Positions 1 to 58,541 of a stretch of DNA of 58,541 nt are shown here, piece by piece. Source of the DNA: a virus. Made by a program: the position numbers and the translations under genes. The notes beneath the pieces were generated by a model. It was not told the DNA's origin. It saw only the letters and a program-made list of their open reading frames with translations, and searched no databases. Location of the stretch: positions 1 through 58,541 of IMG/VR virus record IMGVR_UViG_3300032282_004643. One strand, given 5' to 3'. Position 1 is the first letter of the stretch, and every line of letters starts with the position of its first letter.

Positions 1-1589
1 GTCTGTCCGCTGAGTGCAGTGAGAACAAAATCTTCATAACTACCAACGTAATTACGAATGTTGGCGTTCGTATCACGACGGTCCTCACCGTTCAATGACT
101 CGTGCGTACCATCTTCATTTTCCCGCCAGAACGAGACATCAACCTTAACATCCCCGTTTTTCTTACGAGTTCCAGTTCTACGAATGTAGAATATTTCTTG
201 GTTAATTTCAAATTTTAATTGACAAGTAAACTCATCTTTACGGTTATTCATAATGTGATCACCACGGAATGCTCGCGGCGTCTTATCGTACAAAGTAAAG
301 ATGAGCGCATCCATTGCTGAACTCTTTCCACTTGCGTTCTGTGCAAAGATTCCGTAAATACCCTTCATCTTCCCAAAATTAATAATATTATCCTCGCCAT
401 ATGAAAACATATTTGAGAATTTAAGTTGAAGGGGTCGCCAGTTAACATTACGAGAATGGTCATCGTGGTTAATTTGCGCATTCAGATTCTTATTAACATC
501 AAGAATCTTTGTCATTAGTGGACGGTCAATTGTATTATCATACTGCCGTTCCAACCAATCTTGAATGAGTTGATTCTGTATATTCAAGTTGTTTACGTCA
601 ACAATATCTGACCCACTCTTAATCTTATCACGAGTGTTATTATCATGTCGAGACTTGTTGATACTCAATTCAATAATATTATATTGTTTACGTAGTGTCG
701 CTACCGCTTTCTTAACACCAGAGTTATCAAGAGTTCCTGTAAACAGTCGCATACGAACATTCTTTGGAACGTCCGTAGGAAACGGTAGTTTTCCATTCTT
801 AACTTCCAACGTGTAGTATCCATAATTGTTTTGTAGTGGTTTAAATTCATGCGTACACGCGTTCACATCCCACATACACCAACCGTGATTGTCTAATGTT
901 TCACCGTGGTTTTGTTGAATCAACGACGATGCGTAAACTATAATCGGTTTCTTTGCGTGTACATCTCGTTCTTGTAATACTTGATATTTGTGGATATCAC
1001 CCAACAAGACCATATCAAATCCATTGAACAAAGATGTTTCAACGTGGCGATTGGTAATGATATATCGTGCATCAGTCTGTGCGCCGTGTACAGGACCATG
1101 ATACAAAGCAATCTTACGACGACTTTCGCAATCTTTTACAGAAGGCCACTTTTCCTTATCATCCAAAATGGAAAATACGGCAAAGTCCGTATCACCCACT
1201 CTGTATATACCTGAATGTTTGAGGTAGAATAGTTGATCATGATTAATACTTTCAATCAATGGAGTTAAACTATCCAAACGATTCATATTGGACAGATTGA
1301 GATCATGATTACCTGCGATGACTAACGTAGGAGCAATATTAGCTAACTTCTTTAAAAACTCCGTTGCCAACATCACCATCTCTGGACTCATATCCGTTTT
1401 TGCGTGGAGAATATCACCAGCTACAACAATGACCGAATCCGTTAAATCTTCGTTACGTAACTGGTCATACAATGTCTCAAAACATTCTCTGTACTCATCA
1501 TGTCGTTTGAATAATCGAATATGAATATCAGCCAGATGTACGATTTTCTTTAACTTATCAATTCCAGCAAATACAGGTGTATATGTCAT
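1..1589 (-). CDS. SbcD-SbcC (gp47-gp46) fusion nuclease/ATPase, partial
   Basis: A single reading frame runs from an ATG at 1589 to the window edge (at least 529 residues, 3' end missing) with no stop. The first ~350 residues are an Mre11/SbcD/gp47-type metallophosphoesterase: HLADIH, VAGDILH, IAGNHD and LLGDIHK motifs appear in order. From about residue 385 the protein becomes a Rad50/SbcC/gp46-type ATPase; the P-loop AQNASGKSS is at 416-424, with Ala where the first P-loop Gly usually sits. In T4 these are two proteins forming a complex for end resection and recombination-dependent replication. The start overlaps the primase stop (ATGA), implying coupled translation. The Rad50 coiled coil and Walker B lie outside the window, so full-length fusion is inferred. 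Confidence 0.85.
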   Translation of the reverse strand, partial: MTYTPVFAGIDKLKKIVHLADIHIRLFKRHDEYRECFETLYDQLRNEDLTDSVIVVAGDILHAKTDMSPEMVMLATEFLKKLANIAPTLVIAGNHDLNLSNMNRLDSLTPLIESINHDQLFYLKHSGIYRVGDTDFAVFSILDDKEKWPSVKDCESRRKIALYHGPVHGAQTDARYIITNRHVETSLFNGFDMVLLGDIHKYQVLQERDVHAKKPIIVYASSLIQQNHGETLDNHGWCMWDVNACTHEFKPLQNNYGYYTLEVKNGKLPFPTDVPKNVRMRLFTGTLDNSGVKKAVATLRKQYNIIELSINKSRHDNNTRDKIKSGSDIVDVNNLNIQNQLIQDWLERQYDNTIDRPLMTKILDVNKNLNAQINHDDHSRNVNWRPLQLKFSNMFSYGEDNIINFGKMKGIYGIFAQNASGKSSAMDALIFTLYDKTPRAFRGDHIMNNRKDEFTCQLKFEINQEIFYIRRTGTRKKNGDVKVDVSFWRENEDGTHESLNGEDRRDTNANIRNYVGSYEDFVLTALSGQ

Positions 1590-2497
1590 TTATTCTGTAA
1601 CCTATTGTGTATGAAGTCCTTAAATGTTGTTGCCTTTGAGTTGTTTATAAACTCCCAGGTCTTTTGAAATCCAAGGTCGGCGGCGTCGCCACCACTCACC
1701 GATACTTGTGATACATTAATACCATACGATGTTAATTTTCGTTCAAGATTCAATGCTTCCGTCTTTGCATCATCATCCAAAAGAATATATACTTGTTTGA
1801 CTTGATTTTCAAGTAGTGATACTTCTAATTTTTTTGGAAGAAATTTTCCTAGCATTGGAATTGCATTACGACGAACAGATATTGCGTCAAACACACCTTC
1901 AACCAACACGATTGGTTCGTTCCAATTAATCTGTTCTTCAAATACTACTACATTCTTTGATACAGGTGGATTCTTATATTTCATTCCAGCATCGTGATAT
2001 GCCCGCGCTACAAAATAATTTAGTTTACCATCATTTGCGTATGATGGAACAACAATACGTCCACCGTACGTTCCAGATTCACAATACCCCATGCGATAAC
2101 GAATGATATCATATCCAGAAATACCACGTTTTTTTAAATAATTAATAGCATGTTTGTATTCAAATGTATTAACTGGTTTCCATAGTGGTAGAAACTCTTT
2201 TGGGAGATATAAGTCAGAAACTTCCGTTATATCTTCTTTGTAAGTTTTAATGTCATCATCAGAAAGACACTTACGAAGTTCTTTAATCTGTACGGGTGAT
2301 ACATCTAATTTTTTAAACAGTCCTATTAGATTTCCACCCTTTGCGCCACACACCCAGCATTTCCACTTGTTCTTTATAACATTCACCGCAAATTTCTTAT
2401 TGTGATGATGGCAAAACGGGCAAGAGAAGTAGTGTTCTCCTTTGCCCATATTGTCATAATTACCGAGTATTTGTGATAAGAGAGAGATTAGATTCAT
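1586..2497 (-). CDS. DNA primase (DnaG/gp61 type, CHC2 zinc finger plus TOPRIM)
   Basis: A 303-residue primase that would lay RNA primers at the phage replication fork. A four-Cys zinc ribbon (C26, C29, C47, C50) is followed by a catalytic core and a TOPRIM domain with E200 (LVEGVFDA) and the metal-binding D241-D243 triplet. It lacks an obvious helicase-binding tail, like the small T4 gp61. It is translationally coupled to the downstream SbcD-SbcC gene. The ribosome-binding site is unusual: the GGAG is about 20 nt upstream of the ATG, and a small hairpin sits between them. Confidence 0.88.
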   Translation of the reverse strand: MNLISLLSQILGNYDNMGKGEHYFSCPFCHHHNKKFAVNVIKNKWKCWVCGAKGGNLIGLFKKLDVSPVQIKELRKCLSDDDIKTYKEDITEVSDLYLPKEFLPLWKPVNTFEYKHAINYLKKRGISGYDIIRYRMGYCESGTYGGRIVVPSYANDGKLNYFVARAYHDAGMKYKNPPVSKNVVVFEEQINWNEPIVLVEGVFDAISVRRNAIPMLGKFLPKKLEVSLLENQVKQVYILLDDDAKTEALNLERKLTSYGINVSQVSVSGGDAADLGFQKTWEFINNSKATTFKDFIHNRLQNK

Positions 2498-2524
2498 ATG
2501 TTAGAAATCTAACCTCTCTCCTTC
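2498..2524 (-). promoter_or_regulatory. Primase ribosome site with hairpin between SD and ATG
   Basis: On the mRNA strand AAGGAG (2523-2518) is followed by GAGAGG and the perfect hairpin GTTAG-ATTT-CTAAC (2513-2500), then the ATG at 2497. The linear SD to ATG distance (~20 nt) is too long, but folding the 14-nt hairpin leaves ~6 nt. Known mRNAs use such a hairpin to bridge a distant SD. A closer GAGG at the hairpin foot could also serve. Confidence 0.45.
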
Positions 2525-2545
2525 AAAAAAACAAGTGTTGATTTA

Positions 2546-2890
2546 TTATTGTTTATTTTTAGTTAGTTCGAAAAAATGCTCTGCTTCTACAATAGCATAT
2601 GTTTTTGTGTTATTTCTTTTGAAGAATACAACGGGATGGGTATTATCTTTGGTATTCTTTTCTGCTTGTTCCAATGCGGACCAAATATTAACCTTTTCTT
2701 GGTTCTTACATTCTGGTGAATACGGAAACACTTTCCGAGCAGCGGGAGACAATTTAATGTCTGCACCGGAATCACCCATCAACGTAGATACTACGTCATC
2801 GGGTTCTAACTGTGGAAAGTGTTCTAGTATTAGGTCACGAATTGCGTTCTGCAATCGCTTCCCTTTATTTTTTGCGCTACGAGCCTTCAT
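2546..2890 (-). CDS. PD-(D/E)XK nuclease, Holliday-junction-resolvase-like
   Basis: A 114-residue protein with the PD-(D/E)XK signature: D44 in GADIKLS, then E60-C-K62, followed by a strand with an Arg/Lys-containing VVFFKRNN. Small phage and archaeal resolvases have this size and order. A resolvase or DNA-debranching role fits its place beside the primase and SbcCD genes. I cannot separate a resolvase from another nuclease of the superfamily. The 48-bp gap to the primase carries the primase ribosome site. Confidence 0.6.
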   Translation of the reverse strand: MKARSAKNKGKRLQNAIRDLILEHFPQLEPDDVVSTLMGDSGADIKLSPAARKVFPYSPECKNQEKVNIWSALEQAEKNTKDNTHPVVFFKRNNTKTYAIVEAEHFFELTKNKQ

Positions 2891-2909
2891 ATAACCTCTT
2901 TATAATTTA

Positions 2910-3362
2910 TTATGCTGGTGTGTATCCCAATACTACTCCAGCCTTTGTTGAGTTTTGTGTTAAATATTTTTTATTATCGTCTGTTGCGAGATAACGATGT
3001 ACTAATTTTGAATTATAGTTCACACGTAATCCATCTGCGGTGTAACGATAATATGAATCGAATGCTGTATTTGGATTACTTCCAGGTGCACCTGTTGTTG
3101 TTCCTGTGAAGTCCGAATCTTGTGCCGTTGTGGATTTTTGGAATCCCGCCACACTTAAACTTGGTTTGTCAACGTTAAATCCAGTTTGATATGTGTTTGG
3201 AATAAAATCCACAGCGTTTGTTTGTCTAATTTCTTTCGTAACATCCGATTGTTTACGCACACTAAAATTCTTTGGATTTGCCGTATTTGGCGAATGTGCA
3301 GAAATAGTATTTAGTCTATTGTATACTTGTGAGTTTTGTAATAAATCAACTAACTTTGACAT
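2910..3362 (-). CDS. Unknown protein at the end of the virion module
   Basis: A 150-residue protein of no family I recognise, rich in Ser, Thr and Asn, with no membrane segment. I start at the ATG at 3362 because GTGGAGATTCCC gives a good SD 6-7 nt before it; an in-frame ATG eight codons upstream would overlap the previous gene. Its position directly after two related virion-type genes suggests a structural or assembly role, which is inference only. Confidence 0.6.
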   Translation of the reverse strand: MSKLVDLLQNSQVYNRLNTISAHSPNTANPKNFSVRKQSDVTKEIRQTNAVDFIPNTYQTGFNVDKPSLSVAGFQKSTTAQDSDFTGTTTGAPGSNPNTAFDSYYRYTADGLRVNYNSKLVHRYLATDDNKKYLTQNSTKAGVVLGYTPA

Positions 3363-3375
3363 GGGAATCTCCACA

Positions 3376-4311
3376 TTAGGTATCAAACTTTACTATGAAA
3401 GTTTGGTCTACATTTTTTGCTCGTGGTACTGGATTTGCCAACTTAGCAATTGCAAGTAGCTCGTAATTGTTATTATATAACCCAATTGTTGTAACATAAG
3501 GAGTCAATGTACCGGAATCAAATAGTCCAGTTATTGGTTCACCCGAAATTGCTTTTGTGGATGAAGAAATATTTGGAACAAAGTTACTATATGTAACCGT
3601 AGTTGACCCAGACACATAAGAACCAGTTACAGTTTTATAATATCCAACGGTATGATTAAATACCGATGTATTAAATTCAGACGGTCTTAGTTTACATACG
3701 ACAGTATGTTCCGTTAGTTGAAACGAAGATGAAAAATTTACATCTACCGATTTAAATCTTTCTAATCGTAATCCACTAGTTGTTATGGATTGTGTTGGTG
3801 CCGAAGTATTATTTTGTACTACGGCAATTCCATGTTTATAGAATATATTACCAACAACACTTCCAGTATTATTCACATACAATCTACCGTAACCATCATC
3901 TAGTATTGGAGATGAACCAGACACTCGTATACTAAACGTACCTGCTCCGATTCCCTCACCAACTGCATCGTTTACAATATTAAATACGTATAGCGATGCA
4001 GTTGGTGTGTACTTATTTACCGCGATAGACTCTGTACCATATTCAACAATAGACTGTGATGAATAAAATGCACGATTTATTAAACTAAACAATGGATACG
4101 AATACACACCACTTGCAGAATTATATGTTCCCAAATCAACGTCACTAGTATTTTGATACTTCCAATCACTAGATGGTTGCTCTGCAAAGTCAATAGTTAC
4201 CAGTTCTGTGTTTACCGGCGACCCAGAAACTATTGTAAAACTTTGAGATATGTATGCCGTATAATTGTTTCTTGTATACCCATCAGTATTGAGAGGTTTG
4301 AGAGCTCTCAT
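3376..4311 (-). CDS. Putative virion protein, C-terminal motif shared with 4330-5448
   Basis: A 311-residue protein with beta-rich, Ser/Thr/Tyr-heavy composition typical of phage tail or fibre proteins. Its C-terminus (TTIGLYNNNYELLAIAKL) closely matches that of the next gene upstream (TTIGLYNNNNELVAVAKL), so the two share a terminal domain. That domain may mediate attachment to a common partner on the particle. No enzymatic motif is visible. Confidence 0.6.
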   Translation of the reverse strand: MRALKPLNTDGYTRNNYTAYISQSFTIVSGSPVNTELVTIDFAEQPSSDWKYQNTSDVDLGTYNSASGVYSYPLFSLINRAFYSSQSIVEYGTESIAVNKYTPTASLYVFNIVNDAVGEGIGAGTFSIRVSGSSPILDDGYGRLYVNNTGSVVGNIFYKHGIAVVQNNTSAPTQSITTSGLRLERFKSVDVNFSSSFQLTEHTVVCKLRPSEFNTSVFNHTVGYYKTVTGSYVSGSTTVTYSNFVPNISSSTKAISGEPITGLFDSGTLTPYVTTIGLYNNNYELLAIAKLANPVPRAKNVDQTFIVKFDT

Positions 4312-4329
4312 AGAACCTCCCTTAGTTCA

Positions 4330-5448
4330 TTAGAAATCAAGTCTGACGCGGATAAGTGCTTCCTTATCAAAACTCTTTTCTAATGGACGACTCAATTTTG
4401 CCACAGCGACCAATTCGTTATTATTGTTATATAAACCAATGGTTGTTGCGTATACACGTGGATCTTGTACGAAATCTTCGTTCAAGATTTGACCATTAGT
4501 ATTGTTATAGAATGTTGGATTATTTGAGTAATTAAAATCCTTGTTACGTAAACGTACGAAGAAATGTGTTGATGCAATTGTTTCTGCCGAACGTGCTTGG
4601 AAATCACCACCCAACTTAATAGAACGAACTAAACCATCATGATTACGTTGTTCCTTTGGAGTAGTAGCTACCAATGAACCCGTGTATGGTGCAAATGGTA
4701 TAACAATATTTGTAGTGTCGTAGGAGTAATCTTCCTTTGTACCACATCCAAATCCTGCCGATGCGGATGAGAACCCAACTGTTGGGATAATTGCATCTGG
4801 ATTTAATACGATAATACCCAAGTCTGGATATACCAGTCCAAATCCCTTACCTGCCGACGATGCACTTGTTACTACTGTACTACCACTTACTCCTGTCAAT
4901 GAACCTGAACATACGTTGAAGATTCGACCGGACTTACTGGTTTTTGACTTAGCGCTCAATGTTTGACCACTATCGTCAATAAATGTAAATTTACCAAGTG
5001 ATCCAGAAAGTGTCAATAACCAGTTACCTGGATCTAATTGTTCACGTAATCTTGCACGTTGAATATTAATTACATAGATATGGTTCGCGTTTGTACTACC
5101 AAAGGTAAACAAGTCATCGGATGGATCTAATAAAATATTCTTATATTGTAAGTATGTTGTCTTTGTAGCAAGTACAGACAAATCATCTTGTGCTAATGTT
5201 GGAGAACCACCACCAGAAATATGACCATACGCTACCGCAAATTGAACTTCTGCGGTAGTGTCCGTTGCGGGATTCTTGTCATAACAATCAAAGTAGTATT
5301 CACCACTTGCAGAAATCTGCGTAGTTGATGTATAAAGAGTCGTTAAACTACCGGTGTCACCAGACCATAAACCGGTAGTTACCGTGGTTTGACTACCACG
5401 AACGATATCTTCATCTGTGTTAAACGGGACGAAAGTTCTAATTGGCAT
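4330..5448 (-). CDS. Putative virion protein, paralogous C-terminus
   Basis: A 372-residue protein. It ends with the TTIGLYNNN-E-L-AKL motif followed by a basic/acidic tail, as in its downstream neighbour, and shares the Ser/Thr-rich beta-type composition. It lies 14 bp after the conserved tail protein at 5463-6092, so the two are probably co-transcribed. It is probably a tail or baseplate-attached structural protein; the exact role is not recognisable. Confidence 0.6.
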   Translation of the reverse strand: MPIRTFVPFNTDEDIVRGSQTTVTTGLWSGDTGSLTTLYTSTTQISASGEYYFDCYDKNPATDTTAEVQFAVAYGHISGGGSPTLAQDDLSVLATKTTYLQYKNILLDPSDDLFTFGSTNANHIYVINIQRARLREQLDPGNWLLTLSGSLGKFTFIDDSGQTLSAKSKTSKSGRIFNVCSGSLTGVSGSTVVTSASSAGKGFGLVYPDLGIIVLNPDAIIPTVGFSSASAGFGCGTKEDYSYDTTNIVIPFAPYTGSLVATTPKEQRNHDGLVRSIKLGGDFQARSAETIASTHFFVRLRNKDFNYSNNPTFYNNTNGQILNEDFVQDPRVYATTIGLYNNNNELVAVAKLSRPLEKSFDKEALIRVRLDF

Positions 5449-5462
5449 ATATTAAACCCCTA

Positions 5463-6092
5463 TTATACTGTTGGCTTTGCAGACACGGTAACTGTAACCG
5501 TCTTTGTTGCACCAGTAAGATTATTGATAATTGTTAACTGAGTTGTGCGGTCAACAGTTAATTCTTTTGCAGCCAAATTAAAACTAAATCCTTGTACCAC
5601 CACAGCGTTTGCCGATGTTGGTTGGTTAACTGCGAAGAATGGTACCGTGGTTCCTGCTGCCAATGGTTGATTTGTAGTTAGTGTTGCTACATTACCATCG
5701 TATAAAATTGCAGTATAACCAGCGGTTGCCAATTCTGCTGTTGTTGTTGGGCTGACCACAACGGAATCGTTGTAGTTGAGTGAGTATGCCGCGACACCCA
5801 AAGAAATTGTTGGAATTTCTTTTGTTCCTTGGTCGAGAGATACTAGTTTATATCTCATAGCTTGTGTTTCATCCGTGGATGCTTCAAGTACTGGCATACT
5901 TTCAATAAGTGAACCGTAGTATGATGAACCCAATGGATGTGATGTCGTGTAAAGTGTGTAGTCTACTTCATCATCGGCAACAGCAAACTGCGTAATTTCC
6001 GCAGCTGCCTGCTGTCCCTTTGATAGAATTTCTCTACCTTTCTTTGTTAACACCGCATCAACTGTAATCGTTGACTTGTTTAGATATCCCAT
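5463..6092 (-). CDS. Conserved phage structural protein (VLTKKGRE family)
   Basis: A 209-residue protein. The N-terminus (MGYLNKSTITVDAVLTKKGR) and ITQFAVADDEVDY match a conserved family seen among structural genes of T4-like marine phages. The last ~70 residues look like an Ig-like beta domain. Its precise role is not established. A good SD (CGGGAGAGG) precedes the ATG, and a TATTTATA element lies about 32 nt upstream. Confidence 0.65.
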   Translation of the reverse strand: MGYLNKSTITVDAVLTKKGREILSKGQQAAAEITQFAVADDEVDYTLYTTSHPLGSSYYGSLIESMPVLEASTDETQAMRYKLVSLDQGTKEIPTISLGVAAYSLNYNDSVVVSPTTTAELATAGYTAILYDGNVATLTTNQPLAAGTTVPFFAVNQPTSANAVVVQGFSFNLAAKELTVDRTTQLTIINNLTGATKTVTVTVSAKPTV

Positions 6093-6124
6093 AGTAAGTA
6101 CCTCTCCCGACGTAAATTGTCTAA

Positions 6125-6132
6125 TATAAATA
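6125..6132 (-). promoter_or_regulatory. TATTTATA element upstream of 5463-6092
   Basis: TATTTATA on the mRNA strand, 32 nt before the ATG at 6092, in the 55-bp gap after the 1641-residue gene. It matches the core of the element found before several other genes here and could be a late promoter. It lacks the preceding AC of the best copies. Confidence 0.35.
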
Positions 6133-6147
6133 TGTTATAGTTTGGTT

Positions 6148-9100
6148 TTAGTTCACATTTAGGTTAATTCCACCCAAACTTTCTTCTTGCTGTAATACGT
6201 TTGGCGATACCGTCAAAGTAGTTCCAGCAGTAAATGTTACTTCGACCGGAGATCGCCCGTCCGTTGTTGTATTCTGGGTCTGTAAGCACCCTATGTAGTT
6301 TCTACGTTTTGTTGCCAGTAGATTGTCACGATAGAATCTATAATGTCTTGGTAGATATCCCACCGGTAATTGAATAGGTGCTTCGATGGCAAAATAGTTG
6401 AAAGTAACTATAAATCCATTATTATATGTATTTCCAGCTACCTCATCAATTGTATAATAGATAACAGGACTAGATGTACTTCCTTCATCATTATTGATAA
6501 TAGTAACGGGTGGATATAATCCTACGTTTTTATTTACAGAATCATTTTCTAATTTAATATCCAACAACACACCGTGATTATCCAGTGGTTCTATACCAAA
6601 TACACGATTTAAGTCAGCGTCACGAGCATTTGCAGAATCATATAATCTTACACGTATTGCGGGAGTTGGAGTTGTAGATACACCAACATTTACAGAAAAT
6701 AACGTGGCCAACGACTGTAATCTGATAAGTCCTGTTGTACGGCTATTAGCTGCTACCGACCCAAGTGTTAACTTTGTACTATATCGTTTTGGTTCTACAA
6801 TTGGACGGCTGATTGATACTCTTGTGGTTGGTAGTTCAAATACCGATTCATTACCACTTGCTTTATTAACATCAAATATTATACGATATGGCGTCTGTAC
6901 TGCCTTTCCTGTATAGAATACAGGTGCCCATCTGTTTTTATCCAGTGCTGGATAATTGTAAGAGACAGATGGAGCATCTTGGGCTATATATCTAAATAGT
7001 TTACCGTTCGATGTTTTTGCCGAACCGCTAGGGGCATCGTATTGGACTACTACATCATTTCTATTATAGGTAGACCCAAACGACCATGTTGCTTGCGTTC
7101 CTGTTAAGAAATTCAATTGATTTTTACCTACTATCTCTTTATATACCGTTTCAAAGTAGTAAATACCATTGGATTTGATATAATAATTTGCAACACTATA
7201 ATCTTCCAAATCAGAACGAGGTGGTATTACATTGATTATATTTGCCTGACTAATGCTATCATTTACACCAATAAGATTACCAATATCAATAATATTACCT
7301 GGTTTATATCCGATTGCTAATTGTTCGGCCTCTCTGAGTGACAACCCCGCATAAGTTCTTAAATATGTAATATAACTTAATTTTTCAATATCGGAGTCGA
7401 ATAATTCAAGTTGAGAAGATACCGATTGCAACTCATTAAGTTTATAACCATCACCATCATAATAGTTAAAATCACCCTTTACTTGACCACCAGGTGTTTC
7501 TATTGTAACACCATCCAACAAACCAGTAAAGATTTCTCCCATTGGCATGGACTGGGTTACATGCAAAGTATTAGCATTATATGTTGAATATAAAGCTGAT
7601 CCAGTTGGTTGTACCGTATTTAATTGCGCATTGAGTGTTAAATTTGCATCACCAGTAGTAACCGTAGATGCGTTTATATCAAAACGTGCACTGTAATCTG
7701 TAAAGTATGCTGTTTGTTTTACCAGCCCACTTGCCGATGGTAATGTAACTTCCGTTGACAACGTAATATCAAAGTCTCGTACGTAGGTTCGTTCAGTTGA
7801 CGCAAACTTTTGATTTCTTCTAGTATTTGCACCACTTAACTTCAATGGTTTTTCTGCTGTCAATTTTTTACGTTCAAGAATATTTGGTTCAATAACTATA
7901 CCAGTTTGTAGTATAGTTTTTGCAGGCACCAATTGACTTGATTGTTCAAATAATGTAGGCGCCAATTTATCAAAGAAACGAACAAATTGTGGTATATTTA
8001 CCGTTGCGTTATAATATTGCTTGTAATAATTTTGTAATGCCTCAATGTCTGCGTATCTTGACTTGTATCTTGGGCCGTAACCAACACGACGCTTTATATC
8101 AACATTACCTAATGCACGAATGAGTAAGTTATTTACTGCGTCCGTTGGTGATACAAAGAATCCTAAATAATTTTTTGTTTGCTGTTGCTGTTTACGAGAT
8201 TTGTTATCAACGATACTTCTATCCTTGTGCAGCATCAATTCTCCACCAGGTGTAACTTCCGTAAATACAGGTGGTGGTGCAATTATAATTTTATTACTAC
8301 CGTACGAATATGCCCCTGCGTTTGTGGTATATTGTCTAACCTTTCTACTTACCCGCGTCATACTATACGGATATACTGATTGGTTCTGGAATCCAACCGC
8401 AATTATATTTACAAGATTTGGTAATAGTGGTAAGGAAGGATCAGAAACACCGTCTTTATTTCTATACGGTGATTCATTTGGAATACTTCCCGATACTAGA
8501 TTTCTTGGTGTGTGGAAAGACAATCGTACCCACAAACTCTCGACAGGTGAGGTATAATTATTTCCAACAAAACTACCAGGATCCAAGACTTGTGCCTTGA
8601 ATATATTGTTGTTTATTTGTTCTCCCCAAACACGAACTTCATCAATATATCCATTAAAATTATTTGTACTTAATGAACCCGAACCACCCAAATAGAAATT
8701 CTTAGTTGCTGGCCATGCGTCCAGCAAATATGATCCAGTAGTACTCATACTCGATGAATACAATATTTGTTCACCATCGGATTGTGCTACTTGAAGATTC
8801 ATACTTGATGAATCGTAACGAAGCATTACATCAAAATAATCTTCTGTGTCGAACATATCCGCATAACTACTAGACAACAATATACCACCAATATTGTTTG
8901 TTACTTCAATACGACCATATGGGGATGATGCCGATGGATGTGTTACTAACGATACTACCCAAGAACCCGATGGTACTGCTGTATCACCGACACCAAGTGT
9001 TGTATTTACTCGTGTTGCGTTATTAAATCTAAATTGTAATGTACCTACTGGTCGTTTTGACGATGACATCGGTAATACAAGGTATGAACCTGTATTGAAG

Positions 9101-11073
9101 TTTAGAGCATTTGTAATTTCATCAAATATTTCAAAACTACCCGTTGTTGTTGTGTCGGTTTCTCTAATACCGACAACTTGTTCATTCAATCCAAATATAT
9201 TTAATAATGCTTTTAATGCATTAGCAGTACCACGAGTTCTATTCAAATACGGAGCATTGTGTAAAAATCTCTTCCACAGCTCAGTTGTTTGTTCTCGTTT
9301 CTTTGTTAAGCTGGTATCTGTGGTAAAACTATACAACGATGCGGCAGCGTTTGGATTTGTCAATGACAACCCAAATGATTTTGCTACATCCCAAACTAAA
9401 TCTTGTGACAGACCTGCCGTTGCAGTAACTTGTCTGTCATAAATTCTTGGTAAATGGTCAACGTATATCTTTACGTTATCAAAGAAGTGCCCAATTAACT
9501 TGGTAAATTTAATAAACTCTTGTGAATTTATGTCATCCAATAGATACGATGGTATTGCATTGGATAATAAATTTGGATTATTTTCATCATATCTTTGTGC
9601 AATAGCAACTTGTTGATCATACCAAGCAATTGCTTCTGCACTTGTTGGCGGGTATAGGTTTCCTTCCGTATCTCTTTTTGGCCATGTGCCATCCACATGA
9701 TATTCCGTTCCATTCAATTGCCAATATACGCTGGCACTGTATGCACTACCAGATTCGTAGAACAGATATCGTTCGTATCCATCAAAACCACGAATAATAT
9801 TTTCTATTTCCAACGCGGACGTTTTTGCTCCTTCTACCAAATATGCTGACGCAGATGGAATTTCATCAGGTGAATAAATGGTAACTATTGAACCTGTGTC
9901 AATTGTTAACGATCCAGAGTCGGTGATGAGAACAGGACTTGCGTATGTTGTATTTGTTGTAATGAATACATTTGTATCAATAATCGTAGCATCATTACCA
10001 AAGATTGAACTGGATGCAAGTCCGGCAATAAATCGTGACGAGTTTTCTAGTTCACGAATTTTTGTTAATTTTTGTTTAAACGCTTGTAATCGTAGTTCAG
10101 CAGAACTGTATGTAATAAAGTTTGCATAATTTGTATAATCTACGTTAAGTTCTGCTGATCTATAATCATCCGTGTACCATTTACGTAATATATTATTTTC
10201 AAATGTATATCCACCGTAATTATCACCAGATCCAGTTAAATTAATACCCGCGGTGGTCAGCGTTTGGTTGGATATTGTATGATTATATATGTTAAGTAAT
10301 TCAGTATCCGTAATAAAGCTTGCGGGACTTGTATTTTTTGGACGTAACCACAACGATGTATCTGGTTGTGGGAGGAGTTCAAACTTAACAGTATCAATTA
10401 TAGAGTTTGCAACTTCTCTACTAAGAAATACATTATTTCCCACATCAAATTGAAAGTCCAGTGGTGACAATAATTTGACTAATAATTTTGTAGCGTCATT
10501 AGGATCTAACTTCCAATTTGTAATAATTCTCTGGGTATCTTCACCAAAGTTTAATAATGTTTTTAGGAAACGATCTCTATCAAAATACTGGCTTACCTTA
10601 CTAGAAACTTCCGTAGTAAGTACTTCCAACAATGCAGAACGTAGTGGTACTTCTACAACATCGTATGCTGCAATATTAATACTCAGTGGTAAAACTTTTT
10701 CCGATGGTAGTGCGTCTTGTTCGGAAATGGTTATTATCAATGGTAATGTTTTAACAGAACCATCCAGTGGTGGAATGGAAACTGTTTGTGTTTGGACAAA
10801 TTGTTCGGTTGTTGTGATATTTGCAGATACAGATGGAAGTGCAATATTTGGTAATCCACGTAATATAACACCCGGTGCTGCAGCGTCTTCTACACCCGTA
10901 AGTTGTCCATTTTTATACAGTGCTATAATATCTGTACGTTTTGGATCAACAAATACAACACCACCAATTGCAGTTTTTACAGCAACAGCATTTGGAAAGT
11001 TTACATTTATATTATTAGCTTCTCGTAATGCAGCTATCTCTGCATCTGTAAGTGGTATTGTATTATTTGTCAT
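6148..11073 (-). CDS. Large baseplate/tail protein with LamG-like domain
   Basis: At 1641 residues this is the largest protein in the window. Around residues 595-625 is a segment (WKRFLHNAPYLNRTRGTAN followed by ALKALLNIFG) typical of P2 gpI-like tail proteins. Residues ~665-815 form a concanavalin/LamG-type sandwich ending in GYIDEVRVWGEQ, a carbohydrate-binding fold common in phage adhesins. The N-terminal 500 residues are baseplate-like and the C-terminal half is beta-rich. Its place downstream of gp25- and gp6-like genes suits a baseplate or fibre-anchoring protein. T4 gp7 is a positional analogue, but I see no clear homology. Confidence 0.7.
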   Translation of the reverse strand: MTNNTIPLTDAEIAALREANNINVNFPNAVAVKTAIGGVVFVDPKRTDIIALYKNGQLTGVEDAAAPGVILRGLPNIALPSVSANITTTEQFVQTQTVSIPPLDGSVKTLPLIITISEQDALPSEKVLPLSINIAAYDVVEVPLRSALLEVLTTEVSSKVSQYFDRDRFLKTLLNFGEDTQRIITNWKLDPNDATKLLVKLLSPLDFQFDVGNNVFLSREVANSIIDTVKFELLPQPDTSLWLRPKNTSPASFITDTELLNIYNHTISNQTLTTAGINLTGSGDNYGGYTFENNILRKWYTDDYRSAELNVDYTNYANFITYSSAELRLQAFKQKLTKIRELENSSRFIAGLASSSIFGNDATIIDTNVFITTNTTYASPVLITDSGSLTIDTGSIVTIYSPDEIPSASAYLVEGAKTSALEIENIIRGFDGYERYLFYESGSAYSASVYWQLNGTEYHVDGTWPKRDTEGNLYPPTSAEAIAWYDQQVAIAQRYDENNPNLLSNAIPSYLLDDINSQEFIKFTKLIGHFFDNVKIYVDHLPRIYDRQVTATAGLSQDLVWDVAKSFGLSLTNPNAAASLYSFTTDTSLTKKREQTTELWKRFLHNAPYLNRTRGTANALKALLNIFGLNEQVVGIRETDTTTTGSFEIFDEITNALNFNTGSYLVLPMSSSKRPVGTLQFRFNNATRVNTTLGVGDTAVPSGSWVVSLVTHPSASSPYGRIEVTNNIGGILLSSSYADMFDTEDYFDVMLRYDSSSMNLQVAQSDGEQILYSSSMSTTGSYLLDAWPATKNFYLGGSGSLSTNNFNGYIDEVRVWGEQINNNIFKAQVLDPGSFVGNNYTSPVESLWVRLSFHTPRNLVSGSIPNESPYRNKDGVSDPSLPLLPNLVNIIAVGFQNQSVYPYSMTRVSRKVRQYTTNAGAYSYGSNKIIIAPPPVFTEVTPGGELMLHKDRSIVDNKSRKQQQQTKNYLGFFVSPTDAVNNLLIRALGNVDIKRRVGYGPRYKSRYADIEALQNYYKQYYNATVNIPQFVRFFDKLAPTLFEQSSQLVPAKTILQTGIVIEPNILERKKLTAEKPLKLSGANTRRNQKFASTERTYVRDFDITLSTEVTLPSASGLVKQTAYFTDYSARFDINASTVTTGDANLTLNAQLNTVQPTGSALYSTYNANTLHVTQSMPMGEIFTGLLDGVTIETPGGQVKGDFNYYDGDGYKLNELQSVSSQLELFDSDIEKLSYITYLRTYAGLSLREAEQLAIGYKPGNIIDIGNLIGVNDSISQANIINVIPPRSDLEDYSVANYYIKSNGIYYFETVYKEIVGKNQLNFLTGTQATWSFGSTYNRNDVVVQYDAPSGSAKTSNGKLFRYIAQDAPSVSYNYPALDKNRWAPVFYTGKAVQTPYRIIFDVNKASGNESVFELPTTRVSISRPIVEPKRYSTKLTLGSVAANSRTTGLIRLQSLATLFSVNVGVSTTPTPAIRVRLYDSANARDADLNRVFGIEPLDNHGVLLDIKLENDSVNKNVGLYPPVTIINNDEGSTSSPVIYYTIDEVAGNTYNNGFIVTFNYFAIEAPIQLPVGYLPRHYRFYRDNLLATKRRNYIGCLQTQNTTTDGRSPVEVTFTAGTTLTVSPNVLQQEESLGGINLNVN

Positions 11074-11076
11074 GTT

Positions 11077-12558
11077 TTATACTTCGTATATTTTTCCATC
11101 AACACAACATCTTGTCAGCTCATCACAGACACGTGTTGGGTCAAAACTACCATCTCTACGATAGAAACAATCACTATTTTGCATACATTCTCCACAAATT
11201 CCCTGTCCACCGCCATTACCCGTACCACGGTCATATGTACATTTGCCGCTATCACGTGTAGCCGATGAATTGTAATTTGTCGCCGTAGGATCCATACATC
11301 CGTAAACTATGGTTTCATATCTACATTCACCGCTATCACGAACAGCATGTGGATTATAATTTATAGCTGATTTATCCATACAACCAGTTACATACATACA
11401 CGAATTATCATTTTCCGTTGCATCTGGATTATAATTTATTGCTGTGGAATCCGTACATCCTACTTTTGCTGGTTTTCCTGTATATTCGTCTGTACACGAT
11501 TCTCTGCATCCACCAACAATAGTATCTTGAATTAATCTACATACGTTGGTATACGAAGGATCTTGATTATTTGCAGGCCGTGTTTGTGTAATTTTACCAA
11601 TTTGTAAACATGGGTCTAACTTTACATCGTATGTACAACAATTTGTACATGATACTAAATTTTCACCTTGCACATAATTGTTTGCTAATGGGTCAGTACA
11701 TCCCGTAAACTTACAAGTTCCGTTATCTTTTTCAGCCGCAGGATCATAGTTAAAAGCTTTTGGATTTGTACATCCAACTTTATAATATTGACAACTACCA
11801 TTATCAATTACCGCATATCCATCAAAATTTTTGGCATTTGGATCGGTACATCCAACTGCTAGATCACTAATCTTATATCTGCAACATCCCTCACATATGG
11901 TATTAGCCAATGGATTATAATTTGTAGCATTTTTATCCATACATCCAATTATAATATCAATACAGCTACCATCATCTTGGGTTGCTTTTGAATTATAATT
12001 CAACGCATTTTTATTAGTACATCCGAGTATTTCCGCCGGCGGCGCTTTGTATGTACAGCTACCATCTTCCGTATTTGCTCGTGGATTAAAATTTAGTGCA
12101 TTGATATTTGTACAACCATATATTTTTGGAATACAAGTACCGTTATCAATAGTTGCACTTGGTGTATAATTTAACGCAGCAGGATCTGTACATCCATATA
12201 TTCCAACTGGTTGTGGTGGAAGTGGTGGAGGTGGTGGAGGTGGAGCAACCGGAATTATTACGGGAGTTGCCGTTACCACAAAATTAAGAGAACTATTTAG
12301 TACCCCGACAGGAAGTGTTTCGAGTGGTGCGGTCTGAAAATTTACCGTTATTTGTTTACTTTCATTGGGTCTTAACGTAATATTATTTGGTGAAACGGAC
12401 GATCCATCTAACGTACTAGATATATTCACTGTTAGTGTATAATTGGATGCCACATTTGTAGCAGTAAAAGTTGCTCCCGAAATAGCACGGGTTCGCAACT
12501 TATACGGTACTACAAGTTGGGTCTGTGACAGTTGTAAGTAATCTGCTGCATTGGCCAT
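11077..12558 (-). CDS. Virion-associated protein with ten Cys-rich GCTDP repeats
   Basis: A 493-residue protein. Residues 1-100 are an Ig-like beta domain, then a polyproline hinge (~105-117), then about ten repeats of the form GCTDPxAxNYNPxAxxDNGSC, with one ~50-residue Cys-rich insert between repeats 7 and 8. A Cys-rich tail (GICGEC, CCVDGK) closes it. Similar repeats occur in surface proteins of marine Bacteroidota; here they probably form a stiff disulfide- or metal-stabilised stalk. A fibre, fibritin or decoration role is inferred. The gene lies 3 bp before the 1641-residue gene. Confidence 0.72.
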   Translation of the reverse strand: MANAADYLQLSQTQLVVPYKLRTRAISGATFTATNVASNYTLTVNISSTLDGSSVSPNNITLRPNESKQITVNFQTAPLETLPVGVLNSSLNFVVTATPVIIPVAPPPPPPPLPPQPVGIYGCTDPAALNYTPSATIDNGTCIPKIYGCTNINALNFNPRANTEDGSCTYKAPPAEILGCTNKNALNYNSKATQDDGSCIDIIIGCMDKNATNYNPLANTICEGCCRYKISDLAVGCTDPNAKNFDGYAVIDNGSCQYYKVGCTNPKAFNYDPAAEKDNGTCKFTGCTDPLANNYVQGENLVSCTNCCTYDVKLDPCLQIGKITQTRPANNQDPSYTNVCRLIQDTIVGGCRESCTDEYTGKPAKVGCTDSTAINYNPDATENDNSCMYVTGCMDKSAINYNPHAVRDSGECRYETIVYGCMDPTATNYNSSATRDSGKCTYDRGTGNGGGQGICGECMQNSDCFYRRDGSFDPTRVCDELTRCCVDGKIYEV

Positions 12559-12566
12559 ATATTACC

Positions 12567-13445
12567 TCAGATATATCTAATTTGATTTTGTGTGAACAGA
12601 TTGATATTATTGTTTACCAATGCATTATCTATTGCTTTTTCGATGAGTGCACGGATTTCACTTTCTTGAAATCTATCAAACTGCTTTGTATTTTTTGTTA
12701 ATTCAACTAAATTTACGAACTCATCATAAATAGCTGCTGATATGAATTCTATGGTAAGATTTAGGTTATCTGGCAAATCTGCTTCTAAATTTATTAGCTG
12801 TGCTTGAAGTTCTGGGTTGAAGTTTAGTAATGAGTCATTTATCATTGAAATGAACTCCTGAACTTGTTGCTCACCTGTTTCTGTTTGGGTAATGGTATCT
12901 CCTTGTCCAACCCCAACAGTTCCACCAACAAGTCCAGCCGCCAACACACGAGGTACACCAGGTTCTATAAACTCAAATAATTCACTTTGTTCCACATCGG
13001 TAAATGTTGTATTGAACCCAAGACGTAATTCCGTTCTGGATGGTGCGACTTCTTCGATTGTTAATTTTCTATCCGTATACGTACCAATTTCATCGGAAAA
13101 TAAATTTATAGTAGTAGTATAGGTTCCAGGAGGAATAATCAGTCCCAGTTCCTTCTGTACACGGGTCATATCCACTATAATTTTTTCATCTTTACTACCG
13201 TCCGGTAATATCACGGTTCGTGATGAAAGTATTCCTGTATTTACTGGTATAATTACCGACCCAACCAGTCTATTTACCGAATCGTAAAAATGCATCTCTA
13301 CATTATCGTCTACATCAAAACCAAACTCAGCAGGTAATCTTCCTTCAATAATATCAATATCTGTTTCCGACTCGGCGATACGAGAGACTGAGAATGATTG
13401 AGGATTTCTCGGTATTACTTCAACATAATTTTCTTGATTTGCCAT
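12567..13445 (-). CDS. Unknown virion-module protein
   Basis: A 292-residue acidic protein. Residues 1-130 are beta-rich and resemble baseplate or fibre Ig-like domains; the C-terminal half is predicted helical with acidic stretches. I do not recognise a family. It starts 3 bp after the stop of the upstream gene and ends 8 bp before the repeat protein, so it is part of one tail operon. Confidence 0.6.
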   Translation of the reverse strand: MANQENYVEVIPRNPQSFSVSRIAESETDIDIIEGRLPAEFGFDVDDNVEMHFYDSVNRLVGSVIIPVNTGILSSRTVILPDGSKDEKIIVDMTRVQKELGLIIPPGTYTTTINLFSDEIGTYTDRKLTIEEVAPSRTELRLGFNTTFTDVEQSELFEFIEPGVPRVLAAGLVGGTVGVGQGDTITQTETGEQQVQEFISMINDSLLNFNPELQAQLINLEADLPDNLNLTIEFISAAIYDEFVNLVELTKNTKQFDRFQESEIRALIEKAIDNALVNNNINLFTQNQIRYI

Positions 13446-13448
13446 AAA

Positions 13449-14663
13449 TTAACAATCCTTTGCTAAGATATCTTGCAACTTTTTCTTCGCACTTTCTAGG
13501 CTGAGTAGTATCTCGTTTTTATTCATACCTACTGTTTTTTTACCTAATAACGATTCCACCGCGGCACCCGGAATGAGAGGTGCCGCTATAACAGCTCCCA
13601 GTAATGAACCTATTGGTCCCGCCTTGCTTGCAAATTTAACAATAGCGCCGGCTGCTTTAGAAAATATATTAACTTTTTGTTTTTTCTTACCGTATCCTGG
13701 GATTGGCCCCGTTATTGCGTTTTGTTTTGCAATTTCTTCATCAATTTTTTTAATCTTATTTTCTATATCTTTACGTTTTACTTTACGTTCTGATTTTTTA
13801 CCAACTCCCAAGAATCCCTTTTTACCCTTTGCAACAGTAATATATTCGCAATTTCCACTTTGATCCACACCTTGTTGTGTGGAATCTTCAACTTTTTGAA
13901 TACCACTGTTAAGTAGTGAAATTGCTTGGTTAATAATCTCCGTTCCCTTAACCTTACCCGCAACTTTTGGAATTGTTTGAATCAAATCTTCTTCAAGAAT
14001 TTCTGGTAATGGATTGATAATATCTTGTGCTCCATCAGTTTCACCATAATCATCTGTTAATCCAGCAAAATCCAATGCTCCTAATTCATCTGCTTCCTCT
14101 GCCGTCAATACCTCTGCTGGATTTGGATCTTGTGCGTTAATTGCCGATGCAAATCCTTCATCTAGTGCAGTATTAATAGCCTCGTTTGTTTCTGCAATTG
14201 CGTCAGGATTTCCAGAATCTATTGCTGCATTTAAGTCATCAAGTGCCAATGCTGCCTGCAATGCAGCATCACGTTGTTCACGTAATGTCTGTAATGTAGG
14301 ATCTTCTGGCAACGCCAGATCGTCCGTTAATTCTTGAAAATAATTATCTATTGGTACAACTTGGTACATATCTCGAACTACGGAGTTTGGGTAATATTGT
14401 GGTGTGGTTATATCTACTGCACCAATTGGCATTTTAACCACAGGAATATTATTTGCTGTACGTTCCACCATACTTTCACTTGGTAATCCCAATATGTCCG
14501 AACGACCAGTTGCAATTAACCGAGGGGTAAAAAATTGCGTTTCTGCGGTAAATTGTATTGTTTCTCCTGATGTCAATGGAATTTGTAATACCAAATCAGA
14601 AGAACCCGTAGTAAAGTCCTTTGCTTCTACAATAGTTTTGTCTATAACATTTAATATAGGCAT
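13449..14663 (-). CDS. Unknown virion-module protein with basic helical segment and Gly/Ala-rich C-terminus
   Basis: A 404-residue protein. The N-terminal ~110 residues are beta-type, the middle is acidic and helical, and residues ~290-320 are strongly basic (KGKKGFLGVGKKSERKVKRK region). A hydrophobic Gly/Ala/Pro segment (~345-380) could contact or insert into membrane. This order recalls proteins that work at tail-tip or ejection steps, but there is no recognisable family. It overlaps no neighbour and is 1 bp from the nucleotidyltransferase gene. Confidence 0.58.
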   Translation of the reverse strand: MPILNVIDKTIVEAKDFTTGSSDLVLQIPLTSGETIQFTAETQFFTPRLIATGRSDILGLPSESMVERTANNIPVVKMPIGAVDITTPQYYPNSVVRDMYQVVPIDNYFQELTDDLALPEDPTLQTLREQRDAALQAALALDDLNAAIDSGNPDAIAETNEAINTALDEGFASAINAQDPNPAEVLTAEEADELGALDFAGLTDDYGETDGAQDIINPLPEILEEDLIQTIPKVAGKVKGTEIINQAISLLNSGIQKVEDSTQQGVDQSGNCEYITVAKGKKGFLGVGKKSERKVKRKDIENKIKKIDEEIAKQNAITGPIPGYGKKKQKVNIFSKAAGAIVKFASKAGPIGSLLGAVIAAPLIPGAAVESLLGKKTVGMNKNEILLSLESAKKKLQDILAKDC

Positions 14664-14664
14664 A

Positions 14665-15390
14665 TTACTTTACTTCCGTTACTGAGAGTTGCTTGTCCGT
14701 TACTACGTTTTGTAGTTTTGTTAATTTATCCATATACCCAGCTCTTCGTAATAACTTAAATGCAAGATTTTCTGTGGAAAACTCACCACCAAGTTGTAAT
14801 CCAGATTGTCTAAATTTACCCAACTTGTCACGGAATTTTTCAATTTTTTTATCCAATCCGTCAAGTTGACCATCTTGAAATTGTTTTACCAATTGATTAT
14901 ACACACTAGTAAAATATCTTACCTTAGTCATTACATCTTGTTCATCATATACCGGTGTTTCTTTTTTTGGTTCTTTAATCCAAGTATCTTTCATCACACT
15001 GTATAGTCCCGTTGCAACGTGTGGTGACTTTTCATCTTCGACATACACTTCCACATCATATCCCTTGATTGTAATATCATGTTTATCATTCCACTTTGAC
15101 TTTGCTAACAAGAAAAATTGTGATAATAATTCGTTATCTTTTCCAAAATCAAATAATAAATGAATATCAACATCGGAGTAGTCTGAGTAGTTGTAGTTTG
15201 CTAAACTTCCGGTAAACACTATGTCTTTGATTTTTGGTTTATTTTCCAACTCAATACTATCATAGAACTCCTTTGCAATTCTCAAAAGAGCTTTACGAAT
15301 ATTTGGGTTAAGTTTATTGTCAGATGTCCAGAACTGTCTATTCAGGTCTGGTTGCACCTTAAAGGTTTTAATCAAGTCATCGAAAGTCAT
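14665..15390 (-). CDS. Pol-beta-type nucleotidyltransferase inside the tail operon
   Basis: A 241-residue protein with the minimal nucleotidyltransferase signature: G61-S62 followed by D73-x-D75 (GSLANYNYSDYSDVDIH), and a further DVEVYVED strand near residue 110 for the third acidic residue. The family transfers NMP groups to proteins, RNA or small molecules. The substrate cannot be read here. It abuts the structural gene at 15391 with no gap, so it is made with the tail proteins and could modify a virion or host component. Confidence 0.75.
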   Translation of the reverse strand: MTFDDLIKTFKVQPDLNRQFWTSDNKLNPNIRKALLRIAKEFYDSIELENKPKIKDIVFTGSLANYNYSDYSDVDIHLLFDFGKDNELLSQFFLLAKSKWNDKHDITIKGYDVEVYVEDEKSPHVATGLYSVMKDTWIKEPKKETPVYDEQDVMTKVRYFTSVYNQLVKQFQDGQLDGLDKKIEKFRDKLGKFRQSGLQLGGEFSTENLAFKLLRRAGYMDKLTKLQNVVTDKQLSVTEVK

Positions 15391-16425
15391 TTATTTTACC
15401 AAGAAGGTAAATACATCAGGAATAATACTTGTGTCGGAATCACCATTATCAATTTGAAGATTTACAGTATAATATCTGTTCTTGTATAAATTTGATGTGT
15501 CCAATACAAAGTATGATCCGGTTGCGTCACAACTTAGTTTTGCACTAGCATCTATTGGGTATACAGGAACATTTGCTTGTTTATCAACCACACTAAAATA
15601 TGATGTTTTTGGTAAGTAGTATATGCTCTTGTATCTGAGTGTTGCGTCGAAATTTTTTCGTGGATATTTGTCTCTTACAATAAGTCTAAGTTTTTCTTTT
15701 GATCCACGAATGTATGTTTCTTTTGCATTCTTAGGAACCACGGAAATATCCACAGTATTTGGTATAGCTTTTAATGCAGACCCAGTTACAAACATAGAAT
15801 CATCCCACGCAACTTCCAATGTTGGTTGGTGAATTGTATGTGTCTGTTTTGAAAAGAATTTTATATTACCTTCATTGGTATAATCTGCTTCCGATACACT
15901 TGGATATTTAACCAATAATCCATACCAAGGAAGTGATTGCGAAATTACAGGTCTTAATATTGACGATACATCTATACGTAAATCTTGTAGTGGATACTCA
16001 TCCAACGTTATACTTTGTGATGGCGTTGTATAATAATCACCACCCACATTACTCCACGATACCGAGGTGGTTGCTTGTCTCCACGTAGCACCATCACCAG
16101 CATTTTTTGTTTGTTGTACATAGTATCCACTACCTTCGGTCCACGAAGAAGATACTTTATACACCAATAACTGTTGTGAATATGGAAGTTTCTGTGCGTT
16201 TGCTATTTTTAAATTTAAATAATATGACGCGGTTGCCGGGAACGATCCGCTGTTAGATATATTAAAATTTAATAATGTTCGAGCCGCACTAGCGGAGTAC
16301 GCAATTTCCAAATCTTCTGGATTTGCTACTTTTCCTACTTCAAGAATTTCATCCAACCCAGCATTGTTTGTTGGATTACGTTGATATAGGGTTGTGTCTG
16401 CGGAGGATGTTAGGAATATTCTCAT
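15391..16425 (-). CDS. DNRLRE/CBM-like domain tail protein
   Basis: A 344-residue protein. Residues 1-215 fit the DNRLRE/CBM96-like pattern: DTTLYQ near the start, LLNFNIS, YYLNLKIANA, VYKVSSSWTEG and a terminal PTLEVAW strand. That fold is found in secreted carbohydrate-binding proteins. The remaining ~130 residues form another beta domain. It overlaps the gp6-like gene by four bases (ATGA) and probably decorates the baseplate or a fibre and binds host glycans. Confidence 0.65.
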   Translation of the reverse strand: MRIFLTSSADTTLYQRNPTNNAGLDEILEVGKVANPEDLEIAYSASAARTLLNFNISNSGSFPATASYYLNLKIANAQKLPYSQQLLVYKVSSSWTEGSGYYVQQTKNAGDGATWRQATTSVSWSNVGGDYYTTPSQSITLDEYPLQDLRIDVSSILRPVISQSLPWYGLLVKYPSVSEADYTNEGNIKFFSKQTHTIHQPTLEVAWDDSMFVTGSALKAIPNTVDISVVPKNAKETYIRGSKEKLRLIVRDKYPRKNFDATLRYKSIYYLPKTSYFSVVDKQANVPVYPIDASAKLSCDATGSYFVLDTSNLYKNRYYTVNLQIDNGDSDTSIIPDVFTFLVK

Positions 16426-18365
16426 TGTCTTGCACTTCCTACGATATCATCTTCTGGATAACGTATTTCAAAAATACAAGGATCCAGTGATGGGTAAATT
16501 ACACCATTATCTGTTGCTTCTGTTATATCGTATCTATAAGGTTTGTAATCTCTACCATCCTTATAGAAATATTTGTTAACAATTTCTAATTTATTTACAC
16601 TTTGTACACCATCTTGTGCTTGGAGTAATAGTTGCAAGTCTCCCAAACGAATTGGTTGGTTGATGTTCCACTTATCAATGTCAAAATAATCTTTTATAGC
16701 ACCCAGACATACAGTAACTACATCACTCATATTATAATTTTTGAACACGGTAATGTCAAAGTTTACACCGATGTTCACAACGAACGCGTCTAAAATGTTT
16801 ACCTGATCAGTTAACATTCTATATTCGGATAAGTATTTTTGAAGATTTGATTTTACCAATTGATTTAGATTTGTAATCTTCTTATTTTGATTGTATCCCA
16901 ACACATATAAGTTGATTGCGTTTGGTTTTGGATTATCATCAACAAACTGTCTAATTGTCTGATCAACTTGTTGTGGTGTTACTTGTGCTTGAATTTTTGA
17001 TTGTAATGTATCTGAGATAGCAAATACCTTAGCAACCGCGCCGTATTTAGCTGGCATTGCAAGTGTTCTAGCTTCGTAGTCTCTACGTGTAACAACACGA
17101 TTTTGTGCGGAGAATGATGCTAATGCACGTTGTCGAATTTCTTCGACAGTTTCACCATCCAATCCACCTGTTGCTGGCATTTCATTATATACGGTAACAG
17201 TACTTACTATGTCGTTAAATAAAGCTAATTCGGTAGAATTGAATTCCGTTGTTCTATTTATGATATTTAATTGACCAACTTGGGTTATAGTACCAGATGC
17301 TACGTTACTATCAACTCCGCCACCAGTAACATATTCAACAGTTAAATCTGTGTTTGCAGGAGCGATACCAAAGTTGTCTGTGTCTAATAAATCTGTATTA
17401 CTTAATGATACACTTGCTAAATTTGTACCATAATCGGAGTTTGCAACTTGTTGTGAGTCCAAATATACAATATCTTCCGAGACATTACCACGACCAGAAC
17501 CAAATACCAATTGTGTAGATTTATCAGTTGTTAATCGTGTAACATATCTTCTGGGAACAGATCTATATGTTATGGAATACGATGGACTAATGGATTCACT
17601 TACACTTGCTTTGTAACTAACTGATCTATCATCAATAATAGTATCTTGTGCTAGATAATCTACCTCGTACCAAGGATATCCATCGGAATCAGTTACTTTT
17701 GTAATTGCTGTTACGTTCTTATCCCCAATAGTAATGGTAGAAAATTTTGCAGGATCACCAATAGTGAACGTTTCCTGTTTTACATCACCAGCAATTACTT
17801 TCACTTTTTTAGTTACTAAATAGGTAACAGGTAATAGCGTTGTTGAATCCAACTGTCGTGGTACTATCGCTCTATCAATTGGGTCGTTAAAATCTACCAT
17901 ATCTTTTGTTCTAAACGAAACAATATTTGGACCTTGTGTAGATATAGTAGAATTTCTATCTATTTTTAAGAAATAATTTGCATCCGGTATGTACCCATCA
18001 CTGGCTCCTAGTGCGGGAACTATTTGTGATATGAGTACTTCTGCCGTAGCCGGAACAATCACTTTTGGTTTATATCCCATTGCCTGTGCTATACTAATTA
18101 TATTTTTTTCTTCTTCTGCGTAGGCCAATAGATTTTCTTTAAATTGATTATCCACATAGAATGACAATACATCGCCAACATATGCAGCTAATTCCAACAT
18201 AATCATACCCGGATTGGCTTCGTTAAAATCCGTCCAAGTTGTTGGGTAATAGTTTTTAATAAACGTGATGAGGTCACCCTTAAAATCAACAAATGACTTG
18301 TTAAGGTATCTTACCTCTTTTGGTGCCACGGATAGTTTATTTAATACATTATTGGTTGTAGCCAT
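16422..18365 (-). CDS. Baseplate wedge protein, T4 gp6 / baseplate J family
   Basis: A 647-residue protein, close to T4 gp6 (660). The N-terminus (FIKNYYPTTWTDFNEANPGM, then LELAAYVGDVLSFYVDNQ) is the hallmark of gp6/gpJ baseplate wedge proteins. A central region contains GETVEEIRQRALASFSAQNR, followed by RRDYEARTLAMP, both typical of the J domain. gp6 forms the ring that holds baseplate wedges together and drives sheath contraction. The gp25-like gene lies 12 bp upstream, the expected order. Confidence 0.9.
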   Translation of the reverse strand: MATTNNVLNKLSVAPKEVRYLNKSFVDFKGDLITFIKNYYPTTWTDFNEANPGMIMLELAAYVGDVLSFYVDNQFKENLLAYAEEEKNIISIAQAMGYKPKVIVPATAEVLISQIVPALGASDGYIPDANYFLKIDRNSTISTQGPNIVSFRTKDMVDFNDPIDRAIVPRQLDSTTLLPVTYLVTKKVKVIAGDVKQETFTIGDPAKFSTITIGDKNVTAITKVTDSDGYPWYEVDYLAQDTIIDDRSVSYKASVSESISPSYSITYRSVPRRYVTRLTTDKSTQLVFGSGRGNVSEDIVYLDSQQVANSDYGTNLASVSLSNTDLLDTDNFGIAPANTDLTVEYVTGGGVDSNVASGTITQVGQLNIINRTTEFNSTELALFNDIVSTVTVYNEMPATGGLDGETVEEIRQRALASFSAQNRVVTRRDYEARTLAMPAKYGAVAKVFAISDTLQSKIQAQVTPQQVDQTIRQFVDDNPKPNAINLYVLGYNQNKKITNLNQLVKSNLQKYLSEYRMLTDQVNILDAFVVNIGVNFDITVFKNYNMSDVVTVCLGAIKDYFDIDKWNINQPIRLGDLQLLLQAQDGVQSVNKLEIVNKYFYKDGRDYKPYRYDITEATDNGVIYPSLDPCIFEIRYPEDDIVGSARQ

Positions 18366-18377
18366 TATCTATCTCTA

Positions 18378-18821
18378 TTAAAAATTTCTTGATGTAATTC
18401 TACCCGATACCGCCAATCCACCCGTGGGGGTTGTTCCTAACAACAACTGTACTTGTTCTGACACCAGTGGGTTATTTGCAAAGCCATAACGAACATATAA
18501 ATTAATATTGTTGTCATTTACAAATGTATCTAGGTTCATAACACGAATTTCTTGTAAAATCAGATACGGCATGAAAGCATCGACTGCTTCCACGACATAC
18601 TGTTGTGCTTTTTCTTGAATTTCTCCGTCCTTTTGTTCAAACAATAAACGCCACAAATCACATCCAAAATTAGGATTTGCTACACGTTCACCCTTCTTGG
18701 TCAAAATTAAATTAATAAACTTTGATTTTTCATTTTCCAATGGGTCGGGAGTAGTTTGGAAATACCCACGATTGTTACGTTGTAATGGTAGAGTTGACCC
18801 TAGATATACTGTTTTTGCCAT
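18378..18821 (-). CDS. Baseplate wedge protein, T4 gp25 / GPW family
   Basis: A 147-residue protein of the gp25/GPW lysozyme-like fold family, with the conserved TKKGERVANPNFGCDLWRLLFEQ block and a following EAVDAFMPYLILQEIRV segment. gp25 nucleates sheath assembly on the baseplate in contractile tails. The size matches the family (T4 gp25 has 132 residues). It is directly upstream of the gp6-like gene and is one of the firmest family calls here. Confidence 0.92.
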   Translation of the reverse strand: MAKTVYLGSTLPLQRNNRGYFQTTPDPLENEKSKFINLILTKKGERVANPNFGCDLWRLLFEQKDGEIQEKAQQYVVEAVDAFMPYLILQEIRVMNLDTFVNDNNINLYVRYGFANNPLVSEQVQLLLGTTPTGGLAVSGRITSRNF

Positions 18822-18824
18822 AGA

Positions 18825-19196
18825 TTATTTTGACAATCCCATCTTTTTCATCAATGCGCTGTAATCCTTTGTGATGGCGTCCACAGCTGGTTTTACGGAT
18901 GGGGAATTTAAATCGACACCTTGTGGGATTGTGTCTGGGAGCACTACGTTGCTTGTGGTAGCCGTAATAGTGTCTCCGTGACGTTCCAATCCCATCAATT
19001 GAGCCAGTCTGGAACGGTCCAATGCGGGTTTCTTTGGTACGGAGACATTTTCGTTAACTTGTTGCATACCTTTGATTTCTGCAATGGCTTCCCCAAGAAC
19101 CTCAGGTAATATCTTTTTAACAGCCTTTTCAACAGATTCTTCAATCTGTTCTTTGACCAGTTCTTTTACATATGCTCTAAATAATGCTTTATCCAT
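18825..19196 (-). CDS. Small helical protein of the baseplate operon, unknown
   Basis: A 123-residue protein. Residues 1-50 are a charged amphipathic helix or coiled coil; the rest is likely loosely folded. I do not recognise a named family. A strong SD (AAGGAG, 6 nt before ATG) and a 71-bp AT-rich leader precede it, and it ends 3 bp before the gp25-like gene. A tail assembly or chaperone function is a guess. Confidence 0.6.
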   Translation of the reverse strand: MDKALFRAYVKELVKEQIEESVEKAVKKILPEVLGEAIAEIKGMQQVNENVSVPKKPALDRSRLAQLMGLERHGDTITATTSNVVLPDTIPQGVDLNSPSVKPAVDAITKDYSALMKKMGLSK

Positions 19197-19267
19197 AAAA
19201 TTCTCCTTAAAAAAGTAACCAATTTACCCCTCTATTTAAATATCAAAAGATATTGAATTTAAACGAT
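19197..19267 (-). promoter_or_regulatory. AT-rich leader with small hairpin before the gp25/gp6 genes
   Basis: This 71-bp gap is one of the few in the tail operon. The mRNA strand carries AATATC-TTTT-GATATT, then TTAAATAGAGGGG, and ends in the AAGGAG SD of the 18825-19196 gene. The hairpin plus AT-rich block could be a promoter or a processing site. No consensus match decides it. Confidence 0.25.
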
Positions 19268-20881
19268 TTATCTGCCCCAAGTAGCAGTTGCAGTTGTCTG
19301 GTAATATACTTTGTTATCTATCACCAATATTTTGTTAGCAAATGTCGCAAATCCACTATTTGTTGTGATATACGTAAATCCCAGTTCAGTAGCTTTTCTA
19401 CGATTCAACTCCAATGCTATTGAAGAAGCTATTCCAGAATCCAATTTTGTAGTAGTAGACGTAATTGTAGTTCCATTGACCGATACCTCATCGGCAGGTA
19501 TTGATGTTCTTATATTTGAAGTTGTGGACGATGCGGCAGCTGTACTAGCTGCCATAGTTGTACTTCGTTGTGCCGAACTGATAATTCCCGAGGTTAGTTC
19601 GGCGCCGATAGACTTATTGTTTAACGTTGACGCTATGTTGGATACAGAGTTTATTGCCGAGGTTGTAGCATTATTTAATTCTCTAGCTTGATTTACTGTT
19701 GCGGAAATTGCCGCAGAACCAGAAGATATAATATTATTTAATTTTGAAGATCCTGTTGCTATTAAGTTTGAACCGGATGCCTTTGCGTTTTGATACTGTG
19801 TGAGTGCCTTTTGTTGTTCACGTAGTACACTATTACTGACATTTCTGACATTCTGTATTAGTTCTGTTCTTGCTCTATTTACTGCTTCTGTACGGATTGC
19901 TTGTGATTGTTCTAATTTTGCCCGTGCCTGACGTAGTGAGTTTCTAGCTTGCGTTAACCCTCGTTGAATTTTATCTTTATTTGGGTCAACAATTTCGAAT
20001 CCAGCTTGTTCTACCGCTTTTGCATACGATTTTTGATAAAATTCACCATCTTTTTTCTTCAAAGCTTCCAATGCTTTTTTATATTTTGCATAAAAGTTTG
20101 CTTTCGTAAAAGTAACTGTTGGTAATTTAGGAAATTTTGGGTATAATCGAATTCGTGGTATTTCTTTAAGACTTAATATCTTCTTCAAAATATCAATGTT
20201 TTCCTTTAACTTTTTCTTGGCTTTTGGAATATCTTCAAACAATGCTTTCATAATAGCTTTCTTTGTAGCTTTATAAGCTCTAATAACTAACTCCAATGCT
20301 GCTTTTGCTTTGTCATATGCGTTCTGCAAACTTTGTAATTTATCTATCAATACTGTTAGTGCGGCGGCGGCTGCAGCATCGGGTAAATTTACCAACGCAT
20401 TAAATAACGCAGTAAGTCTATTAATTTGATCTTCTAATTTTTTAGTTAACTTATCTAATTTATCTTTTACTGATGTGAGTTTTGTTAAATCTTCTAACTG
20501 CTGTACCAATTTTTTGATTTTTGGATCAATACCACGTATAATTCTATCCCGAGGAGTTAATGGAACTTGGTCACCATTAATTCTTCTACGTTGAATAGCA
20601 TTACCAGATAATATTCGTGGAGTATATTGAGTAAGTTTAGATTTTGTTTCACCACTAGCCGCCAATAATTCTTGGGTTATCTTAGATTGTATTATTTTAA
20701 AATCTGGTCCAGGTCTTTGAACTACTCCAAGTGGTGTTATTTCTGGTCTGAATGTTGATAACGCAACCAAAGTTTCCAACGGAACATCCCGTGGAATATT
20801 TGCTATCGTTGATATTGTAGAAGTACTATTTGTAGCGTTATTTAAATACGCACCAAAATATTGTTCAGCTAGTGTAGTCAT
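19268..20881 (-). CDS. Long coiled-coil virion-module protein, unknown
   Basis: A 537-residue protein. Residues ~115-400 are Lys/Ala/Leu/Gln-rich and predicted to form long coiled coils, with an Ala-rich stretch (LPDAAAAAALTVLIDKLQ) near 170. The last ~150 residues are Ser/Thr/Ala-rich. The layout resembles tail-fibre, tape-measure-like or hub-associated rod proteins, but it is short for a tape measure. It is 3 bp from the hub-like gene upstream. Confidence 0.6.
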   Translation of the reverse strand: MTTLAEQYFGAYLNNATNSTSTISTIANIPRDVPLETLVALSTFRPEITPLGVVQRPGPDFKIIQSKITQELLAASGETKSKLTQYTPRILSGNAIQRRRINGDQVPLTPRDRIIRGIDPKIKKLVQQLEDLTKLTSVKDKLDKLTKKLEDQINRLTALFNALVNLPDAAAAAALTVLIDKLQSLQNAYDKAKAALELVIRAYKATKKAIMKALFEDIPKAKKKLKENIDILKKILSLKEIPRIRLYPKFPKLPTVTFTKANFYAKYKKALEALKKKDGEFYQKSYAKAVEQAGFEIVDPNKDKIQRGLTQARNSLRQARAKLEQSQAIRTEAVNRARTELIQNVRNVSNSVLREQQKALTQYQNAKASGSNLIATGSSKLNNIISSGSAAISATVNQARELNNATTSAINSVSNIASTLNNKSIGAELTSGIISSAQRSTTMAASTAAASSTTSNIRTSIPADEVSVNGTTITSTTTKLDSGIASSIALELNRRKATELGFTYITTNSGFATFANKILVIDNKVYYQTTATATWGR

Positions 20882-20884
20882 ATA

Positions 20885-22384
20885 TTATATCTTTGAAGCA
20901 GTTTCTTCATCAAAATACTTACGAACTTCTCTTGATGCAGCACTTGCTTGTTGTTGTCCAAATGCTGTGGCCGCACCAATACTAGGAGAACCCAACCCAG
21001 TAACTTTCTTGAAACTCTCGTTTGCTGGTAGATCACTTGCCATTGTTCGTTCATTTGTTTTCATCACAAAATTATCATTTGATGCCCACAATGGTTGGAA
21101 TGGATCTGGGAACACTTGGTATTTTGAATATACAATTAGTAATCTTGCAACCAACGCAGGATTGATAATTCCCGATGGTCCAAGTGTTAGTGGTGATGTA
21201 GACATGATTGTACGTAAAAGTTCAAACATAAACATTTTCAATGGTTTTGCCATTGCAATTGGCGATGCAGATGAACTTCTACCTCCTAAGAAAATTTCAT
21301 TACCGTAAATAGTAATATTTCTATCACCACTTACCGTAACATCTCGTTTTGTACTTATAATGACATCTTCTTTTGATTCCGCGGTCAGAGTTCCTTCGGA
21401 AAATAAACTTAATGTATTTGGGGTTCGTAATATTATAGGACCAGCAGAATCAGTAGTAAATCCATCATCCAATGTATTTAAGTGAATTCCCTTCTTAGAG
21501 AACATATAAATTGATGTACTCTTTGAATTAAAAATTAATTTATCAGAATTCAATAATATTGATGCGCCATCGAACATTGGCTTTTCAAGAGTTGACCGAA
21601 GATGAATGTTTGTTCCATAGGTAGCCGGTACAAGTGGTAATATTTGTTTGGATACCAAATATATAGAACTGGCGTCTGTATTTAACGATTCGTTGGTTAA
21701 TGCTGCAGGGCCGTCTGCGGTTCTTACTGGGGAAGATTGTCCAGCGCGGAGTATAATATTTGGGTATTGTTCACCATCAGATGCCATACTCATCTGACTA
21801 CTACCAAGACGAATGGATTGTCCATATCGTCCTTGATAAATAATATCTCCTTCAAATGCTTTAACTGGGTTTACATTTAGTTCCTTAAAATTGTCACCAG
21901 CAGTAGTCTTAATTGAGGAAGCTTGTGTGGTTATTCCACGTAATGCCTGTTGTTGTCGAGATAACGATCTATTAGTAGATGCCGCAGCAAGTACTGTACC
22001 CGTTACTGGATGTGCATTCTCAGAAATTTTTCGTTTTGTATTTAATGGTCCAATATACCAATAAGTTCCCAGCATTTTAAAAACCAAAACATATTCCCCA
22101 ACAAGTGGGTATGATGTTTGATATGGTACAAGAGGATCAGCCCATACTAAATTTTTACTGTTAGTGGATTGGTCTGTATTTATGAATCTTATTTTTGCTC
22201 GTCCCACATTCGCAGTAGCACTTGATCTATTGATATCATATTTATTACTTGCTTCGTTTACTATGATTTCTTCAACTTGCGCTGCTTCATATATAAAGGA
22301 ATCCGTGACCGCAGCGGTTGTTGGTGATCCTGGTAGTAATGTTCTTACTCCATTTGTACTAACGGGAACTCTAAATCCTGGCAT
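20885..22384 (-). CDS. Baseplate hub / gp5-like spike protein (no lysozyme domain)
   Basis: A 499-residue protein. The N-terminal ~120 residues look like the gp5 OB-fold (VWADPLVPYQTSYPLVGEYV, then YWYIGPLNTKRKI). Residues ~280-370 carry short repeating strands (GPIILRTPNTLSLFSEGTL, DVTVSGDRNITIYGNEI) like the beta-prism/helix needle of gp5 and VgrG. The T4 lysozyme domain between them is absent, as in many marine T4-like phages. It probably forms the cell-puncturing spike or its base. Its ATG overlaps the upstream stop (TAATG). Confidence 0.7.
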   Translation of the reverse strand: MPGFRVPVSTNGVRTLLPGSPTTAAVTDSFIYEAAQVEEIIVNEASNKYDINRSSATANVGRAKIRFINTDQSTNSKNLVWADPLVPYQTSYPLVGEYVLVFKMLGTYWYIGPLNTKRKISENAHPVTGTVLAAASTNRSLSRQQQALRGITTQASSIKTTAGDNFKELNVNPVKAFEGDIIYQGRYGQSIRLGSSQMSMASDGEQYPNIILRAGQSSPVRTADGPAALTNESLNTDASSIYLVSKQILPLVPATYGTNIHLRSTLEKPMFDGASILLNSDKLIFNSKSTSIYMFSKKGIHLNTLDDGFTTDSAGPIILRTPNTLSLFSEGTLTAESKEDVIISTKRDVTVSGDRNITIYGNEIFLGGRSSSASPIAMAKPLKMFMFELLRTIMSTSPLTLGPSGIINPALVARLLIVYSKYQVFPDPFQPLWASNDNFVMKTNERTMASDLPANESFKKVTGLGSPSIGAATAFGQQQASAASREVRKYFDEETASKI

Positions 22385-22779
22385 TATTTAACTCGTTTTC
22401 CTATTGAAAAGATATCTTCTTCTATGTCTTGTGCATCTTCCTTGATTTCTTCAAGTTCCATATGAATATCTTTCAACAAGGATTGCTTCTCTTCCTCAGA
22501 CAACAATCCATCCAAATTACTACTTTTCGTAGCAACACCAACAATACGTTGGGCAATTTGAGCGACACGAAGTAAATGTTCATCGTTCTTAACATTCACT
22601 TCAATAAAATCTTTTATAACAGGCCCAATGACCGCTGCATCTTCTGGGGTACGGATAAGCATAACCAACTTAGAGACAAACGTATTAATTTGTTGTCTCT
22701 TAGAGTCGGTATTCTTATAAATTTCTGAGAAGAGGTCGGAAAGTGTCTTTCCGTCAAATATTTCCTTATCTAAACTCAT
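22384..22779 (-). CDS. Conserved small helical T4-like phage protein, unknown
   Basis: A 131-residue acidic, helical protein. I choose the ATG at 22779 because GGAGG sits 5 nt upstream; a TTG four codons earlier would overlap that SD. It is coupled to the hub-like gene by TAATG. Its location between the late sigma gene and the hub suggests a tail assembly or chaperone function, not shown by sequence. A good ACTATTTATA element lies 21 nt upstream. Confidence 0.65.
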   Translation of the reverse strand: MSLDKEIFDGKTLSDLFSEIYKNTDSKRQQINTFVSKLVMLIRTPEDAAVIGPVIKDFIEVNVKNDEHLLRVAQIAQRIVGVATKSSNLDGLLSEEEKQSLLKDIHMELEEIKEDAQDIEEDIFSIGKRVK

Positions 22780-22800
22780 TATAACCTCCAAGTTACTACA

Positions 22801-22811
22801 CTATAAATAGT
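22801..22811 (-). promoter_or_regulatory. ACTATTTATA promoter-like element before the tail operon
   Basis: ACTATTTATAG on the mRNA strand, 21 nt before the ATG at 22779 and just after the sigma-factor stop. A -10-only late promoter here would give a leader of ~15 nt with the GGAGG SD. It is one of six near-identical copies in the window. Its reverse complement matches the T4 late motif TATAAATA, so orientation needs experimental proof. Confidence 0.5.
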
Positions 22812-22817
22812 TAGAGG

Positions 22818-23555
22818 CTATTTTTTATACGTAAAATATGCGGATGGGTCGGAAATATGTCCTGTTCTTCTAAATTCTTGCATTTGCGTGATTACATGTG
22901 ACCGCATTTTATTGATAACTTTGGTGATGTGAGATGTTTTGTGGTTGGTCATCTCTCTAATCATCAAATAGAGGGCTTTCTTATTGAAGTTATCAATATT
23001 ATCTACCCGGCGGAGCAACTCAACGACCGCAGTAGCAATATCTATGTCTCGGCGTTTCTTAAAAATTTTAGTGGTATTAAAATCCCAATATTGAACAAGT
23101 AAATGGATAAAATCACGCATATCACTCTTTACGTCTTGTTCTTCCGGTTCCGAAACAAGTATTTCTTCCAGAGAAAATGTTTCGTCTGTCTTGTCGCCTA
23201 GATATACAGAACGTTTTTCTTCCTTATATGCATTGTTATTATGTAATATAAGATAATTTTTAGCAATTACACTAAAATAGGAGAACGCTTTACCCTTGCC
23301 GGATGTAAATTTATGTAGATTGATGACCAAAAAAGAAACAACTTCCGACTTTACATCTTCAAAACTACCTTCCATATACGGAAACTTAAATCTATTGATT
23401 ACGTTCTCCGCTAGTTTATCAAATGGTGCCCAGATGTATTCACGATATAGATGTTCTCTTTCATCTGGATCTGTACTTTCGTTGTACTTTATGATTGCAT
23501 CTTCTGTTTCTTGTGTAAAATAAACTTTACCCAACTTAGTTTTCTTGCGTCCCAT
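22818..23555 (-). CDS. gp55-like sigma factor for late transcription
   Basis: A ~245-residue sigma-70-family protein related to T4 gp55. The region from AENVINRFKFPYMEGSFEDV through KGKAFSYFSVIAKNYLI is the region-2 core that contacts RNA polymerase and melts the -10. The C-terminal half carries basic helices, and there is no region 4. In T4, gp55 with gp33 and the sliding clamp directs late promoters. I start at ATG 23555 (GGGAG about 11 nt upstream); a longer frame starts at 23594 without a clear SD. The start overlaps the upstream gene by 20 bp. Confidence 0.8.
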   Translation of the reverse strand: MGRKKTKLGKVYFTQETEDAIIKYNESTDPDEREHLYREYIWAPFDKLAENVINRFKFPYMEGSFEDVKSEVVSFLVINLHKFTSGKGKAFSYFSVIAKNYLILHNNNAYKEEKRSVYLGDKTDETFSLEEILVSEPEEQDVKSDMRDFIHLLVQYWDFNTTKIFKKRRDIDIATAVVELLRRVDNIDNFNKKALYLMIREMTNHKTSHITKVINKMRSHVITQMQEFRRTGHISDPSAYFTYKK

Positions 23556-23817
23556 CTTGTGTGTCACTCCCGTAGATGAGCGGACGTAAATCATTGATGG
23601 TATCTGTTAGTTGAGTGAATACGTTACCTACTTCGTCATCCTTCTCAAACATTTGCCGTTCATCAATGGCCCGCATTATAGTTAATGTTCTGTTCAGACG
23701 GGAATAGAAATTATTGATTGCATCTTCCATTAACTCATTTTTACGTAACATATTTACCGTTGCGTAACCCAGTGCTACATTAAGTAAAACACTAATAATT
23801 GTTAGTACTAGAATCAT
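23536..23817 (-). CDS. Small single-span membrane protein
   Basis: A 93-residue protein with an N-terminal hydrophobic helix (residues 1-20) and a cytoplasmic-type helical, acidic remainder. It overlaps the transglycosylase gene upstream by ATGA and the sigma gene downstream by 20 bp, so the three are translated together. No family is recognised. A lysis accessory role is possible because of the transglycosylase neighbour. Confidence 0.6.
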   Translation of the reverse strand: MILVLTIISVLLNVALGYATVNMLRKNELMEDAINNFYSRLNRTLTIMRAIDERQMFEKDDEVGNVFTQLTDTINDLRPLIYGSDTQDGTQEN

Positions 23818-24338
23818 AAGTTAATTAGTTTGTAACTTGAAAAGGCTTTCATATACTCACGAATACTCGTTCCGTTTGCATCTGTTCTACCTTGCCAGTC
23901 TGTACTTTGGAGGAAGTCTATAACATTTTGTGGCCCCGCAAGGTGCGCTGCCGCTAAAATACCAGACCGTGTAATTTTAATTCCCTTTACTACTTTACCG
24001 TCATATTTTTTAATAATAAAGTTTAATTCTTGATTGTTTAGTCGCATATTAGCAACCATTACAGAATCTTGAAGTTCGGGATTTGAAAGAAATTGTTTTT
24101 TAGTTACCCGAAACCCTAACATTTTAATAGTTACTGGGTCAAACTGATACTTTCCCAACATACCAAATTGGTTTACAACGTGTGGTGTATTATCACTTTC
24201 CCGTCGTGCCATATGGTTTAAAAACTTTTCCAATTCCGTTGGTTGTGACCGAACAATACGGTTCGGTACTTGTACTTCATTTATTTTTAACAATACCAAA
24301 ACCACCAATACACTTACAATGGTTATTAAGTTTCTCAT
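23814..24338 (-). CDS. Membrane-anchored lytic transglycosylase-like protein
   Basis: A 174-residue protein with an N-terminal signal anchor (residues 3-18). It has a lysozyme/SLT-like pattern: E47 in ARRESDNT, then NQFGMLGKYQFDPVT, and later GILAAAHLAGPQNVIDFL, which resembles the AxHxxG part of lytic transglycosylases. It probably cleaves peptidoglycan from the periplasmic face, as an endolysin or an internal host-wall remodelling enzyme. No phage holin is directly adjacent. Confidence 0.65.
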   Translation of the reverse strand: MRNLITIVSVLVVLVLLKINEVQVPNRIVRSQPTELEKFLNHMARRESDNTPHVVNQFGMLGKYQFDPVTIKMLGFRVTKKQFLSNPELQDSVMVANMRLNNQELNFIIKKYDGKVVKGIKITRSGILAAAHLAGPQNVIDFLQSTDWQGRTDANGTSIREYMKAFSSYKLINL

Positions 24339-24349
24339 ACAATCTCCTA

Positions 24350-25384
24350 TTAGAGAAGATGCGGTTTCGCCTCATTCATCCCAGCGTTCGTTACTACAAC
24401 ATACTCTGGATTAAATTCTTTCAGATTTCTTGCTCCTGCGTAAGACAACGCCGACCGTAATCCGTCCACTAAACCATCAATGATGAATTTTGCTCCACCT
24501 TTGAACGGGACCACGGTTGATTCACCTTCAACATTACGAATTTCTTGTCCATGAATACTCTTTGTTTCCAAGGACGCTGCGCCACGGTAACGCTTATATA
24601 AACCTTTTTGTGTTTCAATAATTTTTCCCGGTGCTTCTTTTGTTCCTGCCAGAAGTGAACCAAGAATTACTGAGTCTGCTCCTACTGCCAACGCTTTAGC
24701 AATATCACCACTATTACGAATACCACCACACGCAATAACAGGAACATTTGCTACGCTTGCAACATCAACAAGTGATGTTACATTAGGAACACCGAAACCA
24801 GTTTTAACTCTGGTTGTACACAACGAACCACCACCGATACCCACTCGAAGTGCGTCAGCACCCCAACTTTCCAAGTCTATCGCTGCTTCTGCGGTAGCAA
24901 TATTTCCTGCAATAATATCAACTCCCGGAAAATTGCTTTTCAGTTTACTAATTGCATCTTTTACAAACTTATGATAACCGTGAGCGACATCAATTAAGAT
25001 AATATTAACACCATTCTTAACCAATTCTTGCGCTCGTTCTAAATAATCACCGTTTGCACCGATTGCTGCCATTTTAGGAACTGAGTACTCACCCCACAAT
25101 TGACTATCTATTGGGAATGCATTGAAAAAATTTACTTCAGCAACTTGTTCTTCAATAGACATAAATCGGTGAATACACCCAACTCCACCAAGATTTGCCA
25201 TAGCAACCGCCATTTCACCATCACATACTGTATCCATAGGACTTGCAATGAACGGAACTCTAATACTATAATTAGTAGTTAATTGCGTTGTAAGGTCAAT
25301 TATTTTACGAGATTCTATATCCGAATATCCAGGAACCAATTGGATATCGTCGTAAGTCAATGCTCTATCGTACGATGGTATCAT
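24350..25384 (-). CDS. IMP dehydrogenase / GMP reductase family enzyme without CBS domains
   Basis: A 344-residue TIM-barrel enzyme. I start at ATG 25384 (IPSYDRALTYDDIQLVPGYS), where the family similarity begins. Visible motifs are FIASPMDTV, GIGGGSLCTTR with the catalytic Cys, ACGGIRNSGD and a YRGAASLE flap region. The CBS pair between the barrel halves is missing. IMPDH makes XMP from IMP with NAD+; GMP reductase runs GMP to IMP with NADPH. The EGESTVVPFKG segment leans toward the GMPR-like branch, but I cannot decide. It pairs thematically with the PurA homologue at 49985-51001. Confidence 0.82.
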   Translation of the reverse strand: MIPSYDRALTYDDIQLVPGYSDIESRKIIDLTTQLTTNYSIRVPFIASPMDTVCDGEMAVAMANLGGVGCIHRFMSIEEQVAEVNFFNAFPIDSQLWGEYSVPKMAAIGANGDYLERAQELVKNGVNIILIDVAHGYHKFVKDAISKLKSNFPGVDIIAGNIATAEAAIDLESWGADALRVGIGGGSLCTTRVKTGFGVPNVTSLVDVASVANVPVIACGGIRNSGDIAKALAVGADSVILGSLLAGTKEAPGKIIETQKGLYKRYRGAASLETKSIHGQEIRNVEGESTVVPFKGGAKFIIDGLVDGLRSALSYAGARNLKEFNPEYVVVTNAGMNEAKPHLL

Positions 25385-25991
25385 AATATGCGTTTTGCTC
25401 CCTTTGTCTATTAATGTCTTTAATATGGTAAAGTGAAAATTCTTCTTCTGCCGGGAGCGGTGCGTGTGTCTTATATCCAACAATACGCTCGTGTACTTTA
25501 CCTTCCCAACGAATATCTTCACTATTTCTATACAACCGTGTTTGGTAATCTGGGAACATTACCCATCCGTTTTCATTGATCGTCCATCCCCATCGTCTAA
25601 TGTCATCATCCGTCAGTCCTTCAACAACATTAACTCTCGGAATTAGGAATAAATCTACATTGGTATTATTATACACAATGTCGTGTAGGTATGTCAAGAG
25701 GTTACTATGAAATTTTTCATCAGCATCCACCTGAAAGATATAATCACCATTACAGAGAGAATTTAAATAATTTTTATGTTCTGCGAAATCGTTGTTCAGT
25801 GCATGATTGAATAACTTAATTTTGTCGTCATCTGCATAATGATATAGTGTCTGCAACGTGAATGCGTCGGTAGAATTGTCATCAACGACAACAATTTCAT
25901 CACCCGTTTTTTCGCAATGGGGAATGAGTTGGTCGAGCAATTGCCGAATGTAATGACCTTCATTATGAGTTGTAATCGCAAAACTAATCAT
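25365..25991 (-). CDS. Family 2 glycosyltransferase
   Basis: A 208-residue GT-A enzyme: ITTHNEGHYIRQLLDQLI at the N-terminus, the VVVDDNSTD nucleotide-binding loop and the D89-A-D91 metal-binding motif, then a WEGKVHERI acceptor-side block typical of GT2 enzymes related to glycan and LPS synthesis. It overlaps both neighbours by a few bases. It could modify host surface polysaccharide, phage DNA or a phage protein; the acceptor is not readable. Confidence 0.82.
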   Translation of the reverse strand: MISFAITTHNEGHYIRQLLDQLIPHCEKTGDEIVVVDDNSTDAFTLQTLYHYADDDKIKLFNHALNNDFAEHKNYLNSLCNGDYIFQVDADEKFHSNLLTYLHDIVYNNTNVDLFLIPRVNVVEGLTDDDIRRWGWTINENGWVMFPDYQTRLYRNSEDIRWEGKVHERIVGYKTHAPLPAEEEFSLYHIKDINRQREQNAYYDTIVR

Positions 25992-26884
25992 AGTAACTCC
26001 CAGTATTTAAACAATGCCAATTCTTTGGCTTTAGCTTCTAGATCAATGTCAATATCCAAGTTGTAATCGTCAATGCGCTGAAAAACATAGTCAGCGTGAG
26101 CACGAGGGTTACCAGAAACATTTTCATTGATATTTTTACTCTCGCTATAATGGAATAGTGGTTTGGTGTCCCACGTAGAGGCTGCTACGTTAGCAGCATA
26201 TTCCGATGACAATCCATCTGTATGAAACGTGTGGTGGAAATAATCAAATGTAATAGGAGTACGAATACGTGAATAAATCTCACGATGTAGTTGATTAACA
26301 GAGAATGCGTTTTGTTTGTCGTCATTCTCAACGACCAATCGCTTCTTACAGTTATCGGAAAGTCTGTCAAATGCGTGGAGCCAACGATTAATTGTATCGT
26401 CAGCGTAATTCATACCCACATGAATATTAAGACAGTTGTAATGAGATGCTTCCAACCCCATCAAATCAAATACTTCCGAATGATGTTCTAGGTCATGAAT
26501 AGCATTATCTACTACTTCTGGTTTTGCCGAACCTAGCTTTACAAAGTGGTCTGGGTGTGCGGTGATGCGTTGACCTGTATTATATGCTATGGCTCCCGCA
26601 GCGAGTAGATACTGACTAATTTTATCGTAGTCAGGTAAGTCAACAAGTTTATACTTGGAGTTCCACGGGAAAATATCAGATGACAGACGGAACACCTTGA
26701 TATTATTATCAGCGTTCCACTTAATAACCTCCACTAAATCCCGTGCATTTTGTAGCGCCAATTCGGACGCGTACTTGATTCCACGTTCTAGAAAGGTACG
26801 TTGAATCATACCACGGTTGGTGGTAATTTTACGAGACTTTTGTAATGTAGTATTGATGCAACAATAACCGACGTTATGTGACAT
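25988..26884 (-). CDS. uvsE: UV damage endonuclease (UvsE/UVDE)
   Basis: A 298-residue TIM-barrel repair nuclease. Family landmarks are visible: GYCCINTTL at the start, FRLSSDIFPWNS, ITAHPDHFVKLGSAKPEVV, LNIHVGMNYADD, LVVENDDK and FDYFHHTFH with metal-binding His/Glu/Asp residues. UVDE nicks 5' of cyclobutane dimers and 6-4 photoproducts, so it would protect phage DNA in sunlit water. It is the first gene after the TTGACA/TATATT promoter, which points to early expression. Confidence 0.9.
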   Translation of the reverse strand: MSHNVGYCCINTTLQKSRKITTNRGMIQRTFLERGIKYASELALQNARDLVEVIKWNADNNIKVFRLSSDIFPWNSKYKLVDLPDYDKISQYLLAAGAIAYNTGQRITAHPDHFVKLGSAKPEVVDNAIHDLEHHSEVFDLMGLEASHYNCLNIHVGMNYADDTINRWLHAFDRLSDNCKKRLVVENDDKQNAFSVNQLHREIYSRIRTPITFDYFHHTFHTDGLSSEYAANVAASTWDTKPLFHYSESKNINENVSGNPRAHADYVFQRIDDYNLDIDIDLEAKAKELALFKYWELL

Positions 26885-26911
26885 ATACGCAACCTTGTTA
26901 GAGATGTATAT

Positions 26912-26940
26912 AATATATCACATATACGTCACATTGTCAA
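26912..26940 (-). promoter_or_regulatory. Sigma-70-type promoter for the uvsE operon
   Basis: On the mRNA strand TTGACA (26940-26935), exactly 17 nt, then TATATT (26917-26912). This is near-consensus for host housekeeping RNA polymerase. It lies between the stop of the membrane coiled-coil gene and the uvsE ATG (26884), so transcription would begin about 20 nt before that ATG. Confidence 0.75.
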
Positions 26941-26943
26941 GTC

Positions 26944-28011
26944 TTATTTTATAACACCATTTCGTTTAGCCCACCACTTTTCTAAAACTTCTTCTGTTTC
27001 GGCTTTTGTCATATATTGTGGAAATGGATCTTCTTCGTCCCAATCACCATTATTAAATGGTATTATTTTACGTTCGTCGGCGGGTAGTTCTTCTGTGCGT
27101 TTTATCACCGTTTCTTCTTGCACATTTGACTCAGGAACGACTTTTTCTCTACTAGTGAACACTATCTCTGGTATTCCAGATTCCCGTTCGTATGGTGTAG
27201 TCTCGTTAAAAATAGTTAATTTTTTAGGTTCTTCTATTAGTTCACCACGTTTTTCTAAGAAATTATAAGCTAATACTAGACAGATTGAAAGTGGATCAAA
27301 TACCAATACAATTATTAATATAAACCATTTAACTACCGTATCCAGTGGGACGCCGATTGCTTTGGAAATGTATACAAACGTTCCGATATCAGAATTGGTA
27401 TTAATTTCCACTTCCTTTGTTATACTACGTGCTTTTAAGCTATCTCGTTGAGCAGATGTTTGATTAATTTCTTTTTGTAACTGAGTTGCTGTTCTATTCA
27501 ATTCTGCTAAACTATTCTGTGCTGAACGAATTGTTGTATTTGATCCTGTGGTACTTTTACTAATAAGATTATCAATACGATTTTCTTGTTGACCACGAAG
27601 TGAGATAATCTGATCTAATCGTGTAGTTTTACGTTTAATTTCTTCTTCTAAGGTTGCTGCTTGTGAATTATAAATTTGAACATCAGCATTCATTTTCAAT
27701 GGTTCAGCTGCAACTTTTGCATACGCAGATGACAAATATCCGTAGATGCCCGCCGAGGTAATACCCACCAGTACTATGCTAGCAATCAACATATAACTCT
27801 TTAATGCTTTAGGAATTTCAGGCCAAAATCTATACAGAAACGAAACTCCTACCAATTTTCCCAATTCCAAAGCACTAGCCATTACCATTGCGGATGTTGC
27901 TGCTCCTGCGAACAAGGTACCAATACCCGTTACAGAAAACAATGCGGCGCATCCTGCGATTGCTAATGCGGAAAATGAAACCAGTGTTTTGAAATTAAAA
28001 AATTTATTCAT
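26944..28011 (-). CDS. Multi-span membrane protein with coiled-coil middle
   Basis: A 355-residue protein. Hydrophobic segments lie at about 8-28, 33-52, 72-95 and 222-248; between the third and fourth is a Gln/Glu/Ser-rich coiled coil (~110-200). The C-terminal ~100 residues are acidic and likely cytoplasmic. I do not recognise a named family. It is isolated: a strong terminator precedes it upstream and a new promoter follows it. Confidence 0.65.
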   Translation of the reverse strand: MNKFFNFKTLVSFSALAIAGCAALFSVTGIGTLFAGAATSAMVMASALELGKLVGVSFLYRFWPEIPKALKSYMLIASIVLVGITSAGIYGYLSSAYAKVAAEPLKMNADVQIYNSQAATLEEEIKRKTTRLDQIISLRGQQENRIDNLISKSTTGSNTTIRSAQNSLAELNRTATQLQKEINQTSAQRDSLKARSITKEVEINTNSDIGTFVYISKAIGVPLDTVVKWFILIIVLVFDPLSICLVLAYNFLEKRGELIEEPKKLTIFNETTPYERESGIPEIVFTSREKVVPESNVQEETVIKRTEELPADERKIIPFNNGDWDEEDPFPQYMTKAETEEVLEKWWAKRNGVIK

Positions 28012-28023
28012 ATATACTCCAAG

Positions 28024-28059
28024 AAAAAACGGGTCGGACTTTGTGGGTTCCGACCCGTT
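28024..28059 (-). terminator. Rho-independent terminator after hsp20
   Basis: On the mRNA strand an 11-bp perfect stem (AACGGGTCGGA paired with TCCGACCCGTT, ten-base loop) is followed by a run of six T. It ends the Hsp20 transcript and separates it from the membrane gene at 26944-28011. Confidence 0.9.
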
Positions 28060-28206
28060 GTATTTTCACATGATCTCCCAAATGTTTCAAGGTTTGAGCC
28101 TAAACATAACCGATATAGATCACCCCCTGGTTAATCGGTTACGTGGTTTTGACAAGTACAAAATAAGCAACTACACATCATACAAACCTCCAAATGTGAA
28201 TGTAAA
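28060..28206. other. 147-bp intergenic region, no confident gene
   Basis: Between Hsp20 and its terminator. On the minus strand there is a 16-codon frame (MMCSCLFCTCQNHVTD, ATG after GGAGGTTTGT) and a hairpin AACCGAT...ATCGGTT around it. The peptide is very short and Cys-rich; I cannot tell a real microprotein from chance. Confidence 0.25.
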
Positions 28207-28686
28207 TTACTTAATAGTAACCTTTTTAGTTTCCGGCTCCTTCGTCAACTTTTGGATTGTAATTGTAAGTAACCCATTATTAAACTTCGCATCTACATCT
28301 GAGACATCCAACTGGTCACCAACCTTAAACGACCGGCTGAAAGCACTGCGCTTCAACTCACGGAGGAGATAAACTGCTTTATCAGTTTGTTCAGTGGATT
28401 GTGATGCCTTGCCAGATATAGTGAGAACTCCATCCTGTACTGAGATATCAATCTCATCTTTTTTATATCCTGCCAATTCTGCTTCAATTAATACAGAATC
28501 ATCATTTGAAATAACGTTAACCTTTGGATATGATGCCTTTCCAAACGGTTCAACACCCAGATGTTCAAATAGTTCTGGAAAACTACTTCGTGTCATATCA
28601 TCAAACATCTTATCAAACGTACTGATGAAATTGTCACGAGAATTTAAAACATTGGTACTAAACGGACGAAAAACTAAACGAGTCAT
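28207..28686 (-). CDS. Small heat-shock protein Hsp20 (alpha-crystallin family)
   Basis: A 159-residue chaperone. The alpha-crystallin domain (~45-150) has LIEAELAGYKKDEIDISVQD, then GVLTISGKA and the terminal FNNGLLTITI (G-x-L) strand. sHsps hold unfolding proteins; T4-like marine phages often carry one, possibly for capsid or tail assembly. The start at ATG 28686 follows AGGAGG with 7-nt spacing. The leader carries two hairpins and a U-run able to pair with the SD, and a TATTTATA element lies upstream. Confidence 0.9.
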   Translation of the reverse strand: MTRLVFRPFSTNVLNSRDNFISTFDKMFDDMTRSSFPELFEHLGVEPFGKASYPKVNVISNDDSVLIEAELAGYKKDEIDISVQDGVLTISGKASQSTEQTDKAVYLLRELKRSAFSRSFKVGDQLDVSDVDAKFNNGLLTITIQKLTKEPETKKVTIK

Positions 28687-28693
28687 AAAATGA

Positions 28694-28737
28694 CCTCCTA
28701 TGTTATGTGACCCCAATAGGGCGTCACGGTAAAAAGG
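28694..28737 (-). promoter_or_regulatory. Possible fourU-like RNA thermometer in the hsp20 leader
   Basis: On the mRNA, CCTTTTT (28737-28731) can pair with the SD AGGAGG (28699-28694) as CCUUUU/AGGAGG with two G-U pairs. A hairpin GTGAC...GTCAC (28727-28707) would sit inside the loop. FourU thermometers hide SDs of small heat-shock genes this way. Pairing is read by eye; no energy was computed. Confidence 0.3.
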
Positions 28738-28761
28738 ACTCCATCCCTATGATGCGAGTCC
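28731..28761 (-). terminator. Terminator hairpin between the tRNA cluster and hsp20
   Basis: On the mRNA strand GGACTC-G-CATC, loop ATAGG, GATG-GAGTCC, then five T. It can end transcription of the tRNA array. If the TATTTATA just upstream is a promoter, the same hairpin would form the 5' end of the hsp20 mRNA and could protect it. Confidence 0.65.
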
Positions 28762-28763
28762 TA

Positions 28764-28771
28764 TATAAATA
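28764..28771 (-). promoter_or_regulatory. TATTTATA element upstream of hsp20
   Basis: ATATTTATATAGG on the mRNA strand, 77 nt before the hsp20 ATG. It shares the TATTTATA core of the candidate late promoters but lacks the AC prefix. Confidence 0.35.
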
Positions 28772-28805
28772 TAAAGTTTACGTAGTTTTAAATTAGTTTA
28801 TAAGA

Positions 28806-28888
28806 GCTCCCGGTGGGATTCGAACCCACAATGTTTCTTATGTGCTGGTTTACAAAACCAGTGCCATCAACCGTTAGGCGACAGGAGC
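28806..28888 (-). tRNA. tRNA-Thr (UGU), long variable region
   Basis: Acceptor stem GCTCCTG/CGGGAGC; anticodon arm CTGGT-TTTGTAA-ACCAG gives UGU; T arm GTGGG-TTCGAAT-CCCAC. The variable region is about 15 nt, far longer than in normal tRNA-Thr and more like a class II tRNA, so identity is less certain than the fold. It is the last tRNA of the array. Confidence 0.8.
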
Positions 28889-29046
28889 ATATACCAGTTC
28901 GGTTGATCAGACCGCGCATTCCTCAACTGGTGGTGAGTAGTAGGATTTCTATCTACGAGCAGTTCATTGACGTATCCTGGGAGGCCAATCCCATGACCTG
29001 TGTAGTCTCTCCGCTATGTTGTAGAGGAAGAAACACCTACGCTAAC
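28889..29046. other. 158-bp tRNA spacer with hairpins, no gene
   Basis: No tRNA or supported ORF. The minus strand can form ACCAGTT...AACTGGT with an inner CGGT...ACCG, and TGGGA-TTGGCC-TCCCA. The mRNA strand holds only a 13-codon ATG frame. It may be a processed part of the tRNA transcript. Confidence 0.3.
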
Positions 29047-29117
29047 ACGCCCTGCAGGAGTCGAACCCACACCTAGCAGATTTGGAGGCTGCTGTACTAC
29101 CATTACACCAAGGACGT
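29047..29117 (-). tRNA. tRNA-Trp (CCA), copy 1
   Basis: Acceptor ACGTCCT/AGGGCGT; anticodon loop CTCCAAA gives CCA, with a C-U mismatch closing the stem; T arm GTGGG-TTCGACT-CCTGC. A second, different tRNA-Trp(CCA) is at 37215-37285. Confidence 0.85.
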
Positions 29118-29121
29118 ATAC

Positions 29122-29205
29122 GGACAGGGTGAGATTCGAACTCACGGAACCTTTCAGTTCGGCAGTTTTCAAGACTGCTGCCTTAAACCACTCGGCCACC
29201 TGTCC
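29122..29205 (-). tRNA. tRNA-Ser (UGA)
   Basis: Class II tRNA: acceptor GGACAGG/CCTGTCC, D arm GCCGAGTGGTTTAAGGC, anticodon arm GCAGT-CTTGAAA-ACTGC (UGA), long variable arm and T arm GTGAG-TTCGAAT-CTCAC. Confidence 0.93.
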
Positions 29206-29213
29206 CGAAATAA

Positions 29214-29298
29214 AATAAGAACACTCCCTATCAAACAGTTACCTGTTCTTCCTGCCACCACAACAAGTGCGCCACGCCACGCACGGGATGTTCTTATT
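29214..29298 (-). ncRNA. Candidate structured RNA between tRNA-Ser and tRNA-Gly
   Basis: The 85-nt spacer is closed by a 10-bp perfect helix (AATAAGAACA with TGTTCTTATT), extended by TCCC/GGGA across one bulge. Inside are GTGCG...CGCAC and AACAG-GTAA-CTGTT, the latter with a GNRA-type tetraloop. This makes a compact multi-branch fold that is neither a tRNA nor a terminator. Function is unknown; found by eye, no covariance test. Confidence 0.4.
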
Positions 29299-29306
29299 AA
29301 GATGGA

Positions 29307-29375
29307 GCGGTCTGCCAGAGTTGAACTGCTCTTGTAAGCTGGAAGCTTACCGTGCTGACGTTACACTAAGACCGC
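29307..29375 (-). tRNA. tRNA-Gly (UCC), copy 1
   Basis: Acceptor GCGGTCT/AGACCGC; anticodon arm GTAAG-CTTCCAG-CTTAC (UCC). The T stem is weak: only CAG/CTG pairs around TTCAACT, so this copy may be partly degenerate. A better-paired Gly(UCC) is at 31772-31842. Confidence 0.75.
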
Positions 29376-29381
29376 ATTTTA

Positions 29382-29570
29382 TTACTTAACTGCCGGACCT
29401 TCCTTCGGGGTGACTACGATTGTGTCTGCTGCCTTAACCGAATCAGTATTCAATTTGGTCGAATCAACTACCACAGCAGTACTGTCAGTAGTAACTTTAC
29501 CCTGAACTTCTGCATTCTTTGCACATGCTGCCAAACCAACTACTGCTACTGCGAGAATAAACTTGTACAT
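29382..29570 (-). CDS. Small lipoprotein
   Basis: A 62-residue protein. The N-terminus MYKFILAVAVVGLAAC is a lipoprotein signal with Cys at 16; the mature part is Thr/Val/Asp-rich and low in structure. The start at ATG 29570 follows GGAG with 9-nt spacing. Located inside the tRNA array, it resembles small phage lipoproteins that alter the host envelope (for example superinfection blocking), which is only an analogy. Confidence 0.6.
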   Translation of the reverse strand: MYKFILAVAVVGLAACAKNAEVQGKVTTDSTAVVVDSTKLNTDSVKAADTIVVTPKEGPAVK

Positions 29571-29642
29571 TGTGTACGCTCCATAAAAAATGAATAATGA
29601 AACAACCATTAAAATAATAAAATGTCACTACGATACTACAAG

Positions 29643-29714
29643 TTGCCCTCCAAGGATTCGAACCTTGACTCGCGGATCCAAAGTCCGCTGTCCTGCCGTT
29701 AGACGAAAGGGCAA
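29643..29714 (-). tRNA. tRNA-Gln (UUG)
   Basis: Acceptor TTGCCCT/AGGGCAA; anticodon arm GCGGA-CTTTGGA-TCCGC gives UUG; T arm CAAGG-TTCGAAT-CCTTG. All stems pair well. Confidence 0.93.
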
Positions 29715-29890
29715 TGGTGGGAAGGGGATTGATAGGTTCCACTCTATCCAGCACCCCGCGGACTAGAACCGTTTCCCATGCTGTTGCAACATTCCGCCAA
29801 GTTGCCAAGCGTGTACACCTGCGTCGTATACACAAAACGGTAGAGTTCATTAATTAACGTCAGACAACTCTACCAAGTTGACGGGATCAA
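29715..29890. other. 176-bp tRNA spacer with a 9-bp hairpin
   Basis: No confident gene. On the minus strand a 9-bp stem GGTAGAGTT...AACTCTACC lies next to the small basic gene. A stretch containing CGG-TTCTAGT-CCG looks like a broken T arm, but no matching acceptor or anticodon arm exists. Long ORFs across it are artefacts of the tRNA and lipoprotein genes. Confidence 0.3.
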
Positions 29891-29983
29891 TTAGTGATTA
29901 CGCTTACGATTCTTCCAACGATTTCTTCGTTTTTTCGAACCGATCTTTCTCCGACCTTTACCGCACTTTTTAGGATGTGGCAT
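29891..29983 (-). CDS. Thirty-residue highly basic protein
   Basis: ATG at 29983 follows GGAG with a 6-nt spacer, and the frame encodes 30 residues with 17 Lys or Arg (contains GKGRRKIGSKKRR) and a Cys at 7. No acidic residue is present. Such peptides suit binding to RNA, ribosomes or DNA. It is too short for normal gene callers but has a clear ribosome site and strongly biased composition. Confidence 0.65.
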   Translation of the reverse strand: MPHPKKCGKGRRKIGSKKRRNRWKNRKRNH

Positions 29984-30005
29984 GTTATTCTCCAAATTAC
30001 GTAAA

Positions 30006-30079
30006 TCCGCCTGGGTGGAATTGAACCACCTACCGGTCGCTTATAAGGCGACTGCTCTCACCGATGAGCTACAGGCGGA
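30006..30079 (-). tRNA. tRNA-Ile (UAU)
   Basis: Acceptor TCCGCCT/AGGCGGA; anticodon arm GTCGC-CTTATAA-GCGAC gives UAU, which reads AUA directly. Many bacteria use CAU with lysidine instead. T arm GGTGG-TTCAATT-CCACC. Confidence 0.92.
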
Positions 30080-30156
30080 AAAACTACATTAGCAGTATCA
30101 TGCCTGACCAGTTTTCCGTTGCTCATCGTCCTACAATTTTACATAACCTCTTAAAT

Positions 30157-30231
30157 ACCCCATAGGAGATTTGAACTCCTCTCTGCGGGATGAAAGCCCG
30201 CTATCCTCAATTCCGAATAGACGAATGGGGC
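30157..30231 (-). tRNA. tRNA-Glu (UUC)
   Basis: Acceptor GCCCCAT/ATGGGGT with a G-U first pair; anticodon arm GCGGG-CTTTCAT-CCCGC gives UUC; T arm GAG-rich with TTCAAAT loop. Confidence 0.9.
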
Positions 30232-30361
30232 AAAATGGGGTGACAACTCTTCTGGTTTAACAACCCACTCTGGTTGTCTTCCCCATGTGGCCGAAAGATT
30301 TTGCACGTTCTTTCATTTAATCCCCTCGACTGCGCTTCGGGTCACCACATCCAACATTATT

Positions 30362-30390
30362 AATGTAACTAGGGTAGTTACCCCTGTCAA
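30362..30390 (-). promoter_or_regulatory. Sigma-70-type promoter in the tRNA array
   Basis: TTGACA (30390-30385), 17 nt, TACATT (30367-30362) on the mRNA strand, just after the PspC-NTF2 gene. It would drive tRNA-Glu and the genes to its left. Confidence 0.6.
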
Positions 30391-30394
30391 GGGG

Positions 30395-30907
30395 TTAAAA
30401 TCCCCGATATGCCATAATATTAGTTATTTTTTCACCAACTACACTAATACTATCTACTACTTTTACCTTTTGATTATCCAAATATACGGTAATTTCATTT
30501 ACCGATGTTCTGTTGTTTTCACCAGAATTATTCACAACAATTCTAATTGATTTAAATTGTTCAAATAATTTTCTGTTTGCTTCTAATACAGCTACCTTAC
30601 CGGTGAATACGTTTTCGTTCCATTCAGATAATACGATATCATCTGCGTATAATATACTCAATCGTTTTAAATCTTTTGCACAAAATGCTTCAAAATATTC
30701 CTTTACGATATTTCCAATAGGTTTTTCTCTACTCAACGGAAACAATAACCATGCAACTAAATAAATTGTAACAATTGGAAGTGGTGAAAAAAACGAACAA
30801 ATAAACACAAATCGAATAAATACAGGATCTATATTTAATTGCTCACCAATTCCTCCACAAAACCCCGCAAGTCTTTTATTTGTTGCACTACGATAAAATT
30901 TTCTCAT
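30395..30907 (-). CDS. PspC-domain / NTF2-like fusion protein
   Basis: A 170-residue protein. Residues 1-60 are a PspC domain: Tyr-Arg-Ser start, KRLAGFCGGIGEQLNIDP, and a membrane helix (~30-57). Residues 65-170 look like a SnoaL/NTF2 cone: VKEYFEAFCAKDLKRLSILY, VFTGKVAVLEANRKLFEQF and a terminal beta strand. PspC senses or buffers membrane stress with PspA/B in bacteria; the NTF2 part may bind a ligand. I know of no such fusion as a standard phage gene. Confidence 0.72.
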   Translation of the reverse strand: MRKFYRSATNKRLAGFCGGIGEQLNIDPVFIRFVFICSFFSPLPIVTIYLVAWLLFPLSREKPIGNIVKEYFEAFCAKDLKRLSILYADDIVLSEWNENVFTGKVAVLEANRKLFEQFKSIRIVVNNSGENNRTSVNEITVYLDNQKVKVVDSISVVGEKITNIMAYRGF

Positions 30908-30927
30908 GTTAACTCCATTGTAAAAAT

Positions 30928-31000
30928 AGGGGTGGTGAGAATCGAACTCACTTGATGTCTTGCTCCCAAAGCAAGCGGCTAGCCTTTAGCCCACACCCCT
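30928..31000 (-). tRNA. tRNA-Pro (UGG)
   Basis: Acceptor AGGGGTG/CACCCCT; anticodon arm CTTGC-TTTGGGA-GCAAG gives UGG; T arm GTGAG-TTCGATT-CTCAC. Its first 15 nt also encode the last codons and stop of the HNH gene upstream. Confidence 0.92.
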
Positions 31001-31531
31001 AAGTTTTTCTTTAATTTCGTTTACCGTTTGTTCTCCCCATTCGTTCGTATGAATCATCTGATGATGATTGGGGCAAACAGGAACCAAATTATCTTTATTG
31101 TTATTTTTATTATTATAATCTAGATGATGTACTTCTACAACTTTATCAAACCCACAAAGTATACATTTTTTTTCCCAATGTTTGAAACAAATAGTTCTAT
31201 AATTTTTCCAATTTTTTGGATTGTTTCTTCTAATTGCAAAATGAGTATTTGAACAAGAATGAGAACATGTAAACTTTTCTCGTGGATGATTCTTTTTTGT
31301 TTCAAACAACGTATTACAAACTGGACATGGTTTAGTAATAACTTCCCACTTTCGGTTGAATTTATTAATTGCAGCTTTATGCGAAAAATGCCTGGTGTCA
31401 ACCGAATATTGCTCGACCAGTTCTTTTAATCTTTTTAAGCCCTGACCATTGGGATGCATTCCCAGTTTTCTACAAACTTCGGATTTTGATACAGATGTTT
31501 TTACGATAGTTTCAAACTCTTTTTTTGTCAT
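30986..31531 (-). CDS. HNH homing-type endonuclease (zinc ribbon variant)
   Basis: A 181-residue protein. A leading helical domain is followed by a C2-type zinc finger (CPVC...C-HSC) and an HNH nuclease core: CILCGFDKVVEVHHLDYNN, then LVPVCPNHHQMIH. Start ATG 31531 follows GGGAG. The stop (TAA) lies at nt 13-15 of tRNA-Pro, so gene and tRNA overlap by 15 nt. This suits a mobile endonuclease that inserted at a tRNA. An ACTATTTATA element lies 16 nt upstream. Confidence 0.82.
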   Translation of the reverse strand: MTKKEFETIVKTSVSKSEVCRKLGMHPNGQGLKRLKELVEQYSVDTRHFSHKAAINKFNRKWEVITKPCPVCNTLFETKKNHPREKFTCSHSCSNTHFAIRRNNPKNWKNYRTICFKHWEKKCILCGFDKVVEVHHLDYNNKNNNKDNLVPVCPNHHQMIHTNEWGEQTVNEIKEKLRGVG

Positions 31532-31547
31532 ACAATTCTCCCTTTCA

Positions 31548-31557
31548 TATAAATAGT
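31548..31557 (-). promoter_or_regulatory. ACTATTTATA element before HNH gene
   Basis: ACTATTTATA on the mRNA strand, 16 nt before the ATG at 31531. Close copies precede the HNH genes at 32005, 33409 and 40134. Confidence 0.48.
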
Positions 31558-31608
31558 CGGGGAGTTGTGTTTTCAATTCATATTTCAAATCCTTTGTTTA
31601 CGACACAT

Positions 31609-31689
31609 GCTCTCGGTGAGACTCGAACTCACAATCCCGTAGGGAAGCAGTTTTTGAGACTGCCGTGTATACCATTCCACCACAAGAGC
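31609..31689 (-). tRNA. tRNA-Leu (CAA)
   Basis: Class II: acceptor GCTCTTG/CGAGAGC; anticodon arm GCAGT-CTCAAAA-ACTGC gives CAA; long variable arm; T arm GTGAG-TTCGAGT-CTCAC. Confidence 0.93.
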
Positions 31690-31771
31690 AAAACATAACC
31701 TCGTTTTGGTTCAATCGGCATGTTGAGCAATGAACCCCTTTTATACTATCACCCGTGTATGCCCACGGAAA

Positions 31772-31842
31772 GCACGTGATGGGAGTCGAACCCATGTCTC
31801 TAGCTTGGAAGGCTAGGATAATAACCGTTATATGACACGTGC
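31772..31842 (-). tRNA. tRNA-Gly (UCC), copy 2
   Basis: Acceptor GCACGTG/CACGTGC; anticodon arm CTAGC-CTTCCAA-GCTAG gives UCC; T arm ATGGG-TTCGACT-CCCAT. Fully paired, unlike copy 1 at 29307. Confidence 0.93.
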
Positions 31843-31947
31843 GGCGAGGGTATTTTAACGCGGTTCCTCCTCCTCGGTCTGGCACGATTCCAGACGAGTT
31901 TGTAGTAATCCGATTAAGGTACTTGCAAACCCCCAAAGTTAATGTAT
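31843..31947. other. 105-bp structured tRNA spacer
   Basis: The minus strand has GGGTTTG...CAAACTC (7 bp) followed by GTCTGG-AATCGTG-CCAGAC (6 bp, 7-nt loop). No ORF with a ribosome site and no complete tRNA. Could be a processed RNA or spacer hairpins. Confidence 0.3.
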
Positions 31948-32019
31948 GGGCAGTATAGGATTCGAACCTATGACCTCCGGTGTGTAAAACCGATGCGCTA
32001 ACCGCTACGCTAACCGCCC
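31948..32019 (-). tRNA. tRNA-Val (UAC)
   Basis: Acceptor GGGCGGT/ACTGCCC; anticodon arm TCGGT-TTTACAC-ACCGG gives UAC; T arm ATAGG-TTCGAAT-CCTAT. Its first 15 nt overlap the end of the upstream HNH gene. Confidence 0.92.
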
Positions 32020-32427
32020 GTTTTTATATCTTCCAACTTTATACGATTGTAAATAAGAATTTCTTTTAGTATTTTTCTTATTTCTACTCACCCAAGTTTC
32101 TGTTTGTGAATGACAATTTGGACACAACAATCTTAAATTATTTGGAAAATTGTTATCTGAATTGCCGTCTATGTGATCTACTTGCAATGTTATTGGTTTA
32201 TTATTATAAATGTCTCCTATCCCACATTCTGCACAAACACATCCTTTTATTTCTTTTAAATACTTTCTTAATGTAGATGTTTGATTTACTATACCTTCTT
32301 CTACCCTCGGTATAGTTTCTGTTAGGAACTTAAATAATCCTTGACACTTGTTACTGCAATAAGTTCCAGTACTTTGTGACGGAGAAAATTTAAATTCTAT
32401 TCCACAATTCTTACAATTTGCTTTCAT
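32005..32427 (-). CDS. HNH homing-type endonuclease
   Basis: A 140-residue protein. An N-terminal zinc finger (CKNCGIEF...YCSNKCQG) precedes the HNH core CAECGIGDIY, LQVDHIDGNSDN, NNLRLLCPNCHSQTETW. Start ATG 32427 after GGAG. It is related to the genes at 33409 and 40134. The stop TAG sits at nt 13-15 of tRNA-Val, exactly as for the HNH at tRNA-Pro. A CCTATTTATA element lies 27 nt upstream. Confidence 0.85.
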   Translation of the reverse strand: MKANCKNCGIEFKFSPSQSTGTYCSNKCQGLFKFLTETIPRVEEGIVNQTSTLRKYLKEIKGCVCAECGIGDIYNNKPITLQVDHIDGNSDNNFPNNLRLLCPNCHSQTETWVSRNKKNTKRNSYLQSYKVGRYKNGRLA

Positions 32428-32454
32428 AAAAATCTCCAAGTTAGACCTTCTCTA

Positions 32455-32464
32455 TATAAATAGG
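32455..32464 (-). promoter_or_regulatory. CCTATTTATA element before HNH gene
   Basis: Copy of the promoter-like element on the mRNA strand, 27 nt before the ATG at 32427, with C in place of the leading A. Confidence 0.45.
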
Positions 32465-32494
32465 GGGTATAACTTGGAAACTTCTATTTTAAAT

Positions 32495-32566
32495 GGACCT
32501 GAACGGGATCGAACCGATGACCTCCTGAATGCAAATCAGGCGCTCTCCCAGCTGAGCTACAGGCCC
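32495..32566 (-). tRNA. tRNA-Ala (UGC)
   Basis: Acceptor GGGCCTG/CAGGTCC; anticodon arm CCTGA-TTTGCAT-TCAGG gives UGC; T arm ATCGG-TTCGATC-CCGTT. The methyltransferase stop codon (TAG) lies at nt 8-10 of this tRNA. Confidence 0.93.
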
Positions 32567-33132
32567 GTATTGTACGGAATTAAATTTAATAAATAATCTT
32601 GATTTATCAAGTACCAGTCGTATGTGAGTTCCGTTGGTATTTCTATCAATGTTCCGTCACCACGTTCTAATATTGTCAACCCAAGTTCTATATCAAATGT
32701 CCTAACAACAAAATTATTTTTTATACTTCTAAACTTTGCAATAGCTTTCCACACATCACCCGTCCACAATCCACGTTCACACAATTCTGTGTGATGTGGC
32801 ATCGGAGAACGTTGCATTAATTCTGTGTGTGGTTTTGTATCATGAATAAATATTATACCATTGTCTGATAAATGTTTAATGCTGTTATCAATGTCACGCA
32901 GTGCTTGGTTACACTCATGATCACCATCAATGAAAATTAAATCATATGTGTGATTACAATTTTCAAAAAACTCATCGGACTTCATTGGATATAACATATC
33001 CTTGTTATGTGGATCTACACCGTGTTTTATTTGACAATTCACGTTATAGAATGTACCACCATTACTTACACCGATTTCTAAATATCTTGTATAACCTCGT
33101 CGTGAGATTATATTATTAAATAATTCAAACAT
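32557..33132 (-). CDS. Class I SAM-dependent methyltransferase-like protein
   Basis: A 191-residue protein of the Methyltransf_24 type: RYLEIGVSNGGTFYNV (motif I), GVDPH, then DLIFIDGDHECNQALRDIDN and IIFIHDTKPH. Such enzymes often sit in phage and bacterial sugar or surface-glycan clusters. Start ATG 33132 follows GGAG. The last 10 nt overlap tRNA-Ala. The substrate is unknown. Confidence 0.78.
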   Translation of the reverse strand: MFELFNNIISRRGYTRYLEIGVSNGGTFYNVNCQIKHGVDPHNKDMLYPMKSDEFFENCNHTYDLIFIDGDHECNQALRDIDNSIKHLSDNGIIFIHDTKPHTELMQRSPMPHHTELCERGLWTGDVWKAIAKFRSIKNNFVVRTFDIELGLTILERGDGTLIEIPTELTYDWYLINQDYLLNLIPYNTGL

Positions 33133-33145
33133 ACATTCTCCAAGA

Positions 33146-33216
33146 GCGAGAGATGGGATTCGAACCCACGACAACGTGCTTGGCAAGCACGGACTCTACC
33201 GCTGAGCTACTCTCGC
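33146..33216 (-). tRNA. tRNA-Gly (GCC)
   Basis: Acceptor GCGAGAG/CTCTCGC; anticodon arm CGTGC-TTGCCAA-GCACG gives GCC; T arm GTGGG-TTCGAAT-CCCAT. Confidence 0.93.
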
Positions 33217-33221
33217 ATTTA

Positions 33222-33386
33222 CTACACAGGACCAACTTCATAATGCGTCAATACTTTTCCATTTAATTTTTTTTGTGCATCAGCATCATTACGAAACATT
33301 GTAATTGCTGCCGTTGCTTCCGGTGCATCGTATGTAAAATCCATACGTCCACCATCAAAATATATTCGTACTAAATACTTAATCAT
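33222..33386 (-). CDS. Small unknown protein (54 residues)
   Basis: An ATG at 33386 with a GAGA-type SD opens a 54-codon frame (start MIKYLVRIYFDGGRMDFTYD) ending at a TAG. Alternating strands and a helix (DAPEATAAITMFRNDADAQK) suggest a small alpha/beta fold. No family recognised. It fills the gap between tRNA-Gly(GCC) and an HNH gene. Confidence 0.6.
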   Translation of the reverse strand: MIKYLVRIYFDGGRMDFTYDAPEATAAITMFRNDADAQKKLNGKVLTHYEVGPV

Positions 33387-33408
33387 ATTATTCTCTACAA
33401 ATAATATC

Positions 33409-33837
33409 TTACTTAATATTTTTTGCTCTGTATGTTTCTGTCTGTGCGTGACAATTAGGACATAACATACGAAGATTATTTAACTTATGATTTGTTCTAT
33501 TACCGTCTATGTGGTCCAATTCCATCACTAACTTTTTACCGTTCCATTCTGTTATTCCACATACCGAACACACATTTTTTATAATTCCTTCTTTTAACAA
33601 TCTATTTTTCAACTTAAAGGTTTGAAACTCTGGATGTTTCCCTGCTAATATTTCTTTTAGGTCAATACGAGGCGAAACTTTTTTATCTATTCCTACTCCA
33701 CCTTGATTTATTTTATAACAACCAAGTTTTACCGCTCTACGTTTGAATGTATTGAAATGTAATCCAGTTTTTACAGCGGCTTGTGCCATACTGATTGAGT
33801 TTTCACATATTTCAATAAACTGCTTGTCCGTCATCAT
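33409..33837 (-). CDS. HNH homing-type endonuclease
   Basis: A 142-residue protein with an N-terminal helix-turn-helix (FIEICENSISMAQAAVKTGL) and an HNH core: NVCSVCGITEWNGKK, MELDHIDGNRTN, NNLRMLCPNCHAQTETY. It is most like the HNH genes at 32005 and 40134. ATG 33837 has GGAG 6 nt upstream. Unlike the others it does not run into a tRNA. An ACTATTTATA element (within a CTACT...AGTAG hairpin) lies 22 nt upstream. Confidence 0.85.
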   Translation of the reverse strand: MMTDKQFIEICENSISMAQAAVKTGLHFNTFKRRAVKLGCYKINQGGVGIDKKVSPRIDLKEILAGKHPEFQTFKLKNRLLKEGIIKNVCSVCGITEWNGKKLVMELDHIDGNRTNHKLNNLRMLCPNCHAQTETYRAKNIK

Positions 33838-33859
33838 GCTTGTCTCCATTAGTGCTACT

Positions 33860-33869
33860 TATAAATAGT
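33860..33869 (-). promoter_or_regulatory. ACTATTTATA element before HNH gene
   Basis: On the mRNA strand CTACTATTTATAAGTAG; the element is also the loop of a 5-bp hairpin CTACT/AGTAG. It is 22 nt before the ATG at 33837. Confidence 0.48.
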
Positions 33870-33908
33870 AGACACTACGGAAAAAATTTCATTTGTGTTT
33901 ACCAGAAT

Positions 33909-33990
33909 GCCCAGGGCGAGACTCGAACTCGCATGACCGTAAGGCCGGAGCATTTTAAGTGCTCTGTGTATACCATTTCACCACCAGGGC
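33909..33990 (-). tRNA. tRNA-Leu (UAA)
   Basis: Class II: acceptor GCCCTGG/CCTGGGC with one T-T mismatch; anticodon arm GAGCA-CTTAAAA-TGCTC gives UAA; long variable arm; T arm GCGAG-TTCGAGT-CTCGC. Confidence 0.92.
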
Positions 33991-34229
33991 GTACGGATGG
34001 ATGTTGTAGTATCCTCTCATTTTATAGAGAAGAATTTACCTATCATCATTAGTGCCATCCTCACTAATGTTTATCCATACACGTTGATTTCTACTTACGG
34101 ATTCTTCCCTTGCACCGTTGTAGTGGTGTCTCACGTAAGGATCATAGAGAAGTCGTGTGGCGCGGGAATCACTCCTACCGCGGGTAAGTTCTACAACCAA
34201 CTCACAATTATTAATAAGCGTTACTTCAT
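33991..34229. other. 239-bp tRNA spacer with an 8-bp hairpin
   Basis: The longest gene-free spacer in the array. The minus strand carries CATTAGTG-AGGATGG-CACTAATG (8 bp, 7-nt loop) and CTCT...AGAG. I see no tRNA, no start with a ribosome site and no promoter of either type. Confidence 0.3.
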
Positions 34230-34301
34230 GCCCCCAACAGGACTCGAACCTGCAACTTACTGGTTAAAAGCCAGCTACTCTGCCAGTTGAGTTATGGAGG
34301 C
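34230..34301 (-). tRNA. tRNA-Lys (UUU)
   Basis: Acceptor GCCTCCA/TGGGGGC; anticodon arm GCTGG-CTTTTAA-CCAGT gives UUU; T arm GCAGG-TTCGAGT-CCTGT. First tRNA after the promoter at 34319. Confidence 0.92.
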
Positions 34302-34318
34302 GTTTGACTTACACAAGT

Positions 34319-34347
34319 AATATACACTCTCAACATACCCATGTCAA
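34319..34347 (-). promoter_or_regulatory. Sigma-70-type promoter in the tRNA array
   Basis: TTGACA (34347-34342), 17 nt, TATATT (34324-34319): near-consensus, upstream of tRNA-Lys(UUU). The same hexamer pair and spacing occur at the uvsE promoter. Confidence 0.75.
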
Positions 34348-34407
34348 GCCCCAGTTAAATAAATAGTAATTAATACTATTTTTTTCGGGTTTTTAAATTT
34401 TTTATAC

Positions 34408-34490
34408 GGAAGGTGAGGGATTCGAACCCACATGACCGATTAAGGTCGTCGGTTTAGTAGACCGGTGCAATACCATTATGCGAACCTTCC
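34408..34490 (-). tRNA. Class II tRNA, apparent tRNA-Ser (ACU anticodon)
   Basis: Acceptor GGAAGGT/ACCTTCC; anticodon arm CCGGT-CTACTAA-ACCGA, giving ACU where tRNA-Ser normally has GCU; variable arm with GACC/GGTC stem; T arm GTGGG/CCCTC with one mismatch. A34 is unusual for this codon box. Ser identity is inferred from the long variable arm plus the anticodon. Confidence 0.75.
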
Positions 34491-34499
34491 CCAAATCTA

Positions 34500-35522
34500 T
34501 TAGTAATCTGCTTCCCAGATTTCTTTTGTATCTTGATATTTTTCAATTAGTTCTTTTTTGGAATGTTCAATGTAATTATCACCGTCAAACCAACCAGAAC
34601 CTTTGTGCTTTACCATATCTACATATCCACGAAGTTGAACTTTTGTAATATCGTGATGACCAGCTTGTAGAAAATATTGAACTATTCCACCTTTGTCGTG
34701 ACTAACTATTAATTGCAGTTTGTCACTCCCAAATTCCTTCCATAATTTTTCTAAATCTTCATGTTGTCCTTTATGTGCTTTAAATTCATTTGGATAATGA
34801 CAAGAAATCCAATTAAACTTATACCGATTAGCACATTCTCGTGACAAACCTACAAAATCATTTCTAACTTTTTGTTGTTGTAAATTAAAAACTAATCGTG
34901 GATTGTTTACATAATGTTGATCCGATAATCTTTCGTTTACTGTTAACTTACGTATCATATAATCGTATGTCAACGAATTTTCATTATATATTTCCATACG
35001 TACTGGTTCGTCGAAGATATATTCTTTTTCTCTGTATCGAAAATTGTATGGATATGCATCTCCAGCCAAAGAAACGAATACCGAACTGTTAACCGTTGTT
35101 AATCCGTGAATAGAATCTAAATGATTTTTAAAGTTTGGGAGAAATTCAATATCAGTGTCCGTATGAAAAATCCAATCGGCGTCAAAAAAATTATATTTTT
35201 TAGAGTAGTCAAACATCATATTCATGTTTAATCCAATCTTGGCAAACCAATGTTGGCTTTTCATAAACTCTACTGATTTTTCTGGTAACTCCATTTCGTT
35301 GATATTACGAACTTCCACAACATCTTCCAATCCAAACTCTCTAACACGTTTCCACGTTAAACTATCTTCGGACTTTTCTGGATTCGCGTTATTAAATAGT
35401 ATGACCTTAGTTTCAAAATATGGAACTACATTTACTTTTAAAGAAGCTAGATAAAGATTTATATATCGTAAATCTTCTTCTTCATTAGTTTTTCCACAAG
35501 TTGATAATATCAAAATTTTCAT
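34500..35522 (-). CDS. Glycosyltransferase-like protein (GT-A, DxD)
   Basis: A 340-residue protein. It starts MKILILSTCGKTNEEED and has a DWIFHTDTDIEFLPNF block with a DxD-type acidic motif, then LAGDAYPYNF and a C-terminal IVSHDKGGIVQYFLQAGHHD segment. This fits GT-A sugar transferases acting on surface glycans; the acceptor is unknown. Start ATG 35522 follows GGAG with 6-nt spacing. It lies between tRNA-Asp and the class II tRNA. Confidence 0.62.
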   Translation of the reverse strand: MKILILSTCGKTNEEEDLRYINLYLASLKVNVVPYFETKVILFNNANPEKSEDSLTWKRVREFGLEDVVEVRNINEMELPEKSVEFMKSQHWFAKIGLNMNMMFDYSKKYNFFDADWIFHTDTDIEFLPNFKNHLDSIHGLTTVNSSVFVSLAGDAYPYNFRYREKEYIFDEPVRMEIYNENSLTYDYMIRKLTVNERLSDQHYVNNPRLVFNLQQQKVRNDFVGLSRECANRYKFNWISCHYPNEFKAHKGQHEDLEKLWKEFGSDKLQLIVSHDKGGIVQYFLQAGHHDITKVQLRGYVDMVKHKGSGWFDGDNYIEHSKKELIEKYQDTKEIWEADY

Positions 35523-35538
35523 AATTTCTCCGAAGCAC

Positions 35539-35611
35539 GGAATGGACGGGACTCGAACCCGCAACCCCCGCAGTGACAGTGCGGTGCGCTAACCGATTGC
35601 GCCACCACTCC
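35539..35611 (-). tRNA. tRNA-Asp (GUC)
   Basis: Acceptor GGAGTGG/CCATTCC; anticodon arm CCGCA-CTGTCAC-TGCGG gives GUC; T arm GCGGG-TTCGAGT-CCCGT. Confidence 0.93.
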
Positions 35612-35620
35612 AAACATCAA

Positions 35621-35878
35621 TTACTTAATTTTATTTTGTGTGACAGTTTCGTAAAGCTTTTCAAACTCCTGATGCGTTGCTACTTCGTCATCAAAGTTCT
35701 GCTTGTGATATGTTTTTGCCAACTTACGAAAAACTTTCTTGTTAAGTTGAAGTTCTTCACAAACATCATTGATAATGTTTTTCTGCAAATCTCGTTCTGC
35801 GGAAATTCGTGTCATGGACACACTCATATCCTTCAATGCGCCTTCAAGTTTCAACTTATCGTTTGGTGTCAAATTCAT
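35621..35878 (-). CDS. DsbA-like late dsDNA-binding protein
   Basis: An 85-residue helical protein. Its C-terminal half (EELQLNKKVFRKLAKTYHKQ, then EFEKLYETV) parallels T4 DsbA, a dsDNA-binding protein that enhances late transcription (ELGVDGKMF...LYHKDN in T4). ATG 35878 has GAGG upstream. Together with the gp55-like sigma at 22818 it would belong to the late-transcription machinery. The match is short and read by eye. Confidence 0.6.
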   Translation of the reverse strand: MNLTPNDKLKLEGALKDMSVSMTRISAERDLQKNIINDVCEELQLNKKVFRKLAKTYHKQNFDDEVATHQEFEKLYETVTQNKIK

Positions 35879-35908
35879 AATAACCTCGTTGTTGTGATTT
35901 TGTAAAGC

Positions 35909-35980
35909 TCCCAGAGAGGGACTCGAACCCCCGACCCGGTGATTAACAGTCACCTGCTCTACCGACTGAGCTATCTGGGA
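35909..35980 (-). tRNA. tRNA-Asn (GUU)
   Basis: Acceptor TCCCAGA/TCTGGGA; anticodon arm GGTGA-CTGTTAA-TCACC gives GUU; T arm CGGGG-TTCGAGT-CCCTC. Confidence 0.93.
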
Positions 35981-35984
35981 ATGT

Positions 35985-36009
35985 GTGGGAGGTTATTTAG
36001 ACCTCCCAC
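35985..36009 (-). terminator. Hairpin after the BIG2 lipoprotein gene
   Basis: A 9-bp perfect stem GTGGGAGGT...ACCTCCCAC, 7-nt loop, 7 nt after the stop of the BIG2 gene. There is no T run, so it may pause or process rather than terminate. Confidence 0.45.
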
Positions 36010-36016
36010 TGTACTA

Positions 36017-37144
36017 TTATGGTACGATTACTACCTTTCCTACCTTGCTGATAGCACCAATGGTTGCGGTGATATCTGCTGGTCCTACTGCTACACCTGT
36101 AACTAGTCCTGTTGCCGACACAACTGCCTTAGTTGCGTCGCTACTAGTCCATACAAATAATCTACCATTTAACGCTGCAGTTGTCAAGGCTACACTGTCT
36201 GCATCAAATGCTTGTGCAGTAAATTGCTTTGTAGCACCAACTTTTACATCTGTACTGTCAGGAGTTACAACAATACGATGAATCCCAACTTGTGATACTG
36301 TTACATTTAGAATGCCAACCTTACCTTCAACAACACACGTTAATGTGGTTGTACCAGCAGAAATTCCTGTTACTACGCCCGTTGATGTAATTGTTGCGAC
36401 AGTCGTATCTGTGCTTGCCCAACCAAAAGTACGTTGATCAGAGCTCAATGTTGTTCCTGCCGCATTCTTTAATGTGGAAATTACTTGAATTGAACGACCA
36501 ATTTGTGCTGCCTTGGTGGTTGAAAGTGTAACATTTGATACAGGAACTAACGTAGTGGTAACAACCAATGTACCTGACTTACCACCAGCGGTTGCCGTAA
36601 TAGTTGCGGCACCGGCAGATACTGCCGTAATTAATCCAGTTGATGATACCGTTGCAACTGCCGAATTACTTGTTGTCCACGTTGTAGCGAACGATGTTAA
36701 TGTATTATTCGCACCGTCCTTTGCCGTTGCTGTTGCTTGTAACGTCTGTCCTACATAAAATATAGGTGGTACCGTTGCAGTAACATTAACGGTTGCTACC
36801 GTTGGATCTACGACGAATAATTGTACAGATGCGGTTTTGTTATCTACCGTTGCGATAATAGTAGCATTACCCTTTGCAACACCAGTAACAATATTTCCAG
36901 ATAACGTAGCTACCGTAGTATTATTGGATGACCAAATAACTGTTTTACCTGTCATTACGGAATCTCTTTGATCCTTAACTACCGCGGTAAATATTGTTGT
37001 GCGACCAACTTCAACTTGTGCTGCAGTTGGTGTGATTACAATTGACGTTACCGTTGGAACAAACTGTGCAGGTGCGGTTGTAACATCTTCCGAACATGCC
37101 GTAACGCCTAGTACCAGCAATGCTCCATACAAAATACGTTTCAT
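36017..37144 (-). CDS. Secreted lipoprotein with four BIG2 (Ig-like) domains
   Basis: A 375-residue protein. Signal peptide MKRILYGALLVLGVTAC with the lipobox Cys at 17, followed by SEDV, an acidic stretch like outer-membrane export signals. Then about four BIG2 repeats, each with the pattern VTVxP...VGxT..FTAxVKD...WxSSNxxVATVxxxGxVTGVxxGxATITA. Such proteins are typical of bacterial surfaces; a gene taken from a host or an adhesin displayed during infection are both possible. Start ATG 37144 follows AGGAG. Confidence 0.82.
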   Translation of the reverse strand: MKRILYGALLVLGVTACSEDVTTAPAQFVPTVTSIVITPTAAQVEVGRTTIFTAVVKDQRDSVMTGKTVIWSSNNTTVATLSGNIVTGVAKGNATIIATVDNKTASVQLFVVDPTVATVNVTATVPPIFYVGQTLQATATAKDGANNTLTSFATTWTTSNSAVATVSSTGLITAVSAGAATITATAGGKSGTLVVTTTLVPVSNVTLSTTKAAQIGRSIQVISTLKNAAGTTLSSDQRTFGWASTDTTVATITSTGVVTGISAGTTTLTCVVEGKVGILNVTVSQVGIHRIVVTPDSTDVKVGATKQFTAQAFDADSVALTTAALNGRLFVWTSSDATKAVVSATGLVTGVAVGPADITATIGAISKVGKVVIVP

Positions 37145-37214
37145 TTTTTTTCTCCTACTGAGGTATTCCGACACAACGGAGTGTTGTGCCTTCTAAGCCG
37201 GGATATCCCGACAC

Positions 37215-37285
37215 GGGACCACTAGGACTCGAACCTAGACAAACAGTTTTGGAGACTGTTGTGCTGCCAATTACACTATGGACCC
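37215..37285 (-). tRNA. tRNA-Trp (CCA), copy 2
   Basis: Acceptor GGGTCCA/TGGTCCC; anticodon arm ACAGT-CTCCAAA-ACTGT gives CCA; T arm CTAGG-TTCGAGT-CCTAG. Better paired than copy 1 at 29047. Confidence 0.93.
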
Positions 37286-37290
37286 AACAA

Positions 37291-37364
37291 TGCCAAGAGA
37301 GGGAGTCGAACCCCCGACGCCCAGCTCTTCAGGCTGGCGCTCTACCAACTGAGCTATCTTGGCA
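37291..37364 (-). tRNA. tRNA-Phe (GAA)
   Basis: Acceptor TGCCAAG/CTTGGCA; anticodon arm CCAGC-CTGAAGA-GCTGG gives GAA; T arm CGGGG-TTCGACT-CCCTC. Confidence 0.93.
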
Positions 37365-37369
37365 TCTAT

Positions 37370-37441
37370 GCACCGTGAAGGAATCGAACCTTCAGCCTGG
37401 TGATTAAGAGTCACATGCTCTGCCAATTGAGCTAACGGTGC
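37370..37441 (-). tRNA. tRNA-Lys (CUU)
   Basis: Acceptor GCACCGT/ACGGTGC; anticodon arm TGTGA-CTCTTAA-TCACC gives CUU with one mismatch at the stem foot; T arm GAAGG-TTCGATT-CCTTC. Confidence 0.9.
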
Positions 37442-37446
37442 AAAGT

Positions 37447-37519
37447 AGTCCCTATTGGATTTGCACCAATGACCTTTGCTTTATCAGAGCAACGCTCTAA
37501 CTAACTGAGCTAAGGGACT
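37447..37519 (-). tRNA. tRNA-Ile (GAU)
   Basis: Acceptor AGTCCCT/AGGGACT; anticodon arm TTGCT-CTGATAA-AGCAA gives GAU; T arm ATTGG-TGCAAAT-CCAAT, with G replacing the usual second T of the loop. Confidence 0.9.
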
Positions 37520-37542
37520 GTATGAATTATACAATTTTATGT

Positions 37543-37624
37543 GGTATCGGTAGGACTCGAACCTACAAGCTCTTTCGAGGGCTGATTTACAGTCAACTGA
37601 GCCAACCAATTGCTCAACGATACC
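37543..37624 (-). tRNA. tRNA-Tyr (GUA)
   Basis: Class II: acceptor GGTATCG/CGATACC; anticodon arm GTTGA-CTGTAAA-TCAGC gives GUA; long variable arm; T arm GTAGG-TTCGAGT-CCTAC. Confidence 0.92.
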
Positions 37625-37652
37625 ATTGCCGCTAGGCGACACTCCCGAACTA

Positions 37653-38234
37653 CTATTTTTTCAAATCGTTTTTAACATCTCGTGATACTTTATTAAGATA
37701 TTTCTTACGAGTAATATCATCAACAAACGGTACACTCCAAAATTGTCGTGTGTTTGTCTTGAACCATCCAAACACAAATGAATATACACCTAATACCAAC
37801 CGAAGTTTTACAGCGTTGAAATATAAAAAATAAACAGGAAGTGCAGGTGCTCCATGTGTTAAGTATGTACGAACTTTCTTGTGTGACAATAATGGTTTAG
37901 GATAACCATATTTTGGAATTAACGGAACAAATTTATATGCGAATCCTGGCGTGAATACGACATCAAAAAATTCTTCCATTAGTGGCGTACACCGAAACCA
38001 CCATACAGGTGATATAATGTAAATTCTATCTGCCCATGTCACCAATTCTTGATAGTGTTTGATAACTTCCTTCTTTTTAATAGAAAGGTCATCCTTATAT
38101 AAATCAATGACTTCTATGGTTTGTGTAGATTCATAGCTTGCGTTATTAGTTAATTCGTCTTTAATGGTTTTAAAAATACCATTATAACAAAAACTTTTCT
38201 TATCAGGGTGTCCGATGACTATTAAATTGTTCAT
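37653..38234 (-). CDS. Flavodoxin-fold NAD(P)H:quinone oxidoreductase-like enzyme
   Basis: A 193-residue protein of the Flavodoxin_2 family. NLIVIGHPDKKSF is the FMN/FAD phosphate loop and SPVWWFRCTPLMEEFFDVVF, followed by TPGFAYKF, is the family hallmark. Relatives reduce quinones by two electrons or relieve electrophile stress. This is an unusual phage cargo gene, probably from a bacterium. It is flanked by tRNA-Tyr and tRNA-Met. Confidence 0.82.
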   Translation of the reverse strand: MNNLIVIGHPDKKSFCYNGIFKTIKDELTNNASYESTQTIEVIDLYKDDLSIKKKEVIKHYQELVTWADRIYIISPVWWFRCTPLMEEFFDVVFTPGFAYKFVPLIPKYGYPKPLLSHKKVRTYLTHGAPALPVYFLYFNAVKLRLVLGVYSFVFGWFKTNTRQFWSVPFVDDITRKKYLNKVSRDVKNDLKK

Positions 38235-38263
38235 TTCACTCCTTGCAAAAGTTATAAGTCAAT

Positions 38264-38338
38264 AGCACGGGTGGGACTCGAACCCACATAAACCCGCCTT
38301 ATGAGAGCGGTGCCTCAGCCAGTTCAGACCACCGTGCC
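38264..38338 (-). tRNA. tRNA-Met or Ile2 (CAU anticodon)
   Basis: Acceptor GGCACGG/CCGTGCT; anticodon arm CCGCT-CTCATAA-GGCGG gives CAU; T arm GTGGG-TTCGAGT-CCCAC. Initiator, elongator and lysidine-Ile forms cannot be told apart; since Ile(UAU) already reads AUA, Met is favoured. Confidence 0.88.
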
Positions 38339-38452
38339 CTGTTCTAATTCTTTTAACTGTTTTAATGTTGCGTATTTTTTTCTCAAATTAACATTTCTAC
38401 TGTCATTTTTTAACTTATTTTTGTTACCACCCTTATAAGTTTCTGATGGTCT
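38324..38452 (-). pseudogene. C-terminal remnant of an ORF, probably a homing endonuclease
   Basis: A 42-codon open stretch without a start codon (contains RPSETYKGGNKNKLKNDS), rich in Lys and Asn. Its TGA stop falls at nt 13-15 of tRNA-Met, the same position as the stops of the HNH genes at tRNA-Pro and tRNA-Val. An in-frame TAA just upstream and an adjoining tRNA 5' fragment suggest a deletion scar of a tRNA-associated HNH gene. No nuclease motif remains. Confidence 0.4.
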
Positions 38453-38490
38453 AACTTACGAAAACATCTCACCAGTTGAGCTACCCTGCC
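38453..38490 (-). pseudogene. 5' fragment of a tRNA gene
   Basis: The minus strand reads like the first third of a tRNA (acceptor GGCAGGG, TA, D arm GCTCAACTGGTGAGA) but no CCCTGCC acceptor, anticodon stem or T arm follows. The DUF1289 stop (TAG) lies at nt 8-10. It looks like a decayed or disrupted tRNA. Confidence 0.5.
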
Positions 38491-38642
38491 AATTTTCTTA
38501 TAAATATTTTAATCCAAACAATTAACTTTTTCAAATTAGAAAATTGTCTCCATCTCTTAATTTCATCAATTGTACGATAACATCCCACACAATTAATTCC
38601 ATTAAGCTTACATATTTTTTTACATGGTGAAGTTACAACCAT
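38481..38642 (-). CDS. DUF1289 family small Cys-rich protein
   Basis: A 53-residue protein. SPCKKICKLNGINCVGCYRT, then IDEIKRW, is the DUF1289 signature (four Cys spaced as SPCxxxC...CxGCxRTxxEIxxW). Function of the family is unknown; the Cys set may bind a metal. ATG 38642 has no clear SD and lies 10 nt after the previous stop, so translation may be coupled. It ends inside a tRNA fragment. The chromosomal family is proteobacterial in most cases I know. Confidence 0.75.
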   Translation of the reverse strand: MVVTSPCKKICKLNGINCVGCYRTIDEIKRWRQFSNLKKLIVWIKIFIRKLAG

Positions 38643-38651
38643 TTGTGTATA

Positions 38652-38807
38652 TCAATATTGTTTAGAGTCCATCGCGTGTTGGATGTCTCCACCTTCCAAT
38701 ACATCAATATTTTTCCTATGTCCATCATATAAGATGAAGGTTAAAATAAGTATTGTTGTAATGCAAATAATTGTAACAAATACATTTTTAATTACAGTTG
38801 GACGCAT
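38652..38807 (-). CDS. Small single-span membrane protein
   Basis: 51 residues starting MRPTVIKNVFVTIICITTIL with one membrane helix (~8-28) and an acidic tail. The SD AAGGAGG, 5 nt before ATG 38807, is among the best in the window, which strongly supports expression. No family recognised. Confidence 0.7.
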   Translation of the reverse strand: MRPTVIKNVFVTIICITTILILTFILYDGHRKNIDVLEGGDIQHAMDSKQY

Positions 38808-38832
38808 GTATCCTCCTTGAAAAATATTAAGA

Positions 38833-38903
38833 GGTACGGGTCGGAATCGAACCGACGTATAGAGGTTTTGCAGACCTCGGCCTTACCGCTTGGCGACCGT
38901 ACC
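38833..38903 (-). tRNA. tRNA-Cys (GCA)
   Basis: Acceptor GGTACGG/CCGTACC; anticodon arm GAGGT-CTGCAAA-ACCTC gives GCA; T arm GTCGG-TTCGATT-CCGAC. Confidence 0.93.
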
Positions 38904-38909
38904 ATAAGC

Positions 38910-38982
38910 ACCCCCGGAGAGATTTGAACTCCCATCGGACGCTTTAGAAGAGCGTTGCCTTATCCAATTAGACCACGGGGGT
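38910..38982 (-). tRNA. tRNA-Arg (UCU)
   Basis: Acceptor ACCCCCG/CGGGGGT; anticodon arm ACGCT-CTTCTAA-AGCGT gives UCU; T arm GGGAG-TTCAAAT-CTCTC. Confidence 0.92.
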
Positions 38983-38987
38983 ATTTT

Positions 38988-39347
38988 CTATTTACTCAAA
39001 CTATGCCGAACAGGTTTTCCATTATCATCAAGACAAACGAACACCATTTCGTCAATATTAACAATAATTTTTTGTGTTGTTAAATCACGTACTTGTACTT
39101 CTAATGTAACAGATGTCTTTCCTACTTTTTTTAAAGCAATTCCAATTTCAACAATATCACCTTGATACGCAGGTGCGATGAAATTGATAGCGGAAATACT
39201 TTTAGTAACTACCCGTTTATGCCGTGTTTCGATTGCGGCATATATTGCTGCTTCTTCGTCTACCCACGCCAAACAACGTCCACCAAACAGAGTGTTGTTC
39301 CCGTTTAAATCTCCAGGTTGCACCCACTTACGTGTAAGAAATCGCAT
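38988..39347 (-). CDS. Acyl-CoA thioesterase-like hotdog protein
   Basis: A 119-residue hotdog-fold protein of the acyl-CoA hydrolase (YciA/BACH-like) group: start FLTRKWVQPGDLNGNNTLFG, then GGRCLAWVDEEAAIYAA with the catalytic-type Asp, AINFIAPAYQGDIVEIG, and a core VTLEVQVRDL strand. It would hydrolyse fatty acyl thioesters, touching lipid metabolism. This is rare in phages and probably acquired. It sits between tRNA-Arg genes. Confidence 0.8.
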   Translation of the reverse strand: MRFLTRKWVQPGDLNGNNTLFGGRCLAWVDEEAAIYAAIETRHKRVVTKSISAINFIAPAYQGDIVEIGIALKKVGKTSVTLEVQVRDLTTQKIIVNIDEMVFVCLDDNGKPVRHSLSK

Positions 39348-39369
39348 AAAACCTTTATCTAATTGTTAT

Positions 39370-39442
39370 GCCCCAAGCAGGAGTTGAACCCACAACCCTC
39401 TGATCCGAAGTCAGATGCTCTATCCAGTTGAGCTATTGAGGC
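39370..39442 (-). tRNA. tRNA-Arg (UCG)
   Basis: Acceptor GCCTCAA/TTGGGGC; anticodon arm TCTGA-CTTCGGA-TCAGA gives UCG, unusual because most bacteria use ACG (inosine) for CGN. T arm GTGGG-TTCAACT-CCTGC. Confidence 0.9.
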
Positions 39443-39450
39443 AAACTACA

Positions 39451-39942
39451 TTAATCCCACAGTCCTTCGTAATATTTACCAAACAACCGGAACCCGTTGG
39501 TGATACGGAGTTGATAATTCTTTGATGCATCCCAATCACAGTCACCCTCCGTTAACCAACGAACGGGCTTGAATTCTTTTCCTTCATCTTCGGGATAGTT
39601 TGTTAAATCCAGTCTAGGAGTTTCCTTCCAGAACTGTTCTTGCCAATCGGTGAGTTTACTTTCAAACGCAAATATCATTTCGTCCATAACCCAATCCCAC
39701 CGTTGAAAATGTTTTTCATCTACGTCAGATGGGTCTACGTTTTCCGAACGAAGATGTTCTGGTACATCACTCATATCCACATAGGGAGCGCCGTGTTTGG
39801 TTTCCTTCAACTGCTTGAGCATAGGAATAACGATGTGTGCCAACGTGGTATCCATGTTCCACGTATCCCATGGATCAATTTGGATATACATCTTACGTTC
39901 TTCATCAGAAGTTTCTGGGTACTTTCCAATATGGATATTCAT
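39451..39942 (-). CDS. Conserved phage protein (IDPWDTWNMD family), unknown function
   Basis: A 163-residue acidic protein starting MNIHIGKYPE. The blocks IDPWDTWNMDTTLAHIVIPM, LKQLKETKHGAPYVD and HFQRWDWVMDEMIFAFES match a protein family spread among unrelated phages, with no known role. ATG 39942 is chosen by this similarity; no SD is clear. It lies between tRNA-Arg(UCG) and tRNA-His. Confidence 0.72.
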   Translation of the reverse strand: MNIHIGKYPETSDEERKMYIQIDPWDTWNMDTTLAHIVIPMLKQLKETKHGAPYVDMSDVPEHLRSENVDPSDVDEKHFQRWDWVMDEMIFAFESKLTDWQEQFWKETPRLDLTNYPEDEGKEFKPVRWLTEGDCDWDASKNYQLRITNGFRLFGKYYEGLWD

Positions 39943-39966
39943 AATTTGAGTAGTTAAATGTTTAGG

Positions 39967-40039
39967 GTGAATGACGGGATTCAAACCCGCGACCCTCGGA
40001 ACCACAATCCGATGCTCTAACCAGCTGAGCTACAATCAC
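39967..40039 (-). tRNA. tRNA-His (GUG)
   Basis: Acceptor GTGATTG/CATTCAC with one T-T mismatch and a G encoded at position -1; anticodon arm TCGGA-TTGTGGT-TCCGA gives GUG; T arm GCGGG-TTTGAAT-CCCGT. Confidence 0.9.
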
Positions 40040-40047
40040 CACAAAAT

Positions 40048-40128
40048 GCACTCGGTGGGGGTCGAACCCACACACCCGAAAGTGCTGCATCCTAAGTGCA
40101 GTGCGTCTGCCAGTTCCGCCACGAGTGC
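40048..40128 (-). tRNA. tRNA-Leu (UAG)
   Basis: Class II: acceptor GCACTCG/CGAGTGC; anticodon arm CTGCA-CTTAGGA-TGCAG gives UAG; long variable arm; T arm GTGGG-TTCGACC-CCCAC. Its 5' part is duplicated at 40640-40658 on the far side of an HNH gene. Confidence 0.93.
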
Positions 40129-40132
40129 AATT
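40114..40132. repeat. 19-bp direct repeat, copy in intact tRNA-Leu
   Basis: The 5' end of tRNA-Leu(UAG) plus four flanking bases, identical over 19 bp to 40640-40658. The HNH stop codon begins directly beside it. The pair flanks the HNH gene like a target-site duplication or reconstitution scar. Confidence 0.7.
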
Positions 40133-40133
40133 C

Positions 40134-40571
40134 CTACATAAATTTTCTACTGTGATTTGGTGTTAGTGCATGACAGTTAGGACATAATATTTGTAAATTA
40201 TCCAAACTATTGTTGTGTCTATCCCCATCTTTGTGATGTAATTCCAATGTAAGTTTTTTACCCATCCACTCACTAACACCACACATCTCACAGTTTTCTT
40301 GTTTCAATCCATCTTGAATAAGTTTCTTTCTTAGCGTTGGAACCTTTACTCCATATTGTTTATCGGCGTATTCCAAAGCTGATTTTCTATGCGGTGATTT
40401 TTTATGTCCTTTTTCACCCATATTCCCTGCATAAACTATATTCCATTTTTTTAAGTAACTTTCTAATGTACTTGTTCTACAATCTAACTGTCTACAAATG
40501 TATGCTTTCGGTCTATTTTCCTTGATCCAAAGTTCTACATCTGCTCTTCGTGTAAGAATGTCTTTTCTCAT
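40134..40571 (-). CDS. HNH homing-type endonuclease inserted at tRNA-Leu
   Basis: A 145-residue protein. It starts MRKDILTRRADVELWIKENR with a helix-turn-helix-like region (YICRQLDCRTSTLESYLKKW), then the HNH core: CEMCGVSEWMGKK, LELHHKDGDRHN, LQILCPNCHALTPNH. Closest in the window is the gene at 33409. AGGAG lies 5 nt before ATG 40571. Flanking 19-bp direct repeats of the tRNA-Leu 5' end mark it as an insertion. An ACTATTTATA element is 23 nt upstream. Confidence 0.87.
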   Translation of the reverse strand: MRKDILTRRADVELWIKENRPKAYICRQLDCRTSTLESYLKKWNIVYAGNMGEKGHKKSPHRKSALEYADKQYGVKVPTLRKKLIQDGLKQENCEMCGVSEWMGKKLTLELHHKDGDRHNNSLDNLQILCPNCHALTPNHSRKFM

Positions 40572-40594
40572 ATATGCTCCTATCAAGGTTCATA

Positions 40595-40604
40595 TATAAA
40601 TAGT
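40595..40604 (-). promoter_or_regulatory. ACTATTTATA element before HNH gene
   Basis: On the mRNA strand ACTATTTATATATG, 23 nt before ATG 40571. It lies within the insertion unit bounded by the tRNA-Leu repeats, so the element appears to travel with the HNH gene. Confidence 0.48.
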
Positions 40605-40639
40605 ATACTCTATGTCCAAAAATATAGTGTGTAGACCAA

Positions 40640-40658
40640 TTCCGCCACGAGTGCAATT
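40640..40658. repeat. 19-bp direct repeat, tRNA-Leu 5' fragment
   Basis: Identical to 40114-40132. The mRNA strand continues GGCGGAATTGG and then diverges from tRNA-Leu within the D loop; the rest of the tRNA is missing. It marks the upstream boundary of the HNH insertion. Confidence 0.7.
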
Positions 40659-40668
40659 AACTACTATG

Positions 40669-40696
40669 AATATACAATATTATACATAATAGTCAA
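40669..40696 (-). promoter_or_regulatory. Sigma-70-type promoter at the head of the tRNA array
   Basis: TTGACT (40696-40691), 16 nt, TATATT (40674-40669). It probably served the tRNA-Leu before the HNH gene entered and would now read through the tRNA fragment and HNH gene into the array. Confidence 0.6.
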
Positions 40697-40728
40697 TTGA
40701 AAAACAAAAACTTAATCAATTCTTAATG

Positions 40729-41352
40729 TTAGAATTTATTTTCATCTCGTTCTGCCGAACAAGCCATATGGTCAGCCCAATGGATAATGTACGGAAGATT
40801 TGTTTTCATCGGATATACTGAATGATTCTTCAAATAAGCTTTATTACTATCATCGTACATACCATCCGACAACTTAATTGCAATCCATTCCTTTTCCGTA
40901 ACAGGAATTTCATACTTCTGCAAAAGATACAGAGCCCTATCAGTAACAGTCATATATTGCAGATTATCATTGTACTTATACATCTCTCCACGCTTACGAT
41001 GCCAATCACTATCTTGGTCAAGATAATATCCACCCTGCTCATTACCCAACTTACCCAAATCGTGATGAAGTGCTGCAAAAATCATTTCCTGCTTGGTAAA
41101 ATCAATCTCACCACCTATTGTCTTGTATGCCGTAGCAACTTTCATAGATGCCTCAGCAACATGGACTACGTGATCAAGATATCCACCAGGGAATGCATTG
41201 TGATAGTGGACCTTACCAGACGCAGGCGCTGAAATTAGCTGTTCACCGAACACTTCGTACATCTGATTCAACTTTTCAAGTCGAGGATCTTCGGCGAGAA
41301 ATGCGTTGAACTTTTCCAAATTTTTCTTAGCTTTTTCTTCGTAATCAAACAT
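40729..41352 (-). CDS. HD-domain phosphohydrolase
   Basis: A 207-residue protein starting MFDYEEKAKKNLEKF. Metal-binding HD pattern: H51 in YHNAFPGGYLDHVVHV, H96-H97-D98 (HHDLGKLG) and a terminal IIHWADHMA aspartate. HD hydrolases act on nucleotides or cyclic nucleotides; the substrate is unknown. ATG 41352 has AAGGA upstream; the longer reading frame runs into noncoding sequence. Similar proteins occur in T4-like phages. Confidence 0.8.
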   Translation of the reverse strand: MFDYEEKAKKNLEKFNAFLAEDPRLEKLNQMYEVFGEQLISAPASGKVHYHNAFPGGYLDHVVHVAEASMKVATAYKTIGGEIDFTKQEMIFAALHHDLGKLGNEQGGYYLDQDSDWHRKRGEMYKYNDNLQYMTVTDRALYLLQKYEIPVTEKEWIAIKLSDGMYDDSNKAYLKNHSVYPMKTNLPYIIHWADHMACSAERDENKF

Positions 41353-41362
41353 AACCGTTTCC

Positions 41363-42049
41363 TTAGTAGTTAAAGTTTTGGAAATCTTCACGGTACAACT
41401 CCCCCAATAAAGATAACAGGGTGGAGTCGGTAAAGTCAACCCCCAAATTATTAGGATATTTACGATATAATGTATTATCAAATGTATATCCCAATTCTGT
41501 TTCTATAAAATATGATAATTCTTGTAAATTTTCATATTTAAAAATTCTTAACTTTTCTTTTGGTCCATTTAATAAAAACGTCTGTGATACCACAAAGGGT
41601 ACTCGTAAACAATTATCGGTGGTAGATATTAGATATTTACCAAATCTATGTTTGATACTATCTCTAACATTTAACCAGTATGCACTTTCACCGTTTTTAT
41701 ATACTGCTCTAAAAAAGTTAGTTTTTTCTTTTTTTAATAACAACATATCTTGTAAGAAATATATTACATCTAATGTCGTTGGTAATGTTTCCAGATTTAA
41801 TTTGCATTCACCGCATGCACATACACTGAAAATATGATTCAATCCAGAACGAAACCTACTCACAGGATGTCTAACTGTTGTAAATGCGTCCAACAAACCA
41901 TACTGCGAAATTAATTCTTCGTATGTATTATGACTCTGACTGTCAATGGGCATAGAAGGGAAAAACGTTCTCATCACTGCCGTAGAAGCAGTTTTGGGAA
42001 CGTTCACCCATAACCATTGTTTCTTATCAATGTTTGAAGTTATCAACAT
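41363..42049 (-). CDS. Sulfotransferase family protein
   Basis: A 228-residue protein. The 5'-phosphosulfate loop NVPKTASTAVMRTFF (16-30) and the 3'-phosphate block TTVRHPVSRFRSG (58-70, R61 and S65) are clear PAPS-binding motifs of the Sulfotransfer_2 group. It would move sulfate from PAPS to a sugar or other acceptor. With the GT4 and UDP-sugar dehydrogenase genes nearby it suggests modification of an acidic polysaccharide. Confidence 0.78.
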   Translation of the reverse strand: MLITSNIDKKQWLWVNVPKTASTAVMRTFFPSMPIDSQSHNTYEELISQYGLLDAFTTVRHPVSRFRSGLNHIFSVCACGECKLNLETLPTTLDVIYFLQDMLLLKKEKTNFFRAVYKNGESAYWLNVRDSIKHRFGKYLISTTDNCLRVPFVVSQTFLLNGPKEKLRIFKYENLQELSYFIETELGYTFDNTLYRKYPNNLGVDFTDSTLLSLLGELYREDFQNFNY

Positions 42050-42051
42050 TA

Positions 42052-42579
42052 TTACGTAACTAGTGTTATTCTATTATATCGTGATTGTTGTCTGGTCCAA
42101 AGTTCAAATATTGTTGGAATTGTAGGTACCTTCATCAAAACCATTCCTGTATCTACCAACAATTTATCCGCCTTCTTATTGTTACAAGTACTACAACTTG
42201 TAACCACATTAGTCCATTCATCCTTACCACCCTTTGCAACAGGATGAACATGATCACGTGTCAAGAATTCATGAGACTTTAACTCACCACGCGCACGATA
42301 ACAATACTGACAAGTGTATGCGTCACGAACAAACATATTTTTCTGTGTAAGTAACGCTGGTGTTTTAAATACCCGGCGGCCTTTAATGTAATGTTTTAGA
42401 GCAATCATTACTGGTATCGGAAATGTTTGCCTGGGTGACCGTGCTACCAAGTCAGGATGTTCCTCAATTATGATAGCCTTTCCTTCCAAAAACAACAGTA
42501 ACGCTCGTTTGGAAGATACCACTGTTATAGGCTCGTACGTGGCATTCAGAACAACACACTTTGTTGTTTCTAACGCCAT
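42052..42579 (-). CDS. HNH nuclease (conserved McrA-like group)
   Basis: A 175-residue protein. Residues 1-85 carry VLNATYEPITVVSSKRALLL and GKAIIIEEHPD; the HNH core is CQYCYRARGELKSHEFLTRD, then HVHPVAKGGKD and CSTCNNKKADKLL with four Cys. This fuller family is common in bacterial and phage chromosomes and is probably not a simple homing gene. It could cut DNA during phage replication or packaging; the role is not established. Confidence 0.78.
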   Translation of the reverse strand: MALETTKCVVLNATYEPITVVSSKRALLLFLEGKAIIIEEHPDLVARSPRQTFPIPVMIALKHYIKGRRVFKTPALLTQKNMFVRDAYTCQYCYRARGELKSHEFLTRDHVHPVAKGGKDEWTNVVTSCSTCNNKKADKLLVDTGMVLMKVPTIPTIFELWTRQQSRYNRITLVT

Positions 42580-42584
42580 AAAAT

Positions 42585-42920
42585 TTACTCCTGTGGTTTA
42601 ATATCGTTTAGTAGTTTATTGATTCGTTTATCAGTTAACATCTGCATTATATCACGTGCTTTTGCTGCTGTTTCGTAATCTTCTTTTTCAATAGAATATC
42701 GTAATGCATCTTTTAAAACAGTTTCATAATCTTCTTGTTTTACTATGGCAACGTGTTTATTGTCACTGGTAACAGAATTTATTTGAAACAACTCAACCTT
42801 TTCCAAATCTTCCCGAATACCAATCTTTACTTTTTTAACCAAATACTTGTAAACTAATTGACGATGATCGTTTAAAAATTTTTGAATTACGTAAAATGGT
42901 TTCGGTGGTAGATTTAACAT
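42585..42920 (-). CDS. UVR-motif protein
   Basis: A 111-residue protein. The region VLKDALRYSIEKEDYETAAK, then ARDIMQML, is a UVR motif like those in UvrB, UvrC and McsA, which mediates protein-protein contact. The N-terminal part is mixed alpha/beta with no catalytic motif. It overlaps the zinc-ribbon gene upstream by one base. A partner is not identifiable in the window. Confidence 0.62.
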   Translation of the reverse strand: MLNLPPKPFYVIQKFLNDHRQLVYKYLVKKVKIGIREDLEKVELFQINSVTSDNKHVAIVKQEDYETVLKDALRYSIEKEDYETAAKARDIMQMLTDKRINKLLNDIKPQE

Positions 42921-43288
42921 TACTTACCCTTCTTTTTTATCGTCTTTTTAACTTGTTTTTTAACAACCTTCTTCTTCGGCTTCTCAGTAACAACTGGTGT
43001 GTCCGTTTCATCCGTTAACACTCCCTTACGATATACCTTTCCATCGGTATGAACGTATCGTGCTTTGAAGTGCCATCCACGAGGAAACTTTTCACCCTCT
43101 GATTTTTTCTGTACTTCTGGTGGTGGTGCAACCATTTTTTGAACACACCGTGCACAAGTTACACGACCAATATCTGATGGTACTTCTACCTCTTCGCTAT
43201 CACATTCACTGCAAACTAAAAATGTACGACCGGTAACTTTAAGTGCTTCCGACTTCGATAATTTTTTAATTCTACGCTTCAGTGCCAT
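42920..43288 (-). CDS. Zinc-ribbon protein with Lys-rich tail
   Basis: A 122-residue protein. C30-x2-C33 and C47-x2-C50 (CSECDSEE, CARCVQ) form a zinc ribbon, followed by a tryptophan-containing FPRGWHFKARYVH strand. The last ~25 residues are almost all Lys, Val and Thr and probably bind nucleic acid. It lies 1 bp after the 43290 gene, in one small operon. Confidence 0.65.
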   Translation of the reverse strand: MALKRRIKKLSKSEALKVTGRTFLVCSECDSEEVEVPSDIGRVTCARCVQKMVAPPPEVQKKSEGEKFPRGWHFKARYVHTDGKVYRKGVLTDETDTPVVTEKPKKKVVKKQVKKTIKKKGK

Positions 43289-43289
43289 G

Positions 43290-43571
43290 TTAATAACCTC
43301 GTGATTTCCATATTCTGAATTGTCTATTCCATCTCGCTTCGAGAAATACCAACTTTTGTTTTGCTTTTTGTGGAGAACCTACATTTAAAACGTCTTGTCT
43401 AAACTTAACTAGTGCTTCTCTTGTTTTCATCAACTTTGCCAACGTTCTTGCTTCGTTGATGTCTTTCATTATCATATCCGCTTCATATAGTAATGCAGTT
43501 TCTATATTTTCTACTGACATAATATTGAATATTTCTTTGCAGAAGCGTTGAATAATTTTGAACACATACAT
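43290..43571 (-). CDS. Small helical protein, unknown
   Basis: A 93-residue helical protein. I start at ATG 43571 because GGAGG lies 6 nt before it; a later Met (43520) begins the acidic helix MSVENIETALLYEADMIMKD and is possible but has no SD. The C-terminus is basic and aromatic (RWNRQFRIWKSRGY). No family recognised. It is the first gene after tmRNA. Confidence 0.58.
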   Translation of the reverse strand: MYVFKIIQRFCKEIFNIMSVENIETALLYEADMIMKDINEARTLAKLMKTREALVKFRQDVLNVGSPQKAKQKLVFLEARWNRQFRIWKSRGY

Positions 43572-43616
43572 CTCAATCCTCCACAAATTATTAACGCCAA
43601 CCCTTCATTTTTGAAT

Positions 43617-43956
43617 GGACCCGAGGGGAATCGAACCCCTGTCCGAGACTGCTTACTACTAAGTGTTTATGTACATAGCTGATTGTTTGCTGTCTCTGTG
43701 CTTTTAATAATCAGCGAACCTGCACAGATAAGAGTTTGTAAATTTGATATCGAATACTAACTCCCCTTTCCGATACTACACCATATACTTTGAACAAGTT
43801 AATCCTATATGGGTCAGATTAATCTTGTCAGGCTGCGATTAAGCAGCGAGGGCTAATTGAGTATTGCCAGTTAAATATTTTTGGTCTGTTTTACTCGTTT
43901 TACCAAACGAGGTACAAAGCTTAATCATCCACATCCCGTCGAAACCAGGCGGGCCC
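43617..43956 (-). ncRNA. ssrA: tmRNA (SsrA)
   Basis: A 340-nt RNA. The 5' end has GGGCCCGCCTGGTTTCGACG and the 3' end a T arm CAGGGG-TTCGATT-CCCCTC with acceptor CGGGTCC, together forming the alanine tRNA-like domain. The tag frame ends ...NTQLALAA followed by TAA (43841-43839), the typical ALAA degradation signal; the resume codon is not certain. Hairpin CTCGTTT/AAACGAG precedes the tag as part of a pseudoknot. tmRNA with SmpB frees stalled ribosomes; no SmpB gene is in this window. Confidence 0.93.
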
Positions 43957-43963
43957 TAAAATA

Positions 43964-44092
43964 CTACTCTATATCGTTTTTTTCTCCAAACATAGTGCGT
44001 TTAGCGATATCTGATGCGTTGGTTGTTTTCTTGTCGGAAAATACCATCCATAAAATAATTAATATTACCAGGAATAACATTAATACTTTCAT
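43964..44092 (-). CDS. Small membrane protein upstream of tmRNA
   Basis: 42 residues: an N-terminal membrane helix (MKVLMLFLVILIILWMVF) and a charged tail ending before tmRNA. ATG 44092 has GAGG 6 nt upstream. The gene stops 8 bp before the tmRNA 5' end, so both may share a transcript. No family recognised. Confidence 0.6.
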   Translation of the reverse strand: MKVLMLFLVILIILWMVFSDKKTTNASDIAKRTMFGEKNDIE

Positions 44093-44152
44093 AAGTACCT
44101 CACGTTAACAACTATGTATGTTGATAAATATCTCAAATATCTATCTAAATAT

Positions 44153-44185
44153 AAAAAGACCAACTTGATTTGTCAAGTCGGTCTT
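44153..44185 (-). terminator. Rho-independent terminator after the UDP-sugar dehydrogenase gene
   Basis: On the mRNA strand AAGACCGACTTGA, loop CAAA, TCAAGTTGGTCTT (one G-T pair) and then T residues. It lies 25 bp after the stop of 44210-45055 and closes the glycan-gene transcript. Confidence 0.85.
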
Positions 44186-44209
44186 AATATATAGTATTAA
44201 CTAATAAAT

Positions 44210-45055
44210 TTATACTACTGCTCTTCCCTTATCCTTCTCCCAATCACGTTCAGGACGAACTTCCAAATTCTTTTCCCATACAGCTTTTAGTAATGGAGCA
44301 GGGTGACCGTTTTGTTCACTATGTTGAATTAACGCATTTAAATCTTTCGGGAAGCATGTTCCACCAAATCCAAAACGTCCATCGTGTCCCGGTACTTGCC
44401 AATGGCTCGTTCCGAGTCGTGGATCTAATTTTAGTATCTTAGTAATGTGGTCATACTCAATACCAGTCTTTTGACATATTTGGTAAATTTCATTAAGAAA
44501 TGCCACCTTTGTAGACAACATCGTGTTTGCTGTGTACTTAATCATTTCTGCTTCTTTGGCTGTTAATATCCACACCTGTGACTGTGGGAATCTGTGGTAG
44601 TATAACTTTGATACCGGCTTTATATCAAACCCACTATCCTTTACCGAATGCCCCAACGTAATGTTAACCTGTGATACGAAATCGTTAATGTAATTTCGTT
44701 CTGTTAAAAATTCCGGATTAAAACACACCGTGATATTTGGGAATTCTTCTGCCAACTTATCAGTAGTACCAGGTTCTACGGTAGATTTTAATACACATAT
44801 TGGTTTGTATTCCGTGTGTACTTTTGTGATTTCTTCAAACACACTACGAACAATATTAATATTACAAGTACCATCACTATTCATTGGTGTAGGAACACAA
44901 ATAAAAATTATTTGTGCTTTACTAACTACACCCTGTATAGAATTTTCTGTACATTCCTTATTAATGTCGTAGGTAACTACTTTATTTATAGACTTAAAGC
45001 CTTCTCGTACAGCAGTACCGACATAACCAAGTCCTATAACACCTATGGTATTCAT
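44210..45055 (-). CDS. UDP-glucose/GDP-mannose 6-dehydrogenase family, C-terminally truncated
   Basis: A 281-residue protein. Rossmann motif GLGYVGTAV (8-16), CVPTPMNSDGT, LKSTVEPGTTDKL, NPEFLTERN, KYTANTMLSTKVAFLNE and catalytic-site GFGGTCFPKD with C234. Normal enzymes have 400-450 residues and a C-terminal UDP-sugar domain, absent here. The product would be a nucleotide-activated uronic acid. It overlaps the GT4 gene by four bases. Confidence 0.82.
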   Translation of the reverse strand: MNTIGVIGLGYVGTAVREGFKSINKVVTYDINKECTENSIQGVVSKAQIIFICVPTPMNSDGTCNINIVRSVFEEITKVHTEYKPICVLKSTVEPGTTDKLAEEFPNITVCFNPEFLTERNYINDFVSQVNITLGHSVKDSGFDIKPVSKLYYHRFPQSQVWILTAKEAEMIKYTANTMLSTKVAFLNEIYQICQKTGIEYDHITKILKLDPRLGTSHWQVPGHDGRFGFGGTCFPKDLNALIQHSEQNGHPAPLLKAVWEKNLEVRPERDWEKDKGRAVV

Positions 45056-46188
45056 ATTGCCCTCGTAACTGGACCTATATTAGATCTTTTACTATACCAA
45101 CCATCACCAGTTGATATATCGTGAATTTGTTTAAATGCCGCATCGTACTTATGCGCTAACGTATACATATCATAATTTTCAACTGCAAAATTTCTGACAT
45201 ATTCTCTGGATATTTCTCCGTTCTCTATACGTTCTAGTCCAGACAAATAATCCCCAAGAGTTCTACAATGGAATCCTGTTTTACCGTGCTGAATTGTTTC
45301 GGTAAAACTTCCATACGAAGAACCCAATACAGGTGTACCACACAATTCTGCTTCTACGGTTACTCCACCAAATGGTTCTACATATCTGGTTGGCATTAAT
45401 ACCGCCATTGCATTATTTAAAAAGTGAGAACGATCTCTACCGTGAATTGGTGGTACATATTCTATATTTGATGAAACTAAATATGGAGTTGGATCTCCCT
45501 GACCACAAATTTTAAATTGTAAATCTGGTCGGTGCTTAGCTACTTCTGTGACTATATGCACACCCTTAATATCAGACAATCTACCAAAGTATGCAACGTA
45601 TTTTTGTGGATTTGGATTGAAGTCCCAGTCATCTACCTTGAAATAATTTGGAATTACCCAATTATAGTCATGACCACTCTTACCTTCCCTACCAATTTCA
45701 TAGTGATACCATGCATTACTTTCAAAAATACGAAAACTTTGATACGAATTTGGATAACCAATACCAGTTTCTACTTTGGGGTTGGCAAAATCCGAAATTG
45801 CTGATTCATGTGCATATCCGAAAGGTAAGCAAATGATATCATGTGTGTCAAGGTTTCGTGTTAACTGAATTTTTAAACGTTCGTTAAATATTCTATAAAG
45901 TTCATTTCCGGTATTTGCTAAATCACCAATAAAATCAGATGGCATAGCATCACGATCACCATACAATTCTTTAAATAATTTTGTACGAATACCTGTCCAT
46001 TCATCAAATGACATTAAATTAACATCATATACCGCCCCACTGTGCGCACCTTCAACACCATAATGTATAACGTCATATCCAACTGATTGCATCATTGGAG
46101 CAAAACGTTTTACCTTGCCTGTAAAGGCACAGTGGCTAAATTCATACGTTGTTTGGGTATGCGGAATACCTAATAAGTGTAACCGCAT
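45052..46188 (-). CDS. Family 4-like (GT-B) glycosyltransferase
   Basis: A 378-residue GT-B protein. The C-terminal domain is clear: YVAYFGRLSDIKGVHIVTEV, FKICGQGDP, and the GT4 block MPTRYVEPFGGVTVEAELCG, followed by TPVLGSSYGSFTETI. The N-terminal half resembles proteins made for phage or host glycan building. Coupled with the dehydrogenase and the sulfotransferase it suggests a small glycan-modification module. The acceptor is unknown. Confidence 0.83.
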   Translation of the reverse strand: MRLHLLGIPHTQTTYEFSHCAFTGKVKRFAPMMQSVGYDVIHYGVEGAHSGAVYDVNLMSFDEWTGIRTKLFKELYGDRDAMPSDFIGDLANTGNELYRIFNERLKIQLTRNLDTHDIICLPFGYAHESAISDFANPKVETGIGYPNSYQSFRIFESNAWYHYEIGREGKSGHDYNWVIPNYFKVDDWDFNPNPQKYVAYFGRLSDIKGVHIVTEVAKHRPDLQFKICGQGDPTPYLVSSNIEYVPPIHGRDRSHFLNNAMAVLMPTRYVEPFGGVTVEAELCGTPVLGSSYGSFTETIQHGKTGFHCRTLGDYLSGLERIENGEISREYVRNFAVENYDMYTLAHKYDAAFKQIHDISTGDGWYSKRSNIGPVTRAI

Positions 46189-46193
46189 AGATA

Positions 46194-46349
46194 TTAGAAT
46201 TTAATTTCCAAACGTGTTAATTGATCTTTAAGTGCTGCAACATACCGTGCGGGGGAATCTGGTAGTTGTGCTTCTAACATTAGTGCTTCTAATTCAGCGA
46301 CTGATAACTTCTTTATAAATTCTTCGTTTGGATGAACTTTTGATGCCAT
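46194..46349 (-). CDS. Small helical protein (51 residues)
   Basis: ATG 46349 follows AAGGAG (7 nt spacing) and opens a 51-residue frame (MASKVHPNEEFIKKLSVAEL start). It is helical and acidic-basic mixed. A TATTTATA element lies upstream. No family recognised. It ends 5 bp before the GT4 start. Confidence 0.65.
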   Translation of the reverse strand: MASKVHPNEEFIKKLSVAELEALMLEAQLPDSPARYVAALKDQLTRLEIKF

Positions 46350-46380
46350 AACCTAACTCCTTGTTAAAGAACCATACAAC

Positions 46381-46388
46381 TATAAATA
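46381..46388 (-). promoter_or_regulatory. TATTTATA element before 46194-46349
   Basis: On the mRNA strand TATTTATAG, 31 nt before ATG 46349 and right after the terminator at 46413. The arrangement terminator-then-element supports a promoter. Confidence 0.45.
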
Positions 46389-46403
46389 TAATTTTGGTGT
46401 GGC

Positions 46404-46441
46404 AAAAAACAAAAATGGGAGAGTCAAAAACTCTCCCATTT
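46404..46441 (-). terminator. Rho-independent terminator after the GC-rich gene
   Basis: AAATGGGAGAG, loop TTTTTGA, CTCTCCCATTT, then TTGTTTTTT on the mRNA strand. It lies 25 bp after the stop of 46467-46775. Confidence 0.9.
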
Positions 46442-46466
46442 AAGTTCTACTTAGAACGTTTGCGTA

Positions 46467-46775
46467 TTACGCGAGCGTCCAAGCGGAGATGTAACGGCCC
46501 TTGGCCTGCGGACGGGTCGAAGCGACCATACCATCCTGCTCAAACATACCGTTGCTGAAAACGGAGTTGATGAACGAAAGGCGCGTACGAACCTGCTCAG
46601 TGCGGACACCATCACGCGTCAGATACGTGTGAACGTCATCAGCCGTGACAACGCCATCGGTACGACGAGCGGCCAGACCACGAAGGTACGAAGAAATGCG
46701 ACGGGTCGTAGCCTCACGCTCCTGCGTGTTGTAGGTCTTGACCGTGAAACGGGTGTTGCTATTGCGTTTTGCCAT
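46467..46775 (-). CDS. GC-rich small basic protein, unknown
   Basis: A 102-residue basic protein (MAKRNSNTRFTVKTYNTQER start) with helical segments and possible winged-helix character (VTADDVHTYLTRDGVRTEQV). Its DNA is visibly richer in G and C than every neighbour, with GC-ending codons. It forms its own unit: a sigma-70-like promoter upstream and a strong terminator behind. This fits recent transfer or selection for very high expression. No family recognised. Confidence 0.75.
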   Translation of the reverse strand: MAKRNSNTRFTVKTYNTQEREATTRRISSYLRGLAARRTDGVVTADDVHTYLTRDGVRTEQVRTRLSFINSVFSNGMFEQDGMVASTRPQAKGRYISAWTLA

Positions 46776-46888
46776 AAACATAACCTCTTTATAAAAAGTT
46801 TTCTGCTACGAAATATCCGATATTTGTACGAGCGTCACCACATTGGTGGGTGGGCTTCGGAACTGTTTCGTTCAGTACCAACACCTTA

Positions 46889-46917
46889 AACATATAATCT
46901 CTATCCGATATTGTCAA
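46889..46917 (-). promoter_or_regulatory. Sigma-70-type promoter for the GC-rich gene
   Basis: TTGACA (46917-46912), 17 nt, TATGTT (46894-46889) on the mRNA strand. The leader to ATG 46775 is ~110 nt. Confidence 0.65.
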
Positions 46918-46952
46918 GAGCTGTAAAAAGATTGTTGGGTAATAAATTTTGT

Positions 46953-47219
46953 TTAGTTACTAGACGTTAATACTGGGCTATTAAAATCAAATTGATCATC
47001 CAACACATACACTTTCTGATTAATAGCGGAACTAATGGTATTTAAAATAGTTACTACGTCAACTTTTTCCAAATCACCATACCACAACTTACCAAACTCT
47101 CTGGTGGCAACCGATACGTTGTTTAATGCATTCTTGCTGAGTGTCATATTACCAACTGTACCACACATCTTTACTGCAATATCTACTGCCGGTTGAATAT
47201 CTTCTGCTACGTAAAACAT
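46953..47219 (-). CDS. Unknown small protein
   Basis: An 88-residue alpha/beta protein, MFYVAEDIQPAVDIAVKMCG at the start, no membrane segment or known motif. It ends 36 bp before the -35 of the promoter at 46889. GAGG lies about 5 nt before the ATG. It is the last gene of a run of small genes read from 49934. Confidence 0.55.
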   Translation of the reverse strand: MFYVAEDIQPAVDIAVKMCGTVGNMTLSKNALNNVSVATREFGKLWYGDLEKVDVVTILNTISSAINQKVYVLDDQFDFNSPVLTSSN

Positions 47220-47229
47220 ACATGCCTCG

Positions 47230-47589
47230 TTATTGAGGTTCTTGATTTGTCACCTGAGGTGACGCGGACTCCATCATTTCATTATACTGTATGGTATAAC
47301 AAGTCGTACATAAACAGGGTGATTCAGCTATATCTTTTCTACGTACACCAAAATTACCACACTCTTCACAAATTTTTGCCGATTCCCTTTCTATCTTATA
47401 CGAGATACAATCTAACACATACTTCTGTGTATTGTCAAGGGGTTCTTCGAATATAATTTGAAGCATAGAATGGCGTGTACTAATATCTACTATATTAGCA
47501 AAATGTAACTGATCTGTTACAGAATAAGCTTTATCTAACAGATCATGCCATCCTGATTTTATTATTTCTTTAGCTTGATCTTTATTCAT
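47230..47589 (-). CDS. Small protein with four-Cys zinc finger
   Basis: A 119-residue protein. The N-terminal 70 residues are helical; C74-x2-C77 (ICEECGNFGVRR) and C92...C97 (CLCTTCYTIQY) form a zinc-binding ribbon near the C-terminus. The pattern resembles conserved phage zinc-finger proteins of unknown role. Its start lies in a purine-rich AAGAAAGAAAATAATAT tract, with no classic SD. Confidence 0.6.
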   Translation of the reverse strand: MNKDQAKEIIKSGWHDLLDKAYSVTDQLHFANIVDISTRHSMLQIIFEEPLDNTQKYVLDCISYKIERESAKICEECGNFGVRRKDIAESPCLCTTCYTIQYNEMMESASPQVTNQEPQ

Positions 47590-47656
47590 ATATTATTTTC
47601 TTTCTTTTCTTTTTGCTTCTTTTTCTTTTCTTTATGGAGTCTGTGTTGTTGGGCAC
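47582..47656 (-). CDS. Possible 24-residue Lys/Arg peptide
   Basis: A GTG start at 47656 after GGGAG (7 nt) opens a 24-codon frame containing KKRKRSKKKRKK and ending at the next gene's ATG (ATGAATAA overlap). It may be a translated basic peptide coupled to 47230-47589, or just a purine-rich leader. Only the SD and overlap support it. Confidence 0.3.
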   Translation of the reverse strand: MPNNTDSIKKRKRSKKKRKKIIYE

Positions 47657-47708
47657 GACCAAACTCCCTAAAAACTAGTATGCAGTTTTTAATAAATTGT
47701 TTTAAAGA

Positions 47709-47726
47709 CCGCACGAGCTCATGCGG
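47709..47726 (-). terminator. Weak terminator-like hairpin
   Basis: CCGCATGAGCTCGTGCGG folds as an inverted repeat on the mRNA str and is followed by TCTTTAAA, 25 bp after the stop of 47751-47921. The T run is poor. Confidence 0.4.
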
Positions 47727-47750
47727 GATGTGTATTATAGGTAGTGGATA

Positions 47751-47921
47751 TCAGCCAGAAAACGGCAGCTTCTTCATTTCACGAAAAATATCGTCTGCTG
47801 ATGCTCGACTAATTTCTTGATCGTGTTCTTCTTTATCAAATTTAATTTTATTTGGTTTTGGTACAGCTTTACCACTTAACTTTTTTACGAGTTGGGCAAT
47901 TCGTTTATCAGAAGGAATCAT
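47751..47921 (-). CDS. Small protein (56 residues), coupled to 47918-48358
   Basis: ATG 47921 overlaps the TGA of the gene upstream (ATGA). The product starts MIPSDKRIAQLVKKLSGKAV, basic at the front and acidic/helical at the back. No family recognised; overlap coupling supports translation. Confidence 0.6.
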   Translation of the reverse strand: MIPSDKRIAQLVKKLSGKAVPKPNKIKFDKEEHDQEISRASADDIFREMKKLPFSG

Positions 47922-48358
47922 TTATCCTCACCTTTCCAGGGTTCATTGGGTTCATCATCGTCATCGGAAGAGTTATCTTCAAATAACTGTCTAAGTTCTT
48001 CGATATCTCTATCGTTTAGATTACGATAGTTAGGATCATTTTTCATTTTTTCAATGAGTTGATCAAACGTTGGCGCGGAATGTTTTCCATCTTCACTTTT
48101 AAATACTTGAAACAGTGGGCGCATATTTGCCTGTTGTTCATATTCCTTTGTAGCTTCTCCCAATGCATCAACGAAATTTTCCGACGCTTCCATTGTAGCT
48201 TGTACCATCTGTTGTGTCTTATTCAAATCTATATACACGGTTTTTGTGATAGTAAGAATCTCGGTTAACACCGTTGTCATTTTATTAACTAAAATAACCA
48301 ACGCAATTGTTCCTACAAGAAATCCACCTGATAAGACACCCAACACAAAATTTTCCAA
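47918..48358 (-). CDS. Membrane-anchored protein with acidic tail
   Basis: A 146-residue protein with a single membrane helix at 5-25, a helical middle (~30-75) and a strongly acidic C-terminus with DNSSDDDDEPNEPW. The topology resembles phage Rz-like or membrane scaffold proteins, but no spanin motif is evident. It is coupled to the downstream small gene. Confidence 0.6.
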   Translation of the reverse strand: MENFVLGVLSGGFLVGTIALVILVNKMTTVLTEILTITKTVYIDLNKTQQMVQATMEASENFVDALGEATKEYEQQANMRPLFQVFKSEDGKHSAPTFDQLIEKMKNDPNYRNLNDRDIEELRQLFEDNSSDDDDEPNEPWKGEDK

Positions 48359-48372
48359 ATTAACCTCTCTTT

Positions 48373-48690
48373 TTATCCGATACCAAAACCTGTTTGATTT
48401 CTGAGTATCGGTGGTAACTCACATGGTTCAAATTCGTCTATTACTGAATTGTATTTATACCACAACTTCATGCTATTCTGTTCAAGATTCGGCCTAACAG
48501 AGTTTAATAAACTTTTTTCAATGACAGCGTATTGATATGTCATTCCATCTGCCAAATCTTGCATGTTATTACGTACTGCATATATTGCATCTTCTAACTC
48601 CGTGCAAATTAACGGAGTTCTTCTTATTCCAAGTGGAAGAAAATTACGGAGATCTACCACTGTGACGGTATATACTGTATTAGTATTCAT
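48373..48690 (-). CDS. Unknown 105-residue protein
   Basis: A mixed alpha/beta protein starting MNTNTVYTVTVVDLRNFLPL. No motif or membrane segment. It overlaps the coiled-coil gene upstream by 11 bp. Confidence 0.55.
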   Translation of the reverse strand: MNTNTVYTVTVVDLRNFLPLGIRRTPLICTELEDAIYAVRNNMQDLADGMTYQYAVIEKSLLNSVRPNLEQNSMKLWYKYNSVIDEFEPCELPPILRNQTGFGIG

Positions 48691-49009
48691 CTGTCAGTGG
48701 TTCACCTGAATCTACTTCATATTTTCGTAAACGAGTTTTCAAAACACTAACTTCAAATAATAGTTCATTTGTAGTTTCTACTTGATTGTAATACTTTTCA
48801 CGCCACTCGTCAACTTCTTCTCTGAGTCCTGCTAACTCTTCCTTTACCGCATCCAATTCTGCACGTAATTCTTTTCTGAGAATTGCATGTTCGTCTACTA
48901 CGGTTTTACTTAACCATAGTTTTTCGATTAATTTCAAAAATACACCACCAACAATTGCAGCCACACCAGCTGTTGCTGCTTCTGGCGAAAATATATTTAC
49001 GTCGGCCAT
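48680..49009 (-). CDS. Membrane-anchored coiled-coil protein
   Basis: A 109-residue protein. A Gly/Ala-rich hydrophobic stretch (~10-33) is followed by a heptad-rich coiled coil (~40-98; RKELRAELDAVKEELAGLRE). The layout (anchor plus coiled coil) is that of i-spanins and some phage membrane rods. No partner o-spanin is evident nearby. Function not recognisable. Confidence 0.6.
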   Translation of the reverse strand: MADVNIFSPEAATAGVAAIVGGVFLKLIEKLWLSKTVVDEHAILRKELRAELDAVKEELAGLREEVDEWREKYYNQVETTNELLFEVSVLKTRLRKYEVDSGEPLTDEY

Positions 49010-49026
49010 TTAGTAAAAGTTAAAGG

Positions 49027-49230
49027 TTACGCAGAACCATCATTTTTTACCAATAACCTTTTCAACATAAGTCCAATACTAACAACTCGCATTATGTAAA
49101 ATACAAGTCCGATAAATAACGATAAGATTATATCAACAACCGATAAATGCCCATGCATTACCGATCCGACTAATACTCCAAATATAAATACAATTGTAGA
49201 TAAAGTATTTACCGCGGTTCTGTGTTTCAT
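49027..49230 (-). CDS. Two-span small membrane protein
   Basis: A 67-residue protein with two hydrophobic helices (~8-27 and 32-54) and a basic C-terminus. This could be a holin-like or regulatory membrane protein; no defining motif. A TATTTATA element is 28 nt upstream. Confidence 0.58.
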   Translation of the reverse strand: MKHRTAVNTLSTIVFIFGVLVGSVMHGHLSVVDIILSLFIGLVFYIMRVVSIGLMLKRLLVKNDGSA

Positions 49231-49258
49231 ATTTCAAATATTGAGTTACATAACCGCT

Positions 49259-49266
49259 TATAAATA
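49259..49266 (-). promoter_or_regulatory. TATTTATA element before 49027-49230
   Basis: On the mRNA strand ATATATTTATAAGCGG, 28 nt before ATG 49230. Core match only, without the AC prefix. Confidence 0.33.
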
Positions 49267-49273
49267 TATTGAA

Positions 49274-49495
49274 TTATTTTAACAATATCAAATCCTTGAT
49301 AGATGCTAAAAATCTAACGTGTGTATCAAACTCCATAGCAACCCATACGCGAACTTCATTATCAATTACTTCATCAATTCGCGGGGTTGACATCAAAATT
49401 ACATCATAACCAGAACTACTCAACCTTGCAGTTGCTCCTGTAATGAATCCGTCATTTTCATACTTTGTAAGTAATTCCAGTGAGTCGAAATTCAT
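49274..49495 (-). CDS. Unknown 73-residue protein
   Basis: A small alpha/beta protein (MNFDSLELLTKYENDGFITG start, then strands VRVWVAMEF). Acidic, no membrane helix, no known motif. GAGG lies about 7 nt before the ATG. It is part of a compact run of small genes. Confidence 0.55.
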   Translation of the reverse strand: MNFDSLELLTKYENDGFITGATARLSSSGYDVILMSTPRIDEVIDNEVRVWVAMEFDTHVRFLASIKDLILLK

Positions 49496-49504
49496 AAAAT
49501 AACC

Positions 49505-49756
49505 TCACTTCAAGTTATCTAACAGATAAGAGTTACACAATGGTTCACTCTTCATAATGATAAGTGTATCACGAGAAGAACGAGCGATGCTCAACAATGA
49601 TGGACATGCAACTTGCTGCCATCTAAATTGTCTTTGTGTTTGTTTGTCATCGTACATTTTTGCGAAGTAGATCAGTGCTACAATAACAACAGTAGTGCTA
49701 CCCCAATACTTAACCATACTCCAATCAATCTTCTTCTTCGTAACCTCTGTCATCAT
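49505..49756 (-). CDS. Small single-span membrane protein
   Basis: 83 residues from ATG 49756 (GAGG 6 nt upstream), with a membrane helix around 17-33 (STTVVIVALIYFA) and a mixed C-terminal part containing two Cys. The longer frame upstream lies inside the acidic gene 49725-49934, so the short start is preferred. No family recognised. Confidence 0.55.
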   Translation of the reverse strand: MMTEVTKKKIDWSMVKYWGSTTVVIVALIYFAKMYDDKQTQRQFRWQQVACPSLLSIARSSRDTLIIMKSEPLCNSYLLDNLK

Positions 49757-49934
49757 CGTAATCCTCATCATAAGGTTCGATGTCATCAGCCGAAATTTCG
49801 GCACCAATGATGCCATCTTCTTCAATGAATAAGCAGCTATCCAACGCTTCTTCTACATAAGAAACTGCATCCATTTCATCTTCACCAAATACAATTACAT
49901 TTACTGGTACGACAAATTTATTTAACTTCTTCAT
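49725..49934 (-). CDS. Very acidic 69-residue protein
   Basis: N-terminal beta strand (KKLNKFVVPVNVIVFGEDEM) and a tail of Asp, Glu and Tyr (DDIEPYDEDYDDDRGYEEED). Such acidic phage proteins can mimic DNA or block nucleic-acid-binding host proteins; that is only an analogy. GAGG lies 7 nt before ATG 49934. It overlaps the next gene by 32 bp. Confidence 0.6.
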   Translation of the reverse strand: MKKLNKFVVPVNVIVFGEDEMDAVSYVEEALDSCLFIEEDGIIGAEISADDIEPYDEDYDDDRGYEEED

Positions 49935-49984
49935 CTTAATGCCTCATTAATAGTTTGTCAAGCTACTACTATTTTAAATAGTGA

Positions 49985-51001
49985 TTAAATTCCGTTAGGC
50001 GTGGTTGACCACGTAATATCTTCAACATCTGTGTTATTTAAAATAGTATTTGTTACATAGTCCTTAAACTCAGCGCTGTTCGACAAATTATGCATGACAC
50101 CATTATACATCAATTTGTAAACACCCACCGACTCCAATATATCCAGTTTATTGATAATTAAATCGGTAACACCGTTAATATTTGCAGCTTTGATTACACC
50201 ATCTAAGTCTAACCACCTAACTTTTCGTTTACGTCCGGTAGTTGCACCAAACTCACCACCAGCTTCCTGAATTCTTTGAAGATCAACATCATTTTCGTCT
50301 TGGAACGTGGCTTTAAATCCAGAATACGTTTCGTATGCTTTCATAATACCAAATATGTAACGTAATTTTTTTGGAGGAATTCCGTTTAAGCAAGCAGCGC
50401 CTGCCGTACAATGCGAACTAGTGACGTATGGATAATCACCCCAATCAATATCAATTTGAAAACCTTGTGCACCTTCGCACAAAATACGATATGGTTTTTC
50501 ACTACGATGTAAAAACTGATAGATGTCAATGATATTGTATGGTGCGTCACTTTCTAATAACTTTACATAATCCAAAATACGTTGACCTGTTCTAGCGTAT
50601 TTGTCTCGGTATGTTGGACCAATACCTTGTCGAGTGGTTCCAATCTTACTATCGGTTCCGTCCTCTTCAATATGCTTATTTGTAGTAACATGTACGCGCT
50701 TGTCTACATACAATTGACCTGTGAATCCTAGATTTCGCAACATATCCAACTCTTCGTACAATTTTGGAATATTAACTACGCATCCAGGTCCAATAATACT
50801 TGGGATACCATAAAATATTCCGACTGGTACTTGATGTGTAACAATTTTTTGTCCGTTGTGATAAACGGTATGTCCCGCATTGGCACCACCATTATAACGT
50901 AATACTACATCATAACCCTTAGCCAGATGATGGGCAACTTTACCCTTACCAGTATCTCCTGCTTGGAGATCTACAATAACATCTGCAAATTCAATACTCA
51001 T
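49985..51001 (-). CDS. Adenylosuccinate synthetase (PurA) family, short phage form
   Basis: A 338-residue enzyme of the PurA superfamily; cellular PurA has about 430. Visible: P-loop AGDTGKGK (14-21) keeping the catalytic Asp (D16) but with Thr where PurA has Glu, RYNGGANAGHTV, IGTTRQGIGPTYRDK, GAQGFQIDIDWGDYPYVTSS, GATTGRKRKVRW and NKLDILE. It should join IMP or a related nucleotide to aspartate. PurZ of Z-genome phages, also short, replaces that Asp; retaining D16 and NKLD argues for an IMP/GTP reaction. It overlaps the amidase gene by four bases. Confidence 0.85.
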   Translation of the reverse strand: MSIEFADVIVDLQAGDTGKGKVAHHLAKGYDVVLRYNGGANAGHTVYHNGQKIVTHQVPVGIFYGIPSIIGPGCVVNIPKLYEELDMLRNLGFTGQLYVDKRVHVTTNKHIEEDGTDSKIGTTRQGIGPTYRDKYARTGQRILDYVKLLESDAPYNIIDIYQFLHRSEKPYRILCEGAQGFQIDIDWGDYPYVTSSHCTAGAACLNGIPPKKLRYIFGIMKAYETYSGFKATFQDENDVDLQRIQEAGGEFGATTGRKRKVRWLDLDGVIKAANINGVTDLIINKLDILESVGVYKLMYNGVMHNLSNSAEFKDYVTNTILNNTDVEDITWSTTPNGI

Positions 51002-51513
51002 ACTCCATCCTTGTTTAAACTTAACTTTGATATGTCAAAAAAATTTCCTGGATCTGTTTTTCTGCCGTACGGACTTGCGACTTGTGCGTGCGTCACAATC
51101 TGTTTTTCACGACTATCTGGGTATTTCCTATACAAATAATTTATTAACGTACTTAAACTTTCGTATTGTTTATCTGTATACTGTGTATCATCGCTACCTT
51201 GTAAACATATACCAATACTAAACGTATTCCAATTTTTCATACCTAAATAGTCGGTGCTTCCTGCGTGGTATGCTACGTTACGTAACTCTTTAAATTGAAA
51301 TATTTTTCCATCTTTGTTGATGAAAAAATGATATGAGAGTCTACGCATACGTAAAACTAATCGGGTAGATTTTTCATTCATACCAGCACCATCATTGTGA
51401 ATGACTATATAATTGTTGGTAGTATCCCGACGACTAATTTTACCCGGTAGTAAATGTTTTGTTATTGTTGGTGGTTGTAACAACACCACAGCTAGTAATA
51501 ATTTGGTAAACAT
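50998..51513 (-). CDS. Exported N-acetylmuramoyl-L-alanine amidase (Amidase_2)
   Basis: A 171-residue protein. The N-terminus MFTKLLLAVVLLQPPTITKH is a signal-like hydrophobic segment. Zinc ligands H39 (YIVIHNDGAG), H142 (THAQVAS) and D154 (RKTDPG) follow the T7 lysozyme/PGRP pattern, with YHFFINKDG and AYHAG blocks. It would cut the peptide from peptidoglycan, acting as a secreted endolysin. A strong terminator lies in the upstream gap before the lipase gene. The start follows AGAGGAG. Confidence 0.85.
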   Translation of the reverse strand: MFTKLLLAVVLLQPPTITKHLLPGKISRRDTTNNYIVIHNDGAGMNEKSTRLVLRMRRLSYHFFINKDGKIFQFKELRNVAYHAGSTDYLGMKNWNTFSIGICLQGSDDTQYTDKQYESLSTLINYLYRKYPDSREKQIVTHAQVASPYGRKTDPGNFFDISKLSLNKDGV

Positions 51514-51527
51514 ATAATCTCCTCTCT

Positions 51528-51562
51528 AAAAATAAAATGGAGGTTGATATTAGTCAACCCCC
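51528..51562 (-). terminator. Rho-independent terminator after the lipase gene
   Basis: Nine-bp stem GGGGGTTGA/TCAACCTCC with loop CTAATA, then ATTTTATTTTT on the mRNA strand. It separates the lipase transcript from the amidase-PurA pair. Confidence 0.85.
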
Positions 51563-51589
51563 AATTATTAAATTTAATTTATTGGTGAT

Positions 51590-52372
51590 TTACTGTTCAT
51601 CATCGTTCATTGACCAGAATGATAGGTGCTGTACATAAAGATCAGAGGAATGATCTTTTGCATCACCAGTAACTATCTTCAATGCACCAGTTCCGAAACT
51701 TAAACACAGTTTAACTATGTTCATAATTTTTGTTTTGTTTTCTATATTTTTGGTTATCAATCCACTTTGTCCAATGTGATGTCGTGTACCACAATGGTAA
51801 TACCACGGTGAAAACGGAACCTTCGTTACTATATCACCATTATTTACCCAACGATGATGTGTAAGATGTGTGTTAAATTCGTTAATATATTTACGATCAC
51901 CAACACGAGGACTACCAAATGTAAATAAAGCGGTTGGTGTTGGTAGTTCTGGTTGTAGTACGCATCTACGAGCCATTAACGTAGCCATAGCAGCGCCTAA
52001 ACTATGCCCGGTTAACCAGAGGGATTTTGTTTGTACGGATGAAATATGTGCTTTAATTGGTTCCCATATCTTATCCGTATATGTTCTAAATCCACGATGT
52101 ACTTGACCAATACCGGTTCGTGAGGGAACTAAATTAATACTTAAATCAGCCTTCACATCAGACCATTCGTTTACTTCCGTTCCACGGCAAACAACGATAA
52201 TATCGGTATCATCTTCAATTACGTATGCATTACTACCATCATTACCATAATAAATGGATACATAACCTAACTTATCAAATAACTTTCTTGCTTTTTCTGG
52301 TGGTTGATACGCGAGATTACTAAATCTTGCAAATAATGCACTTTGTTCTGAAAAATTTTTATTTTTAATCAT
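51590..52372 (-). CDS. Class 3 lipase (alpha/beta hydrolase)
   Basis: A 260-residue protein. VCRGTEVNEWSDVKADL is the oxyanion-side block, TGHSLGAAM holds the nucleophile S124, FTFGSPRVGDRKYINEF follows, D180 (NNGDIVTKVP) and H193 (YYHCGTRHH) complete the triad. This is a full, apparently active lipase. It has no clear signal peptide. It could hydrolyse host membrane or storage lipids during lysis or egress. Very unusual in a T4-like phage; neighbours are envelope-directed genes. Confidence 0.85.
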   Translation of the reverse strand: MIKNKNFSEQSALFARFSNLAYQPPEKARKLFDKLGYVSIYYGNDGSNAYVIEDDTDIIVVCRGTEVNEWSDVKADLSINLVPSRTGIGQVHRGFRTYTDKIWEPIKAHISSVQTKSLWLTGHSLGAAMATLMARRCVLQPELPTPTALFTFGSPRVGDRKYINEFNTHLTHHRWVNNGDIVTKVPFSPWYYHCGTRHHIGQSGLITKNIENKTKIMNIVKLCLSFGTGALKIVTGDAKDHSSDLYVQHLSFWSMNDDEQ

Positions 52373-52381
52373 ACCACACTC

Positions 52382-53893
52382 CTATAACATTATTCGAGAA
52401 CCAACTAATAGAAAACTGAGTGGTTTTTGTCCTGGACTCATCATTAATCTATATGCTGCTGTTGCACCAAAACGTTTGGTAATTTTATAGTCAAATGAAC
52501 TACCCACCATACTACCCAACTTATCATTTTTAGTAAGACCAGTTACCGGATTGTACGCAAATGGTGATGCCATAACAAATACCTGTGGAGATGCCGTGAG
52601 GCGGGGATTTATTTGAATTGGTGGATGCATCCAAAATAATACAGCCGAGGTAGCCCAACTACTGTTATAACCGTGTGTCTTTATAATTAGACTGTCGGGC
52701 ATATAAGGAAGGTCTTTTTTATATTTTTCTAATATTATTCTTCGTATTTCCGAAGTATCTGTTACTACATTTCTTTGTCCATTTGGTAAAAATAATCCTA
52801 TCGCACCCAAACTGACCCCATATACACCAAACTTAGGATGTGGTTTTACCCATGTATATCCCATCATACTCATCAATGTGCCTTTCAAATAGGCGTTCGT
52901 ATTGGAATAACTACTAATACTATTTAGTTTACCTTTTTTAAAATTCATCTTTGTGTATGATAAAGACAAGGCACCTTGATCAAGTGTACTCCATAACATT
53001 GTGGTTGCCCCATAACTTTTGTCACCTGCCAAACTACTTTGCGAAACACCAACAGTAATAATTTCCGAAAGCTTATTATCAGCGGTCTGTCCCAATGTTA
53101 AATCCGAAGCAACCATAATTGGATTTGCTCGAGCTTCTGATTTTTTCTTATCCTCTTTCTTTTCCTCTTTTTTCTCTTCCTTCTTTTCTTCTTTACTTTC
53201 TGATTTACTTTCTTCTTTCTTTTCCTCGGACTTACTTTCGGATTTACTATCATCAGACTTTGTTTCCGACTTGGTTTCAGATTTCGTTTCTGTCTTTGTT
53301 TCTGTTTTTGTTTCTCCACTTGAGCTGCTTGATGAGCTACTTGAAGTGGATGACCCAGAACTGGAGCTGGAAGAAGGAGCAGGCGCTGATGAAGAACTAG
53401 GAGGAGGAGAACTTGGTGTTGGAGGTGGTGTTGATGTGGCAGCTGAACTGGCAGCGCTGGAGGCGGCGCCTGATGCTGCACTACTTGCTGAACTACTTGC
53501 AGCATTTGAAGCAGCAGAAGTAGCAGCCGAACTTGCTGCGCTAGACGCGGCTGCGGAGGCGGCACTACTAGCTGCTTGTGCTGCCGCCTGTGTAGCTGCT
53601 TGTGTGGCAGTTTGTTGTACGATGGGATTATTGGTAATGGGACATGGTACAGCTAAAGTAACTTGATTTATCCAAGCAAGCAACTCACCAGACGAAGCTT
53701 GTTGTGCGGTAAATACTTTGGACTGATTACGATAAACTACTGTTACACCAATCCCATTTAATGGAAATGTTGCAGTTTGTACTGCATTTGTACATGGGTC
53801 TATCCACGTTTGTACTACTACCTGTGCTTTTGCAGAACAGGCAATGACTATGTTGGCTATACCAAATAAAATATATATTTTTAGTAATTTCAT
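52382..53893 (-). CDS. Exported protein with Ala/Ser and Lys/Glu/Ser low-complexity region
   Basis: A 503-residue protein. Signal peptide ending ACSAKAQ; residues ~20-85 are a beta domain (VVVQTWIDPCTNAVQTATFP) with two Cys; residues ~95-165 are almost only Ala/Ser/Gln/Thr; ~165-260 is a Ser/Pro then Glu/Lys/Ser/Thr stretch (TETKTETKSETKSETK). The C-terminal ~240 residues are beta-rich and end in a hydrophobic strand, as outer-membrane beta-barrel proteins do. It may span the outer membrane with a flexible periplasmic linker. No family name known. Confidence 0.68.
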   Translation of the reverse strand: MKLLKIYILFGIANIVIACSAKAQVVVQTWIDPCTNAVQTATFPLNGIGVTVVYRNQSKVFTAQQASSGELLAWINQVTLAVPCPITNNPIVQQTATQAATQAAAQAASSAASAAASSAASSAATSAASNAASSSASSAASGAASSAASSAATSTPPPTPSSPPPSSSSAPAPSSSSSSGSSTSSSSSSSSSGETKTETKTETKSETKSETKSDDSKSESKSEEKKEESKSESKEEKKEEKKEEKKEDKKKSEARANPIMVASDLTLGQTADNKLSEIITVGVSQSSLAGDKSYGATTMLWSTLDQGALSLSYTKMNFKKGKLNSISSYSNTNAYLKGTLMSMMGYTWVKPHPKFGVYGVSLGAIGLFLPNGQRNVVTDTSEIRRIILEKYKKDLPYMPDSLIIKTHGYNSSWATSAVLFWMHPPIQINPRLTASPQVFVMASPFAYNPVTGLTKNDKLGSMVGSSFDYKITKRFGATAAYRLMMSPGQKPLSFLLVGSRIML

Positions 53894-53903
53894 TATATAT
53901 TAA

Positions 53904-54614
53904 CTATTTTTTAAAGATTCCTTTCTTAACCATACGTGTAAGAATTTTAGCCGATGCATCTTCTAAGGCTTTCTTGGTTGATGTACCAATAGTACTTTGA
54001 TTAAACTTCACTTCACTGAAATTGGCATCGTTCATTACAGTTAGTTCACGAACTGTCTTGGCTTCACCCAATCCCGAACCTGTGAAATATTCACCTGTTT
54101 CTGCATCCACAAATTTTACTTGTAGACCCAATCGTGTAACTACCGTGTTCTTGACACCATCTTTCATGTTGACAGTTTCATCCTCGGATACAGAGAAGTC
54201 ATAGACTTCTATGTATACAAAATAATGTGCCAAGCGAATCTTGCCTGCTCCATCCAACTTATCTTTTGTGAATCCTGCTTGTGATGCTTGGAATTGCTTC
54301 ACCATACGGTTTTTAATTTCCGTCTTATCTTCGGTGAAGGTGAAACGATTAGTTTCTTCCAAGAATTCTACAACAATATTTGTGACACCTAATCCCACAC
54401 GCTTATCTTTGAGTTCTGGATATTGTGAGAATACTTCATCACCAATACCGATATTCAAGAGTTGAATAGGAATTTTTGGACCATCATAGTCCATTAAGGA
54501 ATCAATATTCACCTTCTTTTCGAAGGAGGCCTTATAATCTTCCGTTTTGGTCTTGCCGACTACTTGAGCTGACAATATGGACGGAACAAAAAATAACAAC
54601 AATAATTTTTTCAT
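53904..54614 (-). CDS. CsgG-like exported protein, paralogue 1
   Basis: A 236-residue protein. Signal peptide MKKLLLLFFVPSILSAQ, then a CsgG-type alpha/beta domain: KRVGLGVTNIVVEFLEETNR, an acidic FTEDKTEIK, helix QFQASQAGFTKDKLDGAGKI, LAHYFVYIEVYDFSVSED, and LGLQVKFVDAETGEYFTGSG. CsgG forms the outer-membrane curli secretion pore; here the lipid-anchor Cys is absent, so lipidation is not expected. Shares GLxxGVxNI and FNQ segments with 57391-57894. Confidence 0.72.
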   Translation of the reverse strand: MKKLLLLFFVPSILSAQVVGKTKTEDYKASFEKKVNIDSLMDYDGPKIPIQLLNIGIGDEVFSQYPELKDKRVGLGVTNIVVEFLEETNRFTFTEDKTEIKNRMVKQFQASQAGFTKDKLDGAGKIRLAHYFVYIEVYDFSVSEDETVNMKDGVKNTVVTRLGLQVKFVDAETGEYFTGSGLGEAKTVRELTVMNDANFSEVKFNQSTIGTSTKKALEDASAKILTRMVKKGIFKK

Positions 54615-54615
54615 A

Positions 54616-54903
54616 TTAGTTTTCCTGTGCTGCTTCTACTTTTTTAATAGTAGATGGTGAGAACTTCTCCAATCCAGCGATACCAAATGAACCAAGTGTA
54701 ATGTACATAAATGAATTATAGACAAATTCGTGAATTTCTAACTTAATTCCGTACACACCAGTTACAATATCAACCAACGAATATATCGTCATAACAGCAA
54801 ACGACATAAACCCAATTATGGTTTTTTCATTGAAATGATTACTATCCTTAAAGATTTCGGCAAACTTGCTAAAAATCGTTTGTTGTATTTGTTTAGTATC
54901 CAT
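54616..54903 (-). CDS. Holin-like two-span membrane protein
   Basis: A 95-residue protein. Two hydrophobic helices (~28-50 and 62-80) separated by a short polar turn, a charged N-terminus and a basic-acidic C-terminus. Size and topology fit a class II-type holin. It sits between the CsgG-like gene and a Pro/Ala-rich membrane protein, within a cluster holding an amidase. Holin identity is inferred from topology only. Confidence 0.5.
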   Translation of the reverse strand: MDTKQIQQTIFSKFAEIFKDSNHFNEKTIIGFMSFAVMTIYSLVDIVTGVYGIKLEIHEFVYNSFMYITLGSFGIAGLEKFSPSTIKKVEAAQEN

Positions 54904-54908
54904 TTAAA

Positions 54909-55187
54909 TTACCACTTTGGTTCAGCTTTCGTCCAACCATCCTTCTTAGGTTCTGCGGGTTTTGTTGCTGGTGCAGCTGAACCACCCTTAGCACCACCTG
55001 CTTGCGTTTGACTATTGTTGATGATAATATTTGGTGCAGGAGCTGATACTGCTGCGGCGGGAGCTGGAGCTTCGTCACCACCCATCACCTTTTTACCAAT
55101 GACACCAGCAATGGCTGTTACAATAATTGTAACCAAACCAATGATGGCATTCTTCAATCCACCGCCACTTGATTGTTCTTCTGACAT
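54909..55187 (-). CDS. Single-span membrane protein with Ala/Pro/Lys-rich tail
   Basis: A 92-residue protein. Gly-rich start, membrane helix ~12-33 (NAIIGLVTIIVTAIAGVIG) and a long tail of Ala, Pro, Gly and Lys (APAPAAAVSAPAPN; KPAEPKKDGW). Such a tail may cross the periplasm or bind peptidoglycan, loosely like TonB. No family recognised. A GGAG-type SD lies before ATG 55187. Confidence 0.6.
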   Translation of the reverse strand: MSEEQSSGGGLKNAIIGLVTIIVTAIAGVIGKKVMGGDEAPAPAAAVSAPAPNIIINNSQTQAGGAKGGSAAPATKPAEPKKDGWTKAEPKW

Positions 55188-55270
55188 GTTTCTCTCCTTT
55201 TAGATTGAGTTAAAATAAGTAAAGCTATAATACCAACCATTGCATCACGCAATTCATCTTCACGAGTCAT
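55154..55270 (-). CDS. Possible 38-residue protein overlapping two genes
   Basis: ATG 55270 overlaps the lipoprotein stop (TAATG). The frame encodes a short acidic start and a hydrophobic stretch (AMVGIIALLILT) and ends inside the 54909-55187 gene. Coupling is its only support; it could be noise. Confidence 0.35.
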   Translation of the reverse strand: MTREDELRDAMVGIIALLILTQSKRRETCQKNNQVAVD

Positions 55271-55647
55271 TAATGTTTAACAATTACAGGAATTTTTAAT
55301 ACACGACCTGTATTGTCCATTAAATTTAAATCGTATGCACCATCCACTACATTAGAATAATTTAGTGTAATTGTCATTTGTGATGCATTTGCCGTAAATC
55401 CATAGTTGTTAAGGATAGTTCCGTTGATATGAGTCAACTGAAAACTATACATCGCACCAGGAGTAACATTTACGGTAATTTCATATAACCCGGATGTCAG
55501 CGGACCAGGTATACCATTTACTGCCAATTGTTTTGATGGTACTCCCAAAGAAACATCTGTCCCGTCAAATACAGGATTTGTAATGGTGTCGTCTAAACGA
55601 CAACCTACAACGAACAACAACGCGGAAAATAGTATAATATTTTTCAT
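55270..55647 (-). CDS. Lipoprotein, beta-rich
   Basis: A 125-residue protein. Signal MKNIILFSALLFVVGC with lipobox Cys16 followed by RLDD; the mature part is beta-rich (T9SS-like or Ig-like strands such as GLYEITVNVTPGAMYSFQLT). It overlaps the cohesin/dockerin gene by four bases (ATGA), so the two are probably made together and may interact. No named family. Confidence 0.68.
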   Translation of the reverse strand: MKNIILFSALLFVVGCRLDDTITNPVFDGTDVSLGVPSKQLAVNGIPGPLTSGLYEITVNVTPGAMYSFQLTHINGTILNNYGFTANASQMTITLNYSNVVDGAYDLNLMDNTGRVLKIPVIVKH

Positions 55648-57389
55648 GGATTTTTAAAGAAGTTTGCACCAATTAACTTGATGACAGTGGTGTTGAAATT
55701 AATACCAACCTGATTACCCTTATCATCGGTAGCATCCATCGTTGGATATATCTGTACCGATGTGTTCAAATCCACACCAGTAGATACTGATGAAAATACC
55801 AATTTAAACGGAACTAAATTACTACCAGATAGTGTATTTTTTAAATCTTTATCAACTGCACCAAAACGAATAACACCATCATTATTATTAACGAATGTTA
55901 CCCAACTAGGTGTGTTCACTTCCATTTTTTCAAATTTTACCTTTGTAGGGTCATATTTTACTTCAAATTGTAAGCCCGTAAGTTTTGTTGTTTTTGTATC
56001 TACCGTAAACGGAATACTAACATTGTTTGAAGTAACAACAGAATTATTTAAACTTACGTCAATGCTTGGTGCATTTGGAACTACAAAATTACCAAATGTT
56101 GATACATAGGCAACATTGCTTGCTGCACGTATGGCAGCAGCTTCATTAGCTGTGGCACCTATAATTGAACTATGTGACAGATTTACATCTCCCTTGAACA
56201 CATATCGTAGATTTACTACCTGTTCTGCCGTTGATGTTTGTAATTGTGTATAATACGGATTTGCTAATGTTTTCCACGCGGTAAATCCTAATGTATCATA
56301 TACTGTATTACGAATTGTTGGGAGCGTCACAAAACAATTTGCCGAACATCCGGCAGGCGCTTTCACAATGGTATCTAATCCTACAACGGCGTTAAATATC
56401 TTTTGCACATCTCCGCCATCAAACTCACCATTCATATTTACATCAGCAGCCCAGTATTTAATACCTGCGTTAATGTTGGTGTTTTTGAATGTTCTATCTA
56501 AATTTTGTGTGATGAATTCTTGAACTGCTGCAGTATAATCTGAGATGGTTGTTGCTGCTTTACTGACGCTAGCAACACTATCAGCGGGAATCATTAGACG
56601 CATTCTATACCACGTAGTAGGTTGTAGTTGCTGTCCAAAACCAAAGTTTCCACTTGTACCTACCAAAGTATTACTTGCTTCTGTGGGCTGTGTTAATGTA
56701 TCTGTGATGGATAATTTCATCATTCCTTGTAGGCCTGATGAAATGTTGGCACCATGCTTTACATTACCCGACACAAGATTATTGGCATTAGAATTTAATT
56801 GAATCCAAACACCTTTTGCTCCTGACATCTGTGTGGTTTGTATGATATTACCACCAGCATCATATCCTACGGCAAAGTTCATATAGACAGAATCATATGG
56901 AAATCCTGCCGTGGTGTTTGTAATTTGAAACTTCAATGTCACGTAGGTAGCTTGGTCAAGATTGGCGGAGCTAGCCACATTCACCATAACGCGGTTAATG
57001 GCATGATAAAGAACGGTCTGTGCATTGCATGTATAGTTTGAAGCCATCCAATTGTTATATCCGTTGTTTGTAGTATTTTGTGCACTTCTATTAAATTTGC
57101 AATTTGGATAGAAATAATTCTGTACACTGAATGATGCAGCCTGTGGAATGCCTGCACCTTTTTCTACACTCAAAAATTGAATGGCATCTTTCTGATGTTG
57201 AAAATCAAAATAGATGGATCGAATGGATGAGAAGTTTGGATTCATTTTTACCACAAGAGCAATAGTATCGTTCTTTGAGATACTTGTGCCTCGTGTGTTT
57301 GTTGTAATGGTGCTACTTTCCCACCAAACAGATGGTTGTGCTGTTAGTATTGTAGGCACTAATAATAATGCGGCAAGTAGTTTTTTCAT
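55644..57389 (-). CDS. Secreted protein with dockerin-like and cohesin-like domains
   Basis: A 581-residue protein. Signal peptide MKKLLAALLLVPTILTAQ; residues ~20-280 are beta-rich; ~300-345 carry AADVNMNGEFDGGDVQKIFN, a calcium-loop DxNxxGxxxxxD of dockerin type, with a second GDVNLSHSS loop near 405; ~440-560 look like a cohesin beta sandwich (SLNNSVVTSNNVSIPFTVDT, then LTGLQFEVKYDPTKVKFEKM). Both halves of a cellulosome-style lock in one chain could allow self-assembly or display. Adjacent CsgG-like genes suggest export to the surface. Confidence 0.72.
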   Translation of the reverse strand: MKKLLAALLLVPTILTAQPSVWWESSTITTNTRGTSISKNDTIALVVKMNPNFSSIRSIYFDFQHQKDAIQFLSVEKGAGIPQAASFSVQNYFYPNCKFNRSAQNTTNNGYNNWMASNYTCNAQTVLYHAINRVMVNVASSANLDQATYVTLKFQITNTTAGFPYDSVYMNFAVGYDAGGNIIQTTQMSGAKGVWIQLNSNANNLVSGNVKHGANISSGLQGMMKLSITDTLTQPTEASNTLVGTSGNFGFGQQLQPTTWYRMRLMIPADSVASVSKAATTISDYTAAVQEFITQNLDRTFKNTNINAGIKYWAADVNMNGEFDGGDVQKIFNAVVGLDTIVKAPAGCSANCFVTLPTIRNTVYDTLGFTAWKTLANPYYTQLQTSTAEQVVNLRYVFKGDVNLSHSSIIGATANEAAAIRAASNVAYVSTFGNFVVPNAPSIDVSLNNSVVTSNNVSIPFTVDTKTTKLTGLQFEVKYDPTKVKFEKMEVNTPSWVTFVNNNDGVIRFGAVDKDLKNTLSGSNLVPFKLVFSSVSTGVDLNTSVQIYPTMDATDDKGNQVGINFNTTVIKLIGANFFKNP

Positions 57390-57390
57390 A

Positions 57391-57894
57391 TCAGTTTGTC
57401 AATTTTCCAATGAGGGTTTCCGAAGACTTTTTCAACGCATTGGACAAGGAGGTTTGATTAAACTTTCCTCCTTGATCAATGATTAAAGTAGACATAGAAA
57501 TTTCTGACGAAGACTCTTCTGCAACCGCTTTCTTTAAGACTTTACCATCTTTGTTCACAATACTGCCCATCAACCGAATAACAACTTCTTCTGCGTTTTG
57601 ATGAAAGACTGAAATGTTCTTCTTGGTGGTCAGCACATCCAGATAGATAATTTCTACCCGTAATTTATTATCAGCGGAGGGACTTAATTCATAGTCCTTT
57701 TCCAATAGGAATTCTTCTAAAATATTTTTAACTCCAAACTCTAATCCTCGGTTTCCCGCTAAAGGACCGATTTGTACAGAGTTAGTGACTTTTTCTACAA
57801 ATATAGTTTTTTGCTGTGCCGCTAGGGTGTGTGATGAAGTGCACAATAGTATAATGGTTGCGCACATATTCATGACATGGGAAAACGGGTTCAT
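57391..57894 (-). CDS. CsgG-like exported protein, paralogue 2
   Basis: A 167-residue protein with signal peptide (MCATIILLCTSSHTLAAQ) and a short CsgG-type domain: TIFVEKVTNSVQIG, RGLEFGVKNILEEFLLEKDY, VEIIYLDVLTTKK and a C-terminal FNQTSLSNALKKSSETLIGK segment. The GLxxGVxNIxxEFLxE and FNQ blocks are shared with 53904-54614. Shorter than paralogue 1 and possibly a partner subunit. A terminator and an ACTATTTATA element lie directly upstream. Confidence 0.62.
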   Translation of the reverse strand: MNPFSHVMNMCATIILLCTSSHTLAAQQKTIFVEKVTNSVQIGPLAGNRGLEFGVKNILEEFLLEKDYELSPSADNKLRVEIIYLDVLTTKKNISVFHQNAEEVVIRLMGSIVNKDGKVLKKAVAEESSSEISMSTLIIDQGGKFNQTSLSNALKKSSETLIGKLTN

Positions 57895-57939
57895 AATGTC
57901 TCCAAAAGTAAAATAGACATTACAGAACCCGTTCGATAT

Positions 57940-57949
57940 TATAAATAGT
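57940..57949 (-). promoter_or_regulatory. ACTATTTATA element before the exported-protein cluster
   Basis: ACTATTTATA on the mRNA strand, 45 nt before ATG 57894 and 7 nt after a terminator hairpin. Terminator-element-gene order is what a promoter would show. Confidence 0.5.
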
Positions 57950-57956
57950 ATTTGAA

Positions 57957-57975
57957 AACCGTTTCCGCTACGGTT
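57957..57975 (-). terminator. Terminator-like hairpin after the DUF2589-like gene
   Basis: AACCGT, loop AGCGGAA, ACGGTT then TTC on the mRNA strand, 8 bp after the stop at 57984. Short T run, moderate support. Confidence 0.6.
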
Positions 57976-57983
57976 AAATATTA

Positions 57984-58469
57984 TTAACTATTTGCTGTGT
58001 GGTTAGGATCTTCTAATTGTTGAATGTACGAATCAATTATTCTGGATACCGCTTCTGGTTTTGTATCCGCCTTAAATTTTACTTTAATTTTGGCTATACC
58101 CGAACCATCGGAATTTTTCCCAGAATCTACTTCAATTGATTTAATATTATGTTGGTGGTCCCTTCTCTTAAATATACCCAACACAGATTTTTTAATATTA
58201 GATACTTGTGTTTCGTCGTTACCAAATATCAATCGAGCTTCGAATTCAATATCTAACTCATCGAGCCCGATTGATGAATGGTCTGCGAGAATATATAATG
58301 GTACTACCAAATCTCTATCTCCAATTTTAAAGGTAGTAGTTTTAGGAGTACCATTATCATTAAAATAATTGCGAACTGCATTGATGTGTTGTTTTTCACT
58401 GATACTATTAGCTACCATACCAGCTTCGAGTAACCCAGCAACCAATTCTTCAATATTCAGCCGTGCCAT
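57984..58469 (-). CDS. DUF2589-like protein
   Basis: A 161-residue protein. IEELVAGLLEAGMVANSISE at the start, a VPLYILADHSSIGLDELDIE strand-turn, and a terminal KAEAVSR-like helix fit the DUF2589 pattern (helix, then VPLLxL...IxExxxxFE). The family has no known function but often sits beside surface or secretion genes. A second gene of the same transcript begins upstream (58495). No export signal. Confidence 0.5.
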   Translation of the reverse strand: MARLNIEELVAGLLEAGMVANSISEKQHINAVRNYFNDNGTPKTTTFKIGDRDLVVPLYILADHSSIGLDELDIEFEARLIFGNDETQVSNIKKSVLGIFKRRDHQHNIKSIEVDSGKNSDGSGIAKIKVKFKADTKPEAVSRIIDSYIQQLEDPNHTANS

Positions 58470-58494
58470 ATATAACCTTTGTGTTAAAGTTTAA

Positions 58495-58541
58495 TTACTT
58501 ACTTTGTGGATCTTCTGTCAATGGAATCAACGATGGTTCTA
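58495..58541 (-). CDS. 3' end of an unidentified gene
   Basis: The last 14 codons of a minus-strand frame (EPSLIPLTEDPQSK, stop TAA at 58497-58495) run to the window edge. The stop is 25 bp before the DUF2589-like ATG, so they are probably co-transcribed. Nothing can be said of function. Confidence 0.6.
   Translation of the reverse strand, partial: EPSLIPLTEDPQSK

Follow-up and report, generated by a model that had tools for sequence, protein, structure and literature searches.

Why phages carry CsgG-like proteins, and what such proteins might do beside a cohesin protein and further exported proteins, is the question raised by a gene cluster in the viral record IMGVR_UViG_3300032282_004643. 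The window, i.e. the whole stretch of DNA that was analysed, covers positions 1 to 58,541 of this record (58.5 kb). It is a fragment of the genome of a phage with a contractile tail and contains T4-type baseplate genes, 29 tRNA genes and a tmRNA. Among the relatives found, Flavobacterium phage immuto is the closest one with a name (54.7% identity of CsgG-like 1, or CsgG-1). The reading frames of the window confirmed that the genes named in an earlier note on this DNA are all open, share the minus strand and follow one another almost without gaps, and that this stretch has both the ATGA overlap at 55647/55644 and the TAATG at 55270; all features described below are located on the minus strand. 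That note assigned signal or lipoprotein peptides to at least six products. Five, namely CsgG-1, CsgG-2, the cohesin protein, the lipoprotein and the barrel protein, carry them and keep them in most relatives, and the N-terminus of the amidase resembles a sixth on inspection by eye only.

With respect to the borders of the unit, the upstream neighbour encodes a DUF2589 protein (57984 to 58469; PF11655, 4.4e-11), the gene of which directly precedes csgG-1 in a few relatives (loci L049, L051 and L080), and no convincing terminator was seen upstream of csgG-2. The last gene of the unit is an accessory one, present in 6 of 39 mapped loci, that specifies a class 3 lipase without evident signal peptide (51590 to 52372; Lipase_3, PF01764, 6e-25). 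It is followed by an intrinsic terminator (51538 to 51563) with a 10-bp stem and a T run (fold z-score -3.0), which closes the unit, so that the amidase and PurA-like genes beyond it (49985 to 51513) probably belong to another one. Family matches, including Amidase_2 (1.5e-27) and adenylosuccinate synthetase (4e-81), upheld the DUF2589-like, lipase, amidase and PurA identities proposed earlier, but the amidase and PurA genes were removed from the module, since a strong terminator separates them from it and each accompanies it in only 4 of the 39 loci. An assignment of the PurA homolog to PurZ of 2-aminoadenine genomes was rejected as weak (125 bits versus a cut-off of 300).

The window protein as query detected relatives of CsgG-1 on 526 viral contigs, a distant query on 245 and the immuto protein on 113; these lists overlap, and the contigs reach more than 400 kb. 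Close bacterial homologues were restricted to two MAG contigs, probably phage sequence, in a scan with two peptide patterns that distant bacterial relatives could escape. The 39 mapped loci contain genes for CsgG-1 (39), the cohesin family (39), CsgG-2 (38), the barrel protein (37), the Ala/Pro-rich membrane protein (31), the holin-like protein (30) and a GH19 endolysin (28), and the remaining neighbours drop off quickly. Since these loci had been picked by CsgG-1, the search was repeated from CsgG-2, yielding the cohesin protein in 79 of 80 loci and CsgG-1 within the locus in 47 of the 61 with enough flank. Ten of the fourteen csgG-2 loci seemingly lacking csgG-1 were checked; eight carry the gene elsewhere on the contig and two, on partial contigs, are without it. 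Moreover, CsgG-1, CsgG-2 and the cohesin protein occur together in most of 318 viral loci with changing flanking genes. The co-occurrence in related phages that the earlier note had put up for checking was thus found in the mapped loci as well as in the repeated search, and the gene cluster is real. Median dN/dS values between 0.06 and 0.20 showed that all module members tested are under purifying selection.

The module occurs in large phages from fresh water that form a widespread group and whose hosts are probably Bacteroidota. A sorting domain for type IX secretion (T9SS), a system restricted to the Bacteroidota group, is present on about half of the cohesin-protein relatives sampled and points to Bacteroidota hosts and to the cell surface. 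A tblastn search of phage records with the cohesin and barrel proteins of the window gave no match; the immuto counterparts were recognised only via domains and pairwise matches of relatives.

The most conserved member of the module is CsgG-1 (53904 to 54614), an exported protein with a mean column identity of 77% and a dN/dS of 0.056. Neither the window protein nor 35 relatives matched the CsgG family PF03783; no other sequence family matched CsgG-1, and a sequence-profile search of the PDB was also empty. An AlphaFold2 model was built from 34 phage sequences with moderate confidence (pLDDT 62), and the structure search suggested in the earlier note returned CsgG: the 16 best PDB matches of the model in Foldseek were all E. 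coli CsgG (best E-value 1.1e-7, probability 1.00, TM about 0.4), followed by the envelope proteins FlgT, HpaA, GNA1162, LptE and PelC. Despite the pLDDT of the model, a predicted CsgG fold is accepted, as E. coli CsgG ranked first sixteen times. The designation CsgG-like is accordingly appropriate for the fold, but not in the sense of the sequence family. The membrane-spanning part is doubtful. According to a reading of both sequences, the stretches matching the TM1 and TM2 hairpins are several residues shorter than those of E. coli and more hydrophilic, and a crude amphipathicity score averaged 0.9 for the TM2-like stretch versus 3.1 in E. coli, the TM1-like stretch being moderate. Residues D145 and E146 are invariant in the alignment of relatives, a lipobox or N-terminal lipidation cysteine was present in none of 58 sequences, and none of the proteins of the window cluster gave a Pfam match to CsgE, CsgF, CsgA or CsgB or showed curlin repeats. 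A role of CsgG-1 as a definite pore is not supported, in view of the short hydrophilic hairpins, the missing lipobox and the missing CsgE/F/A/B homologues.

CsgG-2 (57391 to 57894) is an exported protein of 167 amino acids (dN/dS 0.15) with weak similarity to YajG/Lipoprotein_16. The sole family signal is PF03923/YajG, below threshold in 17 of 40 relatives (best E-value 1.8e-4); two relatives matched the surface-exclusion lipoprotein family TraT (best E-value 0.0018), and a sequence-profile search of the PDB with CsgG-2 gave no match. The profiles of CsgG-2 and CsgG-1 aligned over 22 columns only (hhalign probability 65%). Of the two CsgG-like paralogues proposed earlier, one is therefore backed by its fold, whereas CsgG-2, with a sub-threshold YajG signal and this short alignment, is a possible paralogue.

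The cohesin protein (55644 to 57389) is an exported protein of 581 amino acids that consists of an N-terminal beta domain, a dockerin-like region and a C-terminal cohesin at about residues 415-575 (55665 to 56147). In the window protein alone the cohesin domain stayed below the Pfam threshold, and a sequence-profile search of the PDB gave no match. The same region exceeded the cut-off for PF00963 in 13 of 34 aligned relatives (best E-value 5e-11), and immuto gp15, in which the domain is recognised, aligned with window residues 435-514 (E-value 6e-6). The dockerin-like region includes the EF-hand loop DVNMNGEFDGGD (residues 316-327; 56409 to 56444), in which D316 and D324 are at least 90% conserved and D327 is invariant. 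It is a single clear loop of this type, with no recognised duplicate and no match to Pfam dockerin. The cohesin half of the earlier name draws support from the aligned relatives and gp15; the dockerin half comes down to this one loop. The dockerin-like loop is shared with separate C-type-lectin proteins encoded 3' of the barrel gene in relatives, and the lectin suggests glycan binding. An N-terminal domain like that of gp14 and the gp15 cohesin are encoded by separate genes in immuto and are fused in larger relatives. When proteins are joined in one genome but encoded apart in another, this is classical evidence of joint action, which here applies at the level of domains.

A T9SS type A sorting domain was detected in 18 of 34 cohesin-protein relatives with Pfam and in 16 of 34 with NCBIfam, pointing to the host cell surface as the probable final site of the protein, and immuto gp15 carries it together with the cohesin. 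The domain is absent from the cohesin protein of the window, which ends after the cohesin. Directly after this gene, the window encodes a small lipoprotein (55270 to 55647; lipobox VVGC) that is a divergent homologue of the sorting domain and was seen exclusively in loci whose cohesin protein is without it. All lipoprotein-bearing loci of the first set were without the sorting domain and vice versa, and 330 loci with a cohesin-family match comprised 131 with the sorting domain, 58 with the lipoprotein, none with both and 141 with neither, the last class depending on the thresholds chosen and including some divergent sorting-type tails. When about 12,400 ORFs were searched with a HMM of the sorting domain, the best non-self matches were the lipoproteins (E-values 0.0006-0.003; hhalign 91%). 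Considering how short the domain is, these scores are modest, but the position and the exclusivity both point the same way, and on these grounds the lipoprotein is regarded as a sorting-domain homologue. On the tree, the switch between domain and lipoprotein needs about two events, with one to three allowed, so that the exclusivity does not represent dozens of independent observations. An acidic residue occurs at position +3 after the lipoprotein cysteine in 17 of 26 sequences, and the acidic residues following the cysteine weakly resemble the surface-lipoprotein signal of Bacteroidota, SDDFE in F. johnsoniae (PMC5080379).

The protein encoded at 52382 to 53893 was earlier described as a low-complexity envelope protein, which overlooks its main feature, a C-terminal beta-barrel. 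Its signal peptide is followed by a small conserved domain bearing a DPC motif, by a variable linker rich in Ala/Ser and then in Lys/Glu, and by a C-terminal domain (52385 to 53128) that AlphaFold2 modelled at a pLDDT of 87 as twelve antiparallel strands. The PDB matches of this model were of porin type and comprised NanC, OmpG, FapF, autotransporter domains and other outer-membrane barrels; together with the signal peptide, the antiparallel barrel predicts an outer-membrane beta-barrel protein. DPC-type proteins are encoded after csgG-1 in distant lineages too. Between the lipoprotein gene and csgG-1 lie three small reading frames. The first (55154 to 55270) specifies a peptide of 38 amino acids with one membrane segment, its start overlapping the lipoprotein stop (TAATG), and also overlaps the next gene. 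The second (54909 to 55187; 31 of 39 loci) encodes an Ala/Pro-rich single-span membrane protein with a conserved C-terminus. The third (54616 to 54903; 30 of 39 loci) encodes a small membrane protein with about two spans, for which the earlier holin-like label rests on weak matches as far as a holin identity is concerned, and its gene is relocated beside an endolysin gene in some loci.

We give an even chance to the explanation that the run of genes between and including csgG-2 and the barrel gene specifies a single exported complex, which would cross the outer membrane of infected Bacteroidota and display the cohesin/dockerin-like protein on the cell surface. The barrel and the CsgG-fold protein beneath the cohesin protein suggest a trans-outer-membrane base, with CsgG-1, perhaps together with CsgG-2, forming a putative periplasmic ring beside the barrel protein. 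The cohesin protein would reach the surface via the host T9SS or be held there by the lipoprotein, and dockerin-like partners, such as the C-type-lectin protein of relatives, might dock onto it. The likeliest benefit, on inference only, would be an altered binding of the infected cell, either by holding kin cells near for the burst or by covering receptors against other phages. This display explanation takes as its starting point the CsgG-1 fold, the barrel, the T9SS domains of relatives, their replacement by the lipoprotein, the co-occurrence and the purifying selection evident from dN/dS. It is further favoured by the exclusivity of domain and lipoprotein, the gp14/gp15 fusions, the lectin with its dockerin-like region and, by analogy, a single CsgG-module protein of HTVC008M (gp18) that has both PA14 and curlin repeats. 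Against it stand the missing sorting domain of the window cohesin protein, the missing Pfam dockerin match, the few switch events, the adjoining holin-like and endolysin genes, which fit lysis too, and the phage Melnitz, for which a related idea exists and no clumping was seen (PMC9004378). Between the envelope channel and the surface scaffold offered by the earlier note, the scaffold fits the T9SS domains and the barrel, whereas the channel is weak for the reasons given for CsgG-1. A more elaborate version, in which a CsgG-fold ring and barrel base would be plugged into the host T9SS and carry an exchangeable cohesin/dockerin/lectin scaffold, with the sorting domain acting in cis or, as lipoprotein, in trans, is put forward tentatively.

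The main rival, which we consider doubtful, is an outer-membrane lysis module, in which, late in infection, the CsgG-fold ring, the barrel and the membrane proteins would make the outer membrane weak enough for holin and endolysin to release the progeny. In many loci the module contains or adjoins genes for holin-like proteins, GH19 endolysins and coiled-coil spanin-like proteins, exported nuclease and lipase genes occur in its vicinity, and lysis control by CsgGF was proposed by the Melnitz authors (PMC9004378). The type and position of the endolysin vary, however, while the core is constant. In addition, we know of no lysis protein of this kind. Display is considered about twice as likely because lysis leaves a T9SS-sorted cohesin protein, or a surface lectin, unexplained.

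A curli-like channel, with CsgG-1 as an outer-membrane pore for export of the cohesin protein or of a different fibre subunit, would agree with the CsgG fold, with the curlin-repeat proteins of known phage CsgG modules and with the amyloid exporter FapF among the many porins matched by the barrel. It is nevertheless quite unlikely, given the shorter and less amphipathic hairpins with their invariant acidic residues, the lack of a lipobox, of CsgE/F and of curlin repeats in the searches described above, and the T9SS route that the cargo itself has in relatives. Small exported phage proteins commonly mask receptors, and the module could act solely as a superinfection-exclusion coat over T9SS or gliding adhesins, without any scaffold. 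The TraT matches of two CsgG-2 relatives fit this possibility but are isolated and weak, and one or two genes would suffice where a multi-gene core is kept, leaving it a slim prospect. That the genes lie together through common ancestry and do not act jointly is very improbable, for although the loci stem from related phages and their shared order is partly inherited, the core persists as flanks change, with altered order in immuto, and domains are fused in some lineages and split in others.

If the display explanation is true, widespread freshwater phages would remodel the exterior of the infected cell by a dedicated multi-protein assembly, immuto on Flavobacterium sp. LMO8 would offer a culturable system for testing why phages carry CsgG, and the loci would provide a natural experiment for the action in trans of T9SS sorting domains.

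Compared with envelope proteins of the CsgG/LptE/PelC/FlgT type, CsgG-1 has the same fold but no detectable sequence relation, and it is not a lipoprotein. CsgG modules have been published for pelagimyophages, for which 'sibling capture' was proposed (PMC7029224), and for the Methylophilales phage Melnitz (PMC9004378). These modules of SAR11 and OM43 phages (HTVC008M and Melnitz) are alike in outline to that of the window, with a phage CsgG fold beside exported surface-type proteins, one with PA14. Their CsgG, however, genuinely belongs to the family, with 37-40% identity to the E. coli protein, and is accompanied by CsgF and curlin repeats; the window module has no such partners but includes the barrel, the cohesin protein and, in relatives, T9SS sorting. 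Phage proteins with T9SS type A sorting domains, as in relatives of the window, have been described as cargo of Cryophage (PMC7468147), where the cargo genes are variable, whereas here a conserved core gene is linked with those for the CsgG-like and barrel proteins, and the sorting domain is either fused to its product or exchanged for the lipoprotein. Immuto (Immutovirus) resembles the window in having csgG-1, csgG-2, cohesin plus sorting domain, a lectin and a gene of barrel type within a short distance, but differs in gene order and in its split cohesin protein; in the immuto record, the module genes are mostly annotated as hypothetical proteins and no function is proposed. A phage system uniting CsgG fold, barrel, cohesin scaffold and exchange of the sorting domain in cis and in trans was not found in the open-licence papers that were searched. 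The earlier statement that no such phage system is described consequently applies to the full combination, which appears new, but not to its single elements, as phage CsgG modules (PMC7029224, PMC9004378) and phage T9SS cargo (PMC7468147) are each already known.

The conserved set of exported-protein genes is bordered in the window by the gene of a DUF2589 protein (positions 57984-58469), and a DUF2589 gene also immediately precedes csgG-1, which encodes a CsgG-fold exported protein, in the related phage loci L049, L051 and L080. In several relatives, including L001 (local coordinates 10708-11331) and L004 (9538-10149), a gene encoding an exported DNA/RNA non-specific endonuclease (PF01223) is placed between csgG-1 and the outer-membrane beta-barrel gene. 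Near csgG-1 of L187, a large exported protein (5188-7371) carries a PKD domain and a CHU_C T9SS signal domain and is predicted to be additional type IX secretion cargo among these phages.

The window also encodes a short PurA-like protein of 338 aa with a GDTGKGK loop (49985-51001), which scored best with PurA models, yet under the cut-off, and lower still with PurZ. Further genes specify 29 tRNAs and a tmRNA with the tag GNTQLALAA (28804-40129 and 43613-43956) and, adjacent to each other, a nucleotide-sugar dehydrogenase and a glycosyltransferase-like protein (44210-46188), possibly involved in surface or DNA sugar modification.

In two phages with published CsgG modules, curlin-repeat proteins are encoded directly after CsgG, namely in pelagimyophage HTVC008M (locus L106, 4318-7407), whose gp18 contains both PF07012 and PA14, and in Methylophilales phage Melnitz (locus L351, 5351-8145), whose record names two genes 'curlin associated repeat'. 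The latter annotation is at odds with the statement in the Melnitz paper (PMC9004378) that curli fibre genes are absent.
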